A stretch of DNA of 64,000 nt from Rhodobacter sp. 24-YEA-8 (GTDB lineage Bacteria > Pseudomonadota > Alphaproteobacteria > Rhodobacterales > Rhodobacteraceae). Where the stretch lies: NCBI RefSeq assembly GCF_900105075.1, contig NZ_FNSK01000002.1, positions 124,001 through 188,000 of the forward strand, given 5' to 3'. Every line of letters begins with the position of its first letter. Position 1 is the stretch's first letter. Positions 1 through 64,000 of this stretch are shown piece after piece. Below the pieces are notes generated by a model. The model worked only from the letters and a program-made list of their open reading frames with translations, ran no database searches and was not told the DNA's origin. The position numbers and the translations under genes were made by a program.

Positions 1-75
1 GTGGCGCTGTTGCTGATCACCCTCGGCCTTGCCGAATATGCCGACAAGCGCCGCCGCGCGCGCGCCAGAGACTGA
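1..75 (+). CDS. ABC transporter permease, C-terminal end (partial)
   Basis: The frame is open from the first base to a TGA at 73-75 and encodes 24 residues: a hydrophobic stretch (VALLLITLGLAEY) followed by a basic tail. This is how the first permease of a nucleoside/simple-sugar ABC importer usually ends, and the next gene is the partner permease starting 8 bases later. The gene begins outside the window. Assignment rests mainly on the neighbour. Confidence 0.5.
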   Translation: MALLLITLGLAEYADKRRRARARD

Positions 76-82
76 GGCCCCG

Positions 83-1009
83 ATGTTCACGGAAACCTTC
101 CTCATCACGCTCTTCCTTGGCGCCGTCATGGCGGGGATTCCGCTTTTGCTGGCGGGTCTGGGCGAGCAGCTTTCGGAAAAGGCGGGGGTGCTGAATATCG
201 GCCTTGAGGGCATGATCCTCGCCGGGGCCTATGCCGGTTTCCTGACAGCCTGGACAAGCGGCAGTTCCGCCCTCGGCTTTGTCGGAGGCGCGGGGGCGGG
301 GGCGCTGGTGGCAAGCCTGATGGTGGTGTTCTGTGTCATCCTGGGGCTGAACCAGATCGTGATCGGCATCGCGCTGACGCTGCTGGTCCAGGGCCTTACC
401 GCTTTGCTCCATTTCGTGCAATTCTCGAGATCCTATCCGAGGCTGGACGGGATGCAGAGCTGGCGCATCCCCGGCCTCGCCGATATCCCTATCCTCGGGC
501 CGATGTTTTTCAACCATAATCCGGTGGTCTATCTTGCGGTGATCCTGGTGGCGATCTTTGCCTGGATCTATCGCATGACCCATCTCGGATCGGCCCTGCA
601 GGCGGCGGGCGACAAGCCGGCCGCGCTGGATGCGGCTGGCGTCGATGTGATCCGCACCCGCGCCCTGGCGGTGCTGACCACCGGCGCGCTCGCCGGTCTT
701 GGCGGCGCTTTCATGTCGGTCGCGGTGGCGGGTGTCTTCATCCCCTTCATGAGCCATGGCAACGGGTTCATCGCCATCGTGCTTGCGATGCTGGCGCGGG
801 GGCGGCCGCTCTGGGTGCTGGGCGGCGCGCTTTTGTTTGGTGCAAGCCTTTCGATGACAACCGCGCTTCAGGTCGCGGGCGTCAATGTGCCGGTCGATGT
901 GATCCAGATGCTGCCCTTCGCCATGGTCATGCTGGTTCTGCTGGTCGCCGGCCGCAAGGCGAGCCTGCCTGCAGCCCTTGGCGAAAGCTTCGAGCGGGGC
1001 GCCAGGTAA
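83..1009 (+). CDS. ABC transporter permease, nucleoside/simple-sugar type
   Basis: Inner-membrane permease of 308 residues with about eight to ten hydrophobic segments. Near the N-terminus it has the block EKAGVLNIGLEGMILAGAY, characteristic of the BPD_transp_2 permeases of purine-nucleoside (BmpA-dependent) importers. The ATG at 83 is preferred to an upstream in-frame ATG at 29 because the upstream stretch overlaps the previous gene and is hydrophilic, unlike the family's N-terminus. It would form the channel with the upstream permease and an ATPase outside the window. The exact substrate cannot be read from this gene alone. Confidence 0.85.
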   Translation: MFTETFLITLFLGAVMAGIPLLLAGLGEQLSEKAGVLNIGLEGMILAGAYAGFLTAWTSGSSALGFVGGAGAGALVASLMVVFCVILGLNQIVIGIALTLLVQGLTALLHFVQFSRSYPRLDGMQSWRIPGLADIPILGPMFFNHNPVVYLAVILVAIFAWIYRMTHLGSALQAAGDKPAALDAAGVDVIRTRALAVLTTGALAGLGGAFMSVAVAGVFIPFMSHGNGFIAIVLAMLARGRPLWVLGGALLFGASLSMTTALQVAGVNVPVDVIQMLPFAMVMLVLLVAGRKASLPAALGESFERGAR

Positions 1010-1017
1010 GACCGGGG

Positions 1018-1884
1018 TTAAAGCGCCGCCATATCGACCGAAAGCCCGAATTCCCGCGCCTCACCCGGGGCGAGGGTCAGGCTGTAGGGGCGTGCCGCCA
1101 GTTCTGGCCCGGCGCCGATCAGTCCAGGCAGGCCCTGCCAGGGTTCGACACACAGGAACCCGGCCTGCTGCGGGCGCCAGAGGACCAGGTTTTCCAGCCC
1201 CTGCCAGCGGATCACCAGACCCCGGTTGCCCGATCCGTAAAACAGTCCGTCCCCCGCGCCTTCGGCGAGGATGATCGAAGATGACGGGAAGAAGGTCTCG
1301 TCCCGGATCGCGAGCCGCCCGGCGTCAAATGGTGATGGGATCTGCCCGCCGGTCAGGAAATTCTCGCGCTGTTCCGCAGGCGCAGGTGTGGCACCGTTCA
1401 GGAGCCGCACCTCATGCGCGCCAGTCACACCCGGCAAGGGCAGGGCAAAGCCCGGGTGATAGCCAAAGCTGAAGGGCATCAGCCGGGTGCCGGTATTTTC
1501 AACCCGTGTCCGGCAGTCAAGCCGGTCGGCTTCCAGCCGGTAGCTCTGTTCCAGCCGGAACGCGAAAGGATAAAGGCGGCGGCTGGTTTCATCGGCCTCA
1601 AGCCTGAAAATGCAGCTGTCAGGAGTGGTATCCACCAGCGTGAACCGGCTTTCCATCGCGAAGCCATGGATGGTCATCAGATAATCGACCCCGTCAACGC
1701 TGACGCGGTTGTCGATGGCCCGGCCACAGATCGGGAAGAGAAGCGGGCTCGACTGGCCCCAGAACTTCGGGTCGGCCTGCCACAGAACCTCGCACGGGCC
1801 GTGTTTCAACGATCGCAACTCTGCCCCCATAACAGCGATTTCCGCCGTCACAGATCCATTTTCAAGCCTGATCCTCTCAGTCAT
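1018..1884 (-). CDS. aldose 1-epimerase family protein
   Basis: 288-residue protein of the galactose mutarotase-like superfamily, closest in layout to the LacX/YihR-type aldose epimerases. It has the N-terminal LENGSVTAEIAVMGAELRSL strand pair, the WGQSSPLLFPICGR block, and FGYHPGF holding the conserved catalytic-region histidine. It would interconvert alpha and beta anomers of a sugar. GGGAGAG lies a few bases upstream of the ATG at 1884. It is convergent with the permease gene, 8 bases away, so they are not co-transcribed. The sugar is unknown. Confidence 0.8.
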   Translation of the reverse strand: MTERIRLENGSVTAEIAVMGAELRSLKHGPCEVLWQADPKFWGQSSPLLFPICGRAIDNRVSVDGVDYLMTIHGFAMESRFTLVDTTPDSCIFRLEADETSRRLYPFAFRLEQSYRLEADRLDCRTRVENTGTRLMPFSFGYHPGFALPLPGVTGAHEVRLLNGATPAPAEQRENFLTGGQIPSPFDAGRLAIRDETFFPSSSIILAEGAGDGLFYGSGNRGLVIRWQGLENLVLWRPQQAGFLCVEPWQGLPGLIGAGPELAARPYSLTLAPGEAREFGLSVDMAAL

Positions 1885-1899
1885 TCTGTACTCTCCCGA

Positions 1900-2166
1900 T
1901 CAGCGGCCATGACCGCTTATGCCGCCTGCACTGCGCATGTTCCAGCCGCCCTCTGCCACTTCGGCCAGCAGCGCCTGCGCAAAATCACGGGGATGCATCG
2001 TCACCTTGCAGCCAATATCGGCCGCGCGGCGCGCATCGTCGTGACCGTCCCGGCACCAGCACATGATCAGAATGGCTGCGCCATGCAACTGCGCCTCGCA
2101 AAAGGATTTAACGCCACTGCAACGGATCATACCCTCCGCCCCGCTCCGGGCCAATACCGCACCCAA
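1900..2166 (-). CDS. unrecognised ORF, possible gene remnant
   Basis: An 88-residue frame just upstream of the epimerase gene on the same strand. The C-terminal half (DDARRAADIGCKVTMHPRDF and onward) looks protein-like, but I do not recognise a family. No good ribosome-binding site is visible, and the frame stays open upstream of 2166. It may be the tail of a broken gene, consistent with the decayed sequence from about 2.2 to 3.2 kb. Confidence 0.25.
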   Translation of the reverse strand: MGAVLARSGAEGMIRCSGVKSFCEAQLHGAAILIMCWCRDGHDDARRAADIGCKVTMHPRDFAQALLAEVAEGGWNMRSAGGISGHGR

Positions 2167-2454
2167 TCGGCGGCTCAGCCCGATATCCGCGGCGCCGGGG
2201 GGGCAGCGCGCTATGCTGGTCGGGGAAGATGAGCGAGCGGGCCGTGCTCACGACCTCCGCGAAAGGAGAACAACGGCCTCAGTCCGCGCTGTCGGCGAAA
2301 GGCCTTGTAACGGTCGCGCGCCGGTCAGGTGACGGGCCGGGCCCCGGCGACAAAAGACGCCCGCCCGCTCAGACGGACCGCATCCCTTCCCGAAAGCAGC
2401 CTCAGTGAGGTTGGTCACGGCACAAAACCAAGGGGAGCGGCCGCGGCAATCGCC

Positions 2455-2800
2455 TTCATCACCTGAGTGGTACTGCCTCTACAGATCACATCTGCCGGTA
2501 GCGCCCCCGCACCAAAGAACCCACAGCACTCATTATGAGCGATACAAGGGTGGCACCGGCCCCGATCCAGACGTTGCCATTGATCGTGATCAGATGCGTG
2601 TATTTAAACTCTTTGTTGCGCATTCCGCATCCGACGGGTGGCCCATAGTAGAGACACCGACAGTTGCAGTGACAGACAGTGCGTGCCGATCAGCACCTTT
2701 GCCCCGTTAAGGAGCACAAGGCTGCCAATCGCATAAAACTTCTCGCAGAGATCGGTGCTTTCGGCGTATTTTCAGTGGAAACAGCCTTCGAGGATGCGCT
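2455..2800 (-). pseudogene. decayed maltose/galactoside O-acetyltransferase
   Basis: Minus-strand translation in alternating frames gives successive pieces of a left-handed beta-helix acetyltransferase: CEKFYAIGSLVLLNGAKVLIG, then HPSDAECATKSLNTRI, then ITINGNVWIGAGATLV, then FGAGALPADVICRG. In maltose O-acetyltransferases these correspond to the EKFYAN..L..GA.V.IG, THPLD.EER, ITIGDNVWIGGGA and VIGAGSVV..DIPAD segments, in that order. In-frame stops and frame changes mean the gene is dead. Its 5' end is lost against the IS5 remnant at 2804. Confidence 0.6.
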
Positions 2801-2803
2801 GCC

Positions 2804-3220
2804 ACCAAACTGCACGCCGTTGCAGATGCGGATGGACGCCCGGTCTGCCTCTTCCTGACTGCTGGTCAGGTCAGTGATTATACGGGGGCAGCTGCGCTCC
2901 CCGGTAGTTTGCCGCAGGCGGAATGGCTGCTCGGCGACAGGGGTTATGATGCCGACTGGCTCAGGGGTTCACTGAAAAACAAGGGCATAAAGCCCTGCAT
3001 TCCCGGCCGTAAGTCACGTGGCAAGCCGATCAGGCACAACACGCGCCGTAACCGCATCGAGACCATGTCTCAGCAGGCTCAAAGATTGGCAATCGTCGGG
3101 AAAGCAGTCCACCGGACTGTTTTCTGATCGTCCTCATACGTTGCAACACGCTACGACAGATGTCCGAAGGTCTTCCTGTCCGCCATAGCTCTCGCTGCAA
3201 CCGCCATCTTCTGGTTATGA
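2804..3220 (+). pseudogene. IS5-family transposase, 3' remnant
   Basis: The frame reads TKLHAVADADGRPVCLFLTA, then WLLGDRGYDADWLRGSLKNK, GIKPCIPGRKSRGKPI and RRNRIETM, the C-terminal half of an IS5-type DDE transposase including the DRGYDAD motif. After about 3065 the frame shifts, since RLKDW is in another frame. The tail YVATRYDRCPKVFLSAIALA is recovered in a further frame up to TGA 3218-3220. The N-terminal half is absent. An isolated remnant with no recognisable ends. Confidence 0.8.
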
Positions 3221-3605
3221 ACCGAGAACGAGGTCTGACCCTAGCGAACGCGGCACGGCCTTTGGCATAGTTATTACATAATTAGGCTTACGCGATATTC
3301 TCATCACTGAGCGGTAGTTTCTGTGTAAGCGAACCCATTACTTTGCCATTTCACCCAATTTACTTCCTCTCCGACATTCCGCACCAAAATTAAACTACAC
3401 AATATCATACACTTAATGCCATCCCCCCCGGCACCCGTCAGCTCGCCACCACCTCGCTTGACCTGCTTTCTCGGCATCCGCATGGTCCGCTGAAACCCTC
3501 CGGACCTGTCGGCACCGCCGCAGCACGGAGTTCCCAAATTCATGTCTCATCCACACGAGAGCGCCGCTTTCGTGACCGGTGAGCTGTTGCGCAAAGGATG
3601 CCGCG
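3221..3605 (+). other. intergenic region upstream of the FtsH-like gene
   Basis: No gene is seen. The sequence is AT-richer than its surroundings (3260-3420) and holds one copy, on the minus strand at 3328-3348, of a 21-base motif that recurs at 51642-51662. It probably carries the promoter of the gene at 3606. A minus-strand ORF (3304-3543) has no protein-like features. Confidence 0.5.
3328..3348 (-). repeat. 21-base repeated motif, copy 1
   Basis: The minus strand reads TGGCAAAGTAATGGGTTCGC followed by T, identical to 51642-51662 on the plus strand. The match extends weakly on both sides: GGTGA-like bases before it and (T/A)ACA after it. Function unknown; a regulatory site, a mobile-element end or a recombination site are all possible. 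Confidence 0.7.
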
Positions 3606-5825
3606 ATGACGACTGACCTCACACCAGCCTGGTCGGATTACGCCAAGGATGTGCTCGAGCGTCTGAATGAAACCTGGCACATCCATTCCTGGGAACGGCC
3701 GCGCAGTGAGGCGTTTGCAGCGCCGGTTGTTCTGCCCGAGGTTGCCCCATCGGCACTCCAGAAGAAACGCGGTGCTGAATGCCCCCTCGGTGCAGCTGCA
3801 CTGGATGAGCTCGCGCTGCCGCCGGTGCCCCCACATGTTATCCAGCTCTGCCTGCGGCTTGCCGCGCATTTTGGCACTGCTGATGGCTTTCAGCAGTGCC
3901 TCCGGCCTGGGCAGATCACACTGATCAGCGGTATTGCACAGGATCAGCTGAGCTTCGTGCGAGAGCTGATCTGTGTCGGCTTTGCCCCCGAAAACCTGAG
4001 GATCGGCTTCGCGCCCCGGCATCACGCAGAGTGCGATGTCATGGTGCTTTCCCCGGAAGACGGCCTGACATCATCTGCAGCGGCTTCGTTCCATCGGCGC
4101 ATCAGCGCCGCTTTGGGCCATTCCCAGCCGCTGATCCTTCTGTGCACAGATGAGACCGAACCTGCAGCAGAGCTTTCGCGATATCTTCCGCCTGTCACTC
4201 GGCTCACCCCGCTAAATCGCGAGGTCCTGTTTGAGCTTCTCCGCATCACATGGCCAAATGGCGCGGCTGGACTGGTCAAAATTGCAGACCAGTTCCCGGA
4301 TGATCACCAGCTTGCTGCCCTTCCCCTGCCCGCGCTGCAGATCGCCCTTCGTGCCAACAGTGCCTTGGAAGTGGCCGAGACCCTTCGGAATTTCCTCGCA
4401 GGAACAGAAGTGAAGAAAGGCCCGCAACTCTCTGATATTCATGGTGGAGGCCCGGCGTTAGAAGCCGCGAAGCGGATAGTCGCCGACCTGCAGTCCTGGC
4501 GGGACGGTAGTCTGCCATGGACGGAAATGAGCCGCTCCCTTTTGCTCCATGGCCGACCCGGAACAGGCAAGACCTGGCTGGCGCGCGCCATGGGCAACAC
4601 CCCTGGGATCGGATTTGTGGCGGCAAGCTTTGCAGACTGGCAAGCACGCGGCCATCTTGGAGATATGCTGAAAGCCATGCAGGCCAGCTTCAGTGAGGCA
4701 CGGCGACTGACGCCCGCGATCCTGTTCATTGATGAAATCGATGCCGTGGGAGCGCGCGGTAGTCGAGACCACAATGCCGACTACCGGCATCAGGTAGTCA
4801 ACGGCTTCCTTCAAGCGATGGATGGCATCGCGCGTGAGGAAGGTGTCGTCGTTGTAGGAGCCTGTAATGACCCATCCCGCATCGATCCCGCGGTGCTGCG
4901 GGCCGGCAGGTTCGACCTCAAGGCCGAAGTAAAACTTCCCGATCATGACGCCATTCACGGTATCCTGACAGCCCATCTGGGCCAGATCCTGCGCCAGTCA
5001 GAGATATCCGAACTGGCGCGCGCCGCCATAGGAAGCACTGCAGCCGAAATCGATGCTGCCATTCGCAGAGCGAAGGCCGAGGCTCGCGCCCGGGGGACCG
5101 ATGTGCAGCTCGCCGAGCTTCGCACGCTGCTCGTCGGAGACATGTCAGTGTCGCCCGAACTCGATCATCGCCTCGCAGTTCACGAATGTGGTCATGCCAT
5201 TGTGGGCCATGAACTTGATTTCACCATCCTACGCACAGTCCTGACGCACGATGGTGGCGCGACTGAGCACACCGTCCCAACAAACGCCGGCCGCTTGCAG
5301 GATATAGAGGCGGAAATCGTTATGTGCATGGCGGGCCGCGCGGCAGAGCAGATGGTCTTCGGCGACGTCAGCAGCGGATCAGGCGGGCCTGAGCGCTCAG
5401 ATCTTGCGCGGGCGACCAGCCTTGCTGTCGCGATAGATACCCGACTTGGGCTGGGCGTATTTGGTCCAATCTGGACCGATACCTCATTGGATGCCGCAAT
5501 GCGCGATCCAGATGCACGCCAGCGCGTCCGGCTACGGCTGGAGGCTGCAGAACAGCACGCGATCAGGATATTGCAGACCAACCGTCCCCATTTCGATGCT
5601 ATGGTCGCAGCGCTTGCGCAGGATCGGGATCTGGCCGGAGACACCCTGCAGACGTGGCTGGACAATTGGAAGCCACCCTCACCATCTTCTGCCCCTGCCC
5701 CTGCCCCTGCCCCTGCCCCTGCCCCTGCCCCTGCCCCTGCCCCTGCCCCTGCCGAAACCCGGCCCATCTCCGATAGCGCTCATCCATCGCAGCTGTCAGA
5801 TTGCGAGGTATCGAATGCCCCGTAA
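3606..5825 (+). CDS. soluble FtsH-like AAA+ zinc metalloprotease
   Basis: 739-residue ATP-dependent protease without membrane segments. Residues 1-280 form an unassigned N-terminal region. The AAA+ module follows: Walker A GRPGTGKT (316-323), Walker B ILFIDE (372-377), and a second region of homology with LRAGRFD holding the arginine finger R435. The M41 peptidase domain has the zinc motif HECGH (526-530; FtsH usually has HEAGH) and a plausible third ligand D599. The tail has ten Ala-Pro pairs (from residue 696). Bacterial FtsH normally has two N-terminal membrane helices, so this is a cytosolic variant. The start at 3606 has AAAGGA seven bases upstream; a GTG at 3579 is in frame but lacks one. 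Its end overlaps the next gene by 11 bases. Confidence 0.85.
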   Translation: MTTDLTPAWSDYAKDVLERLNETWHIHSWERPRSEAFAAPVVLPEVAPSALQKKRGAECPLGAAALDELALPPVPPHVIQLCLRLAAHFGTADGFQQCLRPGQITLISGIAQDQLSFVRELICVGFAPENLRIGFAPRHHAECDVMVLSPEDGLTSSAAASFHRRISAALGHSQPLILLCTDETEPAAELSRYLPPVTRLTPLNREVLFELLRITWPNGAAGLVKIADQFPDDHQLAALPLPALQIALRANSALEVAETLRNFLAGTEVKKGPQLSDIHGGGPALEAAKRIVADLQSWRDGSLPWTEMSRSLLLHGRPGTGKTWLARAMGNTPGIGFVAASFADWQARGHLGDMLKAMQASFSEARRLTPAILFIDEIDAVGARGSRDHNADYRHQVVNGFLQAMDGIAREEGVVVVGACNDPSRIDPAVLRAGRFDLKAEVKLPDHDAIHGILTAHLGQILRQSEISELARAAIGSTAAEIDAAIRRAKAEARARGTDVQLAELRTLLVGDMSVSPELDHRLAVHECGHAIVGHELDFTILRTVLTHDGGATEHTVPTNAGRLQDIEAEIVMCMAGRAAEQMVFGDVSSGSGGPERSDLARATSLAVAIDTRLGLGVFGPIWTDTSLDAAMRDPDARQRVRLRLEAAEQHAIRILQTNRPHFDAMVAALAQDRDLAGDTLQTWLDNWKPPSPSSAPAPAPAPAPAPAPAPAPAPAETRPISDSAHPSQLSDCEVSNAP
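5691..5753 (+). repeat. GCCCCT hexanucleotide tandem repeat
   Basis: Ten uninterrupted GCCCCT units (5691-5750) plus GCC inside the FtsH-like gene, encoding (Ala-Pro)10-Ala. Gain or loss of a unit keeps the frame, so the linker length can vary by slippage without killing the gene. Confidence 0.95.
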
Positions 5826-6306
5826 CAAGCCGGCGCCGCAGGTCAGGCTCGCTCTGACAGAGGAAGGCCTCGCGCTGACCGTCCGTTTCACGCGCGATCA
5901 GATCCGCAATTTAGATCCTGATCTGGCCATCACCGAGGCACACCCGCAAGACACCATCAACGCGATCGACAGGCTGGAAATTTCGCGCCTCGCCCAAGCA
6001 TTGACGGCTGATTACACGCAGGATTTCCTAACATATACATGCACTTCCGAACTCCGATTGGCCGATCTCAACGAGATTGCTGCGGCCCTCATCAGCCCAC
6101 CGGACGTCAAACCTGACATCAAGCACTTCGCAGGTGGCACAGAACTGACCTGCGTGATTGACGCAGCACTCGAGAAGTCTCTGCCAACGGCGCTGCGCCT
6201 CCAGGTTGCGGTCCACCGTTCTCGCCTCAAACTACTTGCCCGCACTTCAATGCTGATGCCGGCCGAGGCGGCGAAAGTCCTCGGCAAGAAGCCTGCAACG
6301 GCATAA
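5815..6306 (+). CDS. antitoxin-like protein, N-terminal part (split by stop codon)
   Basis: 163 residues, starting at ATG 5815 inside the end of the protease gene with GAGGT upstream, so translationally coupled to it. The C-terminus (MLMPAEAAKVLGKKPATA) looks like the first helices of a helix-turn-helix and stops at TAA 6304-6306. The same frame continues after the stop as RSMKRLIATGRIFQI, the expected recognition helix. The full frame 5815-6639 therefore probably encoded one protein. The first 140 residues are not recognised. A partner or substrate adaptor of the protease is possible (inference). Confidence 0.55.
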   Translation: MPRNKPAPQVRLALTEEGLALTVRFTRDQIRNLDPDLAITEAHPQDTINAIDRLEISRLAQALTADYTQDFLTYTCTSELRLADLNEIAAALISPPDVKPDIKHFAGGTELTCVIDAALEKSLPTALRLQVAVHRSRLKLLARTSMLMPAEAAKVLGKKPATA

Positions 6307-6312
6307 CGCAGC

Positions 6313-6639
6313 ATGAAACGGTTGATCGCAACCGGGAGGATTTTCCAGATCAATACAGTGGATGGCGTGCGATACCCGCAGTTCCAGTTCAGGACCGAGC
6401 GCCAGGATCTTCAGCCGGTGATCGCCCGCCTCCTCGAAGTGCGGATGAACCGGGAGAGCGACATGCATCTGTTGGGATTTCTGATGTCGGCCCACCCTGC
6501 CCTGACAGATCGGGGGCAGAAGTTAGGGCCTGACGCCGCCGCGGCATATCCTGCATCCTTGATTGGCGTAGATGATGGGCAACTGCTTGCACTTTATCGC
6601 GACAGTTTCTGCCGGGAAGGTGAAGGATGGGATGCGTAG
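6313..6639 (+). pseudogene. antitoxin-like protein, C-terminal part, 3' end cut by IS481
   Basis: Same reading frame as the preceding ORF, separated only by a TAA. It reads MKRLIATGRIFQI, GVRYPQFQF, then a segment (LLGFLMSAHPALTDRGQ and onward) resembling the C-terminal toxin-binding domain of MbcA/ParS/Xre-type antitoxins (DUF2384-like), where W/F-L-x-x-P-x-P-x-L is typical. The frame ends at 6639, where an IS481 remnant begins, so the last residues and any downstream toxin gene may have been lost. Family assignment is by pattern only. Confidence 0.45.
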
Positions 6640-7375
6640 ATTTTCAGTCCCGGCATCTGGTGGATCGGGTTTAGGATGAATCTGTCTGGCTCTGATGTCC
6701 AGATCTTGCAGATGTATTCGTATGGGGTGAGGCCACCGAGGGTCTTGAGCCTGCGCGCGAAGTTGTAGGCACCCATGAAGTCTCCGAGGTGTGTTCGCAG
6801 CTGGTCATGGGCTTCGTAGTGGAAGCGTTTGACGGTGGCGTCCTTGATCGTGCGGTTCATCGGTTCGACGTGGCCGTTGGTCCAGGGATGGTTGGGCTTG
6901 GTCAGCCGGTGCTCGATGCCATTGGCCTCGCAAATCATGTCGAAGCGCATCGGCCGGGAGTAGATGGATTTCCGGTTCCGGGGCTGCTCTGCGAACGGGA
7001 TTCCGTTGTCGGTGAGAATCGTATGGACCTTGTAGGGCACGGCTTCGAGCATGTGCTGAAGGAATTCCCAGGCTGTCTTCCTGTCGGCTTTATCGACGAG
7101 TTGGGTCACGGCGAACTTGCTCGTCCGGTCGATGCCAACGAATAAATTAGTTTGCCTTCAGCGGTATGCACCTCGGCCTCCGTCAGCACGGTAGATCGCG
7201 GCTCGGAATGCCCCGTCTTCATATCCTCGACCGTCGCGCGCTTGCGCCACTTCGCAACGGTCTTGGGATTGACCCCCAGCTCCCGGCTCAGCTGCGCGAG
7301 CGAAGCTTGCGATCGCTGTATTGCTGCTCGGACGGCGTGCGTGGTCGTGGCGCTGCCATGACGAATTTGTCCCAT
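6640..7375 (-). pseudogene. IS481-family transposase with internal deletion
   Basis: The N-terminal piece (7106-7375) starts MGQIRHGSATTTHAVRAAIQ and has the helix-turn-helix LSRELGVNPKTVAKWRKR. It jumps from about residue 62 to AEVHTAEGKL, missing roughly 80 residues that include the first catalytic region, then shifts frame. The C-terminal piece (to 7109) carries TILTDNGIPF, PNHPWTNGHVEPMNRTIKDA and LTPYEYICKIW, typical of IS481 DDE transposases. The usual stop after the PGL motif is gone and the frame runs into flanking DNA, so that end is also truncated. Non-functional. Confidence 0.85.
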
Positions 7376-7436
7376 AGGGCGTCCTTATCAAACCGTGGGA
7401 TCAAACACCTTATGTGTCTCGGGTCTGCTACATTAG

Positions 7437-7472
7437 CCCCATCGCGGCTCCCGGCCAGGAGCTGCGATGGGG
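7437..7472 (+). ncRNA. candidate IS110 bridge-RNA hairpin (left end)
   Basis: CCCCATCGCGGCTCC (7437-7451) pairs with GGAGCTGCGATGGGG (7458-7472) over 15 positions with one G-U pair and a 6-base loop. It lies about 135 bases upstream of an IS110-family transposase start, in the non-coding left end. IS110-group recombinases are known to carry a structured bridge RNA in this position. Whether this hairpin belongs to one is inference; the transposase itself is truncated. Confidence 0.4.
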
Positions 7473-7605
7473 TGGGATACAGCGCTGAACACCTTGTGGC
7501 CTGACCACGATTTCTAGCCGGCTGATCCTGCCTCTCCTCACCGTCTCGAACAATTGACGGCGGCCCGTTTTGCGGGACCGCGAAGCATAAGGAAGAGAGA
7601 GTGAC

Positions 7606-8030
7606 ATGATAGCAGAAACCAGTGTGGTCGGGATAGACGTGTGTCGTGACTGGCTCGACGGGTTTTGTTTGCCTGGCTTGCAGAGGTTTCGTTTGCCCAA
7701 CTCACCAGCAGGGCATCAAGAGCTGATCTCGATGATCCGTCAGTTGCCTGCCTCCATCCAGGTCGGTTTCGAAGCAACCGGCGGACAAGAATGGGCCTTG
7801 TGGACTGCGCTGGTCGAAGCAGGGATTGTCTCGAAGCAGCTTCCTCCATCTCAGATCAAGGCGTTTGCCATGTCGCGGGGAACACGCGCCAAGACGGACC
7901 GGATCGATGCGGAACTCATCGCCCGCTTCATGCTGTTTCGTCCAGATGCCGGGCGAATGTTGCCGGGTCATAACCTGCGTATTCTCAGAACCTTGACAAC
8001 GCGACGCGCTAGTCTTTCCGCAGCATTTCA
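7606..8030 (+). pseudogene. IS110-family transposase, N-terminal fragment
   Basis: Begins at ATG 7606 with GAGAG upstream. It reads VVGIDVCRDWLDGF (first acidic residue of the DEDD RuvC-like site), VGFEATGGQEWALWTALVEAG (second), and RGTRAKTDRIDAELIARFM (the final acidic pair of the N-terminal domain), up to LRILRTLTTRRASL. Homology stops at about 8025, where unrelated sequence begins. The C-terminal Tnp domain with the catalytic serine is absent, so the enzyme is dead. Confidence 0.85.
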
Positions 8031-8085
8031 ATGTCCGCGCATCCGTCGTGAAATCTCTCGTGAAAGTGGTCTTTTTAAGAGAGTA

Positions 8086-8106
8086 GAGGCCGCCGCAAAC
8101 GGCCTC
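8086..8106 (-). terminator. hairpin downstream of the CMD gene
   Basis: GAGGCCG and CGGCCTC form a perfect 7-bp stem around a 7-base loop, 21 bases past the stop codon of the minus-strand operon. No T-run follows directly on the minus strand (TTAAAAAG appears about 14 bases later), so it is a weak or factor-assisted terminator at best. Confidence 0.4.
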
Positions 8107-8126
8107 CGCACAAGCGGTCAGCTGAA

Positions 8127-8456
8127 TCAACTGCGAAAATTGTCCAGCGCTTTGGCGCCATACATGACCGCCGGGCCGCCGCCCATTTCGACCGCGATCT
8201 CCAGCGCTTCGATCAGCGCCGCCTCGTCCACCCCATGCTTTCGCGCCGCATCGAGATGGTAGAGGATACAGTCATCGCAGCCCTTCGCCACCGCAATCGC
8301 CACCGCGATCAGCTCTTTCTGCCCGGTCGTGAAGCTGCCCGCCGCTGTCGCCTGTTTGCTGACCGCGCCAAAGCCCTGCATCAGCGCCGGGGTGGCTTTG
8401 GCAAAGGCGGCAAGCCTCGACTTTGCCGCAGTCAGCTTGTCTTTCGTGGTCTCCAT
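8127..8456 (-). CDS. carboxymuconolactone decarboxylase family protein (AhpD-like)
   Basis: 109 residues, one CMD domain. It has the redox-type CDDC motif with a following histidine (CDDCILYHLDAARKHG), as in AhpD-like members, which act as thiol-disulfide or alkylhydroperoxidase proteins rather than decarboxylases. AGGGAG precedes the ATG at 8456. It is the last gene of the long minus-strand catabolic operon, 42 bases after the phosphotransferase gene. Its role may be protection from peroxides formed by the flavoproteins, but that is inference. Confidence 0.85.
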   Translation of the reverse strand: METTKDKLTAAKSRLAAFAKATPALMQGFGAVSKQATAAGSFTTGQKELIAVAIAVAKGCDDCILYHLDAARKHGVDEAALIEALEIAVEMGGGPAVMYGAKALDNFRS

Positions 8457-8498
8457 GGCGCGTCTCCCTTTCGGCCGCTTTTGTTCAGATATTGCCTG

Positions 8499-9524
8499 TC
8501 ACGCTGTTAGATCGCCAAAGGCGCCGTCCAGAACCTCGGTCGCGCGGGTGGCAAGCCGCCGAGCCAGCGGCGCATGGCGCGCGGCCTCCGGATCAGAGGC
8601 GATCCCCGCCGCTACACGGTCGGCTATGCCGACAAAAATCACGGCGAAGCGGAACAGCGCGAAAGCGACATGGAAGGGCTGCGGCGGTGGCAGATCCGGC
8701 CGCACCGCACGATAGGCGGCAAAGAACTCGCCCACGTCCGGGATCCCCTCGCTGACATCGCCCAGCATGCCACCGAATTCATCGGGCGATGTGAACCAGG
8801 GCATGGCGGCAAAGGCCAGATCCGCCAAAGGATGGCCAATGGTCGAAAGTTCCCAGTCGAGGATCGCCACCACGCGCGGCTCTGTCGGGTGGAACATCAG
8901 ATTGCCGAGCCGGAAATCACCATGTGCGATGGCGCTGTGGCCACCATCGGCAGGGCGCAAAGCGGCAATCCGGGCGGCAAGACCGCTGAGTAAAGGGTCA
9001 TCCGCCTGACCCGAGCCTTGCAACTGGCTGGTCCAGCGGTGGATTTGGCGGCCAAAATAGTCGCCGGGCTTGCCGTAATCGCCCAGCCCGATAGTGGCGG
9101 GAGTCTCGCTGTGCATCCGTGCGAGCGTTTTCGCCATCGCAAGATAGACTGCCCGCCGCGCCTGCGGATCAAGATCGGGCAGGCGGCAATCGGAAAAGAC
9201 GCGGCCCTCCACCCGCTCCATCAGGAAAAATGGTGTGCCGATCAGCGCGGGGTCATCATGCAAAAGCTCCATCCGCGGCACCGGAACCGAGGTCGCGCCA
9301 AAGGCTTTCATCACGCGGTATTCGCGCTGGATCGCATGGGCGCCTGGCAGGATCGGCCCCTTCGGCTGTTTGCGCAACACCAGCCGGCGGCCGGCATAGT
9401 CGAGAAAATAGGTGGGGTTCGACTGGCCGCCGCCGATCCGCTCCAGCACCAGCTCGCCCGGGCCAAAACGCTCCGCCAGAAACCCCGCGAGCTTTTCCGG
9501 CGCAAAATCGAGGGACGCCGTCAT
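8499..9524 (-). CDS. APH-type phosphotransferase family protein (ACAD10/11-like)
   Basis: 341 residues with the aminoglycoside-phosphotransferase/choline-kinase fold. It has the nucleotide loop [13 protein letters not shown], the brace [15 protein letters not shown] with the catalytic aspartate, and the metal-binding [19 protein letters not shown]. Members linked to acyl-CoA dehydrogenases, as here and in human ACAD10/ACAD11, phosphorylate 4-hydroxyacyl-CoAs before further oxidation. Its start overlaps the dehydrogenase stop by 4 bases, so the two are translationally coupled. A hydroxy-acyl-CoA substrate is therefore a reasonable inference. Confidence 0.88.
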
Positions 9525-10738
9525 TGTGCGGGCTCCGCCGCGACATCCCAGGACCAGAACCTGTGTGCCTCCTCGGCAAGAAGGCCGTTCAGCACCATTT
9601 TATGCACCTCATCCGCCCCATCGACGAGCCGGGCCTGACGGGCGTAGCGGTAGATCCATTCCGCCACAGTGTCGCGCGAATAGCCCCGTGCACCGTTGAT
9701 CTGGATCGCGGTATCGGCGGCGCGGTTGACGAGACCCGCGACATGGATCTTTGCCATGGAAATCTCTTTCTTCGCGAACCCGCCCTGATCCAGCGCCCAA
9801 GCCGCTTTCATCACCAGAAGCCTGCCGATCTCGATATCCGCCGCCAGACCGCCCAGCAGCACCTGGACGCTTTCGCGGTCGGCAAGCCTGACACCAAAAC
9901 CCTGCCGCCGTGCAGCATACTCGGTCGCAAGGGCGACACAGCGTTTCGACAGGCCGAGCCAGCGCATGCAATGCGTCAGCCGTGCGATGCCAAGCCGCGT
10001 CTGCACCACTTTCAGCCCATGGCCTTCGCGGTATAGCACATTGCGCGACGGGATGCGCAGCCCGTCAAACGTCATCTCGCAATGACCGCCATGTTCCTCC
10101 GGCCCCATGATCGGAATGCGCCGCCCCAGCGACCAGCCCGGATCATCGCGGTGGAACAGGAAACAGGTATGGCCGCGCCGCGGATCGTCAGAGGTGCGGG
10201 CGACAAGGAGGAAATGCTCTGCCACACCGGCGCCGGTGATGAACCATTTCCTGCCATGGATCACATAATCATCACCATCCCGCGTGGCGCGGGTCAGCAT
10301 CATGCCGGGGTCGGACCCACTGCCCGGATCGGGTTCGGTCATCGCAAAAGCCGATCTCACGCAGCCATCGGCGATAGGTTGCAGGAATTCGGCCTTCTGC
10401 GCCTCGGTGCCAAGGGCCTGCAGCACCATCATATTGCCATCATCGGGCGCCGCCGAATTGAACACGACCGGCCCGAAGATCGAACGGTTCATCTCTTCAT
10501 AACAAACCGCCATCCCAACCCGCGACAGACCCTGGCCGCCATGTTCGGGGGACAGTTGAAGGCACCAGAGGCCCTCGGCCCTGGCTTCGGCGCGCAGGCG
10601 TTCCAGATGGTCGGGCGCGATATTCTCATGCGCGTCATAGGCAGCCGGGTCGGCCTCCAAAGGCAAGAGCCGGGTCTCGACAAAATCGGCGATGCGCCTG
10701 CGAAAATCCTCAATGCGCGGCGAGATCGTAAAATCCAT
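9521..10738 (-). CDS. acyl-CoA dehydrogenase
   Basis: 405-residue FAD enzyme oxidising an acyl-CoA to the 2,3-enoyl-CoA. Visible signatures are [17 protein letters not shown] (substrate/FAD region), [14 protein letters not shown], and the C-terminal [19 protein letters not shown] block. The C-terminal layout resembles the ACAD10/11-like group of about 400 residues. AGGAGA lies upstream of ATG 10738. It sits between an SDR gene and the APH-type kinase with which it overlaps by 4 bases, which supports a joint role on branched or hydroxylated acyl-CoAs. Confidence 0.92.
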
Positions 10739-10747
10739 CGCTGTCTC

Positions 10748-11482
10748 CTAAAGTCCAGAACAGAGGTGACCGCCATCGACGGCAAGCACCGCCCCGGTCA
10801 TGTAACGCGCGCCATCCGAGCACAGGAGCTTCAGCGGCGCGTCAAGGTCTTGCAGCTGCCCAAGGCGGCGCTGCGGGATGCGGGCGATCAGGGCCTTGCC
10901 GGCATCGGTTGCAAAGAAATCGCGGTTGAGCGGGGTCTCGATATAGCCCGGGCAAAGCGCGTTCACCCGAATGCCATGGCGCGCCCATTCCAGCGCCAGC
11001 GATTTCGTGAGCTGCACTACCCCCGCCTTGGCGGCGGCATAGGCCGAGACATGCCCCGCCACCCTGAGCCCCAGGATCGAGGCGACATTGACCATCGCGC
11101 CACCCCGCCCGGCCATGCGCTTTGCGCCCGCCTGGGCAACATGGAAAACACCCTTCAGATCGACATCGATGATATGGCCGAAATCGGCGGGATCCATGGT
11201 CATTGCGGCAGCCGTCGCGGTGACACCGGCATTGTTGATCACCACATCGATCTCGCCCGGGATGGCCGCGAAAGCCGCCGTCACACTGGCGGGATCGGCC
11301 ACATCCATCGCAACCGTCAGCACGTCGCCCCCGGCGGCGCGGATCTCGGTCGCGACATCTTGCAAGACATCGGGACGACGGGCGGCAAGGATCACCTTTG
11401 CGCCCTCGGCGGCAAGAATCTCTGCGAAATGCCGGCCGAGCCCGCTGGAGGCACCGGTGATCAGGATGGTCCGTTCACGCAT
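10748..11482 (-). CDS. SDR family oxidoreductase
   Basis: 244 residues, classical short-chain dehydrogenase. It has the nucleotide motif TGASSGLG near residue 10, NNAGVT, the serine of VNVASILG, and catalytic YAAAKAG. The start at 11482 lies inside the end of the preceding gene (8-base overlap); an upstream in-frame start would add 54 unrelated residues. Acts on a hydroxyacyl-CoA or alcohol intermediate of the pathway (inference). Confidence 0.9.
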   Translation of the reverse strand: MRERTILITGASSGLGRHFAEILAAEGAKVILAARRPDVLQDVATEIRAAGGDVLTVAMDVADPASVTAAFAAIPGEIDVVINNAGVTATAAAMTMDPADFGHIIDVDLKGVFHVAQAGAKRMAGRGGAMVNVASILGLRVAGHVSAYAAAKAGVVQLTKSLALEWARHGIRVNALCPGYIETPLNRDFFATDAGKALIARIPQRRLGQLQDLDAPLKLLCSDGARYMTGAVLAVDGGHLCSGL

Positions 11483-12548
11483 GAGACAGGCTTTCCTTCG
11501 GGTGACGTTTGTAAAGGGCGGCGACCAGCCTTGCTGCTTCCGCTTCGCCAAGGCTTTCGCGCAAGGCGCCTGGCGGTGTGCCGAAGCGCAGTGCCAGCCG
11601 CGCGCCCCGGTCAAGATCATCGGCGCTGACCACGCCCTCGGCAACCACCTCGCCTACCACCAGCAGGATCGCGGCCTGCAGGCGCTCTGCAACCTGGCGC
11701 GCGGTATCCGCGGCCAGAGGCTCAGGCTCCGCCTCGATCTCCCAGAGCGTGCCCTGCGCGCCGATGGCGGTCAGAGCGGGCGACGGAGTATAGAAAGCGC
11801 CAAAGCGGGTGAGGCTTTGCTGTGCATGCAGCATGATGCGCGGATGGGTGAGGTTCATCACCGCGAAAGGGCCAAGCGCCAGGCCGAACGTCTCGCGTGC
11901 AACGGCATCGACCTGGCCGGGTGTAGCGAGGCCTTCGCCGGTCAGCCGGGTCGCCTCGTTGCAATAGGGGCAGAAAAAGCGGTTGATCGCAAAGCCATTG
12001 CTGTCACGGCAGAGCAGCGCCTCCTTGCCGGTCCGGCGCAGCAGGTCAGCGGCCATCTCTGCACTGCGGGCATTGGTCTGAGCAGTGCGGATCAGTTCGA
12101 CCACCGGGTTGACCGCCGCCGGGCTGAAATAATGCAATCCCAGAAAGCGTTCGGGATGGCGCAGCGCACGGGCCAGATCCGCCACAAGCAGGCAGGATGT
12201 ATTGGTCGCAATCACCGTATCCGGCGCGATCAGCGGTTCGACTTCGGTCAGCAGCGCATGCTTGACGTCGGGATCCTCGAACACGGCCTCGATCACGACT
12301 GTTGCCGGGGCGAGGTCGGCAAGCGCCTGCGATAGGGTCAGCCCGGACTGAAAGCGAAGCGCCTCCGGCTCCGCCAGCCGACCGGTCTCGACCTGGCGAC
12401 GGAAATGGGCGCTGATCAGCGCCCCGGCACGCTCCAGCGCGGCGGGCTGGCTGTCGATCAGCGTGACCGGCAGCCCCGCGCTCAGACAAGAGACCGCGAT
12501 GCCGCTGCCCATGGTGCCGGCGCCGAGAACGGCGATGACCTGGGTCAT
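11475..12548 (-). CDS. 3-hydroxyacyl-CoA dehydrogenase, NAD-binding
   Basis: 357 residues. The Rossmann motif VLGAGTMGSGIAVS lies near the N-terminus; ATNTSCL and the catalytic LGLHYFSPAAVNPVVELI (His in HYFSP) follow, then a C-terminal dimer domain. It oxidises the 3-hydroxyacyl-CoA from the acyl-CoA dehydrogenase step to the 3-ketoacyl-CoA. The ATG at 12548 overlaps the thiolase stop by 4 bases. A longer frame to 12611 exists but lies within the thiolase gene. Confidence 0.9.
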   Translation of the reverse strand: MTQVIAVLGAGTMGSGIAVSCLSAGLPVTLIDSQPAALERAGALISAHFRRQVETGRLAEPEALRFQSGLTLSQALADLAPATVVIEAVFEDPDVKHALLTEVEPLIAPDTVIATNTSCLLVADLARALRHPERFLGLHYFSPAAVNPVVELIRTAQTNARSAEMAADLLRRTGKEALLCRDSNGFAINRFFCPYCNEATRLTGEGLATPGQVDAVARETFGLALGPFAVMNLTHPRIMLHAQQSLTRFGAFYTPSPALTAIGAQGTLWEIEAEPEPLAADTARQVAERLQAAILLVVGEVVAEGVVSADDLDRGARLALRFGTPPGALRESLGEAEAARLVAALYKRHPKESLSHA

Positions 12549-13744
12549 GTCGCCTGCCCCGCGCCCGGGTTCTCGATCACCAGCGCGATGCCCTGACCAC
12601 CGCCGATGCACATGGTCGCCAGACCATAGCGCCCCGCCACGCGCCGCAGTTCATAAACCAGTTTCGTCAGGATGATCGCCCCCGAAGCGCCAATCGGATG
12701 ACCAAGCGCAATTGCGCCGCCATTGGGGTTCACCCGTGCCGGATCAAACCCGAGCCGGTCACTGACCGCACAGGCCTGGGCGGCAAAAGCCTCATTCGAT
12801 TCAATGACATCGATCTGCGATAGCGTCAGGCCTGCCCGGGCCAGCGCCTGTTCCACCGCCGGAACCGGGCCAAGCCCCATGACCTCGGGTGCGACACCGC
12901 CAAGGCCCGAGGCGATGATCCGCGCAAGTGCCGTGACACCGCGCGCGCCGGCCCTCGACTCTTCCATCAGGATCAGCGCCGCCGCACCATCATTGATGCC
13001 GCTGGCATTCCCGGCCGTCACCGATCCCTCTTTTGAAAAAGCCGGGCGCAGCTTTGCAAGATCCGCAGCTGTCACATCCGGGCGGACATGTTCATCCGTG
13101 TCAAAGACCCGCTCGGCCCTGCCCTTGCGCACGGTCAGCGGCAGGATCTGGTCGCGAAAACGCCCCTCGGCCGCCGCCGCTGCCGCGCGGCGATGCGATT
13201 CCAGCGCGAAGCCATCCTGACGCTCGCGACTGATGCCGTCTTGGGTCGCGATGTTTTCAGCGGTCATGCCCATATGACCCGCGCCGAACGGATCGGTCAG
13301 CGCGCCGGTCATCATATCAATCGCCCGGACATCACCCATCTTCCGGCCCTCGCGGGATTCGGTCAGCAAGTGGCCAGCTCGGCTCATGCTTTCCGCGCCG
13401 CCTGCCAGAACGACATCGGCATGACCCAGCCGGATCTGCTCGGCCCCCGATATCACCGCCTGCAGGCCCGAGCCGCAAAGCCGGTTCAGCGTCAGCGCCG
13501 GGGCACCAGCGCGCGCCCCGGCACCAAGCGCCACGACCCGCGAAAGATACATATCTTCCGGCAAAGTATGGATCACATTGCCAAAGACGGTCTGGTCAAT
13601 GTCGCTGGCTGCGATACCGGCACGCGCTACCGCCTCACGCGCCACGGCAATGCCGGTTTCGCTGGGCTTCAGCCCCGACAGAGCGCCGCCAAAATCGCCA
13701 ATCGCGGTCCGCACCGCCGAGGTGATGATCACAGAACGGGTCAT
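12545..13744 (-). CDS. acetyl-CoA acetyltransferase / thiolase
   Basis: 399 residues, full thiolase length. The acylation cysteine is in LNRLCGSGLQAV; the C-terminus has ALGHPIGASGA (catalytic His) and CIGGGQG (second cysteine). It would cleave a 3-ketoacyl-CoA, or condense two acetyl-CoA, at the end of the beta-oxidation-like sequence. The start MTRSVIITSAVRTAIG at 13744 matches the family N-terminus; upstream in-frame codons do not. Confidence 0.93.
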   Translation of the reverse strand: MTRSVIITSAVRTAIGDFGGALSGLKPSETGIAVAREAVARAGIAASDIDQTVFGNVIHTLPEDMYLSRVVALGAGARAGAPALTLNRLCGSGLQAVISGAEQIRLGHADVVLAGGAESMSRAGHLLTESREGRKMGDVRAIDMMTGALTDPFGAGHMGMTAENIATQDGISRERQDGFALESHRRAAAAAAEGRFRDQILPLTVRKGRAERVFDTDEHVRPDVTAADLAKLRPAFSKEGSVTAGNASGINDGAAALILMEESRAGARGVTALARIIASGLGGVAPEVMGLGPVPAVEQALARAGLTLSQIDVIESNEAFAAQACAVSDRLGFDPARVNPNGGAIALGHPIGASGAIILTKLVYELRRVAGRYGLATMCIGGGQGIALVIENPGAGQAT

Positions 13745-13772
13745 AGTCTTTCCTTCTGAACGTATCCGGGCC

Positions 13773-14528
13773 TCAGGGCGCGACCTGGCCGCCATCGACC
13801 GGGATGATCGCGCCATGCACGAACGAGGCCGCATCCGAGGCGAGGAACAGGCTCACCGCCGCGATCTCTTCCGGGCGGCCCGGGCGACCGAGCGGGATGC
13901 GTTCCGCGACCATTTTGATAAAGCCCGGATCATTCAGCGCGCCCTCGATCATCGGCGTCACCACCACGCCCGGGCAAACACAATTCACCCGCACGCCCTT
14001 GCTGGCCCAGTCAAGTGCCAGCACCCGTGTCAGCGCGACGATGCCGCCTTTTGACGCCGTATAGGCATCGGCCCCTGTCAGCCCGGCAATGCCGTTGATC
14101 GAGGCGATGTTGACAATGGCGCCGCCGCCCTGCGCCACCATCAGCGGGATCGCATGTTTGCAGGCCATGCCGACACTTTTCAGGTTGATCGCCATGATCT
14201 GATCCCAGTCATCCGCCGGGGTCTCGGTCACACTGGCCATTTTGTAGCGGTTGCTGGCGCTGAACCCGATCCCGGCATTGTTGATCAGCACATCAAGCCG
14301 CCCCCATTTCGCCACCGCCGCATCCAGCATGGCGCGGACCTGGTCTTCCTGAGAGACATCGACCCGGACGGCGATCCCGCCGATTTCGGCAGCAACCTTT
14401 TCTGCGGCCTCGAAACTCCAGTCCGCCACCACCACTTTTCCGCCATCCCGGGCAAAGCCGCGACAGGTCTCCAGGCCCTGGCCGGAGGCGCCGCCTGTCA
14501 CCACGGCAACCTTGTCTTTGAATCGCAT
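13773..14528 (-). CDS. SDR family oxidoreductase
   Basis: 251 residues, classical SDR. It has TGGASGQG, the aspartate of VVVADWS after the second strand (favouring NAD), NNAGIG, a catalytic serine region VNIASINGIAG, YTASKGG, and the C-terminal IPVDGGQVAP. GGAG precedes ATG 14528. It lies 16 bases after the E2 gene in the same operon. It resembles 3-oxoacyl-ACP/diacetyl reductase-type SDRs; the substrate is not determined. Confidence 0.9.
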   Translation of the reverse strand: MRFKDKVAVVTGGASGQGLETCRGFARDGGKVVVADWSFEAAEKVAAEIGGIAVRVDVSQEDQVRAMLDAAVAKWGRLDVLINNAGIGFSASNRYKMASVTETPADDWDQIMAINLKSVGMACKHAIPLMVAQGGGAIVNIASINGIAGLTGADAYTASKGGIVALTRVLALDWASKGVRVNCVCPGVVVTPMIEGALNDPGFIKMVAERIPLGRPGRPEEIAAVSLFLASDAASFVHGAIIPVDGGQVAP

Positions 14529-14544
14529 ATTCAATCTCCGCGCG

Positions 14545-15708
14545 TCAGCCAAAGGCCGTCGGGTTGAGGCTTTCCAGCCGTTTTTTCAGATCAGACGTGA
14601 ACGCCGCCGCCGTCATGCCGTCGATGAAACGATGATCAAAGGCGATGGAAAGCCGCATGACCGGCGTGATGCGAATGGCATCATCCTCGCCCACGGTGAC
14701 GGTCTTCACGATGGCCCCGGCAAAGACCAGAACCGCCTGGGGCCCATTTATCACCGGCGTGCCATATTCCACGCCATAAGCCCCGAGGTTGGAGAAGGTG
14801 ATCGTGCCGCCTTCGGTATCGGCGGGCGCGAGGCCGGGGCCTTTCGCCTTTGCCGCCAGCGCCGCGATGGCCGTGTTCACATCCTGGACGCCAAGCGTCT
14901 CGACCGCGTGCACCACTGGCACGACAAGGCCCTTCGGCGTGGCAACCGCCACCGAGACATTCACATTGCGGCCGATGCGGACGCGGTCCCCCTCCAGCCG
15001 GCCATTGATCATTGGATGATCCGCCGCGGTATCGGCCACCATCTTGACGAGGATGTCATTCAGCCCCGCCTTGCCAAAGGCACCCTTGAGCTTCAGCACA
15101 TTGGTCATGTCGACGCTGAGGATCTGCACAAAATGCGGGATCGAGGTCCAGCTGGCGGTGATATGCGCCCTCATCGCGCGCTGGATCGAGGTCAGCTCGA
15201 CATAATCTGCATCGCCCGCGGGGGCGGGCCGGGTCTGATCGGCAGCCATGCTGCGGATCAGTTCTTCGCTGATCTCAAGCCCGGCAAGGCTTTCAACCTC
15301 CAGTCCCAGATCCTGCGCCAATTTGCGGTTATAGGGCGAAAGACGCACCCGGTCCGGGGCAGCAGCGGCAGGCTCCGTCTGTGCGGCGGCGACCGGCGCG
15401 GATTCCGGTGCAGGTGCGGTGCCCTCCTCAGGGTCGCCCGCGAGGTCAACCCCGGCGAGGTCGATCTTCTCATCTTCCCCCGCGATCACGGCGATTGCGG
15501 TATTGACCGCAATCTCCTGATCCAGTTCCACCAGCAGCTTTCGCAAGATCCCCGAGGCCTGGGCCTCAATCTCGACGGTGGATTTGTCGGTCTCCATCTC
15601 GAAAAGCGGATCACCGGCTTTGACCGGGCTGTTCACTGCGACGATCCAGCGGCCGACCTTGCCGCTTTCCATCGTGATGCCAAGGCGCGGCATGCGAACG
15701 ATATACAT
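14545..15708 (-). CDS. E2 subunit (dihydrolipoamide acyltransferase) of a 2-oxo acid dehydrogenase complex
   Basis: 387 residues. The lipoyl domain at the N-terminus has the lipoylated lysine K42 in METDKSTVEIEA. After an Ala/Pro/Glu-rich linker comes the peripheral subunit-binding domain (SPYNRKLAQDLGLEVESLAG). The acyltransferase domain ends with the catalytic DHRFIDGMTAA. It transfers the acyl group from E1 to CoA. It follows E1-beta by 10 bases. A single lipoyl domain and this gene order resemble acetoin dehydrogenase (acoABC) as much as pyruvate dehydrogenase. No E3 gene is present in the window. Confidence 0.9.
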   Translation of the reverse strand: MYIVRMPRLGITMESGKVGRWIVAVNSPVKAGDPLFEMETDKSTVEIEAQASGILRKLLVELDQEIAVNTAIAVIAGEDEKIDLAGVDLAGDPEEGTAPAPESAPVAAAQTEPAAAAPDRVRLSPYNRKLAQDLGLEVESLAGLEISEELIRSMAADQTRPAPAGDADYVELTSIQRAMRAHITASWTSIPHFVQILSVDMTNVLKLKGAFGKAGLNDILVKMVADTAADHPMINGRLEGDRVRIGRNVNVSVAVATPKGLVVPVVHAVETLGVQDVNTAIAALAAKAKGPGLAPADTEGGTITFSNLGAYGVEYGTPVINGPQAVLVFAGAIVKTVTVGEDDAIRITPVMRLSIAFDHRFIDGMTAAAFTSDLKKRLESLNPTAFG

Positions 15709-15718
15709 GGCGCCCCCC

Positions 15719-16699
15719 TTACCTGAACCGGATAAGATCACGCGCCGCCGCGATGATTTCGTCGCGGCTCGGGCGGTAGAACTGTTCAAGATGCAGGCTT
15801 TGCGCGATCGGCACATCGGGGCCGGCCAGACGGCGGATCGGGGCCCGCAGATCAAACAGCGCCTTTTCCGCGATGATCGCGGCAATCTCCGACCCGGTTC
15901 CGCCGGTCTTTGCATCCTCATGCACCAGCAGCACCCGCCCGGTTTTCGCGATGGAGCTGAGGATCAGATCCTCGTCCAGCGGCTTCAGCCAGCGCGGGTC
16001 GATCACTTCAACGTCAATTCCATCCCCGGCCAGTGCAGTCGCCGCCTCTATCGCCGTGCCGACGAGCGTTGCGGTGGCGATGATGGTCAGATCCGCGCCT
16101 TTGCGACAGAGATTGCCCTTGCCAAGCGGCACGATATGATCGCCTTCGGGCACCTCGCATTTCTGGGTGTAAAGCACCTTATGCTCGAAAAAGAGCACCG
16201 GGTTATCCTCGCGGATCGAGGTTTTCAGCATCCCTTTCGCATCAGCCGCATTTGAGGGCACTGCAATATAAAGACCCGGCCCGCTGACGAACAAAGCCTG
16301 CGGGCTTTGGGAATGTTCCGGGCCTGCACCCCCCGCGATGCCGATGGGCAGGCGCACCGTGACCGGCACGCGCATATCGCCGCCATGCATCCATTTCCAT
16401 TTGCCGAGCTTGTTGTAGATCTCGTCAAAGGCAAGCCCCGCAAAATCACCGAATTGCAATTCCGGCACCGGACGCATTCCGGTGATCGCCATCCCGAGCG
16501 CCGCGCCGATAATGGTCTTTTCCGCAATCGGCGTGTCAAAGATCCGGCGATCCCCGAATTCGGCATGCAGCCCTTTCGTGGTGCCGAACACGCCGCCGAA
16601 TTTGCCGATATCCTCGCCAAACAGGATCACACTGGGATCACGGGCGATTTCTTCGCGAAGCGCCTCAACAATGGCTTCGCGCATATTCATCATGGCCAT
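15719..16699 (-). CDS. E1 beta subunit of a 2-oxo acid/acetoin-type dehydrogenase
   Basis: 326 residues, transketolase pyrimidine-binding fold. It starts MAMMNMREAIVEALREE with a GGGGGGAGAG stretch upstream, then SVILFGEDIGKFGGVF (glutamate for TPP activation) and the C-terminal VEVIDPRWLKPLDED typical of the family. It pairs with the alpha subunit encoded 16 bases upstream to decarboxylate a 2-oxo acid or cleave acetoin. Confidence 0.92.
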   Translation of the reverse strand: MAMMNMREAIVEALREEIARDPSVILFGEDIGKFGGVFGTTKGLHAEFGDRRIFDTPIAEKTIIGAALGMAITGMRPVPELQFGDFAGLAFDEIYNKLGKWKWMHGGDMRVPVTVRLPIGIAGGAGPEHSQSPQALFVSGPGLYIAVPSNAADAKGMLKTSIREDNPVLFFEHKVLYTQKCEVPEGDHIVPLGKGNLCRKGADLTIIATATLVGTAIEAATALAGDGIDVEVIDPRWLKPLDEDLILSSIAKTGRVLLVHEDAKTGGTGSEIAAIIAEKALFDLRAPIRRLAGPDVPIAQSLHLEQFYRPSRDEIIAAARDLIRFR

Positions 16700-16715
16700 G
16701 AGACTCTCTCCCCCC

Positions 16716-17717
16716 TCAGGAATACAGACCTTCGAAAATCCGCTCACGCGGGGGCAGAGGCGCCGCCTCGGCCAGGTCGATCGCAGCGGCGACCTCGGCA
16801 TCCGTTGCCTCTTCGATCGCGGTCAGGGCCGCCGCGCCGAGGGCACCGCGCTCCTCCAGCAAGGCCCTGAAATTCTTGACCGGATCACGGTTCTCGACCC
16901 ATTCCTTCATCAGGACCGGATCGACATAGTCAAAGGGATCGCCTTCGAAATGCCCGCGATGCCGGAAAGTTTCGGCCTCGATAAAGGTCGGCCCGCCGCC
17001 GCCCCGTGCACGTTCCACCGCCTCGCGGGTGGCCTCATACATCAGGAGCGCATCATTGCCGTCGACGACCAGATTTGGGATGCCATAGCCATCCGCCCAA
17101 TCGGCGATATGTTCGCGCACCGCATGGGTTTCCCGCCAATGTGACGAGATCGCATATTGGTTATTTTCGCAGATGAAAATGATCGGCAGCTTATAAAGCG
17201 CCGCCCAGTTCATCGCGCCGTGGAACGCCTCTTCGGACGCCGCGCCTTCACCGAAATACACCGCCGTCACCCGGTCATTGCCATTCCATTTCGAGGAATA
17301 GGCCGTGCCCAGACTGATCGACAATTGCGAGCCGATGGTGCCGGCCTGGCCCATGACCCCGCGCGAGAGATCGGCGCTGTGGACGATCCCGGCGCCAAGC
17401 CCGCGGGTGGTGCCTTCCAGCGTGCCAAGAAAATCACCATAAAGCTTTGCCAGCGGCACGCCTTTGGCGATCATCTGGTTACAGCCCCGATGGTTGTAGA
17501 ACAGATAATCATCGTCGCGCAGATTGGCGATGGAACTGGCCGAAACCGCCTCGGACCCGATGCCGGAATGATAGAATCCCGAGACCTTACCCTCATTCAT
17601 CAGACGGATCAGGTTCTCGTCGAATTTCCTGATCCGCACCATCATGCCGTAAAGTCTGGCCAGCCAGTCCTTGTCATAGGATGACGGGACGATCTGGGTT
17701 TTGAAAATTGGTGCCAT
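16716..17717 (-). CDS. E1 alpha subunit of a 2-oxo acid/acetoin-type dehydrogenase
   Basis: 333 residues. The thiamine-diphosphate motif is GEGAASEEAFHGAMNWAA with IIFICENN. YHSGIGSEA and NHRGCNQMIAKG match E1-alpha proteins of about 330 residues. A strong GGGGAGGAG lies just upstream of ATG 17717. It is the first gene of the minus-strand operon and divergent from a TetR gene, with a palindrome-like operator candidate at 17881-17902 between them. Confidence 0.92.
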   Translation of the reverse strand: MAPIFKTQIVPSSYDKDWLARLYGMMVRIRKFDENLIRLMNEGKVSGFYHSGIGSEAVSASSIANLRDDDYLFYNHRGCNQMIAKGVPLAKLYGDFLGTLEGTTRGLGAGIVHSADLSRGVMGQAGTIGSQLSISLGTAYSSKWNGNDRVTAVYFGEGAASEEAFHGAMNWAALYKLPIIFICENNQYAISSHWRETHAVREHIADWADGYGIPNLVVDGNDALLMYEATREAVERARGGGGPTFIEAETFRHRGHFEGDPFDYVDPVLMKEWVENRDPVKNFRALLEERGALGAAALTAIEEATDAEVAAAIDLAEAAPLPPRERIFEGLYS

Positions 17718-17880
17718 TTTACTCCTCCCCTGGGCAAGGTGCATGCCGGTGCCAAAGGGCTGCCCCTTTGCGCCCTGCCAATGTCAGCTTGAGCTTTCAG
17801 GATCGCGGCCATTGGTTCCTCCCCCCGGCGCGCATCCCTTCTCTTTTTCCATTAAGGCTCTTATCATTCTTCGAGTCAAT

Positions 17881-17902
17881 AAATAAATCGGTCGCTCGAT
17901 TT
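17881..17902. promoter_or_regulatory. candidate TetR operator between E1-alpha and tetR
   Basis: AAATCGGTCGCTCGATTT (17885-17902) is an imperfect palindrome: AAATCG and CGATTT arms around a 6-base core. Read on the minus strand, AATCGAGCGACCGATTTATT shares 17 of 21 positions with 21370-21390 upstream of the alcohol dehydrogenase gene. Its location just upstream of tetR and the operon promoter fits autoregulation. Confidence 0.55.
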
Positions 17903-17923
17903 TTTAGCAGCCTGGAGCCGTAT

Positions 17924-18610
17924 ATGACCCTGCGCGTCACAGATACCCTGGACACAAGCGAGATCTGTCGCCGCATGCTGGAACGCAATCCGGACACGAT
18001 CCGCGTGCAGAAAGAGCGGATGGCGCTGCCAAAGCTGATGCGGATCGTCGAGGCGACCCTTCTGCTGTCGCGCCGCCAGGGGTTTCACGCCACCAGCCTG
18101 CGCGAGCTGGCGGCCGAGGCGAGCATGTCGATGGGCGGGCTTTACGCCTATTTCGATTCGAAGAATTCGCTCTTGCGGATGATGATCACCGAAGTGGCCA
18201 GCACGATTGTCGAGGCCCTGAACCACCCGCCCGAGGATCTTTCCGAAGACCCGGTCGCTTATCTGCACTGGCTGATCCGCACCCATATCGAGGTGACGGA
18301 CAAGATGCATGCCTGGTTCACATTTTCCTATATGGAAGCCCGGTTCTTCGCCGAGGCCGAACGCAATCTGGCAATGGATGGCGAGCTTGCAACCGAGAAG
18401 ATCTTTGCCGCGGCACTGGAAAACGGCGTGCAACGCGGGGTGTTTGCGATTGATGATGTCGGGCTGACGGCGGCATTGCTCAAGCCCCTGTTGCAGGACT
18501 GGTATGTGAAACACGGCAAATACCGGCGCCGCAATGTCTCGCCCGCGCAATATGCCGAGGCGGTGATCACCCTTTTCGACCGCGCCATAGTGAAAGGCAC
18601 CGCCCTTTGA
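17924..18610 (+). CDS. TetR/AcrR family transcriptional regulator
   Basis: 228 residues. The N-terminal DNA-binding domain has the helix-turn-helix FHATSLRELAAEASMSMGGLYAYFDSK; the rest is a ligand-binding helical domain. The start MTLRVTDTLDT at 17924 has TGGAG upstream. It is divergent from the 2-oxo acid dehydrogenase operon and probably represses it, responding to a pathway acyl-CoA or related ligand (inference). Confidence 0.9.
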   Translation: MTLRVTDTLDTSEICRRMLERNPDTIRVQKERMALPKLMRIVEATLLLSRRQGFHATSLRELAAEASMSMGGLYAYFDSKNSLLRMMITEVASTIVEALNHPPEDLSEDPVAYLHWLIRTHIEVTDKMHAWFTFSYMEARFFAEAERNLAMDGELATEKIFAAALENGVQRGVFAIDDVGLTAALLKPLLQDWYVKHGKYRRRNVSPAQYAEAVITLFDRAIVKGTAL

Positions 18611-18698
18611 ACGGCAAAATGGGGCCTCCGGCCAGCGGGCGCCCCATATCAGCCTGGAAAGTGACCGGGCGACATTGTGCCGCCCGGCGCAGGACGGG

Positions 18699-20009
18699 TC
18701 AGTCGCGCCCGGCGGATCGGAACTCCACCTGCACCCCGCGCGCGATAAAGACCGGAACCAGCGTCAGGAAGAACATGATCGCGCCAACAAGCCAGATCGT
18801 GTCCAGCGCGCGTATCCCCGCCACGTCCAGCGGCCTGACCCAGCCGCCCGAAAGGCTCAGGAGCACATAGCCCGCCGCGACCTGACCGGCAGCAGAAATG
18901 CCGTTCAGCGTGCCGGCATATTCTGGCTTTGCGATCTGGGTCCAATAGGCGTTGATCGTGCCCCAGAAGAACGGGTTCGCCAGATTTGCCACGCCAAACA
19001 CCGCGAGAGCAAAGACGATCGGGTTCGAGGTGGTGGCGGCAATCAGAAAGCCGATTCCCGCAATGACCGGCCCCGCCGCAAGCGTCGGACGGCATCGCCC
19101 GCCGAAGATATGCTGGAACACCCAACCATGGAAAAACCCATAGGCGGCGGTGGTGCAATAGCCCAGCGAGATGAAGAAAGAGGCCGTATCGCCTTCAAGC
19201 TTGTAGACATTGATCAGCTGGTAAAAGCCCCAGGCCCCCAGAAACCAGGTCGGAGCTGTGGCAAGAAGGGTTGCGATCACCATAGCCACAACGCTGCGGC
19301 TGCGCAGCAGATTACCAAGTGCGGCCCAGCTGAACTGGCTTTTCGCTGCATCGGGGTCAACACCGGCATAGATCACGCTCAGCTCTTCCTTTGTGACGCG
19401 CGGCTCTTCTTCCGGGCGGTCTCTGGTGCCGAAATACAAGAGCAGGAAGGCCGGAACCCCCAGCACTGTCACCAGAAGGAAGGCATCCTCCCAGACCCAG
19501 GTCCGTGCGATCCACAAAGCCAGCGGTGCGGCAACCGCGAAAGCCAGCATGGTGCTGGAAAACCAGATCGCGCCAAAACGCGTCCGCTCCTGCACCGGCA
19601 GCCAGAGCGCCATGATCCGGTTGCAAGGCGCCCAGAGGAAGCCAAAGAACACGCCGAAGACCACATTGCGCAGGAAGAGCGTCGGATAATCATGGACCCA
19701 GAGCATCGCCGCGCTCAGTATGCTGCATCCGAGCACCGACAGCAGCAACAGACTCCGCGCCCCGAACCGGTCGGAGAGCACGCCCGCCACCAGCAACGTC
19801 GGGAAATAGCCCAACAGATAGGCCGCCGATCCGGTCCCGATCTGCACAGGCGTCAGATGGAGCGCCTCGGCCCAATAGGGCGTCAGCGCGGCCAGCACCG
19901 CCTCATCCAGCCATATGGTGAAATTGACGAAAAAGATGATGAGAAAGACGCTGTGCCGCCTTCCCCAGGCCGGCGCACGGCCGGGTTTTGTTGAAGTGTT
20001 TGGTGTCAT
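18699..20009 (-). CDS. MFS transporter
   Basis: 436 residues with twelve predicted membrane segments. The signature GVLSDRFGARSLLLLSV between segments 2 and 3 is typical of the major facilitator superfamily. The start at ATG 20009 has GGGAGAGGAC directly upstream. The second half is split from the first by a hydrophilic loop (about residues 205-240). Between tetR and the alcohol dehydrogenase, it probably imports the substrate of the catabolic operon; the family resembles anion/organic-acid symporters. Confidence 0.9.
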   Translation of the reverse strand: MTPNTSTKPGRAPAWGRRHSVFLIIFFVNFTIWLDEAVLAALTPYWAEALHLTPVQIGTGSAAYLLGYFPTLLVAGVLSDRFGARSLLLLSVLGCSILSAAMLWVHDYPTLFLRNVVFGVFFGFLWAPCNRIMALWLPVQERTRFGAIWFSSTMLAFAVAAPLALWIARTWVWEDAFLLVTVLGVPAFLLLYFGTRDRPEEEPRVTKEELSVIYAGVDPDAAKSQFSWAALGNLLRSRSVVAMVIATLLATAPTWFLGAWGFYQLINVYKLEGDTASFFISLGYCTTAAYGFFHGWVFQHIFGGRCRPTLAAGPVIAGIGFLIAATTSNPIVFALAVFGVANLANPFFWGTINAYWTQIAKPEYAGTLNGISAAGQVAAGYVLLSLSGGWVRPLDVAGIRALDTIWLVGAIMFFLTLVPVFIARGVQVEFRSAGRD

Positions 20010-20171
20010 TTGTCCTCTCCCTGTCCGGCGGCAGCCCTTGTCCCGGGCCACGGCCATGGCTGATTGGGCGACCGCTGCGGGCCGCCGATGATTCCTGTTT
20101 TGACGGTGGTGACGCGCTCCGGGGCCGGTTCTGTGACCCGCGACCGGGGAGTGGGGATCAGTGATCCAGTA

Positions 20172-21191
20172 TCAAGGGAAAATCATCGCCTTGATCTGAT
20201 CCGAGGGTCTGCGCAGCTGTTCAAATGCCGCTGGCAAGGTCTCAAATGTGAGCCGGTCGGTGATCATCGGCAAAGGCCGGACAAGACCCGCAGCCAGGGC
20301 CGCCAGCACCCGCGCGAAATCGTTCTCTTTGTAGCCGAGCACATATTGCAGCCGCAGTTCTTTCATGATCGCGGTGAAGGGGATCTGGGTATCCTCCTTC
20401 ATGCAGACGCCGACCACCACGATGGTGCCCCGCGCCCGGACAAGGCCAATGCATTTCTGGATGATGCCCGGCACACCGACACAGTCGAAAACCACATCCG
20501 GCGGCCCGTCTGCGAGGGCCGCGAAAGCCGCGCCCACATCCTGTTCCTGGCCCGCGTCAATCGTGCCGGTCGCGCCGAAAAGCGGCCCCGCTTTCAGGCG
20601 CGCCGGGGCGCGCTCGGACAGGATGACCGAAGCCGCGCCGGCCGCACGGGCAAAGGCCGCGACCGCCTGGCCAATCGGCCCGCCGCCAATGACCAGCACC
20701 CGATCGCCGATCCGGATATTGGCATTGTCGACCGCATGCAGCCCGACCGCCAGCGGCTCGACCGTGGCGCCCTCATCGAAACTGACCGCATCGGGAAGCG
20801 CGACTGCATAGCGCGCCGGCAGGGTGATATATTCGGCGTAAGCCCCCGGAAAATCCTTTGCGAGGCCGGTGATGCTGTTCGTCGCGCACATCATCGGATA
20901 CCCCTCGCGGCACTGGGCGCAGCTGCCGCAGGGATTGACCGGGACGGCCGTCACCCGCGTGCCCGGCGGAAATGCCGGATCCGCCGATTGTTCAACCACG
21001 CCGGAAAATTCATGGCCGAGGATTGTTCCCTCTTCCTGAAGGAACACCCCCTCTTCGGTCGCATGAAGATCCGATCCGCAAATCCCGCAGGCTGCAACGC
21101 GGACAAGCAGCTCCCCCTCTCGCGGTTCTGGTTTTGGAATTTCCCTGATGGTCAAAGGGCGCCCTGCCCCTGTGAATATAGCGGCTTTCAC
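20172..21191 (-). CDS. zinc-dependent alcohol dehydrogenase (butanediol/threonine dehydrogenase-like)
   Basis: 339 residues, medium-chain dehydrogenase. Catalytic zinc ligands lie in [10 protein letters not shown] and LGHEFSGVV. The structural zinc has four cysteines in [15 protein letters not shown]. The NAD motif is [13 protein letters not shown] start at 21191 is preferred: AAGGAGGAGG lies upstream, and the family N-terminus MKAAIFTG follows. It would oxidise a secondary alcohol. With an acetoin-type E1/E2 nearby, 2,3-butanediol is a candidate substrate, but this is inference. Confidence 0.88.
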
Positions 21192-21704
21192 GTCATCCTC
21201 CTCCTTATAGTGACGCCCGGGACGCACAAAGGCTTGTCCCGACAGCAAAACAGCACAGCCTTTCTGATGTGGCAGAGCGGGCACCCTCCCCGGCGCCCTC
21301 TCTCTCGCGTTGCGCAAGCCTCCTCGAGTTGCACATCAAATGAGACTATCGTTGCTCGCCATATAAATCAATCGAGCGTTCGAAATATTTACTGATGTCA
21401 GGAAACGGCATTCCCTCACCGTCAGTGCTGGCACTTTGAACGTCTGAGGTTATCGGCGCGGGCAATGCATTATGGTGGCTCCGGCGCATCAGCATCGCCC
21501 TCCCGCCCTGTTCGCATCAGATCAGATCCGACGAAAATGAACATAATTGCTAATGCTTATATTGAATCCAATTAACTGGACTGAACATTAGGCCCTACCT
21601 ACCGTCGATGAAGGGGCGGAAAGCCAGTCCCGAACATGAAGTCGGAACCCAAAAACAACCCGACCGGGCCTTCCAGCCATCAGAAACAGTAGGGAGCTTG
21701 AACC
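21192..21704. other. divergent intergenic region, ADH / aapJ
   Basis: 513 bases without a gene. It contains a candidate TetR site (21370-21390), then AT-rich sequence (21530-21585) likely to hold the aapJ promoter. Nothing else was recognised. Confidence 0.6.
21370..21390 (+). promoter_or_regulatory. second candidate TetR operator
   Basis: AATCGAGCGTTCGAAATATT plus T. The first nine bases are identical to the minus strand of the site at 17881-17902; CGA and TATTT are also shared at the same spacing. It lies about 180 bases upstream of the alcohol dehydrogenase start. Confidence 0.45.
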
Positions 21705-22721
21705 ATGAAGAAACTTGCAATTGCCACTACGCTCACCATCCTCGCTGCAGTCCCGGCTTCGGCCGACGTTCTGGATGATGTGCTGAAGCGCGGGACACTC
21801 AACTGCGGAACGGACAACACCGCGCCCGGCTTTGGCTATCTGAATACCGCCACGGGGGCCATGGAGGGGATTGATGTCGACTTCTGCCGCGCTGTCGCGG
21901 CCGCGGTGCTCGGCGATGCGACGAAGGTCAACTTTGTTACCGTGACCGACAAGAGCCGGTTCACGGCGGTTCAGACCGGCCAGGTGGATGTGGTGTTCGC
22001 GCATACGACCATCAAGCCGGGGCGGGAATCCGCAATTACGGTCGACTTTTTGCCGATCATGTTCTGGGACGGCACCGGTGCGATGGTGAAGGCCTCGCTC
22101 GGAGTCTCGGCGATGTCTGATCTCGATGGTGCAAATCTTTGCACTACCCAAGGGTCGAGCACGGAGGCCGCGATCGCGAATATGCTCAAGGCGAATAGCT
22201 GGACAAATCAGGTTTTGACCTACGAGAATCTGGAGAAGCTCTTCGGTGCTCTGGACAGCGGCCGTTGCGATGCGATGTTCACCGACAAGTCCGCGCTGGC
22301 GGCCTGGCGCGGCAATTCGGCCAAGCCGGATGACTATGTCGTGCTGCCGGAAATCATCGAGAAATCTCCATTCGCGGGCTTCGTTGCTGCGAATGATAGC
22401 CGGTGGCGCAATGCGCTGCGCTGGATCAGCTACGGGCTGATCCAAGCCGAAGAGTCGGGCATCACCTCGGAGAATGTCGAGACCTTCAAGGCTTCGGAGG
22501 ATCCAGCAATCCGTAAGTTCCTGGGTGTCGAGGGCACTTTTGGGGCCGACTTCGGTATCCCGGCGGATTTCATCGAGCAGGCCGTGACGCAGGTCGGAAA
22601 CTACGGCGAGATGTATGACCGCAACCTCGGTCCGGATACGACATTGGCCATCGAGCGGAAAGGCACGCCAAACGCCCTCTGGAGCGAAGGCGGCGCAATG
22701 ATCTCACCCCTCTGGAACTGA
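21705..22721 (+). CDS. aapJ: amino-acid ABC transporter substrate-binding protein (AapJ-like)
   Basis: 338 residues with an N-terminal signal peptide ending near VPASA. The mature protein starts DVLDDVLKRGTLNCG and continues with GFGYLN, GIDVDFCRAVAAAV and the LFGALDSGRCDAMFTDKSAL block of the general L-amino-acid binding proteins. It acts in the periplasm and delivers amino acids to the AapQM permease. GTAGGGAGC precedes the ATG. It is first in aapJQMP and followed by a strong terminator/attenuator, which probably makes aapJ more abundant than the permease genes. Confidence 0.9.
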   Translation: MKKLAIATTLTILAAVPASADVLDDVLKRGTLNCGTDNTAPGFGYLNTATGAMEGIDVDFCRAVAAAVLGDATKVNFVTVTDKSRFTAVQTGQVDVVFAHTTIKPGRESAITVDFLPIMFWDGTGAMVKASLGVSAMSDLDGANLCTTQGSSTEAAIANMLKANSWTNQVLTYENLEKLFGALDSGRCDAMFTDKSALAAWRGNSAKPDDYVVLPEIIEKSPFAGFVAANDSRWRNALRWISYGLIQAEESGITSENVETFKASEDPAIRKFLGVEGTFGADFGIPADFIEQAVTQVGNYGEMYDRNLGPDTTLAIERKGTPNALWSEGGAMISPLWN

Positions 22722-22731
22722 GCCCTCTCAG

Positions 22732-22759
22732 GGCGCGCGCTTTTTGCGCGCGCCTTTTT
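22732..22759 (+). terminator. intrinsic terminator/attenuator after aapJ
   Basis: GGCGCGCGC (22732-22740) pairs with GCGCGCGCC (22746-22754) around TTTTT, followed by TTTTT (22755-22759). It sits between aapJ and aapQ. Confidence 0.9.
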
Positions 22760-22799
22760 GTTCCGACCCCCTGCCGATGAGGTGGGCGACAATCCTTCC

Positions 22800-23954
22800 A
22801 TGCGAGGCGGCATGTTCTCCATAAATTCTCTACGGATGCGCCGCATCCGCCGGGCTGCAATGCAGTTTGGCGTGATCGGCATCATGTTCGCACTTGTTGT
22901 GCTGCTCGGCGTCACGGTTCGTGATGGGTTTGCGGCAAGAGGTGTCAACTTCAGTTTCAGCTTCCTGACCGCACCGGCCGGGTTCGAGATATCCGAGGGG
23001 CTCACGGTCACCAAAGATGGCCTAACCCGCTTTTCGTCAGATCTCACCAACACGCAAGCACTGATCGCCGGTTTGAGCAATACCCTCAAGGTGGCAGTTG
23101 CGGCAATTGTCCTTGCGACCGCTCTGGGCGTCCTGATGGGTGTGTCCCGCCTCTCGACGAACTGGCTCATCCGCAATCTGGCCTTCGGAGCGACCGAGTT
23201 CCTGCGCAACACCCCGCTGCTGATCCAGCTGACCTTCTGGTATATCGCGGTTATACTGAAGCTTCCCACATTGCGTGACGCGCCGGAGTTCTGGGGGGCG
23301 ATCATCAGCCAGCAGGGGATCTGGCTCCCGGCAGTGCTTCCTTACGGTGGCTACGCAATGCTGCCGGCCTTTGTGGGGGCGATCCTCGCTATCGCCGCCA
23401 TCCTGCCCGCACAGCGTGCCAGGCGCGGATGGCTGGTCGCCGGGGCTGTCATCATGCTGGCCATCGCCTTTCTGACAGGTTTCAGGCTGAGCGTCGATTT
23501 CCCGGAGGCGGGCCGGTTCCGGGCGACCGGAGGTCTCTCCATAAGTGCAGAATATGCCGCTTTGCTGATTGCAATCACGGTGAACGCTGCCGCCTATATC
23601 AGCGAAATCGTGCGTGGCGCGATCGAGGCCCTGCCGCGAGGACAGTGGGAGGCGGCGGATTCTATCGGGCTATCTCGCAGAAACGTGCTGAGCGACGTGG
23701 TGCTGCCCCAGGTGTTCCGTGTCGTCCTGCCCTCATTCGGCAATCAATATATCAGCCTCGCCAAGAATACATCGCTCGGCATCGCCATCGGATATCCGGA
23801 CCTGTTCAATGTCTATGGCACGGTCTCGAACCAGACCGGACGAAGCCTTGAGGGGGTTCTCCTAGCGATGGCGATCTATCTGGTGATGAGCTGGATCATC
23901 AGCCTTGCCATGAACCTAATTAACCGTCGCATGAAAATCCCAGGAGTCCGGTGA
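22800..23954 (+). CDS. aapQ: amino-acid ABC transporter permease AapQ-like
   Basis: 384 residues from ATG 22800. Membrane segments occur at both ends with the long insert typical of AapQ. The permease motif FLRNTPLLIQLTFWY is in the first half, and the EAA-type loop GAIEALPRGQWEAADSIGLS in the second half binds the ATPase. The start is uncertain: ATGs at 22800, 22812 and 22836 are all possible and none has a clear ribosome-binding site. It overlaps aapM by one base. Confidence 0.88.
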   Translation: MRGGMFSINSLRMRRIRRAAMQFGVIGIMFALVVLLGVTVRDGFAARGVNFSFSFLTAPAGFEISEGLTVTKDGLTRFSSDLTNTQALIAGLSNTLKVAVAAIVLATALGVLMGVSRLSTNWLIRNLAFGATEFLRNTPLLIQLTFWYIAVILKLPTLRDAPEFWGAIISQQGIWLPAVLPYGGYAMLPAFVGAILAIAAILPAQRARRGWLVAGAVIMLAIAFLTGFRLSVDFPEAGRFRATGGLSISAEYAALLIAITVNAAAYISEIVRGAIEALPRGQWEAADSIGLSRRNVLSDVVLPQVFRVVLPSFGNQYISLAKNTSLGIAIGYPDLFNVYGTVSNQTGRSLEGVLLAMAIYLVMSWIISLAMNLINRRMKIPGVR

Positions 23955-25090
23955 TGTCAGCATTTGGCAAAGCAGGCCGTTGGCTTCACGTAAACCTCTT
24001 CTCGAAGCCGGTCGATATCGCTCTGACGCTTCTCGTGATCCCGCTCATGTCCTGGGCCGCGTGGAGTTTTCTGGAATGGGCTATAGCGGCGGCCGACTGG
24101 TCCGTGATCATAAACAGTATGAAAGTGCTCATGACCGGTCTTTTCCCGTCAGAGCAGATGTGGCTGGTATGGATTGCGGTCTCGCTGATTGCGGGCCTCG
24201 TGGGCCTCGCCAGCGCCGCGACAATGCCATTTGGACGCAAAGCTCTCCTCTCAGGCCTGGCTTCAATCGGTATCGCGCTGATTGCGGCCGCCTGGACGTC
24301 CCGGATCGCGCCTGAAAGCGCGATTGTTGTTGCGGCATTCTTCGGGGTCTGGGCACTGGGCTGCCGCAGTGAAGCGCTTCGGGACAATCTCCCGGGGATA
24401 TCCTTCGGTGTCCTGATTACGGTGTTGCTGGTCTTGTCGCCTGCTGGCCCGTCAAGCTGGGGCGGGCTTCTCCTGTCGATCATCCTCACCCTGACGGCCG
24501 CCCTGCTCACCATTCCGCTGGGCGTCCTTCTGGCCTTCGGGCGCCAAAGTCGCATTGCCAGCCTGAGCGCCTTCTGCACCGCCTATATCGAGGTCATGCG
24601 TTCGGTTCCCCTGATCCTCGTGGTCTATTGCATCTGGGTCGCCTTCCCCCTGATCCTGCCGCAATTTCCCATTCCGGATGTGGTCCGCGGCCTGATCGGC
24701 TTTACCCTCTTCTATTCGGCCTATTCCGCCGAGTTTATTCGATCGGGCCTGCAATCCGTTGCGCGGGGGCAGACGGAGGCGGCGCAGTCACTTGGCCTGT
24801 CGGATTTCGATTCCAAACGCATCGTGATCCTGCCTCAGGCCCTGCGCGTTGCGGTCCCGGGATTGGTTGGCAACATCCTCGACATCTTCAACTATGCGCC
24901 GCTCGTGTTCATCATCGGCCTGACGGATTTCCTCCGGGCCGGCCAGATGATCCTCGCAAATCCCGAGAACAGCGCAAGAACATATGAAGTCTACGTTTTC
25001 CTGTTCCTCGTCTACTTCGCGGTCGGGAGCGTCATCACATTTCAGGCACGCAGGCTGGAAACCAAACTGAGCAAGGGGTCGCGCAAATGA
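23954..25090 (+). CDS. aapM: amino-acid ABC transporter permease AapM-like
   Basis: 378 residues. N-terminal membrane segments are followed by the conserved permease core ([20 protein letters not shown]) and the EAA loop [24 protein letters not shown] lies upstream of ATG 23954, which overlaps the aapQ stop. It forms the heterodimeric channel with AapQ in the inner membrane. Confidence 0.9.
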
Positions 25091-25860
25091 AGATCGGGAA
25101 TGAGCAAGCCATCGTAAGCATTGCCAACCTCAACAAGTTCTACGGCTCATTTCACGTGTTGAAAGAGGTGGATCTGACCGTGAGCCGCGGTGAGGTTCTG
25201 GTCATCGTGGGCGCCTCCGGATCCGGGAAGTCCACGCTGATCCGATGTGTCAACGGGCTTGAGGAATATCAGTCCGGCTCGCTGACGGTGGATGGCTTCC
25301 AGATGCCACGGGCGGAGGAGCGGGAGTTTGGCGAAACCAGAGGTCTGCGGGAGATCCGGAAGGGCGTTGGCATGGTTTTCCAGCAGTTCAACCTCTTCCC
25401 CCACCTGACCGTCCTGCAGAATATCACCCTTGGCCCGATCCGGGTGCGGGGTAAATCCAGGAGCGAGGCGGAGGCGCAGGCGATGCAATTGCTTGAGCGC
25501 GTGGGTCTGCGGGATCAGGCCCTGAAGTTTCCGGGCGCGCTGTCCGGCGGCCAGCAACAACGCGTGGCCATTGCTAGGTCACTCGCAATGGAACCGCATC
25601 TGATGCTGTTCGATGAGCCGACAAGTGCGCTTGACCCGGAGATGGTGGGCGAGGTCCTCGACGTCATGCGTGAACTGGCGCGCGAGGGCATGACCATGAT
25701 GATTGTCACCCATGAAATGGGCTTTGCCAGGGAAGTGAGTGATCGGGTGATCTATGTGGATCAGGGCCGCATCACCGAAAGCGGCACGCCCGATGAGTTC
25801 TTCGACAACCCCAGGAACGAACGAACACGGAGCTTCCTGTCGCGCGTGCTGAAGCACTGA
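25087..25860 (+). CDS. aapP: amino-acid ABC transporter ATP-binding protein AapP-like
   Basis: 257 residues. Walker [11 protein letters not shown]-loop [13 protein letters not shown], signature [16 protein letters not shown], Walker [13 protein letters not shown] and the H-loop IVTHEM are all intact. The ATG overlaps the aapM stop by 4 bases. It energises the AapQM channel at the cytoplasmic face. Confidence 0.95.
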
Positions 25861-25863
25861 GGC

Positions 25864-26757
25864 TCAGTTCTTTGCCTGCTGCTTCAGTTCGGTAAGAAAT
25901 GCCTGCAATGCCGGGCTCCGTTTCTCGCCTTTGCGAAACGCTACGAAAATTCGGCGACGGATCTCCGGTGTCAGGCGGCAGACCCATACATCCTCGAGAT
26001 CGTGGCTGGCACGAAGTCCGGGAAGGATTGCAATCGCACATCCTTCCCGGATCAGCGCAACGGTAACCTCAAACCCTTTACACCTTGCGATGATGCGGGG
26101 CGAGAAGCCGACGGCCTGACAGGCCTCGGTGAGCATTCTTGTGTAGTTTGAAGACGCAGTATCAATCACCCAGGGCTCACCACGCAAGGTGTCCAGGCTG
26201 GTCGTGGGAATGTTTGCCAAAGGATGCTGCGGCCCGACGATGGCGTGGAATACATCCTCCATCAGCGGCAGTGTTTCTATGCTCGGGTCCAGCGCACCGG
26301 GGGGCACATTCAGATCGTCGATCAGAGCCACATCCGTTTGCCAGCTCCGAAGTGCTGCCAGACTTTGCTCGGGCTCCATCTCCTCAAAGAGGATTGCCAG
26401 TTGTGGGTGCTCTCCGCTGAGGGAGCGAAGCGTGCGCGGGATAAGCGCGGCCGCGACAGAGGGGAAGGCGGCAACCCGCAGTTCGCCCGCAATGACCTGC
26501 TTGAGTTCAGCAATGTCAGCACGGGCGGATTCGATCTCTGCAAATATCCGATCCGCGCGCCGGACCAGATTCTGACCAGCTACCGTAAGCTCTACACCAC
26601 GCCCGCGCCGTTCGATCAGCTTGATGCCAACCTCTTCTTCCAGAAGAGATATTTGCTGGGAAACCGCGGAGGGGGACACATATAGCGCCTCGGCGACGGC
26701 TGCCATTGTTCTGCGCAGTGAAAGCTCGCGCAAAGCGCGCAGGCGGCCAAGGTCCAC
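25864..26757 (-). CDS. LysR family transcriptional regulator
   Basis: 297 residues. The winged helix-turn-helix at the N-terminus (LRALRELSLRRTMAAVAEAL, then YVSPSAVSQQISLLEEEVG) is followed by a periplasmic-binding-protein-like effector domain. It is convergent with aapP (3-base gap) and divergent from the SHMT-like gene, 123 bases apart. It therefore most likely controls SHMT-like/dsdA expression and possibly transport. The ligand is unknown, perhaps the imported amino acid. Confidence 0.92.
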   Translation of the reverse strand: MDLGRLRALRELSLRRTMAAVAEALYVSPSAVSQQISLLEEEVGIKLIERRGRGVELTVAGQNLVRRADRIFAEIESARADIAELKQVIAGELRVAAFPSVAAALIPRTLRSLSGEHPQLAILFEEMEPEQSLAALRSWQTDVALIDDLNVPPGALDPSIETLPLMEDVFHAIVGPQHPLANIPTTSLDTLRGEPWVIDTASSNYTRMLTEACQAVGFSPRIIARCKGFEVTVALIREGCAIAILPGLRASHDLEDVWVCRLTPEIRRRIFVAFRKGEKRSPALQAFLTELKQQAKN

Positions 26758-26780
26758 AGCATCCTCCCGTTTTTAATAGA

Positions 26781-26793
26781 TTAGCATAGCTAA
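26781..26793. promoter_or_regulatory. candidate LysR box (T-N11-A)
   Basis: TTAGCATAGCTAA is a perfect 5-bp inverted repeat around ATA and satisfies T-N11-A. It lies 24 bases from the lysR start and 88 bases upstream of the SHMT-like ATG, in an AT-rich stretch. Confidence 0.5.
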
Positions 26794-26880
26794 ATATATA
26801 TGCAAACATTACTCACTTTTTCTGAAGCTTTGACCTGATTAGCGTCTCTCACAATGACCCAACAGGGACCGGAGAGACCC

Positions 26881-28152
26881 ATGACCACCGAATATTTCCA
26901 GGGCAGCCTTGCCCAACGTGACCCCCTTGTTCATCAGGCTCTGGAGAACGAAAAGAAGCGGCAGCAAGGGCAGATCGAGCTCATCGCCTCCGAGAATTCG
27001 GTCAGCCTTGCATCGCTCGAGGCGCTCGGTTCCGTCATTACGAACAAGACCGTCGAGGGATATCCGGGCAATCGCTTCCATGGCGGAGCCGATTTCGCCG
27101 ATGTCGTCGAGCAGGCGGCCATCGACCGGGCAAAGCAGCTTTTCGGCTGTTCGTTCGCCAATGTGCAGCCCCATTCCGGCACACAGGCAAACCAGGCCGT
27201 GTTCTTTGCCCTGCTGCAGCCGGGCGACACGGTATTGAGCCTGGACCTCGCCGCCGGCGGTCACCTGAGCCACGGCGCAAAGCCCAATCAATCCGGCCGT
27301 TGGTTCAAAATCGTGTCTTACGGTGTCACGCGTGAGACGGGTCGGATCGACTATGACAATGTCGAGCAGCTCGCGCTTGAGCATAAACCGAAACTGATCA
27401 TTTCGGGTGGCTCGTCCTATCCGAGGGAGATCGACTTCGCCCGGATGCGCGAAATCGCGAATGCGGCGGGCGCGACCTACCTTGTGGATATGGCGCATTT
27501 CGCGGGGCTGGTTGCGGCCGGAGTCCACCCGAGCCCCGTGCCTTATGCGGACATTGTGACCTGCACGACGACGAAGACGCTTCGCGGATCGCGCGGTGGG
27601 CTCATCCTGACCAATCGTGAGGATCTTTTCAAAAAGCTCCAATCCGCCGTCTTCCCCGGCGTGCAGGGTTCGGCTCATCTGGCAACCATTGCAGCAAAGG
27701 CGGTGTGCCTGGGCGAGGCGCTGACCGACGAATTCAAGACCTATGGTGCCAATGTCAAAGCCAATGCCCACAAGCTCGCTGAGACGCTTCAGCGCCGTGG
27801 TGTCGAGATCGTCAGCGGCGGAACCGACACCCATGTCGTGCTCGTCGATGTCTCCTCGAAGGGTCTGAGTGGCCAACGGGCCCAGGATCTGCTGGGTGCG
27901 GCAAACATCACGTCGAACAAGAACCCGATCCCGTTCGACAGCGCAAAGCCATCCGAATGGAAAGGTCTGCGGCTCGGTGCCTCCGCGGGCACAACCCGGG
28001 GCTTTGGCCTGGCGGAGTTTGAACAGATTGGCAATCTCATCGCGGATCTGTTCGATGCCGCGGACGCAGATGAGACGAGCCGGGCAGCGCTCTATGAGAC
28101 CGCACGGCGGGACGTTGCTGACCTCTGCGGCGCCCACCCGATTTATGCATAA
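26881..28152 (+). CDS. serine hydroxymethyltransferase paralog with altered active site
   Basis: 423-residue PLP enzyme of the SHMT family: IELIASENSVS, SGTQANQAVF, LVDMAHFAGLVAAG, and K232 as the Schiff-base lysine in TTTKTLRGSRGG. In ordinary SHMT the residue before that lysine is His (TTTHKTL) and the loop GKRYYGG holds two tyrosines; here they are Thr and GNRFHGG. The change HGAKPNQSG for HGSPVNFSG is also unusual. A different substrate, such as an alpha-substituted or D-configured serine-type amino acid, is plausible. GGAGAG precedes ATG 26881. The gene is followed by dsdA and a folD fragment. Confidence 0.85.
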   Translation: MTTEYFQGSLAQRDPLVHQALENEKKRQQGQIELIASENSVSLASLEALGSVITNKTVEGYPGNRFHGGADFADVVEQAAIDRAKQLFGCSFANVQPHSGTQANQAVFFALLQPGDTVLSLDLAAGGHLSHGAKPNQSGRWFKIVSYGVTRETGRIDYDNVEQLALEHKPKLIISGGSSYPREIDFARMREIANAAGATYLVDMAHFAGLVAAGVHPSPVPYADIVTCTTTKTLRGSRGGLILTNREDLFKKLQSAVFPGVQGSAHLATIAAKAVCLGEALTDEFKTYGANVKANAHKLAETLQRRGVEIVSGGTDTHVVLVDVSSKGLSGQRAQDLLGAANITSNKNPIPFDSAKPSEWKGLRLGASAGTTRGFGLAEFEQIGNLIADLFDAADADETSRAALYETARRDVADLCGAHPIYA

Positions 28153-28201
28153 GCAGATGTGACGGGGCCCTGCCCCGTCACGCCAACGTCCAGGAGCAGC
28201 A

Positions 28202-29536
28202 ATGACCGTGATCCTTCCTGAAAACCCGGCCAAGGCAGATCTGCTTGCCGGAAATCCCACACTCTGGCTCAATGATCAGCTGCGTCCGGATGGGATATCC
28301 GATCCTGGTCTTCCGATCCGCCCTGGCCAAGTCATTTCGTCTGAAGCCAGCTGGCGCCGTCTTGCACCGCTGCTGGAAAGGCTGTTCCCAGAAACCAGCG
28401 GGACCGGCGGGCAGATCCGTTCCGATCTGGTCGAAGCGCAGACGCTCAAGGGCGCAATTGGATACTGCTCGGCGGAATACGGTCGCGTGTTCATCAAGGC
28501 CGATGGCAGCCTGCCCGTCGCCGGATCGATCAAAGCCAGGGGCGGCCTCTTCGAGGTGTTCATGCATGCTGAGGCGCTTGCCATGCAGCACGGGCTGCTT
28601 GCCGAGGGCGGGGACGTCATGACGCTCGCGGGCACGGAGGCGATGTCGCTCTTCCAGCGCCACACGATCGCGGTGGGCAGCACGGGAAATCTGGGGCTCA
28701 GTGTAGGGATCGCCGCACGGGCGCTTGGCTTCCGTGCGGTGGTGCATATGTCCTCAGATGCGAAGCGATGGAAGGTCGACCGCCTTACCAATCTTGGCGT
28801 CGAGGTCGTGCAACATGAGGCGGATTATACCACCGCCGTAGAGGAAGCGCGCGCCCTGGCCGAGGGCGATCCATCCATCTACTTTGTCGATGACGAGCGG
28901 TCGCAGCTTCTTTTCCTCGGCTACAGCGCCGCCGCTCGGGAACTCGCCGGGCAGTTGGACGAGGCGGGCATCATAGTTGACCACGATCACCCTCTCTTTG
29001 TCTATCTGCCCTGCGGGATCGGGGGGGCGCCGGGCGGCGTGGCATATGGGCTCAAAGCAATCTTCGGTGATGCGGCGCATTGCTTTTTTGTCGAACCGGT
29101 GCAGTCGCCCTGCGCGCTGGTGCATATGATGAGCGGTTCTGCGGAGCTGGTGTCCGTATATGATGTGGGTCTGACGAACCGGACAGAAGCCGATGGCATG
29201 GCCGTTGCCCGGATGTCGGATTTCGTGGCGCAGGTGATGGGCCCCATGCTGTCAGGTGTTTTCACCGTGGCCGATGAGGATCTGTTCCGGTGGCTCTATC
29301 TGGCACATTCCTCCCAGGGGATCCGCCTCGAACCCTCGGCGGCGGCTGGTTTCGCGGGTCCGGAGTTCACGGTCAACTCTCCTCAGGGGCGCGCATATCA
29401 GACCAGTCAGGGCCTGATCGGACACATGGCGAACGCCACCCATATCGTCTGGACGACCGGCGGCGCCTTCGTTCCAGAGGAGCAGTTCCAACAATTCCTG
29501 GAGCGCGGTGAGGCGCTGACCACTGCGGCCGGCTGA
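28202..29536 (+). CDS. dsdA: D-serine dehydratase
   Basis: 444 residues, close to the usual 440 of DsdA. The PLP lysine lies in AGSIKARGGLFEVFMHAE; the phosphate loop is GSTGNLGLSVGI; further family blocks are AVVHMSSDAKRWKVDRLTNL and LPCGIGGAPGGVAYGL. It deaminates D-serine (and D-threonine) to pyruvate and ammonia. The ATG at 28202 has AGGAGC upstream and lies 49 bases after the SHMT-like gene, so the two are likely co-transcribed. D-serine would then be a pathway intermediate or the imported substrate. Confidence 0.93.
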   Translation: MTVILPENPAKADLLAGNPTLWLNDQLRPDGISDPGLPIRPGQVISSEASWRRLAPLLERLFPETSGTGGQIRSDLVEAQTLKGAIGYCSAEYGRVFIKADGSLPVAGSIKARGGLFEVFMHAEALAMQHGLLAEGGDVMTLAGTEAMSLFQRHTIAVGSTGNLGLSVGIAARALGFRAVVHMSSDAKRWKVDRLTNLGVEVVQHEADYTTAVEEARALAEGDPSIYFVDDERSQLLFLGYSAAARELAGQLDEAGIIVDHDHPLFVYLPCGIGGAPGGVAYGLKAIFGDAAHCFFVEPVQSPCALVHMMSGSAELVSVYDVGLTNRTEADGMAVARMSDFVAQVMGPMLSGVFTVADEDLFRWLYLAHSSQGIRLEPSAAAGFAGPEFTVNSPQGRAYQTSQGLIGHMANATHIVWTTGGAFVPEEQFQQFLERGEALTTAAG

Positions 29537-29629
29537 GCGCGACGCCAAACCATATCCGCAAAACGGCCTGAAGATGCACGGTTTGCCCGCTGCATGACGC
29601 CACCACGCTGTCAAAAAATGGGGAGCCAC

Positions 29630-29835
29630 ATGGACATTGCCTTTCGGGCAGATTTGATTGACGGGAAATCCTTCGCGGCACGGCTGGTTGACGATCTGGC
29701 GGTGCAGGTGCGGTCCATCATGACGGAGACCGGAAAGGTTCCGGGGCTGGCCGTCGTCCTGATCGGCGAGGATCCGGCCAGCGCGGTGTATGTGAATTCG
29801 AAACATCGCCAGACCGTGCAGATTGGCATGCGGTT
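29630..29835 (+). pseudogene. folD: folD N-terminal fragment
   Basis: Starts at ATG 29630 after GGGGAGCC. It encodes about 68 residues of methylenetetrahydrofolate dehydrogenase/cyclohydrolase (DLIDGKSFAARLVDDL, VPGLAVVLIGEDPASAVYV, catalytic lysine in YVNSKHR). Similarity stops abruptly after QIGM and unrelated sequence follows to TGA 30000-30002. It would have recycled methylene-THF from the SHMT-like enzyme but is clearly truncated. Confidence 0.85.
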
Positions 29836-30128
29836 CCAAACATGCCGACACCGCGACACAGCAGAATTCCGTCATCAGATCCGTGCCAATGCTTCCTTGC
29901 GCAATTACCGCCCGAGGTCAGGCCGGGGTGGCAGATCGCCGCTCTACGGTTCAGTGCTACGGATGTCGCCTTTGCCCATGCTCCCCGCTCGGCGTGTGAC
30001 GTGATCAACGCTGATCGAGCCACCTCGCGGCCCGTCATGATGGCGAACTTTTGATACCGGGCGTCGGGTCGTCAGGGGAGGCTCTGCAAGCATGCCGTTA
30101 GATTGCTCCCAATAGGGAGGAACTCGGT
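29836..30128 (+). other. unassigned junction sequence
   Basis: Between the folD break and the permease fragment. A 70-residue frame (29842-30054) and a minus-strand frame exist, but neither matches a family I recognise. Probably the scar of the deletion that removed the rest of folD and the start of the permease gene. Confidence 0.4.
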
Positions 30129-30287
30129 ATGACTGAACTCACCTACACCAGCAAGCTCATCAACAACTCGACGTTCCAGCCCTTCGTCATCTTCAGCGTC
30201 GTTGCGCTGCTTTACTTCTGCATGTGCTACCCGCTGGCCTGGTGGAGCCGGAAACTGGAGGACAAACTGAATGTCGCCCATCGTTAA
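30129..30287 (+). pseudogene. amino-acid ABC permease, C-terminal fragment
   Basis: 52 residues: ELTYTSKLINNSTFQPFVIF and VVALLYFCMCYPLAWWSRKL, the last membrane helix and tail of a His/Glu-type permease. The frame is open upstream but unrelated. It overlaps the start of the ATPase fragment, as in a normal permease-ATPase pair. Confidence 0.75.
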
Positions 30288-30478
30288 ACTGAGCAATGTT
30301 TCCAAAAGCTTCGGCGCCGTGCGTGTGCTTGAGGGTGTTTCCTTCGATGTGAGCAAGGGCAATGTTGTGGCCCTGATCGGGCGAAGCGGATCTGGTAAGA
30401 GCACGGCGTTGCGATGCATGAACGGGCTCGAAAAAATCAATGGGGGCGAGATCACTGTCTGCGATCATCACCTCCATC
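30271..30478 (+). pseudogene. amino-acid ABC ATPase, N-terminal fragment
   Basis: Starts MSPIVKLSNVSKSFGAVRVL and includes an intact Walker A GRSGSGKST and CMNGLEKINGGEIT. Homology stops at about 30478, where an IS21-type end begins. The Q-loop, signature and Walker B are missing. A second amino-acid transporter, distinct from aapJQMP, once lay here. Confidence 0.85.
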
Positions 30479-30597
30479 AGAATGTGACCCGCGTGAGAAC
30501 GGCGGTGCGAAATTCGACCACGGAAGCGGCGGCCTGATGCTGCTGCGGTCGGCGTAAAAGTCGTCCAGTTTTCCCTTTCTGCGGTTGCAGGGAGGGC

Positions 30598-30897
30598 GTG
30601 GGGATTTACAGCGTGGAGCTATATCTGAGAGTTCGTCAGGCTTGTGCGGAGGGCATGAGCCAGCGGGAAGCGGCACGGGTGTTTAATGTGTCGCGTGACA
30701 CGGTTCGAAAGATGATGTCGTTTTCGGTTCCGCCTGGCTATCGACGGACGGTCGAAGTCCGGCGCCCCAAACTCGATCCTTTCATTCCGATTATCGATGG
30801 GTGGCTGGAGGCGGACCGGACCATGCCGCGCAAGCAGCGGCATACGGCGAAGCGGGTGTTTGACCGGCTTCGCGAGGAACGTGACTTCACCGGCGGC
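30598..30897 (+). pseudogene. istA: IS21-family istA, N-terminal fragment
   Basis: GTG start at 30598 with GGGAGG upstream. It reads MGIYSVELYLRVRQACAEGM, SQREAARVFNVSRDTVRKMM (helix-turn-helix), ending RLREERDFTGG then stop, about 100 of some 500 residues. The catalytic domain and istB are absent. The left end of this IS probably lies near 30480, abutting the ABC ATPase fragment. It differs in sequence from the IS21 at 32912-36681. Confidence 0.8.
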
Positions 30898-31482
30898 TAA
30901 GGTGGATGGCGGCGCAGGTCTGATCTCCTAAGGGCAGCGGCCGCGTTGATTCCGCCGCCCAGCTCTTCATTCGTGTGGCGCGCGATTCCGTTGCCATCGC
31001 CCGCGCGATGCAATCCCTTGGGCAGAACACTGGGCACGATCCGCAGCCTCCTGGAAGGTAAGATGCAGAAACAATGCGGGCGATCACCGCCGGTATGGAC
31101 CTTATCGAGTTGGACCAGTCGTATGCCAGTTTCGTGCAGAAAGTGCAGCAGACGCTGAACAGAGACCTCGCCACAAAGAGCTGAAGCGGGAAAGTGTGGC
31201 ACTTGCCAAGCTAATCGAGGCGCCGATCAGAAAGCTTGATGAAAACAATGCACAAGTCTGGTGCCCTGCGGACTGGCACTTGCCCCGGACGACTTATGCT
31301 GTCCACTTACTCGCTTAAAGGGACTGCGAGTGCGGTCGTGCCGAACACCGGGCGCATCCCGGCACACCGTCCGCCGGTGCGCGCCGGCCGCTCAGGTTTC
31401 TCAGGCGCAGCCCGATTAAATGCTGCAGGGAATTGATTGGCGCAATCCGCGCTGGACGCAGTGGTAAGATTCAGCGCTATTC
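30898..31482. other. 585 bases without a recognised gene
   Basis: Several short frames on both strands, none protein-like enough to assign. A stretch reading MRAITAGMDLIELDQSYASF (about 31074-31180) may be the tail of a lost gene. Confidence 0.4.
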
Positions 31483-32382
31483 TTGACGAAAGAACGTTGT
31501 GCTGAACCGAATTTCCACACTGGAGCTCTCATTCGCTTGCCCGCCCCTCCTTCCCCAGACCACCTGCCCGACCTGCAGCGTGAGATTCAGCGCCTTATGG
31601 GGCAGAACGTCCTCCGCCTGCAGCTCTATGAGCAGCAGCTGAAGCGTATAATGTCAGCAACCGATTTCGGCGTGGAGATCCTGACCGAGGGTGAGCCGCG
31701 CCAGACGCAGGGTATTCAGACGGAAGGTAAAACGCTCGGGCAGCTGGTCGGACTGCTAATGGGAGATGTCCTGTTCTCAGAACCCCCACCTCCCGCCCCG
31801 GATCATCCGGTGGCCCCCGACGTAGCCGTGCGCTTCAACACCAAGATGCGGCTTCATATGCAGTCAGCCGATCATGATGAGTTTCAGACAGCTCTTCGCG
31901 AGCTCGTCGCGCAGAGAAACCATCTCGTTCATCACTTTATCGAAGGGCACGACTTATCTACCGTCGAGGGGTGCCAGAGCGCCATCAACACTCTGCACGA
32001 AGTCCTGGAGGCAGTGGGAAAGCGGTTTGGCCAGCTGCAGGACATGGCGCGGCATGTCAATGATGCCTGCACGGTCGCCCATTCCGTTTTCACCTCACCA
32101 GAATTTCAGGAATACTTGGTGAAGGGACAGATTCCTTGGGCGATTACAGACATCGTGGCGGATCTCCGCGCCGCAGCGCGTGAACTGCGGACGGAAGACT
32201 GGACACCTGTAGATGCCGCAGCGGCCTGGATTAAAGAAAGGTCGCCGGACCAGAGCCCCGCGCACTATCACTGCTCGAGTTGGAAGCAGGTTGTTCACAC
32301 ATCGGGCCAGTTCGACCTCAGATACCAAATCGTCGATGGGCGCCGTATCGCCTTTTATCGCGAGCGCCCCGAGTGCCTTTGA
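31483..32382 (+). CDS. OST-HTH/LOTUS domain protein with HEPN-like R-x4-H motif
   Basis: Up to 299 residues. The C-terminal 65 (WTPVDAAAAWIKERSPDQSP, then YHCSSWKQVVHTSGQFDLRY) match an OST-HTH/LOTUS domain, an RNA-binding winged helix. The middle has KTLGQLVGLLMGDV and LRELVAQRNHLVHHFIEGHD; the latter contains R-N-x3-H as in HEPN ribonuclease-like proteins. Bacterial proteins with this architecture are known but uncharacterised. The start is uncertain: the frame opens at 31468, TTG at 31483 or 31537 (GGAG upstream) could be used, and no ATG precedes DLQREIQRLMG. It stands alone among transposon debris. Confidence 0.75.
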   Translation: MTKERCAEPNFHTGALIRLPAPPSPDHLPDLQREIQRLMGQNVLRLQLYEQQLKRIMSATDFGVEILTEGEPRQTQGIQTEGKTLGQLVGLLMGDVLFSEPPPPAPDHPVAPDVAVRFNTKMRLHMQSADHDEFQTALRELVAQRNHLVHHFIEGHDLSTVEGCQSAINTLHEVLEAVGKRFGQLQDMARHVNDACTVAHSVFTSPEFQEYLVKGQIPWAITDIVADLRAAARELRTEDWTPVDAAAAWIKERSPDQSPAHYHCSSWKQVVHTSGQFDLRYQIVDGRRIAFYRERPECL

Positions 32383-32911
32383 AAACTGCTACGCGGGACT
32401 GCCACTTTGCCAGTGGTCACCCTTGATCTCCCCCGCTGTTCGCAGCCATCCCCTGCACTCCCGGAGTATCATTGCTGGACCTCAATGTTGATCTGCGGCT
32501 GCGATGAAATCATTTTCGCATTCAAATTAGAGATCCAATTTCTCTCATTATAAAATCTTAAAGAATACAGGCAGATAATTTATTGATCGTGCGGCTTTCA
32601 GCTATAGCCAGGCCGATCTCCGGCACCGAATCACCAGGTCGAGCCACGAACCGAAACTGACGAAAATTTATTGAATTCTGCTTCATGAAAGGGATGTGTG
32701 AAAATTCTCATTTTACATATCCACCGGTTATTTCTGATAATGACGGCAAGGGATTTATTCGGATCGCGAAAAATCATCAATGACACGTCACGCAGAATGG
32801 AGCAGACAAAACAATATATAGCGTCACGACGACTTGTAAGGGTGCGAAATATTGTGAGAACTCAAAGCACGGCCAAAATACAAGTATCTATTTTCGCATT
32901 TCATCATGCCG
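32383..32911. other. AT-rich intergenic region left of IS21
   Basis: 529 bases, clearly lower in GC than the surroundings from about 32500 onward, suggesting foreign DNA. A 78-residue frame (GTG 32698, AAAGGGA upstream) runs into the IS21 end at 32912-32934 and has no recognised similarity. Confidence 0.5.
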
Positions 32912-33019
32912 TGTTGATTTGCACTCGGAACTGACCCGGGTTTGGAGTGAACCCCATCGGCTGGACCACGGGAGCCTGAAGAACTGATACGCTGAGCTGG
33001 CCTTAATGGGAGAAGGCTC

Positions 33020-33385
33020 ATGTCATCACGCGGTCCCTACCGGCGACATTCGGCGCCGTTCAAGCTGCAGCTGTGCCAGGATATCCGCGCCGGGGTGATC
33101 GGTCGGCGCGACGCGCAGCGCACGCATCATATCTCGGCCAACCTCATCCACATGTGGCTGACGCAGTTCGACCGGGGAGAGCTGACCAGCGAAGAGGCCG
33201 AGGCGAGCGTCATTGCCGAATACGAGGCGAAGATCGCGGCGCTGGAGCGCAAGGTCGGACAACTGACGATGGAGCTGGATCTTGTCAAAAAAACATCGCG
33301 CCCGCCACACGGTGCCAGCAGCGGGAGATCCTCCATCGTCACCGGCCCGGGGGGTGCTCTGTCAGACGGGGGTGCAAAGCTATGA
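33020..33385 (+). CDS. IS3-family transposase OrfA
   Basis: 121 residues. Helix-turn-helix-type N-terminus (RRHSAPFKLQLCQDIRAGVI, then RTHHISANLIHMWLTQF) and a coiled coil (EAKIAALERKVGQLTMELDL). A run of seven A (33287-33293) is in a place where IS3 elements use -1 frameshifting, and orfB is in the -1 frame, so an OrfAB fusion is likely. Confidence 0.88.
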   Translation: MSSRGPYRRHSAPFKLQLCQDIRAGVIGRRDAQRTHHISANLIHMWLTQFDRGELTSEEAEASVIAEYEAKIAALERKVGQLTMELDLVKKTSRPPHGASSGRSSIVTGPGGALSDGGAKL

Positions 33386-34176
33386 ACCTGCCGCGGAGCA
33401 CGCTCTACTACCGCCCGACGACTTCGGAAGCTGGGCTCACCGATGCCGAGATCACCGCTATCGTCGAAGACATCCAGGACGAGTTCCCCGTCTACGGCTA
33501 CAGGCGGGTGACGCATGAGCTGCGTCGCCGCGGACTTGTGGTGAACCACAAGAAAGTGGCGCGGATCATGCGGTTGGCGGGGCTCGGGATCAGACCGCGA
33601 AAGCGCTACGTGCGCACCACGGACAGTCGGCATGACAACCCGATCTACCCGAACCTCTATCGCAACACTATCCCACGCTGCCTCGATCAGGTTTGGGTCG
33701 CGGACTTCACCTACATTCGCGTCACGCAGGGCTTTTGCTACCTCGCGGTCATCCTCGATGCCTGCAGCCGGAAGGTTGTGGGTTACGCCCTGTCGCAGCG
33801 CCTGGACACGCCGCTCGCCCTGGCGGCGCTGGAATCCGCTGTCGCAAGCAGGCGGCCGCCGCCCGGCTGCATTCACCATACGGACCGCGGCGCCCAATAC
33901 GCGTCTCAACTCTATCGCGAAGCGCTGGAGGCTGCCGGTCTGCGCGGATCAATGAGCAGCGTCGGCAATCCCTACCACAATGCTCAGGCGGAGAGCTTCA
34001 TGAAGACGCTGAAGGTCGAGGAGGTCTATCGCGCAGGTTACGAGACCTTCACCGACGTCGCCCAGCGATTGCCGATCTTCATCGAACAAATATACAATAC
34101 CCGAAGACTGCACTCTGCCCTCGGCTACCGTCCGCCAGAGGAATTCGAAACGCTAATCGCCCAGCAGGCGGCTTAG
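33382..34176 (+). CDS. IS3-family transposase OrfB
   Basis: 264 residues from ATG 33382, overlapping the orfA stop by 4 bases. The rve-type DDE domain has VWVADFTYIRV (first D), HHTDRGAQYAS (second D) and NPYHNAQAESFMKTLKVEE (E). It is complete to the family's usual C-terminus (RRLHSALGYRPPEEFE). Confidence 0.93.
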   Translation: MNLPRSTLYYRPTTSEAGLTDAEITAIVEDIQDEFPVYGYRRVTHELRRRGLVVNHKKVARIMRLAGLGIRPRKRYVRTTDSRHDNPIYPNLYRNTIPRCLDQVWVADFTYIRVTQGFCYLAVILDACSRKVVGYALSQRLDTPLALAALESAVASRRPPPGCIHHTDRGAQYASQLYREALEAAGLRGSMSSVGNPYHNAQAESFMKTLKVEEVYRAGYETFTDVAQRLPIFIEQIYNTRRLHSALGYRPPEEFETLIAQQAA

Positions 34177-34262
34177 TTGGAAGGACCTTCGTGGTCCAGC
34201 CGATGGGGTTCACTCCAGTTTTCCATCGAGAAGTGACCCACCTCTCAGTTATGCGAACCAGG

Positions 34263-35057
34263 TTATTGCTGGGTCAAGGCATGTGCGATTTCCTTCTTCT
34301 TTCGGGTTGCGGCAGCGGTGCTGGCTTTGAAGCGGAAGCTATCGTTTCCGGTCTCCAGAATGTGGCATCGGTGGGTAAGGCGATCGAGCAGCGCAGTGGT
34401 CATCTTGGCATCACCGAAGACGCTGGCCCATTCGCTGAAGCTGAGGTTGGTGGTGATCACAACGCTGGTGCGTTCGTAGAGCTTACTCAGCAGATGGAAG
34501 AGCAGCGCACCGCCTGAAGAGCTGAACGGCAGGTAGCCCAACTCGTCCAGTATCACGAGGTCGAGGCGTGCGAGGTTTTCGGCCGTCTGCCCGGCCTTGC
34601 CCTTGGCTTTCTCCTGTTCGAGCGTATTGACGAGTTCGATGGTGGAGAAGAAGCGGACCTTGCGGCGATGATGCTCGACGGCCTGTGTGCCGATGGCGGT
34701 CGCGACATGGGTCTTGCCAGTGCCCGGCCCGCCGATCATCACGACATTCTGCGCACCATCGATGAACTCGCAGCGATGCAGCTGGCGCACGGTGGCTTCG
34801 TTCATCTCGCTGGCCGCGAAGTCGAAGCCCGTCAGATCCTTATAGGCCGGGAAGCGTGCCGACTTCATATGATAGGCGATGGAGCGCACCTCTCGCTCCG
34901 CAACCTCTGCCTTCAGCAGCTGGGTCAGGATCGGCACAGCTGCATCGAAGGCGGGCGCGCCCTGTTCGATCAGGTCCGTCACGGCCTGGGCCATGCCATA
35001 CATCTTGAGGCTTCGCAGCATGATGACGATGGCCCCACTGGCGGGATCATGACGCAT
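34263..35057 (-). CDS. istB: IS21-family helper ATPase IstB
   Basis: 264 residues, DnaC/AAA+-like transposition helper. It has Walker [10 protein letters not shown], Walker [14 protein letters not shown], and [16 protein letters not shown] with RCHILE at the C-terminus. ATG 35057 overlaps the istA stop (coupled translation). IstB regulates target choice and activates IstA. Confidence 0.94.
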
Positions 35058-36567
35058 GGCGGCCTCCGGTGCTGCGGGCGCGCAGATTGTCATAGCGTCC
35101 GACATCGGCCTTGGGTTCGTGGCGCAGGAGCAGCGCCTGCGGGGCGTCGACGGTCGGGCCGTTGATCGCCTTGCCATCGATCAGCCGGTGCAGGGTGTTG
35201 AGAACATGGGTCTTGGTGGCGATGCCCTCCGACAAAGCAAGCTCGACTGCGGTCAGCACCACCTGCTCATCGTGATGCAGGACGAGGGCGAGGATATCGA
35301 CCATCTCCCGGTCCCCGCCGGGGCGCTTCAGCATCTGCTCCTGCAACTGCCGGAAGGCGGGCGGCAGCTCGACGAATGGTGCGCCGTTGCGCAGCGCCCC
35401 GGGTTTGCGCTGGATCACCGTCAGGTAGTGGCGCCAGTCATAGATCGTGCGCGGCGGCAGATGATGGGACCGATCAATCCGCCGCACATGTTCGCACAGG
35501 ATCTGCCCCTCGGCGACGACCACGAGCCGCTCCGGATAGACGCGCAGGCTCACCCGACGGTTCGCAAAAGATGCAGGGACGCTGTAGCGGTTGCGCTCGA
35601 AGTTGATCAGGCAGGTCGGGGAGACCCTATTGCTCTGTTCGACGAAGCCATCGAAGGGAGCCGGCACGGGCATCAGCGCGTGCTGCTCGTCGCTCCAGAC
35701 ATCGGCGACGCTGCCGACCAGATGGCCGTGCGGGATCTCGCGCCATTGCTCGACACATCGCTGCTCCAGCCAGGCGTTGAGGGCGGCCAGATCGGGGAAG
35801 TTCGGTATCGGTTGCCAGAACCGTGGCCGGGCATCCTGCACGTTCTTCTCGACCTGACCCTTCTCCCAACCCGCAGCCGGATTGCAGAAGTCAGGTTCGA
35901 AGACGTAGTGGTTGGCCATGGCGAGGAAGCGCAGATTGACCTGCCGTTCCTTGCCACGGCCAATCTGACCGACCGCAGTCTTCATGTTGTCGTAGATCCC
36001 CCGCTCAGGCACGCCGCCAAAGACGCGGAAGGCATGCCAGTGGGCGTCGAACAGCATCTCATGGGTCTGGAGCAGATACGCGCGCACCACGAAAGCGCGG
36101 CTGTGCGACAGCTTCGTATGCGCCACCTGCAGCTTGGTCCGCTCACCGCCAAGCACGGCAAAGTCTTCGCTCCAATCGAACTGGAAGGCCTCGCCGGGGC
36201 GGAAGGCCAGAGGCACGAAGGTGCCCCGATCAGCCGTTTGCCGCGCCGTGCGCCATTCCCGCGCGAAGGCCGCGACCCGGTTGTAGGAGCCTGTAAACCC
36301 CAGTGCGACAAGATCGGTATGCAATCGCGTCAGCGGCCGGCGCTGCTTGCGCGACTTCGTGCTGTCGGTCTTCAGCCAGGCCGACAGCTTGTCCGCGAAT
36401 GGATCGAGCTTGCTCGGTCGCTCTGGCACCGAGAACTTCGGCTCGATCGCGCCCGACTTCAGATACTTCTTGATCGTGTTCCGAGAGAGCCCAGTCCGCC
36501 GCGCGATCTCACGGATCGGCAGCTTCTCTCGCAGCGCAAGACGACGAATGACGTTCAAAAGTCCCAT
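35047..36567 (-). CDS. istA: IS21-family transposase IstA
   Basis: 506 residues. N-terminal helix-turn-helix ([20 protein letters not shown]), then a DDE domain with [14 protein letters not shown], a [20 protein letters not shown] region, and a C-terminal beta-barrel with [18 protein letters not shown]. Full length for IstA. An alternative ATG lies 9 bases upstream; GGAGTG supports this start region. Confidence 0.94.
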
Positions 36568-36681
36568 GTGGATCACTCCAATGCCCCCCGTCGCTCACAG
36601 TGCTCAGGGGAAGGGTCACATGGGTCAAATCACGGTGGAAGTTATACGCCTGCCCGGGTCAGTTCCGAGTGCAAATCAACA

Positions 36682-36840
36682 CCCGCCGAAACAGCGCCGT
36701 CACCGCCTCCGGTTGCGCCGACCTCCGTGCAGCCTGTAACCTGTGAGCTGCGTATCGGTGGGATCGGCATCACCTTGCCCGCCGGATATCCTGCTGAGCA
36801 TCTGACAGAGATCCTGCGCGCAGTGAGGGCTACCCTGTGA
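36682..36840 (+). pseudogene. IS66-family tnpA, C-terminal fragment (copy 1)
   Basis: 52 residues directly following the IS21 right end: CELRIGGIGITLPAGYPAEH and LTEILRAVRATL, the typical end of the IS66 small ORF upstream of tnpB. The N-terminal part was lost to the IS21 insertion. It overlaps tnpB through GTGA. A similar C-terminus occurs at 44660-44917. Confidence 0.8.
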
Positions 36841-37187
36841 TCTTTCCCTCCAACGCTTGTCGCATCTTCCTGGCGACGCAACCCATTGATTTCCGCAAGG
36901 GTATGGACGGGCTGGCAGGCTATATTGCCAACAATTTCGACCTCGATCCCTTCAGCGGGGCGATCTATGTGTTCCGGTCCCGCCGCGCGAACATGCTGAA
37001 GATGATCGTCTGGGATGGGACGGGTCTGGTCCTCGTGACAAAGCGGCTTGATGGCCGCGGCTTTCCTTGGCCCACCGCTCAGTCCGCGCCGTTCACGCTA
37101 TCCAGAGTTCAGCTTGATGCCCTGTTCGAGGGAACCGAGTGGAACCGCGTCAGCATAGCAGTGACGCGAAAGCCCGTCTTCCTCTGA
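36837..37187 (+). CDS. tnpB: IS66-family accessory protein TnpB
   Basis: 116 residues, full length for IS66 TnpB. It has RIFLATQPIDFRKGMDGLAG, IYVFRSRRANMLKMIVWDG and LVTKRLDGRGFPWP. TnpB is needed for IS66 transposition by unknown means. The GTG start overlaps tnpA. The large tnpC transposase that should follow is replaced by an AAA+ ATPase gene 74 bases downstream. Confidence 0.9.
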   Translation: MIFPSNACRIFLATQPIDFRKGMDGLAGYIANNFDLDPFSGAIYVFRSRRANMLKMIVWDGTGLVLVTKRLDGRGFPWPTAQSAPFTLSRVQLDALFEGTEWNRVSIAVTRKPVFL

Positions 37188-37261
37188 TCTTTCCCTTTTC
37201 CTGCAGCCTGTCCCGCCGGACCTGATTTCCGGCGTCAGCGCCGCTTTATCCGGAGTCTGCC

Positions 37262-38368
37262 ATGTCTTCCCTCTTCCCGATCCTCCTTGTCGATTTTCCC
37301 CGCCGTGACCGTGAGCGTCAGGCCCTCAGAGAACGCCTCACAGCGCATCACCGCCGATTGCGCGCCCGCAGCATCTGTCTTGAAGCCCCCATGAACGGGC
37401 GCGGTATGATTGATTACGCGGCATGGGAAGACCTGATTGCTCGCATCCAGCTCTATCCGGAAGAGGAAATGCGCATTGAACGCCGGGCGGCGGCTCTGGC
37501 CAGGCGCGAGTTGGAGCGTGATGGGTTGCGCCACCTGAAACCGGACGACAGGAAGAGGATCGAGCGCTTGCGGGATGGTGCGCGCCTGGTGGCCCTCAAG
37601 TCCGAACATCAGGCCGATGAGCTTGCAGCCCGGCTTCATTCCGAATTTCCCTGGATGGGCGCCGCCACGGAGAGAGTATGGCATGATATGCGTGCTTCGG
37701 TTCGCGATGGTTCGCGCGGGCTGCGGATCCGCCCGATTTTGCTCGACGGCCCACCCGGAATTGGCAAATCGGTCTGGGCCCGGCGGCTGGCGGAACTCAT
37801 CCAGAGCCCTTCAATGACCTATGAGGCAACGGCGGAAAATGCGTCGTTTGGGTTGATCGGCAGCCAGAAGACATGGAGCAATTCCTCGCCAGGGCGTCTG
37901 GTCAATCTGGTCATTGATCATAGGGTTGCCAACCCGATTGTCATCGTGGACGAAGTCGAGAAGGCCGGATCTGCCTCTTCGACCGCGGGGCGCTCCTATG
38001 ATCTTGCCGCCTCTGTTCTGCCATTGCTGGAAACGGCTACAGCCAGGAGCTGGTCCTGCCCCTACTTCCAGGTTCCATTCGACCTGAGTTGGGTCATCTG
38101 GGTGATGACCTGCAACGATTGGCGTCTTCTGCCTGAGCCGCTGCTCAGCCGTTGCCCGCCGATCCGGCTTTCACATTTGGGCCTGCAAGATCTCGAGGGC
38201 TTCGCCCGCCGCGAGGGCGAGCGACGCGGATTGTCGGTCGAGGCTATCGACGCGATCTCCGAAATGCTGGTGCGGCAGTCGGATCAATCCTCGCGCCTCA
38301 GCCTGCGCTCGGTGATCCGGGCATTGGAGCTGGCGGCCACTTTGGAAAACCACCCGCTTCTGCAGTGA
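37262..38368 (+). CDS. Lon-like AAA+ ATPase downstream of IS66 tnpB
   Basis: 368 residues. N-terminal about 150: charged, helical (EEEMRIERRAAALARRELER, LKPDDRKRIERLRDGARLVA). The AAA+ core has Walker A GPPGIGKS (163-170), Walker B IVIVDE (226-231) and a sensor-type segment TCNDWRLLPEPLLSRCPPIR. The fold and the VDEVEKAG string resemble Lon's ATPase module, but there is no peptidase domain with a Ser-Lys pair. A decayed paralog follows the tnpB remnant at 44.9-45.3 kb. Next come a DUF6634-like gene and metallophosphoesterases. Role unknown. Confidence 0.85.
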   Translation: MSSLFPILLVDFPRRDRERQALRERLTAHHRRLRARSICLEAPMNGRGMIDYAAWEDLIARIQLYPEEEMRIERRAAALARRELERDGLRHLKPDDRKRIERLRDGARLVALKSEHQADELAARLHSEFPWMGAATERVWHDMRASVRDGSRGLRIRPILLDGPPGIGKSVWARRLAELIQSPSMTYEATAENASFGLIGSQKTWSNSSPGRLVNLVIDHRVANPIVIVDEVEKAGSASSTAGRSYDLAASVLPLLETATARSWSCPYFQVPFDLSWVIWVMTCNDWRLLPEPLLSRCPPIRLSHLGLQDLEGFARREGERRGLSVEAIDAISEMLVRQSDQSSRLSLRSVIRALELAATLENHPLLQ

Positions 38369-38379
38369 ACCCGCGTGCG

Positions 38380-38832
38380 ATGAATTTTCAACACCGCCTG
38401 AAAGAACGCAGAAAAATGCACCGAAAAATCATGCCATCTGAGCTCAATTACGACTTCTCAAGTGTTCTTGCTGCCGTGAATGCCGCTGAAGCAGGCCCCA
38501 GCATGTCTGATATCGACGCCGCCCCAGTCCTGGATGAATGGTGGCCGGCATTTGATCCGCACAGAACCCCGTTCCTGATCGGGCGGGTGAACAACCACCC
38601 AGTCCTGGGTTCAAAATCTATTCGCACGTCCCGGCTCCTTGCGCTCAACAAACACGCCGGTTGGGCGCGGACATTCAACCGTTGGTATCGTTTGGGTGCA
38701 CCTGCATCAGATCTGCCGATACCCATGCCTGGATTGAACCCGATCAATAGCGTGGAAACCCTTGGCGCGCTTTTGGCTGATTACATCAAACGCGTTCGCG
38801 AACTCGAAGCTGCCCCGCGGAGAAATACTTAA
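38380..38832 (+). CDS. DUF6634-like protein
   Basis: Up to 150 residues. The core HPVLGSKSIRTSRLLALNKH followed by AGWARTFNRWYRLGAP matches what I recall of DUF6634 proteins (consensus HP.LG....TS.L...D...GWARTLSRFYRLG), found in Rhodobacterales near AAA+ ATPases. The start is uncertain: ATGs at 38380 and 38416 are both possible with weak ribosome-binding sites. It lies between the AAA+ gene (11-base gap) and a metallophosphoesterase gene (2-base gap), so an operon is likely. Function unknown. Confidence 0.65.
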   Translation: MNFQHRLKERRKMHRKIMPSELNYDFSSVLAAVNAAEAGPSMSDIDAAPVLDEWWPAFDPHRTPFLIGRVNNHPVLGSKSIRTSRLLALNKHAGWARTFNRWYRLGAPASDLPIPMPGLNPINSVETLGALLADYIKRVRELEAAPRRNT

Positions 38833-38834
38833 AA

Positions 38835-39662
38835 ATGCGCATCCTTGTCATCGCCGACCTTCACCTGGATCTGTGGGATCATGCCCGGCGCGATCCCTTT
38901 GGTCCGCTATTGCCGATTTTTCAGACACTGGACGCCATCATTATCGCCGGTGATCTTGCCAACGACCCGATGAGGAACTGGCCAGGCGCGCTTGAACGGA
39001 TTGGCCAGTTGATTGAACCGTCAAAGGTCTGGGTCATGCCTGGAAACCATGACTATTACGGCTGGAATCTCGCCGGTGACGATGGGTTGCGTGCCCTAGC
39101 CGAGCGAGCCGGAATGCACTTCGCCCAAAAGGCCTCTGTCGAGTTCGGCGGCGTTCGCTTTCTCTGCTGCACGCTATGGACGGACTTCAGCCTGCACGCG
39201 GAACCGCATGTGTCAAAGGTCACCGCCCAGCGGGCGATGAACGATTATTTCCAAATTGCCAGAGACGCAAATGGATCAGACCTCGTCCTGCCGGACGATG
39301 TGGTGCGCAAGCACAAGGAGCAGCTTGTCTGGCTTGCCAGCGCACTGGACAAAGCATTCGAAGGCCGAACCGTCGTCGTGACACATCACTGCCCATCGCC
39401 AGCGGCTCTCGGCACTGATAACCGTCTAGCCCCAGCTTTTTGCACTGATCTCAGCAGCTTGACGGTGACACGCCGTGTTGACTTGTGGTTGTTTGGGCAT
39501 ACTCATCGCCACTTGAGCGCCGTGCCAGTAAGAACTCCGGTGGTGAATGTGTCGCTCGGATATCCGAGGGAGGTCGATGACAGCGATATCGTCGATGTCG
39601 TGTTGCGCGGAATCGTTGACACTGATCTTCCGGGCTTCTTTGCCTATCCGGAGCTATTGTGA
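38835..39662 (+). CDS. metallophosphoesterase
   Basis: 275 residues, calcineurin-like fold with all five metal motifs: ADLHLD at residue 6, AGDLAND, PGNHDYY, VVTHHCPS and LFGHTHRH. This is a di-metal phosphodiesterase of unknown substrate, without a signal peptide, so cytoplasmic. It begins 2 bases after the DUF6634-like gene and its TGA overlaps the next ATG. Confidence 0.92.
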   Translation: MRILVIADLHLDLWDHARRDPFGPLLPIFQTLDAIIIAGDLANDPMRNWPGALERIGQLIEPSKVWVMPGNHDYYGWNLAGDDGLRALAERAGMHFAQKASVEFGGVRFLCCTLWTDFSLHAEPHVSKVTAQRAMNDYFQIARDANGSDLVLPDDVVRKHKEQLVWLASALDKAFEGRTVVVTHHCPSPAALGTDNRLAPAFCTDLSSLTVTRRVDLWLFGHTHRHLSAVPVRTPVVNVSLGYPREVDDSDIVDVVLRGIVDTDLPGFFAYPELL

Positions 39663-40003
39663 TGCACTGGTTCACCGCTGACCTGCACTTCGGGCACAAG
39701 AACATCATTGATTATTGTGCTCGGCCGTTCATGGACGTGACCGACATGGATGCGCAGCTTCTCTGCAGCATTCAGGCACATGTTCGGCCAGCCGACACTC
39801 TCTATGTGGTCGGTGACTTTGCATATTGGAAAGCCAGCGGACCCGAGAGGCATCGGATCGCCGCGATCTTCGGGCAAATCCCAAGACGAAAGATTCTGGT
39901 CAGGGGTAATCATGACGCCAACTGGATCTGTGATCTGGGCTGGGAAGAAGTGCACGACATGCTATCGGTCACAGCAGAGGACCAGCGCCTTTTCATGTGC
40001 CAC
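39662..40003 (+). pseudogene. second metallophosphoesterase, 3' truncated
   Basis: ATG 39662 overlaps the preceding stop. It reads HWFTADLHFGHKNIIDYCAR, VVGDFAYW, RGNHDA and LFMCHYR, in the order of the YfcE/pesticidal-type small metallophosphoesterases. After MCHYR the expected GHxH motif is missing and sequence of an IS1182-type transposase (minus strand) begins at about 40004. The frame runs on to 40135 as nonsense. Probably inactive. Confidence 0.8.
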
Positions 40004-40262
40004 TATCGAAGACCGGGATGTGAGGATCGAGGCCGTGTTCATCAACCAGCCAGCCCAACATCTCGCACGCTCCATAGGCGGTGTCGGCGACTAGCGTTTC
40101 GGGATGCAGACCAAATGTGTCATCTGTGCGCATGAGCATATCGCGCGCAGAGCTGATCTCGTCCTGACGCACCGGTGCGGTCGCCTCGACATCCACGATG
40201 ATCGCATGTTCCAGATCGACCAGATAGTTGGTGCTGTATGCAGTTTTCCGCGCCGATTGACA
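40004..40262 (-). pseudogene. IS1182-family transposase fragment
   Basis: The minus strand reads TAYSTNYLVDLEHAIIVDVE, ATAPVRQDEISSARDMLMR, then ETLVADTAYGACEMLGWLVD and PHIPVFD, the middle of an IS1182-type DDE transposase (second catalytic aspartate in ADTAYG). Both ends are missing. It cuts the metallophosphoesterase gene on one side and abuts the restriction endonuclease gene on the other. Confidence 0.8.
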
Positions 40263-40263
40263 A

Positions 40264-41157
40264 TCAGGGCCTTACGGCAATATGCCAGCCATGTGCTGAG
40301 CAAATCGGTTGCTCTGCAATTGTGACCTTGTGGGAAATGAAGTCACTTGGGCCACAGTGCGGCAACCCCAAAGCCTGAATCAGTGCAGCATCATATGTCC
40401 CGCTGAGCAACATGATCCCCTCAGCCGCAAGGCGGTTCCGGCTGCCTCGAGGCCCATCTGACCGAATGCGACGCATGAAGTCCTTCTGCGCAGCGGCCTC
40501 CTCAACAATGCGGCGCGAAATCACCCGGTCGGTAACGCCCCTGAAGAGCTCGACTATTTTATCGTTGCCGGTGGGCGCAGCGAAGATGGATGCAACGAGT
40601 TTCGATGAGATGGTGCGCCAGAAGTTCGGCTCGACGGGGTGATCGCGCAGCAACCACAATATCTGTGTGGCTCCGAAGGCCGAGACGCTTTTCTTGCCAT
40701 CCCGGTTCGCTCCGCCCGTCAAGTTCGCCGGATCCGCATACATCAGGCCCAAGAAGCAGCGGGAGTTCTGCTCGTCGAGAGCCGCAAGGAGGCAGGCGTG
40801 CCCGACCGCTTCTTGGGGTATCATCCAGTTGCCAGTGATCGTGAACTTCATGTCGACGTTTTCGCCGCCAATCATGAAGTCGAGAACCCCCTTGGGCACC
40901 TGCATCCTAGCGCGCATCAGGATCTCGACGCGCGTGCCAAGATAGGTTTTCTCGGTCTTTTCCAACTCTCCGTAAGAGCGCCGACGGGTATTGACGGTGT
41001 CGACGACGTCATCGACTACCTTGCGGAGCATGCCGGGAAACCACTCGGAAGCCGAGGCGCGCCCGCCCAAGAGTCGTTCCACCTCATGCCCGAGGCGCGA
41101 AAGGTCATCGTAACGGGAATGACCGGGGACGATCAGGCTGGGCGCGGGTGACCTCAT
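40264..41157 (-). CDS. NaeI-family type II restriction endonuclease
   Basis: 297 residues. The catalytic pattern fits NaeI: E78, D93, D102-x-K104 (VLDFMIGGENVDMKF), preceded by LEKTEKTYLGTRVEI and followed by WMIPQEAVGHACLL and DGKKSVSAFG. In NaeI the residues are Glu70, Asp86, Asp95 and Lys97, nearly the same spacing. NaeI recognises GCCGGC, needs an activator site and has a C-terminal CAP-like domain; the C-terminal third here would be that domain. Its ATG overlaps the methyltransferase stop. The last residues border an IS1182 fragment, so the C-terminus may be slightly altered. Confidence 0.85.
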   Translation of the reverse strand: MRSPAPSLIVPGHSRYDDLSRLGHEVERLLGGRASASEWFPGMLRKVVDDVVDTVNTRRRSYGELEKTEKTYLGTRVEILMRARMQVPKGVLDFMIGGENVDMKFTITGNWMIPQEAVGHACLLAALDEQNSRCFLGLMYADPANLTGGANRDGKKSVSAFGATQILWLLRDHPVEPNFWRTISSKLVASIFAAPTGNDKIVELFRGVTDRVISRRIVEEAAAQKDFMRRIRSDGPRGSRNRLAAEGIMLLSGTYDAALIQALGLPHCGPSDFISHKVTIAEQPICSAHGWHIAVRP

Positions 41158-42101
41158 GCCACCGCGTAGATCCGTTTGGATTGGATCGCAATGGCGACCT
41201 GGCGGCCGACCGCCTCAGCGACCGGTGGAGGGAAGGCGTTGCCTACCTGGCGATAGGCGTGGGTCTTGCGTCCATAGAATTGCCAGTCGTCGGGGAAGCC
41301 CTGGAGACGAGCCACCATCCGGATTGTAAGTCGAGGCATGCCCACGTAGTCCTTTTCAGGCGCCTCCTCGGCCAGAGTCTTGCCGTTTACTCCCAATGTC
41401 GCCCACGCGGCTCGTGCGCGCGTAGGACCGAGATCAGGGCCACCATGCTTCTTGGAGCCACCCACGATGGTGGGCGCGATCTCATCGGCACGCTCCGCCC
41501 ATGCACGAGCACCTGGCCACCCCCTCGCAGCCATCAGGTCTCCGAGCACCCGCCCAACAGTCGGCGGGTTGTGATGACGCTCTTCCGGCCATTCGAATTT
41601 ATCGGCGATGTCCTGCTTAACCGCGACGATCACAACGCGCGGCCGAAGCTGCGGCACACCGAAGTGGGAAGCGTTTAGTAGGCGCCAGTCGGCGACATAG
41701 CCAAGCTTGGTCAATTTCTTCTTGAGCGACTGCCGATAGTCCACGAACACCGCGTCTAGGAATCCGCGCACGTTCTCAAGCATAACGGCCTGAGGGCGGA
41801 TCTCGTCAACCAGGCGCAGAGCCTCCGGGAACAGGTCGCGCTCATCATCCTTGCCCAGTTGCTTGCCAGCGACGGAAAAAGGCGGGCACGGAACACCACC
41901 AGCAAGCAATTCGACACCGGCGAAGGATTTGCCGACAAAGTTGCGAAGATCGCCCTCTCTGACGTCCCAGAATGGGCGGTTCATGCGAAGCGTCTGACAG
42001 GCATGGGGGTCGATCTCGACGAGAGCGTCATGCTCGAAGCCTGCGCGTTCGAGGCCAAGTGCTTGGCCACCCGCACCCGCGCAAAGCTCTACTGATCGCA
42101 T
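41154..42101 (-). CDS. DNA (cytosine-5) methyltransferase, NaeI-type partner
   Basis: 315 residues. Motif I ELCAGAGGQALGLERAGF, motif IV GGVPCPPFS with catalytic Cys72, motif VI MLENVRGF, motif VIII QLRPRVVIVA, motif X QVGNAFPPPVAEA. All are present, with the variable target-recognition region between VIII and X. It protects host DNA from the endonuclease encoded in the overlapping downstream gene. The recognition sequence is inferred from the nuclease family only. Confidence 0.93.
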   Translation of the reverse strand: MRSVELCAGAGGQALGLERAGFEHDALVEIDPHACQTLRMNRPFWDVREGDLRNFVGKSFAGVELLAGGVPCPPFSVAGKQLGKDDERDLFPEALRLVDEIRPQAVMLENVRGFLDAVFVDYRQSLKKKLTKLGYVADWRLLNASHFGVPQLRPRVVIVAVKQDIADKFEWPEERHHNPPTVGRVLGDLMAARGWPGARAWAERADEIAPTIVGGSKKHGGPDLGPTRARAAWATLGVNGKTLAEEAPEKDYVGMPRLTIRMVARLQGFPDDWQFYGRKTHAYRQVGNAFPPPVAEAVGRQVAIAIQSKRIYAVA

Positions 42102-42279
42102 GACTGCCTCCTAATTTTTCCGCATCTTAGAGGGCGAGGATGAGGATTTGAAGCGCGAAATCCATGGCCGAAGCGGGTTTTCATGCTTGCGGCGGGGCGC
42201 ATGCCAACCGTCTAAAGTTGTGGATTTAAGGGCGCTGACCGGCCATGATCCCGATCATTAGGTTTAGGAGTCGGGCAAC

Positions 42280-44052
42280 GTGCATCATATTTCTGAATTG
42301 AAAATTCAGGGTTTCAAGTCGATAGCCAGTGCAACATTTCCACTGTCACATTACACGCCACTCGTTGGCTACAACAACGCCGGGAAGACGAATATTCTCA
42401 GGGCGGCGAGTTGGGTGATGAAAAAGGCCAGCTTAAGCGCCGAGGATTTCAACGACGTAAACACGCCGGTGACAGTGGAGGCGGAGATTTCTGGGATCAC
42501 AGCTGCAGTGTTGGACGCACTGGATGCCGCTCATCGCGCCCGTATAGAGCCCCTGGTCGTCGATGGAAAAATTAAGATCCGTAGATCCCAGGCAACGCCC
42601 GGTCAGTCAGCGGCCAGCATACGTTTTGAGGTCGAGAAGGAACAAGATGGAGCCATGGCCTGGGTCGTTAATCCCACGGGGATTGATGCTGCGATCGGAG
42701 TTCTTTTCCCGGATCCCATCCTTATCGGGGCGATGGAAAATGCAACCGAGGACGTGGCAAAGTTCGGGAGTGGAACTACAATCGGGAAGCTCCTCAAAGA
42801 GATCATGGGCCCAGTCATCGAACGGCACTCACCTGCCGTTGCTGCGGCTCTGGACGCCGTTGGACGGCAGCTGTCTGCTAACTCTGCTGAAAAGGATGAG
42901 ACACTCACGGCGCTCGATGCGTCTATCCAGGGGGAGCTGGCACGACTGTTCCCCGGGGTCACGGCCAAGACTCACGTCCCTGTTCCGGACTTTGCCGACT
43001 TCATGAAATCTGCGACCATACGCATCTTTGAAGAGGGCTTTGATCATCCCGATGGACGGGACGCGTCTTCGTTCGGTCATGGTGCTCAGCGCTCAATTCA
43101 GATTGCATTGATCAAATGCCTGGCTGAAGTAAAGCGGGCAGCCGGAGGCAATGTTGGCCGGACAACGCTTCTCCTAATTGATGAACCTGAACTCTACCTT
43201 CATCCGCAGGCCATTGAGGTCGTGAGAGCTGCTCTTAACCGCTTGGCTGGTGAGGGATACCAAATCATCATCACAACCCATTCGGCGAATATGATCGCCC
43301 GCTCAGATGCCAAAAATTCGCTTTTGATACGACGCAGTGTCGAGCATGGAACGACATGCCTTCCAAGGATGAAGGACGTTGTCGAGCAAGCGATAGCCGA
43401 AGCGGATCATCAGTCGGAAGCCCTATTTGCGCTCTCGAACTCGAGCAAGGTCCTGTTCTCCGAGAGGGTCGTCATCACGGAAGGCAAGACAGAGCGCATG
43501 ATTTTGCCTGCGGTGTTCGAGAACCTGTTCGGGTTGACACCAGGTGAAGACAAGATCGGCGTTGTTGATATCGGCGGGGTTCACAATATACCGGATACTA
43601 TGCGCATTCTTTGCGCTATGGGCCTCCCTTGCAAGGCTATCGTCGACCTCGATTTTGTGTTCAGGACCGCACCAGCGAAGGCTTTGATCGCCGCTGACCA
43701 CCCAGCGATTGTAGAGTGCAAGGCGATCCTGGCTCGCCTCGCGGCCTCAGGCGCAGTAGGGCTTGATGCTTCGGGGCTCCCTACGAAGCATGCTGGAAAT
43801 CCGGCGATAGTGGCGTTCGAGCTCTTGGCGCTTGAGGTTGATGCGGCTCCGCACATCGACGCTTTGTTCATCGAGATGCAAGAACACGGAATATGGCTGT
43901 GGAAGAAGGGCGCCATTGAAGCTTATCTGAACATTGCTAAAACCGATGCGGCACGGATGACCTTTATTGATCGCCTCAACGAAGAGGCTTATCGGGCCGC
44001 GCTGCCGGACTATCCCGCGATCTCCGACGCGATGGCTTGGCTTCGCGTGTAA
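42280..44052 (+). CDS. OLD-family ATP-dependent endonuclease
   Basis: 590 residues. The N-terminal ABC-type ATPase has Walker A GYNNAGKT (30-37), a signature-like FGHGAQRSIQIAL, Walker B LLLIDEPE (297-304) and H-loop ITTHSANMI. The C-terminal TOPRIM nuclease has E401 in EGKTE and D456-x-D458 in IVDLDFVF. Stand-alone OLD proteins are nucleases with antiphage roles (P2 OLD as prototype; Gabija GajA is related, but no GajB helicase is adjacent). GTG start at 42280 with AGGAG ten bases upstream. It is divergent from the restriction-modification pair, consistent with a defence island. Confidence 0.92.
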   Translation: MHHISELKIQGFKSIASATFPLSHYTPLVGYNNAGKTNILRAASWVMKKASLSAEDFNDVNTPVTVEAEISGITAAVLDALDAAHRARIEPLVVDGKIKIRRSQATPGQSAASIRFEVEKEQDGAMAWVVNPTGIDAAIGVLFPDPILIGAMENATEDVAKFGSGTTIGKLLKEIMGPVIERHSPAVAAALDAVGRQLSANSAEKDETLTALDASIQGELARLFPGVTAKTHVPVPDFADFMKSATIRIFEEGFDHPDGRDASSFGHGAQRSIQIALIKCLAEVKRAAGGNVGRTTLLLIDEPELYLHPQAIEVVRAALNRLAGEGYQIIITTHSANMIARSDAKNSLLIRRSVEHGTTCLPRMKDVVEQAIAEADHQSEALFALSNSSKVLFSERVVITEGKTERMILPAVFENLFGLTPGEDKIGVVDIGGVHNIPDTMRILCAMGLPCKAIVDLDFVFRTAPAKALIAADHPAIVECKAILARLAASGAVGLDASGLPTKHAGNPAIVAFELLALEVDAAPHIDALFIEMQEHGIWLWKKGAIEAYLNIAKTDAARMTFIDRLNEEAYRAALPDYPAISDAMAWLRV

Positions 44053-44134
44053 ATGAATAGGTTCCGACGGCCACGGCCGCCAGCCCGGAGCGGTTCAAAG
44101 ATACGGAAATCACCTCATAATTGACGAGAATTTC

Positions 44135-44659
44135 ATGACCTGCGCCTATCCCGTTTTGGAATTCACAAAGCAAATATGGCCGTATGCGCTCGAACTCGTG
44201 AGGGCTGTCGCAGCCCCTGGAGCTGCCGTTTGGATTGCAACAATCATTTTCAGGAGACAGAAGCAGTTTGAGCGCCAGAGCGAGGCTGCGAAGGAGTTGC
44301 GCTCCGCGCTTTCTGAGTATCTTACACTTACAAAGCGGCTTCATCGGCAACGAAAAAGCGCTCAGACAGCCGATGACCTCATCGGTGAGACTGTTAGCGA
44401 ACTATCTCAAAAGACCGAGCAGGCATATCAATACATTAGGCTTTTCTCTACTGACCCATCGATGATTGCTGCTGCTGAGGCTTTAGCAAGAGCCGACGCT
44501 AAGCGGCAGGGAGCAATCCTATTGATTAGAGATGCGCATATCGCTTCACTCAATCCCGGCGCAGCCAGCCTGCACGAAGCCGAAGAGGCCTTCGGCATTG
44601 CCATCAAGGATTACGTCGATAAGGTGAGGGAGGTTCATCAAAGAAACCTAGGGCTTTAG
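44135..44659 (+). CDS. small membrane-anchored protein of unknown function
   Basis: 174 residues: one N-terminal membrane helix (ELVRAVAAPGAAVWIATIIF) followed by a basic, helical cytoplasmic part (RRQKQFERQSEAAKELRSAL and onward) likely to form a coiled coil. No family recognised. It lies 82 bases after the OLD gene on the same strand and could be co-expressed; several defence systems pair a nuclease with a one-helix membrane protein, but nothing here proves that. Confidence 0.6.
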   Translation: MTCAYPVLEFTKQIWPYALELVRAVAAPGAAVWIATIIFRRQKQFERQSEAAKELRSALSEYLTLTKRLHRQRKSAQTADDLIGETVSELSQKTEQAYQYIRLFSTDPSMIAAAEALARADAKRQGAILLIRDAHIASLNPGAASLHEAEEAFGIAIKDYVDKVREVHQRNLGL

Positions 44660-44917
44660 CCACAGATCGGCGCCAACAAATCCCTGGTGGCAATCTGGGT
44701 CAAGAACGCGCAGCGCAAAGATTCCGCGCCGGCATTCTTCGAGGTCGTGCCCCTGACTGAGGTCAAGTCCAGCCGTAAACAGAGCAAGGCCGTTGGCCCG
44801 GACCATGCCGCCTCGACCTGCCGGATCCGCATCGGCGATACCGATATCGCGATACAGCTCGGCTACCCGGCCGATCATCTGGCCGAGGTTCTACGCGCGA
44901 TGAGGGCCTCGCAGTGA
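44660..44917 (+). pseudogene. IS66-family tnpA, C-terminal fragment (copy 2)
   Basis: Open frame directly after the previous stop: QIGANKSLVAIWVKNAQRKD, then FFEVVPL, then CRIRIGDTDIAIQLGYPADH and LAEVLRAMRASQ. The C-terminus parallels copy 1 at 36682-36840 (GYPAEHLTEILRAVRA). The N-terminal DNA-binding part is missing. Confidence 0.8.
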
Positions 44918-45350
44918 TTTCTCCCGCCGACAGTTTCCGCAAGGGCATGGACGGGCTACCGCCGGAACATGCGAAGATGGCTGCGATGCGCTCCCCGACC
45001 GGTTTTGGCGGATTGAGCTGAGCGATAACGACCGGGAGCGGATCCAGCGCCGGGCCCGCCGCATCCTTGAACGTCGCAAGGCGGCCTACGGTCTCGAACA
45101 TCTGAAGTCCGATGATCGCGAGCGGCTGGAGGTGTTGAAGGACGGCGCCCGGCTGATCTCCATCCGGAATGAGTATCACGCCGACGAACTGGCTGCGGCC
45201 TTGCACGAGGACATGCCCTGGATAGGTGATCTGGGTGCTGACCTCAAACGATCACCGGCTGCTGCTGGAGCCCTTGCTCAGCCGCTGCCCGCCGATCCGG
45301 CTGCGTCGAAGCGATTGCAGTCGATATTATCGCGGCGTCTAACATCAAGA
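44914..45350 (+). pseudogene. decayed tnpB-AAA+ unit (copy 2)
   Basis: A GTG at 44914 overlaps tnpA as in copy 1, and SFRKGMDGL of TnpB is recognisable. Most of TnpB is deleted, and the sequence passes into RIQRRARRILERRKAAYGLE, HLKSDDRERLEVLKDGARLI and YHADELAAALHEDMPWIG, which align with residues 70-132 of the AAA+ ATPase at 37262. A further deletion joins this to RSPAAAGALAQPLPADP. The Walker motifs are gone. An IS3 element begins at 45351. Confidence 0.75.
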
Positions 45351-45406
45351 TGAATAGCCCCATGTTTCGTGGACGCCTTCTTTGCTAATTTTGAGGCAAG
45401 GAGGCC

Positions 45407-45679
45407 ATGATGGGCACAGCCACTTTCAGCGACGACTTCAAGCGCGATGCGGTCGCTCAGATCACGGAGCGGGGCTACCCGGTCAGCGAGGTTTCTGAAC
45501 GGCTCGGGGTGAGCAAGCACTCGCTCTATGCCTGGAAGCGCAAGTTCGCGAAGACGGCATCAGGCGAGACCGAGAAGGATGCCGAGATCCGCCTGTTGAA
45601 GCGGGAGCTGGCACGGGTTTCCGAGGAGCGCGACATCCTAAAAAAAGCCACCGCGTATTTCGCCAGGGATGCAAAGTGA
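45407..45679 (+). CDS. IS3-family transposase OrfA
   Basis: 90 residues with helix-turn-helix GYPVSEVSERLGVSKHSLYA and a leucine-zipper-like coiled coil RLLKRELARVSEERDILKKA. A tract CTAAAAAAAG near its end (45639-45648) is the usual place for -1 frameshifting. GGAGG lies upstream. Its stop overlaps the orfB start. Confidence 0.88.
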   Translation: MMGTATFSDDFKRDAVAQITERGYPVSEVSERLGVSKHSLYAWKRKFAKTASGETEKDAEIRLLKRELARVSEERDILKKATAYFARDAK

Positions 45680-46588
45680 GATACGCGTTTGTGGCCGAGC
45701 ATCGGAGGCAATTTTCTGTCCGGGCAATGTGTCGCTGCCTGCGCATCCAGCCAAGCGGGTTCTATGCCTGGCTACAGGCTCCAATGAGCGTGCGCGCTCA
45801 GGAAGACAGGCGCCAAACTGAGCTGCTGCACAAGGCCTGGACCGAGAGCGGGAAGGTCTACGGCTATCGCAAACTTCACGATGACCTGATTGATCAAGGT
45901 GAAAGCATCTGCCCGAACCGGGTTGCCCGGCTTGCACAGCTTGCGGGGATCAAGGCGGAGATCGGCTATAAGCGCCGCCCCAGCAGCTATGGCGGCAAGC
46001 CATCGGTCGTGGTCGACATCGAGCCGGTGAACGCCACCGGTTCGAGAGAACCGGCGAGGCCTCGACCGGCAGTTCGACGTCGAAGCACCAGACTGGGTGT
46101 GGGTGACCGACATCACCTACATTCGGACGCAGGAAGGTTTTGCCTATCTTGCCGTTGTCATCGACCTCTATTCCCGGCGTGTGGTCGGCTGGTCGATGCA
46201 AAGCCGTCAGACGACAGATGTCGTCTTGCAGGCCTTGCTCATGGCTGTCTGGCGACGCAAGCCGAAGAACAAGGTGCTGATCCATTCGGACCAGGGCAGT
46301 CAGTTCACCAGCATGGATTGGGCTGCGTTTCTGCGCGCCCACAATCTTGAGCATTCGATGAGCCGCCGCGGCAACTGCCACGACAACGCAGTCGCCGAAA
46401 GCTTCTTCAACCTGCTCAAGCGCGAGCGGATCAGACGCAGGACCTACCGGACCCGCGAAGACGCAAGGCAGGACGTGTTCGATTACATCGAGATGTTCTA
46501 CAACCCGAAGCGCAAGCATGCGAGAAACGGGATGCTGTCGCCCGCCGAGTTCGAACGGCAGCAGAAGATGAGACGCGAAGGCGTCTAA
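45676..46588 (+). pseudogene. IS3-family transposase OrfB, disrupted
   Basis: The N-terminal part (to about 46025) and the catalytic part (WVTDITYIRT, IHSDQGSQFTS, RRGNCHDNAVAESFFNLLKR) are both good, but lie in different frames. Between KPSVVVD and LDRQFDVEAPDW there is an extra segment of roughly 40 bases (about 46020-46063) not expected in the family, containing CCGGT/ACCGG repeats. This insertion breaks the frame, so the element is unlikely to transpose on its own. Confidence 0.8.
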
Positions 46589-46796
46589 GAAACTCGGGGC
46601 TATTCAACCTGCTACCGTGGAATTACGACGCCCACGTGTGATCGGGACATCGCTTACGTTGATACCGGCACCTCACCCCATGAGTGCTGCCGCTGCAGCC
46701 GAACCACCGTTGGTCGCTGGACCCTCTCTCACACGTTCGGGCTTGTCGGAGGCTCCACATCCAGACGGTGAGTGACGACTGCTGCCACTAAAACCT

Positions 46797-46930
46797 CGGC
46801 CGAATCGCCGATGCCCGCCGCACCTTGGCTCTCTGACGCTATGACGACAACAATGACAGGCAGCATTGCTCGCTGGACAAAAAACCCACAGAAGCACGCC
46901 TGGCGCTTGAGCGCTTCATGGCAGCGCGCC
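46797..46930 (+). pseudogene. IS3-type OrfB C-terminal remnant
   Basis: The frame reads ARRTLAL, stop, RYDDNNDRQHCSLDKKPTEA and RLALERF, matching the common IS3 C-terminus (LALWRYDYNNVRPHSSLGNKTPAEA). The conserved Trp has become TGA. No ends or other parts are visible. Confidence 0.6.
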
Positions 46931-47312
46931 CGGCGCGCTTCCCAGACTTGAAACAGATGCCCATCAACACCAATGGCTCCCGTTGTGAACGAGGGGCGAC
47001 CCGGGGGGGCAGGTCAGCGCTACTGACTGCTTACGGCGAAAGCGCAGGGCCGGTGTGCGCCGAGATCGCAAATATAAGGGTTCTGAAGTTACCGGGCACC
47101 TCTGCGAGCTTGTTCAGGCTGAGAAGGTCAAGCTGGCGCAAGTGTAAAAAAATCACCCATTACAACGCACTAAAGCCATCCTTTCGAATGGCTTTAGGAT
47201 CTGCTGCCCAGTTTCCCAGTTCAGCTATTAGCAATTGCTATGAGGGGAGAATGACATTAAGCGCTACCTGTGTCAACCCCATCTATCAACTCTTTGGTCA
47301 AAAGGCGGTTCC
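46931..47312 (+). other. intergenic region with a hairpin upstream of the DUF3800 gene
   Basis: No gene recognised. CTAAAGCCAT (47170-47179) and ATGGCTTTAG (47188-47197) form a perfect 10-bp stem with an 8-base loop. No T-run follows, so a simple intrinsic terminator is unlikely on the plus strand. It may be an operator or RNA structure ahead of the gene at 47313. Confidence 0.5.
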
Positions 47313-48149
47313 GTGAAGATCTGCTACATCGACGAAGCTGGCTGCACCGGAATGCTGCCTGCGGCGAACTCCGCCATTCAGCCCACATTGGTAATCGTCG
47401 GGGTGATCGTCGACTACGGTAAGCTACACGACCTCACTGACGGAATGCTCAACCTAAAGAAAAAATACTTCCCAAACCTGGCGCCCTCTAAGACAACCCA
47501 CATGGGTTGGATGTTGCATGAGATAAAGGGCTCCGAAATCAGGAAAAATATTGCCACCGGCAGCAGAAACCAACGCCGACATGGTATGACATTCTTAACA
47601 GAAGTAATGAACCTGTGCGACCAGATTGAGGCGAAGCTGGTTGGCCGCGTATGGGTCAAGGGTGTCGGGGCGCCCATCGACGGCACCGCCATCTACACCT
47701 ACTCTGTGCAGTCAATCTACACGAGTTTTCAGAATTTCCTGGTTAAACACAGTGACATGGGCTTCGTAGTTGCCGACAGTCGGATCAAGCATCTCAACAC
47801 TCAGGTAGCCCATTCGATCTTTACGCAAAAGTTCAAGGGCTCAGGCGATGCATACGATCGGATCATAGAGCTCCCTGCATTTTCACACAGCGATAACCAT
47901 GCTGGCCTTCAGCTGGCAGACGCCCTGTGTTCCGGAATCATCACTCCAATGGCGATATCAACCTATTGTGAAGGACACTTATCAGGGCCGCATATTCGCC
48001 CACGATACGTCGATATCAAGTCCGCGCTTTCGGCAAAATGCATGGGCCTTCAACATCGTTTCCAAGAGGCAAATGGAAGACATCGTGGCGGCTTGGTGGT
48101 GTCAGACCTTCTGGGACAGCAGTCGGGAGGGCGCCTGTTTAAGTCATGA
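47313..48149 (+). CDS. DUF3800 domain protein
   Basis: 278 residues. The N-terminus MKICYIDEAGCTG and the later VVADSRIKH and GLQLADALCSGI are the hallmark acidic motifs of DUF3800, predicted to have an RNase H-like nuclease fold and often found in defence islands. The GTG at 47313 has AAAGGCGG upstream. It is followed on the same strand by a short frame and an acidic protein gene. A nuclease role is inference from the fold. Confidence 0.8.
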   Translation: MKICYIDEAGCTGMLPAANSAIQPTLVIVGVIVDYGKLHDLTDGMLNLKKKYFPNLAPSKTTHMGWMLHEIKGSEIRKNIATGSRNQRRHGMTFLTEVMNLCDQIEAKLVGRVWVKGVGAPIDGTAIYTYSVQSIYTSFQNFLVKHSDMGFVVADSRIKHLNTQVAHSIFTQKFKGSGDAYDRIIELPAFSHSDNHAGLQLADALCSGIITPMAISTYCEGHLSGPHIRPRYVDIKSALSAKCMGLQHRFQEANGRHRGGLVVSDLLGQQSGGRLFKS

Positions 48150-48245
48150 ATCGCGCCCAACCTCATGGAGGTTGCTGATGACATCGTATGCGGCGTCCAC
48201 GATCTTTATGATGCGCTGGCGATGTGACTGGCTTATCGCAATCGA

Positions 48246-48605
48246 TTGGGACATTTCACAAGGGAGGAAGTGTGCGCTGCCTTCATGGCAGGCAAGCCGA
48301 CACGGGCAGATGAAAGAGCCAATGACCGCTTGATACCGTTCGTGGATAAGCTGTTCGGCGAAGGTGAAGACCGGAACCAAATCATCGGGGCGCTTATCAA
48401 TCATCTTGTCCTGGCTGCAGCCTTCGAAGATTGCACGAGCTTCAATGAGGCGCGGCTGCGGTGGCGGGCCGTTCTTCACCATCCGGCTATTAGGATCACG
48501 GGTATTCACCCACAGGACATTGACGATTATGATGGGATACATCTGCCAATTCGGCCTTTCGGAGCGTATTGCTGCTCGCCAGTGCTGCGAAATTGTGTAG
48601 TCTGA
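48246..48605 (+). CDS. small ORF of uncertain reality
   Basis: Frame of up to 119 residues (FTREEVCAAFMAGKPTRADE and onward), protein-like in composition. The same frame upstream, from ATG 48165 (MEVADDIVCGVHDLYDALAM), is cut by TGA 48225-48227. Either a 146-residue gene has been broken by one stop, or translation starts at a later TTG/GTG/ATG; GGGAGGA at 48262 is badly placed for any of them. No family recognised. Confidence 0.4.
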   Translation: MGHFTREEVCAAFMAGKPTRADERANDRLIPFVDKLFGEGEDRNQIIGALINHLVLAAAFEDCTSFNEARLRWRAVLHHPAIRITGIHPQDIDDYDGIHLPIRPFGAYCCSPVLRNCVV

Positions 48606-48636
48606 CAAGTCGGCACCACCTTACCTTGGACCACTC

Positions 48637-49524
48637 ATGAAATTCGATGGCGACCAACATACAGCTCAGGCGATCGCTGATGAGTGGGAAATCGACGTAG
48701 ATGCCCTCGATCGGACATCTTGGGTTCTTGAAGAACGCGAGGGAAATGACGGCGAAATTTACGGATATTTGGTCCGTTTCTCCCCTGACACGGATAACCA
48801 TATACTGAAGGAGCTTGGGCTGGCATCTGGCGACTTGACGCGGGAAGTCAGCGCCTCAGCTTTCGAAACAGATGATTTTGATGACCGAGAGGATGACGAT
48901 GACGGCATCTTCTCGTTAGAAAAGCCATTTCCGGATCTGTTTGCGCCCGCGGATGATGACGATAGCCGCGATATTCAGAAGAAAGGATCCGAAACATCGT
49001 ATCTCGTCACTGAGGATGGTGCTTTCATTACGGATGAGGCTGGTAACCGAATCATTCTTGAGGGCACAGAGGCCGACGACGGGCTTGATGATCCAATTGC
49101 AGCTGCCCGTGATGAACTTCTGTCTCGTCTCACTGGGGTAGAAGACGCACTTCGCCAGCTACAGAAGAGCGGAGCGCCAAACCTCCACAATAATCCACCT
49201 GAACCGGTAGACGACAATCCGCTGAGCAGAGAAGATCTGGAAGGTATTCGTATCGCGATCGCGGAATTGCGCCGGGAGGCACAGGCAGACGTGCCGCAAG
49301 CCTCTGTTATAGGTGAACAAGGCAAGATCCTGAGAAACGTGGCATATTCAGTTACAGTCTGGATCGCACGAAAGCTGAATATGGGCGTTGATACGCTAAT
49401 AAAATGGAGCATACCGGCTGGTGCAGCAGCGATCGCACATCGCGACCCGGAATTGGTTGCGCGCGCTTTGAACGCGGCCGCAGAAGCGGCGGAAAATTTG
49501 TCCAGAATCGTCGGCGGTGGGTGA
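48637..49524 (+). CDS. acidic protein of unknown function
   Basis: 295 residues, strongly acidic (FETDDFDDREDDDDG; DEAGNRIILEGTEADDGLDD), helical in the second half with a weakly hydrophobic stretch WSIPAGAAAIAHRDPELVAR near the C-terminus. No domain recognised. ATG start at 48637, no strong ribosome-binding site. It ends before a 13-bp hairpin. Its position between DUF3800 and GIY-YIG-like genes suggests an accessory or defence context, but no function can be assigned. Confidence 0.6.
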   Translation: MKFDGDQHTAQAIADEWEIDVDALDRTSWVLEEREGNDGEIYGYLVRFSPDTDNHILKELGLASGDLTREVSASAFETDDFDDREDDDDGIFSLEKPFPDLFAPADDDDSRDIQKKGSETSYLVTEDGAFITDEAGNRIILEGTEADDGLDDPIAAARDELLSRLTGVEDALRQLQKSGAPNLHNNPPEPVDDNPLSREDLEGIRIAIAELRREAQADVPQASVIGEQGKILRNVAYSVTVWIARKLNMGVDTLIKWSIPAGAAAIAHRDPELVARALNAAAEAAENLSRIVGGG

Positions 49525-49621
49525 CATATGCGACGGCTGTGCTCTGGCCTTGAAGGTCAATGAAATAGCACGTTGGAAGACACCCCGTTGCCATTTTCTG
49601 AAAAGCATAGACCGGTCCTTC

Positions 49622-49655
49622 GGTAATCCTCCCCTTTAAAACGGGGAGGATTACC
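49622..49655. terminator. 13-bp hairpin after the acidic-protein gene
   Basis: GGTAATCCTCCCC (49622-49634) pairs perfectly with GGGGAGGATTACC (49643-49655) around an 8-base AT loop. Strong enough to act as a terminator in either direction, although no T-tract adjoins. Confidence 0.5.
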
Positions 49656-49805
49656 CGTTAGCGGACGGCAGGACACGTCAACTCATAGAAGAGTGAGGCG
49701 CCTGCCACACCAAACCTTTCCCTTAGTATTTCGGTTCGGATGGGCTTGATCCGGCTGCATGAAATGTTTGAAGATGAGACTCAGTATAACTGCGCGTGAT
49801 CTCAA

Positions 49806-50564
49806 ATGTCTAATTACCGGTTTCGCTGCCTCGGCCCATTTGAATTTCCTGTCTATAAAAGCACCCGACATTGGAAGAATCACAAGCGACTCTACGACCC
49901 GAAAACTGCCACAGAATCTGTGTTTAGCCAAGCAGCCATGGAAGAGCGCAGAATAGGGATCGATGGGATAAACGGGGCGATTGGTCTCTACGTCATCGGC
50001 ATGAAACCTCGCGGGAAGCTGATCCCGTTCTATGTCGGGCAAGCGGCTCGTCAAACGATCAAGGCTCGGATATTTCAGAGACAGGACAAATTGGCTAAAG
50101 TAATTGAGATTCTAAATATTTATACGCATGCAAAACCATTTGTATTCCTGTTCCCGCTGCTTACGCCGAGCGGTCGGCTCGCGAAAATGCCGAAAGCGGG
50201 AGTATCAGGGACCTCGAATGCTCAAAGGATTATCACCAGCGCCGAATATATGATGATTGGCCACGCAATGAATGTGAATCCGTGGCTGCACAACATTTCT
50301 ACCGTAGCAGAGCGAGAGCGATTTTCCATTGATGGAAGCCCAGGATCATGGGGTAATCAAACGAAAGATGCGCGATCTTATGCTGAAATGATGGGCTTCA
50401 GTAAGGCTTCTTCTGCTAGCGACAAGCTGCGCGAGGTGGGTGCGGCAATCGAGGACGTTAAGGACGCTGACACCCAGCTCATTGAGGAGGCGCTAGCCCA
50501 CGAAGAAAGCCTCGAGGAGGAGCCCATGGACGTAAACGAAAATGGGGGCGGAGGGGAACAGTAG
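49806..50564 (+). CDS. GIY-YIG-like nuclease domain protein
   Basis: 252 residues. The pattern GLYVIGM..., then PFYVGQAARQTIKARIFQRQ, then a later glutamate followed by asparagine (AEYMMIGHAMNVNPWLHNIS) matches the GIY...YVG, R, E and N positions of GIY-YIG endonucleases at plausible spacing. The N-terminus (residues 1-55) and the acidic tail (EEALAHEESLEEEPMD) are unassigned. The start at 49806 has no clear ribosome-binding site. It is the last gene of the DUF3800 neighbourhood. Confidence 0.6.
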   Translation: MSNYRFRCLGPFEFPVYKSTRHWKNHKRLYDPKTATESVFSQAAMEERRIGIDGINGAIGLYVIGMKPRGKLIPFYVGQAARQTIKARIFQRQDKLAKVIEILNIYTHAKPFVFLFPLLTPSGRLAKMPKAGVSGTSNAQRIITSAEYMMIGHAMNVNPWLHNISTVAERERFSIDGSPGSWGNQTKDARSYAEMMGFSKASSASDKLREVGAAIEDVKDADTQLIEEALAHEESLEEEPMDVNENGGGGEQ

Positions 50565-50700
50565 TGCCATGCTTCGTGAGTTGCGCCGATTGGCCGCTCC
50601 GTCCCGCAGAGCTGCCCCCGGCCTCCCCGGTTCAGCGCGGCGGGCGGGATTATGCCGCCGGGATCGACGCACAGAGCCCTGAGCTGCCATTCGGGGAAAG

Positions 50701-51177
50701 TCAGGCAAGATCCTTTTGCATTTTGTATCGCTTCAGGACGACACCCTTCCGCTCTACATTATCCTCTTCGACCACGACCCACCCGCGCTTTTGGAAGAAG
50801 GGATGTGCGACCAAGCTGGCTTCGGTTGTGAGTTGTGTCGCTCCGTTGTCTTTGGCCCAATCTTCTGCTGCATTCAGGAGGGTTCGGCCTACGCCCCTGC
50901 CGCTCGCGGAAGGTAGCACAAACGCCAAATCGACATATCCTGTCCGGTCGATAGTAATGAAGCCAATTGGTTCGCCGTCCGTTTCCGCGACAAAACCGTA
51001 AAGTGCTTCGACCCGAGCTTTCCAGCGATCAAGGTCGATCGCTTCTCCGCCCCAGGCAAGGCGTTGCGGATAGCTGTAGGAGGTTCTTGTCCCCTCATGC
51101 ACAGTGCAGAAGAAGATGCGAGCAACCGCACTGTAGTCGTCAGGTGCCAAGGACCGAATATGGATCTGTGTGCTCAT
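50701..51177 (-). CDS. GNAT family N-acetyltransferase
   Basis: 158 residues, complete GNAT fold: IHIRSLAPDDYSAVARIF, VDLAFVLPSASGRGVGRTLL (acetyl-CoA loop) and HPFFQKRGWVVVEEDNVERK. GGGGAG lies upstream of ATG 51177; the frame continues upstream to 51561, but that part is unrelated. Substrate unknown; close relatives are annotated as phosphinothricin- or spermidine-type acetyltransferases, with no evidence for either here. Confidence 0.9.
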   Translation of the reverse strand: MSTQIHIRSLAPDDYSAVARIFFCTVHEGTRTSYSYPQRLAWGGEAIDLDRWKARVEALYGFVAETDGEPIGFITIDRTGYVDLAFVLPSASGRGVGRTLLNAAEDWAKDNGATQLTTEASLVAHPFFQKRGWVVVEEDNVERKGVVLKRYKMQKDLA

Positions 51178-52043
51178 GTTCTCCCCACGGGGCAAAAGTT
51201 TAGCCTCGGAGGACGATCTCGGCAATGTCGGCTTCTCGACATCTTCAGCGCAAGCGGACGGTCTCGGGCGTGCCGAGTGACGGGAAGCGGTTCGTCTGGC
51301 GCGGGTGAACGCCATTGGTTCAGGAGAGCCTGTGCGGTCGTTCTGGCATCGACATGAATTCGTCGGTGATATCGACCATGTCTTCCACTTCACCCGACCG
51401 ACGCGTTTGCAAGCGCGTAACGCTTCGTTTCGCGCCTGCAAACTGCGCAGCGGCGCCGTGATCGAGGATGACGATATCACCAGGAGCCGCTGACCACCCC
51501 ACCTTTGATCCCTGTCTGGCCGGAAATTATTTTGCGCTGAAAGGCAGACATTATCTTCCATAAATGGAAGAAATATGGGTTCGCAGCATTTTCGTAAATC
51601 ATTATAATTCAGTTACTTGAGATGGATTTCGGGGCGGTGAGTGGCAAAGTAATGGGTTCGCTAACATTCTGTTGAGAAACCAATCAGATAACGTCCATTG
51701 TTGAAATATCTACCGATTGAGTGCCATTTTCGAGGTATTCGCCGCCATTTGTTGGGGCATTAGCTGCCACTGAATCTGACAATCTTATTTAATTCAATGT
51801 AATCAATACCTTGAATGCGGCTCATGGGCAGCGATGACGTCAGCACTTCAATCCTTGGTCCCAGCCTGACTGCCAGCCCGGACCGGTTGACTCAATCGAG
51901 AACATTCCGGCAGCACTGGATGCGCCGAAACCGGCCACCGCGACCTGATCTCTAAGCCGAACCCCATCGACATCCATCGGAGACCAACCGGAAAGCGTCC
52001 GCTTTTCGCACCGGTCCCCTCATGCCGCGAGGTTGCCAACGCT
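51178..52043. other. 866 bases without a recognised gene
   Basis: 51200-51500 is GC-rich; a minus-strand frame (51320-51502, GDIVILDHGAAAQF) may be a gene tail but is not assignable with confidence. 51530-51800 is AT-rich and contains the second copy of the 21-base motif (51642-51662). It probably contains promoters for the flanking divergent genes. Confidence 0.45.
51642..51662 (+). repeat. 21-base repeated motif, copy 2
   Basis: TGGCAAAGTAATGGGTTCGC followed by T, identical to the minus strand of 3328-3348. A shorter relative, ATGGGTTCGC, lies nearby at 51575-51584. Confidence 0.7.
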
Positions 52044-52274
52044 ATGACCAGGATACCCATGCTCGGGATCAGAATCTTCGATCCGGATCAGACCCCCGAC
52101 GTCCTCCGCCAACGTTTCTTGAGCCATCTCGCGACACTCCGGTCCGCCAAGGATCCGGAGCTGGTCGGAAAGCCTTTGCACCCGGTTATCCTCAAATCTC
52201 TGGTGGGCGATCTGACCTTCGACGAGATCGAGAAGATCGGTCGGATCTGGTATTCGCGACATGCCGGAAATTGA
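52044..52274 (+). CDS. small ORF, unknown
   Basis: 76 residues (MTRIPMLGIRIFDPDQTPDV and onward, ending DEIEKIGRIWYSRHAGN). The composition is protein-like and GAGG lies about 11 bases upstream of the ATG. No similarity recognised. It precedes the LysE gene on the same strand by 108 bases. Confidence 0.35.
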   Translation: MTRIPMLGIRIFDPDQTPDVLRQRFLSHLATLRSAKDPELVGKPLHPVILKSLVGDLTFDEIEKIGRIWYSRHAGN

Positions 52275-52382
52275 AGCTATCCTGGCCACGTTGAAAACAA
52301 AGAAATTTCTGGGCCGCAGTGAGACGGTGATTGCCTTGTCGTCGCCCGTCCCGGACGCCCTCGTGCTCAAGGAGAGCAAGTG

Positions 52383-52997
52383 ATGGAAGCGATGTTGTTT
52401 CTGAAAAGCCTGCTGCTAGGGGTCGCCATTGCGGCACCTCTTGGGCCGATCGGCGCGCTTTGCATCAACCGCACTCTGGAGCGCGGATTCACCGCGGGCG
52501 GTGCCGGTGGTCTCGGCACCGCACTTGCGGATGCGGTTTATGCGGCCCTGGCTGCTGTGGGCTTCGCGGCATTCTCACATGCGCTCGGTGTCATCGACAC
52601 CCCCCTCCGTATTGTCGGCGGGGCCTTCATGCTCTGGCTCGGCTGGAAAAGCCTGACGCCCATGCCGCCCAGGAGAGCAGCAAAGGTTTCGGCGCGGGAT
52701 CTCCTGGGAACCACCGTTGCAACTTTCATGCTGACGATCACCAACCCGATGACGATCCTGTCGTTTGCGGCCATGTTCGCCGGCCTTGGGCTGGCTTCCG
52801 GCGCCGGAGCGGTCGAGGCGGTTCTCGTGGTCTGCGGTGTCTTCATCGGGTCCATGCTGTGGTGGGCGGTCCTTAGCGGCGGCGTGGCTTTGGCCCGCCA
52901 TCGGCTGCCGGAAACATTCGCCGGCTGGGTGTCGCGCATTTCCGGTGCCGTCCTTATCGTGTTCGGCATCTGGGCTGTCGGGTCTGCTGTTTTCTAA
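52383..52997 (+). CDS. LysE family translocator
   Basis: 204 residues, six hydrophobic segments. The N-terminal FLKSLLLGVAIAAPLGPIGA, with the GPIG turn and NRTLERGFTAGGAGGLGTAL, is diagnostic of LysE/RhtB amino-acid exporters, and the conserved TITNPMTILSF is in the middle. AAGGAGAGC lies upstream of GTG/ATG 52380-52383. It exports an amino acid or homoserine lactone-like solute; the substrate is unknown. An IS3 element inserts 39 bases downstream. Confidence 0.92.
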   Translation: MEAMLFLKSLLLGVAIAAPLGPIGALCINRTLERGFTAGGAGGLGTALADAVYAALAAVGFAAFSHALGVIDTPLRIVGGAFMLWLGWKSLTPMPPRRAAKVSARDLLGTTVATFMLTITNPMTILSFAAMFAGLGLASGAGAVEAVLVVCGVFIGSMLWWAVLSGGVALARHRLPETFAGWVSRISGAVLIVFGIWAVGSAVF

Positions 52998-53074
52998 GGC
53001 TAAGACTGTGCCAGGTTTGCGGACCGCGCACGAACTGAGCTACTCCCCGATGCTTGGACAGTTTTCGAGGATGT

Positions 53075-53941
53075 TTAAGCTACCGCCTGTGCCTGCCGGT
53101 CGGTTTCGATGCTGTTGAAGTAGACCACGGCGGGGGGCAACCCGCCATGGGCAGTGTGTGGCCGCCGATGGTTATAGAAGCTGACCCAGGATCCGATTGC
53201 GGCCTTTGCCTGAGACCCGGTCTCCCAGGCATGCAGATAGACGCATTCGTATTTCAGGGACCGCCACAGGCGCTCGATGAAGACATTGTCGATGCACCGC
53301 CCCTTGCCGTCCATCGAGATGCGGGTTCCGACGCGTTTCAGCCGATCTGTCCAAGCGAAGGACGTGAACTGGCTGCCTTGGTCAGTGTTCATGATTGTGG
53401 GCGCGCCGAACCGGTGGATGGCCTCGTTCAACGCCTCGACGCAGAAGTCCGCTTCCAGGGTGTTCGATATGCGCCAGGCCAGAACTTTGCGCGTGAACCA
53501 GTCCATGATGGCGACCAGATACAGAAACCCCCGCCGCATCGGGAGATAGGTAATGTCGGCGCACCAGACCTGACCGGGGCGATCGACCCGCAGCCCGCCC
53601 AGCAGGTAGGGATAGGTCTTGTGGCCCTTTCTCGGCTTGCTGGTGTTGGGCTTCTGGTAAATCGGCATCAAACGCATGAGCCGCATCAGCCGCCGGATGC
53701 GCTTCTGGTTCACGCCGTGCCCCTCGTTTTGCAGATGCCAGGTCATCTGCCGGACGCCGTAGAAGGGCGTATCCATGAACTGCCGGTCGATCAGCTGCAT
53801 CAGGCCGAGGTTCTGATCAGTCTCTCCAGCCGGCTCGTGGCAGAACGACGAGCGCGAGATCGACAGCAGGCGGCACTGCGCCCCGATCGACAGTGCAGGG
53901 TGGTCCCGTTCGATCATCCCACGCCTCACTTTCCGCTCCAC
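53075..53941 (-). CDS. IS3-family transposase OrfB
   Basis: 288 residues. The DDE domain has VWCADITYLPMRRGFLYLVA (D), NTDQGSQFTS (D) and GRCIDNVFIERLWRSLKYE (E). The N-terminal helical region LSIGAQCRLLSISRSSFCHE resembles the HTH_21 segment of IS407-type elements. Complete. Confidence 0.93.
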   Translation of the reverse strand: MERKVRRGMIERDHPALSIGAQCRLLSISRSSFCHEPAGETDQNLGLMQLIDRQFMDTPFYGVRQMTWHLQNEGHGVNQKRIRRLMRLMRLMPIYQKPNTSKPRKGHKTYPYLLGGLRVDRPGQVWCADITYLPMRRGFLYLVAIMDWFTRKVLAWRISNTLEADFCVEALNEAIHRFGAPTIMNTDQGSQFTSFAWTDRLKRVGTRISMDGKGRCIDNVFIERLWRSLKYECVYLHAWETGSQAKAAIGSWVSFYNHRRPHTAHGGLPPAVVYFNSIETDRQAQAVA

Positions 53942-54222
53942 GGCTTGAGCTTTCGTGACAAAAAATCGTTGGCGACAGCCAGCTCCCCGATCTTGGCGTG
54001 CAATGACCGGACCGTCTCTTCATCCACCTCCGTCGCGGGCTTCTTGCCGCCGCGCTCGAAGATGTCCGCAGCCCCGTCGAGCAGCGATTTCTTCCATTGA
54101 TGGATCATCGTCGGATGCACGCCGTATTCGGCCGCCAACTCCGACACAGTGCGCTCGCCCTTGATGGCCTCAAGTGCCACGCGCGCCTTGAAGCCCGCGT
54201 CATGGTTCCTGCGTTTTCGCAT
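53926..54222 (-). CDS. IS3-family transposase OrfA
   Basis: 98 residues, helix-turn-helix KARVALEAIKGERTVSELAA and YGVHPTMIHQWKKSLLDGA, then a short helical tail (SLHAKIGELAVANDFLSRKL). It overlaps orfB in the typical arrangement for frameshifted OrfAB production. Confidence 0.92.
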   Translation of the reverse strand: MRKRRNHDAGFKARVALEAIKGERTVSELAAEYGVHPTMIHQWKKSLLDGAADIFERGGKKPATEVDEETVRSLHAKIGELAVANDFLSRKLKPWSGK

Positions 54223-54303
54223 GCCTGATCTCCTCGTCCGTGGAGACCAGCAAACGTCAGATCGTAGCTTCCGTCACTGTCCGATTTCCGGGGAGTAGCT
54301 CAA

Positions 54304-54837
54304 TATGAGCGACTGAGGGATCTGTCGGTCGGAATTTTCGCCCAACATTCGACCGAGTCCTCCGCTCGCATCGCAACGCTCTTCGCGGATCAGACGGGCT
54401 ATGCAACCCCTAAGATCGATGTGCGGGCAGCTGTTTTTGATGATGCGGGACGCATTCTTATGGTGCGCGAGACTGCCGACGCGGGACGATGGACGCTCCC
54501 GGGCGGATGGGCGGATGTGAACCATTCTCCGGCCGAAAACGCCGTCAAAGAAACCAGAGAAGAAAGCGGGTATGAGGTTGAGGTAATCAAGTTGGCTGCT
54601 GCTTGGGACCGCACGAAGCAAATGCATCCGGCCGGCGTATTCTCCTGCGCCAAAATGTTCTTCGTTTGTCGCCCTACAGGTGGCGCCGCGAGGACCGGCT
54701 TAGAAACATCTGAGATTGGCTGGTTCACGGAACGTGAATTGCCCGCCGACCTCTCGACCGCACGCGTTATGCAGAGGCAGATCACGCGCATGTTTGAGCA
54801 TATTCGCCAGCCCTCGCTCCCGACAGACTTTGATTGA
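54304..54837 (+). pseudogene. NUDIX hydrolase, 5' end removed by IS3
   Basis: From the IS end the frame reads YERLRDLSVGIFAQ, IATLFADQTGYATPKIDVRA, then the NUDIX domain with GGWADVNHSPAENAVKETRE and ESGYE (pattern Gx5Ex7REUxEExGU). The part before VRAAVF matches the accessory N-terminal domain of ADP-ribose-type NUDIX proteins, so the original start lay further upstream, where IS3 now sits. The catalytic domain alone could still be made from GTG 54421, but a ribosome-binding site is not evident. Confidence 0.75.
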
Positions 54838-54989
54838 TGGCGGTCGAGCGGCGCCGTGCTGAGGCTGCGCGGCTTACCACGTCAAATGGTGTTTGGCATC
54901 AAGGGCAAATCCAATCCTGCCATCCAACAGCAAGACATGCAGTTAATCAGAGACAGGATTGGACCAATCTTAACAGAACTGATGCCCGT

Positions 54990-57128
54990 TCAGAACCGCT
55001 GTCTGAGCTGCAGCGCGATGCTGCGGCCCTCCGCCTGGTCATGATACATGCCGGATGTGCCCAGGCTGCGGTAGTAGTTCCGGTCAAAGACGTTGTTCAC
55101 CTTCAGCGCCAGCTCGGTCGTCTCGCTCACACGGTAGGTTGCGGCCAGGTCAATCGTGTAGAAGCCCGGTGCGGAGAGCGAGTTGCCATAGTCATAAATC
55201 CGGCTCGCCGCAGTGATGCCCGTTGCCAGGGAGAGCCCTGAAAGCGCCTCGCCCTGGAAATCGTGGCTTAGCCACAGAACGGCCTTGTGGCGCGGGGTGT
55301 TCGAGGCGCGTTTGCCCAGCCTGCTGAGATCACGGGATTCGGTTACCTTCTGATCCGTATAGGTGTAGCCGGCGGAAATGCCCCAGCCGTTGCCGAGATC
55401 GCCGCTCAGCTCCAGTTCTGCTCCACGTGAGCGGGTGGTGCCATCCGCGCGGTAAACGCGGGAAGGCCAGGGCCCGACGCGGTGGGCCTGATTGCTCCGT
55501 TCGATGTCAAAGACTGCAGCAGTGAAGAGCAGCCTGCCCTCCGACAGATCCCGCTTCAGGCCAATTTCATATTGCGTGCCGGTCATCGGTGCCAGCGGGC
55601 TGCCAGCCGCGTCCCGGTAGAATTGCGGCTCATGAATGTCGGACACACTTGCATAGAGCGACGTGAACGGATCCGCCCGCCAGACAAGGCCAAGCATCGG
55701 CGTGAAGAAAGCGTTCTCACGGTAATCCTGCAACACCGGGCCGGTGATGTCCGACGTCATCTCCGCCCAGCTGACCCGGCCGCCAGCGCTGAGAGTAAGA
55801 CTGTCCGTCAGTCCGGCATTCAGCTGGCCATATATGCCATACTGCTTGTAGCGGCGATCCTGCAGGATGCCGTCATCGGCCAGTTCAGGGATCGGAAGAT
55901 CGGTAACGGGATTGCTGATATCGACCGGAAAGGCGTCATAGCCCCAGCGTTCATCGACCTGCAGACGGGAACCGATGTAACTGAAACCAATCGTCGCCCT
56001 GTGATCACGGCCGAAAGCAGAAAATGGCCCGCTGAATGAGACATCAACCCCCTGCCCCCGCTCGCGGTCCTGGTTCACATTCAGGCCAAGATCCACCATC
56101 TGCGCCGTGCCGAGGTTGTAAACCGGGCTGATGGTCATGAGATCAAACTCGTCGATCTTCTGATCAAAATGATTGGCAGCGACCCGTACGGTCCAGCCAT
56201 TGGCGAAGGCGTGGGTGATTTCGGCGGTAACCAGTGCGTATTCCGTGTCGAACCGGCCCCGATCCGAGCCAAGATAGGTTGACCGGTCAAAGTCGATGAG
56301 ATGACCATCCTCATGCGAAGGCACACCCCAGAATGGGGTGCGGTCGTCCTTCTGATACATGGCGGAAATCCGGACCAGTGTGTCCGGTGTCAGATCATAT
56401 TCCAGGGCACCGAACACCGCGGCCCGCTCATGGCTGACCACGTCGCGCTCAAAGCCCTCCTCCATGGTTGCGCCCGCAAAACGGCCGCGAAGACGTCCGT
56501 CCGCCGAAATCGGCCCGCCATAATCAAACTCCGCGCGCCGCATGCCGTAGCTGCCAAAGCTCAGGCCCCCATGCCCGGCCGCGAACTGAAGAGGGCGCTT
56601 GAAGCTGCGGCTGACCACGCCCCCCGGCTCTCCGGCACCTTCGAGAATGCCGGCGGGCCCCCGCAGGATTTCGATGCCGCCCAGCAGAAATCCATCGATG
56701 ACCGGCGTGAAGTTGCTGTCCTCGCTGGTCATGCGAAGTCCCTCGACATTGTTCAGCGTGACAAAGCCGCGTGAAGTGATACCGGAAGCATAAGGGGTGC
56801 CGGAGATATTCATTCCGGTGCTGCGGCCGATTGCCTCGATGTCATCGGCGATCATTTCTCCGGTCAGGCGTTCCCGCCCTATGCCGCTAAGCGATAAGGG
56901 GACATCACGAACATCCGCAGGCGCTCGGCCCGCCACGGTTGTCGAGCGAGGGTTATACCCGGCCTCCTCACCCTGAAGCACAATCGTTCCCAGAAACACC
57001 CCCTGCTCGTCCGCAAAGAGCGGCTGCGCGGATGTGGACAGGATTGCTGCTGCAACAGACAATTTTCGCATTGGCAGGAAGCACCGACTCATGGTGGTGA
57101 GGACTGACCGGGTGAGCGACTTGGGCAT
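54990..57128 (-). CDS. TonB-dependent siderophore receptor
   Basis: 712 residues, outer-membrane beta-barrel with plug. It has a signal-peptide-like region (MRKLSVAAAILSTSAQPLFA, residues 20-39), TIVLQG near the mature start, plug motifs SRGFVTLNNVEGLR and EILRGPAGILEGAGEPGGVV, and the C-terminal NVFDRNYYRSLGTSGMYHDQ with terminal RF, typical of FhuE/FpvA-type ferric-siderophore receptors. ATG 57128 is listed; 57092 and 57071 are in-frame alternatives and the last would start at the signal peptide. No siderophore genes or sigma/anti-sigma pair lie nearby. Iron control is expected but no box is claimed. Confidence 0.9.
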   Translation of the reverse strand: MPKSLTRSVLTTMSRCFLPMRKLSVAAAILSTSAQPLFADEQGVFLGTIVLQGEEAGYNPRSTTVAGRAPADVRDVPLSLSGIGRERLTGEMIADDIEAIGRSTGMNISGTPYASGITSRGFVTLNNVEGLRMTSEDSNFTPVIDGFLLGGIEILRGPAGILEGAGEPGGVVSRSFKRPLQFAAGHGGLSFGSYGMRRAEFDYGGPISADGRLRGRFAGATMEEGFERDVVSHERAAVFGALEYDLTPDTLVRISAMYQKDDRTPFWGVPSHEDGHLIDFDRSTYLGSDRGRFDTEYALVTAEITHAFANGWTVRVAANHFDQKIDEFDLMTISPVYNLGTAQMVDLGLNVNQDRERGQGVDVSFSGPFSAFGRDHRATIGFSYIGSRLQVDERWGYDAFPVDISNPVTDLPIPELADDGILQDRRYKQYGIYGQLNAGLTDSLTLSAGGRVSWAEMTSDITGPVLQDYRENAFFTPMLGLVWRADPFTSLYASVSDIHEPQFYRDAAGSPLAPMTGTQYEIGLKRDLSEGRLLFTAAVFDIERSNQAHRVGPWPSRVYRADGTTRSRGAELELSGDLGNGWGISAGYTYTDQKVTESRDLSRLGKRASNTPRHKAVLWLSHDFQGEALSGLSLATGITAASRIYDYGNSLSAPGFYTIDLAATYRVSETTELALKVNNVFDRNYYRSLGTSGMYHDQAEGRSIALQLRQRF

Positions 57129-57916
57129 GGGTTTCGACTCGTGTGTAATGTTATCACCTTACAATCACGTCCCAGTCGTCGTTACAACCATACATGGTGG
57201 TAGATTCTATTGGGCTGCGATCGATGACTAATGTGATCGTGCCGTTCTATCCGTGAGGGGTCCACGCTCATGCCGGGAGACGTTTCGCGATCAAGAAAAG
57301 CCAAGCTGCTGTCTCGCGCGCGTATTATGTCTGCCATCCATGGAAATCCGTCAGGCCATGGACCTTCGGAGGGAAACTGGATCATCGGATTGCGCAGCTG
57401 AATATTCTCCTCGGAGGGATCCTGGAGGTCACCGAAAACGAGAAGCCAAAGCCTGTCGATGTGGTTAGAGGGTTCATCAATGTGGCCAGGGAAGCGCCAT
57501 TCAAGGAATATTTCCCGAAGCTCGAATATGCAATCTAAGGCGCAGCCGGAGCATTCTTCGCAATTCTGCGCCGCATCATAACTCCTCCTTGGTCCTCAGG
57601 GTCGATAAACTTGGAGATCTGGCCATCAATGATGACCTGCTGGATATGCTTCGTGAAAATGGTGCAAGTTGAGATGACCGGCAGCTTTGTCCCGCATCGC
57701 GGCCATTACTGGCCCGGCCCATCACGGCTCGCGAACGGTGCGGCCAGACCGATGCGGAGAGCCCCTGGCGGTCATTGATCCTGGTGATGAACCTGCCTAT
57801 GTTATCGCAGTCACAGAAGGAGACTTATGCGCAGAGGCTTCGATTGAACCGCATGTAGCGGCATCGCTCGGCACATGGTTGCCGATCCTTTTTTGCATGA
57901 TTTCTGTGGAGTTCTC
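57129..57916. other. 788 bases without a confident gene
   Basis: A plus-strand frame ending at TAA 57536-57538 (LDHRIAQLNILLGGILEV and VREAPFKEYFPKLEYAI-like residues, 57370-57538) looks like the tail of a lost gene. A second short tail (VDKLGDLAINDDLLDMLREN) ends at about 57672. Neither has a start. The receptor promoter should lie within 57129-57240. Confidence 0.45.
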
Positions 57917-58369
57917 ATGGAGAACAACAACGTGGTGATCCGACCGTTTGACGCGGCAACGGATCTGAAAAAACTGTCCGACATCTGGTTTGAAGCCTCG
58001 ATGAAGGCTCATCCCTTCATCGGCCAGGCAAGGCTGATCGAGCAGCGCCGCCTGATCGAGATCGAGTATCTTCCGAAGGCAGAGACTTCCGTGGCATGCC
58101 TGGACCGAGAGGCGGTAGGCTTCATCAGTCTCCTGGGCAATTTTATTGGCGGGATTTTTATTGCGCCAGACCGCCAGAGCCTTGGCGTTGGCCGCAGACT
58201 TATCGCTGATGCACTGGCCCGAAAGGGGGAGCTTTCTCTCGAGGTCTACACCGAAAATGAGCAGGCTGTTCGCTTCTACGAAAGGCTCGGTTTCCAAGAG
58301 GTATCCCGACGGAAAATCGACGACTTCGGCTTTGCGTTCCCGAATGCGACTTTAAGCCTGAAGGGGTGA
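57917..58369 (+). CDS. GNAT family N-acetyltransferase
   Basis: 150 residues: NVVIRPFDAATDLKKLSDIW, GGIFIAPDRQSLGVGRRLIA (acetyl-CoA loop) and LEVYTENEQAVRFYERLGFQ. TGGAG lies just upstream of ATG 57917. Similar in layout to the YjaB/PhnO group of small acetyltransferases. A hairpin follows the stop. Substrate unknown. Confidence 0.9.
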   Translation: MENNNVVIRPFDAATDLKKLSDIWFEASMKAHPFIGQARLIEQRRLIEIEYLPKAETSVACLDREAVGFISLLGNFIGGIFIAPDRQSLGVGRRLIADALARKGELSLEVYTENEQAVRFYERLGFQEVSRRKIDDFGFAFPNATLSLKG

Positions 58370-58378
58370 TATTAGCTC

Positions 58379-58402
58379 GGGCGAGGCTTCATTGCCTCGC
58401 CC
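58379..58402 (+). terminator. hairpin after the GNAT gene
   Basis: GGGCGAGGC (58379-58387) and GCCTCGCCC (58394-58402) form a perfect 9-bp stem with loop TTCATT, 10 bases after the GNAT stop. There is no T-run, but the position suits termination. Confidence 0.6.
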
Positions 58403-58434
58403 AACCGCACTGCAAGTGACAGCCGCGTCCCCCA

Positions 58435-58740
58435 TTGCTGGCACGCGCTTCAGATGGACGTTCTGAAGCCCTTTGTTGCCGTTCGAGATCAACCCCAGAG
58501 CGCAGGGAGAACGATGTCCCGCGTAAGGGGAGCGAGATCGAGGTGGTCCTGCGAGCCGGAAGACATCTCCACTGGCAGGTCGATCGCGTTACCTACAGTG
58601 CGACGGTCGTATTCGATCCTCGCCGCCTGAAACAAACCTCTACATGGCGCAAGTTGCGCAATGAAATCTACCCGCCCGAAGTCTCGGATGCGGAGGTTTT
58701 TGAGGTTCTTCTGGAACTGATCACAAGGGGGCCTGCCTGA
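58435..58740 (+). CDS. small ORF coupled to the microviral pilot-protein relic
   Basis: Up to 101 residues, from a TTG at 58435. The C-terminal 65 residues (VVLRAGRHLHWQVDRVTYSA, TSTWRKLRNEIYPPEVSDAE) look protein-like; the first 35 do not, so the true start may be internal or lost. The TGA at 58738-58740 overlaps the ATG of the pilot-protein frame, which suggests both come from the same phage genome. No family recognised. Confidence 0.45.
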   Translation: MLARASDGRSEALCCRSRSTPERRENDVPRKGSEIEVVLRAGRHLHWQVDRVTYSATVVFDPRRLKQTSTWRKLRNEIYPPEVSDAEVFEVLLELITRGPA

Positions 58741-58965
58741 TGGCTGATCCCTTTTCGATTGCCTCTGGCGTCGTTGAGGTTCTTGGGGGCCTCAAGGGCC
58801 TTTTCGGTAAGAAGCCCAAGAACCCGACGCCTCGCGATAATCTTCTCTCTCAGCTGCAAGGCATTGAGGAGGGCGCAGAAAAGTACGGTTACAACCGTCT
58901 TACTCTTCTGCAGCATGGTCAAACCGCCGGTACTGGCCTTGGTGCAAGTGGCCCTCCGCTTGCCG
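58740..58965 (+). pseudogene. Microviridae DNA pilot protein, N-terminal fragment
   Basis: Starts MADPFSIASGVVEVLGGLKG; then NLLSQLQGIEEGAEKYGYNR and LTLLQHGQTAGTG up to GPPLA. This is the N-terminal pattern of microvirus pilot (VP2/H-type) proteins: a short hydrophobic start, then a helix with AEKYGFNPLTLL-like sequence. Homology ends at about 58965 and the frame runs on into an unrelated flavin monooxygenase fragment. No capsid or replication gene is nearby. Assignment is by motif memory; a search is needed. Confidence 0.6.
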
Positions 58966-59222
58966 CCATCTGGCTGCGGGATGTGCCGCTGTTCGATCCC
59001 CGTTTCGGCGATGCCGGTCAGGTCTTCGATCCCTTCACCTATATGGCGTGGCTTGCAGCAAAGACATCGCGCATAGCGCTGACGACGAGAAGCGCGGTCG
59101 TCACACTGCGCCACCCTATCGATCTAGCAAAGATGGCAACGACCATCGATCACCTGTCAAACGGGCGACTGATCTTGGGTATCGCCTCTGGCGACAGACC
59201 CGTCGAGTTTCCGGCCTATGGC
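58966..59222 (+). pseudogene. LLM-class flavin-dependent oxidoreductase fragment
   Basis: In the same frame as the pilot-protein fragment: IWLRDVPLFDPRFGDAGQVF, YMAWLAAKTSRIALTTRSAV and VTLRHPIDLAKMATTIDHLS, then ASGDRPVEFPAYG. This is the first third of a bacterial luciferase-like monooxygenase (usual length about 320). Both ends are missing; after 59222 the minus strand carries an exonuclease fragment. Confidence 0.8.
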
Positions 59223-59575
59223 ACCCGCGGCTGCGTTCTGCGCGGCGGCGATATCAGTTCCTCCAGCGACAAGCCGGTTTGCGCCTCCGCCTTCAAGACG
59301 ACCATTGCTGCGGCCTTCGCGTCCTCTCCCGCATCGTGATGGGCAAAATCTAGGGTCAGCGCCTTTTTCAGATGCCCAAGCCCGTGGCCGCCATTACCCC
59401 GAAATTCCGGCCATGCCCGGCGGGCGATCGTCACGCTGTTCACCCATCGCCATCCGGGGTCGGCAATGCCGCCCGCCCGGCAGGCTCCGCCCATGGCACG
59501 GCTGTCGAAAGTGCTGTGCTGGATGATGAGGTGAGTCTCAAGAAGCGGCGCGGTCAGGGGAAGGATCTGTAGAAA
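59216..59575 (-). pseudogene. 3'-5' exonuclease (DnaQ-like), C-terminal fragment
   Basis: The minus strand reads LIIQHSTFDSRAM, WRWVNSVTIARRAWPEF, GGHGLGHLKKALTLDF, then HHDAGEDAKAAAMVVLKAEA. These are the ExoII (HxxFD) and ExoIII (HDAxEDA) motifs of a DEDDh exonuclease, as in DNA polymerase III epsilon/RNase T. The ExoI motif is missing: the frame upstream of about 59575 belongs to the tniB strand. The sequence from EELISPPRRTQPRVP to the stop borders the oxidoreductase fragment. Confidence 0.75.
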
Positions 59576-59581
59576 TCTCGG

Positions 59582-60546
59582 GTCACCGCTCACGAAATCT
59601 CCGCCATCCTCCAGAAGCTTCGCGGCCTCTATCTTGACACGCCCCGTGATGCCACCTTCGACACCCATGCCGACCGCCTCCTCACCCGGGACGTGGCCGG
59701 CAACCTGACCCATGTCCCGGTCCGCTTCACCGACGGTCGTGAGACCCGCGGCATCATGGTGATCGATGGCGCCGGGGGCGGGAAGACCTCGCTGGTGGCC
59801 CGCGCGCTGAAACGCCACCCCGCGATGGCCGCGCCGGAAGGCGGGCTGCCGCGCTATATCAATGCCCGTGTCCCGACCCCGGTGACCTTCAAGGGCATGG
59901 GCACCACTCTTCTTCAGAAGAGCGGCTATGATCTGAGTGCGAACACCACAACGGCCTGGCAGGTCGGGGATAAATTGCGGGTCCGGCTCAAACTTCTGGG
60001 CATCAGCGTGCTCTGGATCGACGAGGCGCATGATTTTTCTGCGCGGATCGCGACCTCATCCTTCGCGCCCTGAAGGCGCTCACGCAGGGCGATGACGCGC
60101 TGATCATCATCCTCAGCGGCACGGAGCGCCTGCGCGATATCATCCGCACCGATGCCCAGCTGATGCGGCGTTTCACCGTGCAAAACCTGCCCCCTGTCGA
60201 TGCCGCGACCGACACGGACAACTTCCTGCAGGTCATCAATGCCTATTGCCGCCACGCTGGCCTGGATGAACCGGTCGAGCCGGATCTGGTGCCGCGCCTC
60301 TTCCACGCCGGCCGCTACCGGTTTGGGCGTAGCATCGAGACCGTCATCGACTCCATCGAGGTCGCGCTGAATGCGGGCGCTTCCCGGCTGAGCCTCGAGC
60401 ATTTCGCGGACCTTCACTTCATGAAGGAGGGCTGCTCGCGTGCGGAGAACCCCTTCGTCGCGCGGGAATGGTCCCATATCGACCTTGATGCGCCGGAGGC
60501 TGTTCCGGAACCGCGTCGCGGTGCTCGTCGGCGGAGGGTCGCATGA
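59582..60546 (+). pseudogene. tniB: TniB-like transposition ATPase, frameshifted
   Basis: The first part reads VTAHEISAILQKLRGLYLDT, FTDGRETRGIMVIDGAGGGK (Walker A GAGGGKT) and VLWIDEAHDF (Walker B). The frame then breaks at 60027-60035 and resumes one frame over as DRDLILRALKALTQG, LIIILSGTERLRDII, LMRRFTVQNLPPVD, to the stop at 60546. The expected DEAHDLFC suggests one base was lost in the T-run. TniB is the ATP-dependent target selector of Tn5053/Tn552-type transposons; the TniA transposase is missing. Confidence 0.82.
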
Positions 60547-60720
60547 TGGCCCGGCTTTACCCCGTCCTGCCCATCCATCCGGATGAGACACACCGTTCCT
60601 GGGCCGCCCGCCTGGCCGCCTTCCACATCGGCGCGCCCGTGACCGAGCTGTTCGAGGATATGAATATCGATCCGCTTGCCTACGCCTTGGGCGCTCCGGA
60701 CGAGGTGGAGAACCGGATCG
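60543..60720 (+). pseudogene. tniQ: TniQ N-terminal fragment
   Basis: ATG 60543 overlaps the tniB stop. It reads MMARLYPVLPIHPDETHRSW, AARLAAFHIGAPVTEL and IDPLAYALGAPDEV, the standard TniQ N-terminus, then diverges and stops at 60764. About 60 of the usual several hundred residues remain. The prp operon's end adjoins, so a deletion joined the two. Confidence 0.75.
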
Positions 60721-60766
60721 GCTCCCCGAACTCCTCGCGGATTACATTGCTAGGGTGCGAATGAGA

Positions 60767-61669
60767 TCAGGGTACGACCGAACGCGCGATGCTCGCATCC
60801 AGCGCTTCAAACGCATTGAGACCGATGGTTTCGTATAATTCGGTCCGGGTCTGCATTTCGGGGATCAACGCCGTGGTGGCACCATCAAGGGCGAGCGCGG
60901 CGTAAAGTTTCGCCTGCGCCTTATTCGCAACCCGCAGCGACGAGACTGGCCAGATCACCATATCATAGCCGAGATCCTGAAACTCCTGTGCGGTCAGCGC
61001 GGGGGTGCGGCCGAACTCGGTCATGTTTGCCAGCAGTTTGACGCCGGGCAGTGCAGCACGGACCTCTTTGAACATCTCAACACTGGTGAGTGCCTCGGGG
61101 AAGATCGCATCGGCCCCGGCCTCGACATAGAGCTTCGCGCGGGCCACAACTCCTTCGATCCCTTCCGAGGCTGCGGCATCGGTGCGCGCGATGATCACCA
61201 GATCACGGCGCGCGCGGGCGGCGGCCGCAACCTTAGCCGCCATGTCCTGGGCACCCGCCAGCTTTTTGTCGTTCAGATGGCCGCATTTCTTGGGCAAAAG
61301 CTGGTCTTCCAGATGCACCGCCCCGGCCCCGGCCTCTTCGAATGTTCGGACCATGTGCATGACGTTCAGCGCTTCGCCGTAGCCGGTATCGCCATCGACC
61401 AGCAGCGGCAGCCCCGAGGCCCGCGCGATCTGGCGGATGAAAAAGGCAACCTCATCCACCGTTATGATGCCGAGATCCGGCAGGCCCATGCTGGCGGTCA
61501 TCGCGGCACCCGACAGGTAAAGCGCCTCGAACCCGGCGGCCCTGGCCTGCAGCGCGGCCTGGCCGTTATGTGCGCCGGGCAGGCGCAGGATGCCGGGGCG
61601 CGACAAGGCCGCGCGGAAGCGCTGCCCCGCCGGGGCAAACGGCAGATCGTCGGCGACAAGATAGGGCAT
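60767..61669 (-). CDS. prpB: methylisocitrate lyase-like (ICL/PEPM family)
   Basis: 300 residues. It has the family metal site in LLVDGDTGYGEALNVMHMVR, the catalytic KKCGH in EDQLLPKKCGHLND, and IIARTDAAASEG. It cleaves 2-methylisocitrate to pyruvate and succinate in the propionate pathway. It lies 3 bases after prpC in the prpD-prpC-prpB run. ATG 61669. Confidence 0.88.
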   Translation of the reverse strand: MPYLVADDLPFAPAGQRFRAALSRPGILRLPGAHNGQAALQARAAGFEALYLSGAAMTASMGLPDLGIITVDEVAFFIRQIARASGLPLLVDGDTGYGEALNVMHMVRTFEEAGAGAVHLEDQLLPKKCGHLNDKKLAGAQDMAAKVAAAARARRDLVIIARTDAAASEGIEGVVARAKLYVEAGADAIFPEALTSVEMFKEVRAALPGVKLLANMTEFGRTPALTAQEFQDLGYDMVIWPVSSLRVANKAQAKLYAALALDGATTALIPEMQTRTELYETIGLNAFEALDASIARSVVP

Positions 61670-61672
61670 AGC

Positions 61673-62842
61673 TCAGGCCTCCGAAGGCGGGGCGAGAAGC
61701 CCGCGTTTCTCGATAGGGGTAAAGGCGCGGTCGTCGGGGCCAATGTAATGGGCCGAGGGGCGGATGATCTTGTTGTCCTGCCGCTGTTCGACCACATGCG
61801 CGCCCCAGCCGGAGGTGCGCGAGATCACAAAGATCGGCGTGAACATCGCGGTTGGCACGCCGAGGAGGTGATAGGAAACGGCGGAATACCAGTCGAGGTT
61901 CGGGAACATCCGCTTCTCGTCCATCATCACCGTCTCGATCCGCTCGGCGATGTCGAACATTTTGGGGCTGCCCGCCGCGTCCGAGAGCTGTTTCGCCACC
62001 CGCCTGATCACCACATTACGCGGATCGGCGATGGTATAGACCGGGTGGCCAAAGCCGATGATGACCTCTTTGCGCTCCATCCTTGCGCGGATGTCGGCCT
62101 CGGCCTCATCGGGAGTGTTGTAGCGCTTCTGAATTTCAAACGCGACTTCGTTGGCGCCGCCATGCTTCGGCCCCCGCAAAGCACCGATGGCGCCGGCAAT
62201 TGCAGAATAGACATCCGAACCGGTGCCCGCGATGGTACGGGCGGTAAAGGTCGAGGCATTGAACTCGTGCTCGGCATAGAGGTTCAGCGTGGTCTGCATC
62301 GCGCGTATCTCGACTTCGCTGGGCGCAATACCGTGCAACAGATGCAGAAAATGCCCGGCGATGGTGTCGTCTTCGGTCTCGACTTCGATACGACGGCCAT
62401 TCTGGGCAAAGTGGTGCCAGTAAAGCAGCATCGAACCCTGAGCCGCTATCAGCCGGTCGATGATATCCCGCGCGCCGGGGGTATTGTGGTCATGCGCCTC
62501 AGGGAGCACGCAGCCAAGCGCCGAGACGCCCGAGCGCAGCACATCCATCGGATGGGCGGCGGCCGGGATCGCCTCCAATGTCTCGCGCACGGCTTTCGGA
62601 AGGCCCCTGAGGGCCTTCAGTTTCGCTTTATAGGCCCGCAATTCGGGCGCGGTCGGCAATGTGCCATGCACCAGAAGATGAGCGACCTCCTCAAAGGTGC
62701 AGGCCTCGGCCAGATCGAGGATGTCATAGCCCCGATAATGCAGGTCATTGCCTGACTGGCCGACCGAACACAGCGCGGTATTCCCGGCCACCACGCCCGA
62801 AAGCGCGACGGATTTCTTGGGTTTCAGAACAGTGCCGCTCAT
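61673..62842 (-). CDS. prpC: 2-methylcitrate synthase
   Basis: 389 residues, small citrate synthase type. It has [14 protein letters not shown], the catalytic His in [22 protein letters not shown] (second His), and [20 protein letters not shown] with the substrate-binding arginine. The ATG at 62842 ([17 protein letters not shown]) is preferred to an upstream start at 62905 that lies in the prpD end. The prpD gap is 10 bases. It condenses propionyl-CoA with oxaloacetate. Confidence 0.92.
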
Positions 62843-62852
62843 CGTTCCCTCC

Positions 62853-64000
62853 TCATTTCCAGTCGAAGACGCCGCTCGGGCGGGGTGGGCCAAGGCGATC
62901 CGCACCGACGGTGAAGTTCAGCGCTGCGAGCTCGCCCGCTTTCAGGCTTTCCAGCGCCTCGACCGCTTGCAGGAAGCGGGTTTGCTCCGCGGTGGCGATG
63001 ATGCCGTCCGAGAGGGTCAGGAATTTTTTGACGTAATTCTCTCGGATAAAGGGACGCGCCCCATCGGGATGGGCATCGGCCAGCGCCAGCTCGTCGGTGA
63101 TCACGCGACCGTCTTTCAGCTTCACCTCGACGCGGCCACCGAAGGCTTTCATCTTCGGGTCCTGCGCGTGGTAGCGGCGGGTCCATTCCGGGTCTTCGGT
63201 GGTCGAAATCTTGTGCCACAGCGCCACGGTCCCGGGCCGGTTCGCGCGCTGCGGCGCGTAGGACTTCTCGTGGTGCCAGCCGCCGTCTTCGAGCGCGACC
63301 GCGAAGATATACATGATCGAATGGTCCAGCGTTTCGCGGCTGGCCTTCGGGTCCATCTTCTGCGGGTCATTCGCGCCGGTGCCGATCACGTAATGCGTAT
63401 GATGGCTGGTATGAATCACGATGCTGTCGATCTGGCTCAGATCGCCGATCTGCGGCCGCATGCGACGGGCAAGGTCGATCAGCGCCTGGCTCTGATACTC
63501 CGCTGAATGCTCCTTGGTATAGGTGTCGAGGATCGCACGTTTGGCCTCGCCCTTCCCGGGCAGCGGCACCTGATAGCGGGCGTTCGGGCCGGACAGCAGA
63601 TAGGCGATAAAGCCGTCCTCGCCCTCCCATGCCGGGCTCGGCGCGCCCTCGCCGCGCATCACGCGATCAACGGCTTCGATCGCCATCTTGCCGGCAAAGC
63701 TGGGGGCAAAGGCCTTCCAGCTGGAAATCTCGCCCTTGCGCGACTGGCGGGTGGTGGTGCTGACATGCAGCGCCTGCTGCACGGCCTGATAGATCGTCTC
63801 GGTGGGAAGGTTCAAAAGCGTGCCGATCCCGGCGGCGGCTGACGGCCCGAGATGAGCGATATGGTCGATCTTGTGCTCATGCAGGCAGATGCCGCGCACG
63901 AGGTTCACCTGGATCTCATAGCCGGTGGCCAGGCCCCGGATCAGATCCGCGCCGGACTTTCCGGTATGCTGGGCCACGGCCAGGATCGGCGGGATATTAT
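62853..64000 (-). CDS. prpD: 2-methylcitrate dehydratase (5' end beyond window)
   Basis: At least 382 residues, MmgE/PrpD family. It reads [56 protein letters not shown] and [20 protein letters not shown], ending FDWK. It dehydrates 2-methylcitrate to 2-methylaconitate. The open frame continues past the window edge (about 100 residues missing). First of prpDCB in this window; any regulator lies outside. Confidence 0.92.

Follow-up and report, generated by a model that had tools for sequence, protein, structure and literature searches.

Probable left-end remnants of opened IS66-type transposons, each with a Lon-like AAA+ ATPase gene, beside a defence island in Rhodobacter sp. 24-YEA-8

Two gene units of Rhodobacter sp. 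24-YEA-8, each composed of a tnpA tail, tnpB and a gene for a Lon-like AAA+ ATPase, are probably the truncated left parts of two distinct members of one transposon family. They were identified on the basis of relatives in which a pair of inverted repeats encloses tnpA-tnpB-ATPase, then the cargo and then tnpC. The analysis covered 64,000 nt (NZ_FNSK01000002.1, positions 124,001–188,000, forward strand), referred to as the window. With a probability of roughly 75%, each unit is what remains of the left end of an IS66-type transposon, from a family that has opened up the compact tnpA-tnpB-tnpC arrangement. In such an element, the ATPase gene would follow tnpB, the cargo would lie between the ATPase gene and tnpC, and tnpC would be placed near the far end; the DDE transposase TnpC would then, together with TnpA and TnpB, pair the ends and insert the element with an 8-bp duplication. 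IS66 family insertion sequences have the order tnpA-tnpB-tnpC (IS679 type) and are usually regarded as insertion sequences of a few kilobases. If IS66 machinery carries defence islands of 16–28 kb, many such islands in Rhodobacterales may travel on a carrier that has been overlooked and whose ends can be searched for.

Relatives bounded at both ends

Inverted repeats bounding tnpB and the ATPase gene, proposed originally as a feature to look for, were found in six relatives from six genera, whereas none rose above controls in the window. Five of these elements were 15.7–27.5 kb long (L122, 15,656 bp; L123, 16,569 bp; L145, 16,840 bp; L144, 16,767 bp; L124+L125, 27,509 bp), and the sixth was a deletion derivative of 3,808 bp (L126). 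The 27.5-kb element comes from R. capsulatus DSM 1710, and a 16.8-kb element with an open tnpC from Chachezhania. All six had GTAAGC ends, and the flanks differed among relatives while the ends matched. Target duplications of 8 bp agreed at 8/8 positions in L122, L123, L145, L124+L125 and L126 and at 7/8 in L144, with the match in L144 and L145 being partly selected, since the duplication itself was used to locate their far ends. When the two ends of each element were compared, their first 13 bases were identical in L122, L123, L124/L125 and L126 and agreed at 11/13 in L144 and L145.

The relatives carried tnpA and encoded a TnpC (e.g. L122, PF03050, 4.9e-85), which was broken in L122, L123, L145 and probably L133 and survived as a 39-residue tail in L126. 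The distance from the ATPase gene to tnpC was 8.5–8.7 kb in L122, L123, L144 and L145 and 22.8 kb in L124/L125. Their cargo comprised type I restriction-modification (R-M) genes, Gabija GajA/GajB (1e-236, 4e-238), AIPR/MzaE, PDC-S25 SIR2 and PDC-S19. As a control, the best 30 TnpC loci from 198 genomes of the family were inspected, and tnpB was located within about 0.5 kb upstream in 29 of them. The exception was L152, the locus with a TnpC that shares 82% identity with the query; in L182, a wide view of this split-looking TnpC, neither tnpB nor the ATPase gene was detected in 14.5 kb upstream. An element devoid of TnpC and mobilised in trans was also considered and was dropped once these elements proved to contain tnpC at a distance downstream. 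L140/L141 spans 28,897 bp and has ends, tnpC and an 8/8 duplication, but was left uncounted, as no tnpA, tnpB or ATPase gene was found in it. For five nrdJ-associated loci, partner ends were not found in the downstream stretches searched, and in L116/L117, which have the left part in common, no matching right end or duplication was recognised.

Neighbourhood and possible role of the ATPase

Among 87 ATPase loci, tnpB was present upstream on the same strand in 26, and 22 of these showed an IS66-type end 456–528 bp before tnpB. A further locus, L092, was set aside, its tnpB being part of a separate compact IS66 2.5 kb away. The gap between tnpB and the ATPase gene measured 32–214 bp in 21 of the 26 loci and 1,099–1,109 bp in the five with an intervening phosphoesterase gene, and the pairing recurred in several genera with unrelated flanks. 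Tns genes were found downstream on the same strand in 13 of the 87 loci, and in L047 as well with a more sensitive query; DUF6634 or phosphoesterase genes were the only tested neighbours in 19, and none of the tested neighbours was present in 29. By contrast, in an even scan that covered 198 genomes of the same family, tnpB was absent from the 1.5-kb flanks of all 28 listed ATPase matches outside the own genome and, with wider flanks, from the upstream same-strand position in all 20 loci that were re-read. The observation named originally as one that would refute the proposal, an ATPase rarely next to tnpB elsewhere, was therefore made in one sample, the even scan. The original prediction that it can belong to an IS66-derived element was upheld by the 26 paired loci and by the six bounded elements enclosing both genes.

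Compared with PDB entries, the ATPase gave its best matches with the AAA+ module of Lon (sequence profile, 3.6e-20; fold, 8.1e-16), and no protease domain was matched in its 368 aa using Pfam, NCBIfam and PDB profiles. The residues that we take to be Walker A (G166 and K169), Walker B (D and E), sensor-1 (N) and the Arg finger were kept in 83 of 83 aligned rows. An aromatic residue occupied the position aligned with the Lon pore loop, and this presumed pore-loop W was kept in 82 of the 83 rows. The ATPase is under purifying selection: its dN/dS in an eight-locus family was 0.10, compared with 0.13 for tnpA and 0.03 for tnpB.

In both IS66-type and Tn7-like elements, the ATPase gene adjoins the core genes for transposition and shares their strand. 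Tentatively, and with odds somewhat short of even, the protein may act in transposition as an accessory factor, possibly as a remodeller or regulator of the transpososome. It would then most likely work as a ring that remodels or regulates the complex of transposase and DNA, a role comparable to that of ClpX on MuA. Alternatively, the ATPase could be a passenger with a function of its own (defence, anti-defence or element maintenance), which was taken up by several mobile elements and is dispensable for movement. This is a serious possibility, if a doubtful one: the ATPase occurs on two types of transposon, has DUF6634 or phosphoesterase neighbours only in the 19 loci mentioned, has type I R-M genes and the gene of a DUF6538-matching protein nearby in L107, and was found without tnpB in each of the 28 other matches of the even scan. 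The same-strand position beside core transposition genes in both transposon types speaks against a passenger, as does the result that PADLOC returned no convincing match for the ATPase (best, 0.001). Its genomic context, moreover, followed the ATPase phylogeny, with 14 changes of the IS66 label compared with a shuffled mean of 23.9 and 5 changes of the Tns label compared with 16.0 (0 of 500 shuffles as low in either case), statistics to which near copies contribute.

A broader form of the accessory reading is likewise a serious, if doubtful, possibility. The Lon-like AAA+ protein would be a previously unrecognised transposition factor common to two unrelated DDE classes, the split IS66 and the Tn7-like elements, each of which places its gene beside the transposase genes. 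It would remodel or license the transpososome, be distinct from AAA+ regulators of the TnsC/IstB/MuB type, and support long defence-island cargo, with several lineages reusing the downstream side of nrdJ as an insertion site. An AAA+ protein common to IS66-type and Tn7-like transposons would point to an accessory step of DDE transposition that can be put to the test.

The window units and the genes between them

The first unit (36682–38368) had been predicted to contain a tnpA tail, a full tnpB and a Lon-like AAA+ ATPase gene, and this was borne out. The tnpA tail (36682–36840, plus strand), which lacks the N-terminal part and the left end and gave no profile match of its own, begins directly at the end of an IS21 element (36681), runs into the start of tnpB and, by eye, resembles the tail of the second unit. 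It is followed by intact genes for TnpB (36837–37187, plus strand; PF05717 (TnpB_IS66), 2e-33; NF033819 (IS66_TnpB), 3.7e-30) and the ATPase (37262–38368, plus strand; PF00004, 9e-11), whose best NCBIfam match was the AAA+ part of Lon (TIGR00763, 5.8e-20, a score far below the full-length cut-off of this model). The abutting IS21-family element (32912–36681, minus strand) has inverted ends at 32912 and 36681 and istA/istB-like frames, and is interrupted by an IS3 element (32943–34217) with inner IS3-like frames; both were assigned to their families by reading.

No match to the DDE transposase TnpC (PF03050) was obtained anywhere in the 64-kb window. Matches to three types of IS66 ends in the window (≤3 mismatches) did not exceed controls, and the sole match with 2 mismatches (27001) compared with one in controls. 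A 12-base end (≤1 mismatch) produced 27 matches in the own genome (7 forward, 20 reverse) versus 15 and 13 in controls, which represents no excess. P0003, which belongs to the window lineage, shares 96% identity with the window ATPase along 61% of the latter and continues into a TnpC piece nearest the TnpCs of the large IS66-ended elements L141, L124 and L130.

Directly downstream of the ATPase gene lies a DUF6634 gene (38380–38832, plus strand; PF20339, 6.8e-29), a homologue of which follows the ATPase gene in Paracoccus and Ketogulonicigenium loci. The original prediction had not listed it; the other genes named there were recovered, namely two metallophosphoesterases, the second of which proved to be shortened, the NaeI-type R-M pair of endonuclease and C5 methylase, and an OLD-type protein. 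Metallophosphoesterase a (38835–39662, plus strand; PF00149, 5.9e-16) has an ATPase-adjacent homologue in relatives, whereas metallophosphoesterase b (39659–40135, plus strand; PF00149, 2.4e-4) comprises 158 aa compared with 272 aa in relatives and matches residues 1–123 only of the Ketogulonicigenium homologue. They are followed by the NaeI-type restriction endonuclease (40264–41157, minus strand; PF09126, 2.6e-54; PADLOC REase_II, 2e-35), the C5 cytosine methyltransferase (41154–42101, minus strand; PF00145, 7.2e-72) and the OLD-type ATPase-TOPRIM protein (42280–44052, plus strand; PF13175, 2.1e-24; PF20469, 1.3e-16; PADLOC Old, 4.1e-222), all three being probable cargo. A frame previously read as a membrane protein (44135–44659) gave no family match above the cut-off. 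When the whole island was searched for in 194 related genomes, including the own one, only pieces of it matched outside the own genome (the methylase, NaeI, the stretch 40006–40242, tnpB and the ATPase).

Because the bounded relatives carry defence genes as cargo, the first element plausibly carried the NaeI R-M and OLD genes as its own; we infer this from the relatives, since the window contains no TnpC homologue or recognisable IS66-type end. The cargo of the first element would then consist of the DUF6634/phosphoesterase genes, NaeI and OLD, its left end would have been lost at the IS21 element, and its tnpC and right end would have been lost or lie elsewhere.

The second, decayed unit was found as predicted on the plus strand and in the same order (44687–45302). 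It is composed of a Paracoccus-type tnpA tail (44687–44917; NF047595, 0.0053, under the cut-off; DNA 85.6% identical over 278 nt to positions 8302–8579 of L042), a tnpB start followed by a deletion (44914–44960; 24 nt 96% identical to 36890–36913), and two ATPase remnants. The first of these (44991–45233; 1.3e-18; DNA 88.9% identical over 189 nt to positions 7946–8134 of L118) covers residues 55–135; residues 70–132 had been named originally. The additional piece (45225–45302; 78 nt 82% identical to 38092–38169) corresponds to about residues 277–303, or to residues 259–305 with one stop in a protein-level search. The right edge is formed by an IS3 element (45346–46611, plus strand) with 35-nt inverted arms (45346–45380 and 46577–46611, 83% complementary), whose best plasmid matches are annotated as IS3 family transposase; in a plasmid search with the island, this element accounts for the matches in the 15 records listed out of 68.

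Alignment of the units at the DNA level revealed real homology but no recent direct repeat, with significant similarity confined to three stretches, one of 78 nt with 82% identity (E 2e-18), one of 72 nt with 72% (5e-7) and one of 24 nt with 96% (2e-6). Because the second unit is 85.6–88.9% identical to the Paracoccus loci L042 and L118 and matches the first only in these short pieces, the units seem to stem from related lineages that inserted separately. It had been suggested instead that they are direct repeats from a duplication, and that the island between them was moved or expanded by homologous recombination. Their common strand and identical gene order would agree with this scenario, which is nevertheless very improbable given the limited similarity and the greater nearness of the second unit to Paracoccus; duplication of one unit into the other was rejected on the latter ground. 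The chance insertion of an IS66 element beside an unrelated host ATPase gene, with later loss of tnpC, fits the window alone (tnpC absent, left end lost), but is contradicted for the relatives by the enclosure of both genes in six bounded elements and by the tnpB-ATPase gaps recurring in several genera with unrelated flanks, and is least probable of all.

Comparison with known elements

The opened IS66-type relatives resemble IS66 insertion sequences in their GTAA-type ends, 8-bp duplications, TnpA, TnpB and a DDE TnpC that bears the IS66 C-terminal element. They differ in the AAA+ gene after tnpB, in the position of tnpC, which is 8.5–22.8 kb from the ATPase gene rather than directly after tnpB, and in the length of the five long members. 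IS66 elements with passenger genes are termed tIS66 (PMC12888890), an example being ISPa75-fosZ, which likewise has non-transposition genes aboard and a similar end (GTAAGCG...). In ISPa75 (2,996 bp), however, the passenger follows the DDE transposase gene (PMC12888890), whereas here the cargo parts tnpB-ATPase from tnpC. In the accessible portions of the literature, which held few subscription papers and included PMC5649170, PMC3281130, PMC6209633 and PMC13386836, no description was found of an IS66 element that has such an ATPase or whose tnpB and tnpC are separated by cargo. The Lon matches of the window ATPase covered the AAA+ part only.

Tn7-like transposons (PMC10293859) are also large and carry defence cargo, and the same ATPase family precedes tnsABC-like genes in L083 and its relatives. 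The window unit, however, contains an IS66 tnpB instead of tnsABC, and the L083 element (2777–15461) is flanked on both sides by a 5-bp duplication (tattg), compared with 8 bp in the IS66-type relatives. TnsA- or TnsB-like genes gave no match in the window. A broken TnsC/TniB-like gene is located at 59573–60543, 21 kb from the window unit.

Two partial units in the window

The two units of the window are read here as left ends of opened-up IS66 transposons, with a probability of about 0.75; this reading is well supported by relatives in other genomes, the window itself containing neither the transposon ends nor tnpC. The first unit comprised the tail of tnpA (36682-36840), tnpB (36837-37187; PF05717, 2e-33) and the gene for a 368-aa AAA+ ATPase (37262-38368), followed by genes for a DUF6634 protein, two metallophosphoesterases, a NaeI-type nuclease, a C5 methylase and an OLD-type protein. 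The second unit (44687-45302) was decayed to a tnpA tail, the start of tnpB and pieces of the ATPase (residues 55-135 and about 277-303), and was limited on the right by an IS3 element. The features of the original prediction were thus present. The second metallophosphoesterase was shortened, with only the first 123 of the 272 residues of a relative matched. Just past it, the stretch 40006-40242 was 89-90% identical to places in two genomes of the same genus, and its minus frame gave a weak match to DDE_5 (0.019, under the cut-off); a transposase remnant at this position may have caused the truncation.

The first tnpA tail exactly abutted the end of an IS21 element (32912-36681), which was interrupted by an IS3 element (32943-34217) and showed no duplication between its two flanks. 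To the left of IS21, no tnpA match was obtained with TnpA queries that were weak and also missed the known tail. Because the tail starts at the IS21 end and no tnpA match was obtained beyond it, the left end of the first unit is considered to be gone.

The original prediction also took the units to be copies arranged as direct repeats. However, direct comparison of their DNA yielded just three significant stretches, of 78 nt (82% identity), 72 nt (72%) and 24 nt (96%), and the second unit was closer to the Paracoccus loci L042 (85.6% over 278 nt) and L118 (88.9% over 189 nt), so that a duplication of one unit as the other was ruled out. A phosphoesterase gene was located between tnpB and the ATPase gene in L042 and just before the ATPase gene in L118.

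IS66-type elements bounded at both ends

Elements with inverted terminal repeats of the GTAAGC type were delimited in six cases. Pairing of ends identified elements in Mesobaculum (L122, 15,656 bp), Oceanicella (L123, 16,569 bp), Rhodobacter capsulatus (L124+L125, 27,509 bp) and Phaeobacter (L126, 3,808 bp), each with ends matching at 13/13 bases and an 8/8 target duplication. A search for the duplication itself delimited those of Alloyangia (L145, 16,840 bp; ends 11/13, duplication 8/8) and Chachezhania (L144, 16,767 bp; ends 11/13, duplication 7/8). In eight of the nine genomes searched, neither strand contained more than one copy of the 13-base end, whereas the ninth (R. viridis) had two forward and four reverse copies; the reversed control of this end was absent from all nine. 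The order in bounded elements was end-tnpA-tnpB-ATPase-cargo-tnpC-end, in some cases with extra cargo past tnpC, and the distance between ATPase and TnpC amounted to 8.5-8.7 kb in four elements and 22.8 kb in R. capsulatus.

An open frame up to the normal C-terminus was observed for TnpC in four cases: L144, L124, the element L148, for which no far end was located, and the end fragment L130, which gave no view of the ATPase side. TnpC was broken in L122, L123 and L145, and its frame seemed to lose register in L133. L126 was an internal-deletion derivative retaining a 39-residue TnpC tail. Such derivatives explain the homologue P0003, whose ATPase part (96% identical to the window ATPase) runs into TnpC sequence, with the TnpCs of L141, L124 and L130 as nearest relatives of this tail (44-52% identity).

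With the TnpC of L144 as a query, matches were obtained in 54 of the 198 genomes of the same-family sample. Among the 30 best loci, 29 had tnpB within about 0.5 kb upstream of TnpC, the sole exception being the single 82%-identical relative (L152). A wider view of this locus (L182) revealed no tnpB or ATPase in the 14.5 kb upstream of TnpC; it may represent a further-decayed or differently arranged element. Compact relatives with the same end were represented by L184 (5,289 bp, tnpA-tnpB-tnpC, 8/8 duplication), in which no ATPase was found. Passenger-carrying IS66 elements as such have been described before (PMC12888890).

A scan of chosen open frames of the elements identified as cargo a type I R-M system and PDC-S19 (L122), GajA and GajB (L123), and an OLD-like protein, a C5 methylase, AIPR/MzaE and a SIR2 protein of PDC-S25 type (L124/L125). 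The NaeI pair and the OLD protein of the window fit this pattern, and we regard them as plausible passengers of the first unit.

In two R. viridis loci (L127, L129), the first 60 bases of the ends were identical to those on the tnpC side in R. capsulatus, which suggests that more copies exist. A 28,897-bp stretch (L140:55 to L141:9030) had IS66-type ends, an 8/8 duplication and tnpC. Most of its frames looked metabolic, and an IS3-like pair was also present; tnpA, tnpB and the ATPase were not found in it.

The ATPase and its neighbours

The ATPase matched the AAA+ part of Lon by profile (3.6e-20) and, as a structure model (mean pLDDT 88.5), Lon AAA+ structures (8.1e-16), with no protease domain found. 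Invariant in the 83 aligned rows were G166 and K169 of Walker A, the D and E of Walker B, the N of sensor 1 and the Arg finger; G168 was kept in 77 rows and a W aligned with the pore-loop Y of Lon in 82. Mean dN/dS values were 0.10 (ATPase), 0.13 (tnpA) and 0.03 (tnpB) in an eight-locus family and 0.12 (ATPase), 0.15 (tnsB) and 0.13 (tnsC) in a seven-locus Tn7-like family, with ATPase values of 0.14 and 0.19 in two sets of three loci.

A protein search yielded 355 homologues (120 of them listed) among 7,996 scored candidates. Genome contigs provided at least 80 loci and a viral contig one; of 19 matching plasmid records, six were examined. The 87 loci compared (80 from genome contigs, one viral and six from plasmid records) include many near copies, so that the counts do not reflect independent events. 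A same-strand tnpB lay upstream of the ATPase in 26 loci, preceded at 456-528 bp by an IS66-type end in 22 of them; L092 was dropped as a 27th because its tnpB was 2.5 kb away, inside a separate compact IS66. Tns genes were located downstream in 13 loci, DUF6634 or phosphoesterase were the sole tested neighbours in 19, and 29 had none of these neighbours under the set distance rules, one of which (L047) shifted to the Tns group with a more sensitive query.

The ATPase was detected at E 1e-30 or better in 18 of the 198 family genomes (even sample, own genome included). None of the 28 matches listed outside the own genome had tnpB in its 1.5-kb flanks, and this even sample counts against a general ATPase-tnpB link. 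Wider flanks, examined for 20 of these matches, contained no same-strand tnpB upstream; tnsB- and tnsC-like genes lay downstream in two (L207, L209) and upstream in one (L210).

On a 100-row ATPase tree, the IS66 label required 14 changes (shuffled mean 23.9) and the Tns label five (shuffled mean 16.0), with 0/500 shuffles as low in either case; near copies contribute to this clustering. The association with two unrelated transposition gene sets, the conservation and the phylogenetic fidelity argue for a role of the ATPase in transposition, but its frequent occurrence without either set weakens this proposal, which is offered tentatively, at somewhat less than even odds.

Two more partial ATPase copies were present in the own genome (L150 and L151; contig C1 near 1054791 and 1120443), L150 with an upstream tnpB match. 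In L116, L117 and L052, tnpB-phosphoesterase-ATPase units had a left border (TGAACCGACGGCC...) that was not IS66-like and contained repeated short motifs, with a DUF6634 gene in the place expected for tnpA. In L107 and L222, a distant ATPase was accompanied nearby by a protein of 624-626 aa that matched DUF6538 and is presumably integrase-like, and in L107 also by a type I-like restriction helicase; this setting is possibly a third mobile context.

Tn7-like elements and sites next to nrdJ and glnA-like genes

A 12,685-bp Tn7-like element (L083:2777-15461), bounded by TGCCAATG ends and flanked by a perfect duplication of 5 bp, contained cargo, the ATPase and then tnsA-, tnsB- and tnsC-like genes, the ATPase directly preceding the tnsA-like gene. 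The third gene matched TniB (7e-11 in L097) and the second weakly matched rve (4.6e-4); the first had no Pfam match.

In 13 loci (L208, L212, L213, L211, L011, L214, L219, L074, L037, L040, L081, L019, L022), the ATPase gene closely followed nrdJ in the same orientation, with a gap of 316-354 bp in five and longer gaps in the rest. It followed a glnA-like gene in L057, L080, L085, L108 and L114, with a gap of 308-314 bp in four and a longer one in the fifth. The downstream side of these genes looks like a repeated insertion site. The nrdJ label was scattered on the ATPase tree (10 changes versus 10.6), so this position was probably reached repeatedly.

Three TGNCCA motifs occurred at nearly the same places past the nrdJ stop in six of ten tested loci (L208, L212, L213, L011, L214, L019), a count reached by 0-2 of 2,000 shuffles. 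Past nrdJ, a single looser match was present in L211 and no match in L219, L074 or L081; a looser motif was present in two of the five glnA-like loci and absent from three. The arrays after nrdJ are read as putative Tn7-like ends; a search for partner ends downstream of five nrdJ-associated loci found none.

In the window, a TniB/TnsC-like gene broken into two frames was located on the plus strand at 59573-60543, 21 kb from the ATPase. Its first piece matched the TnsC-like protein of L047 (3.4e-12), and the broken gene gave Pfam TniB matches of 5.7e-5 and 1.6e-4; it is possibly a Tn7- or Tn5053-like remnant.
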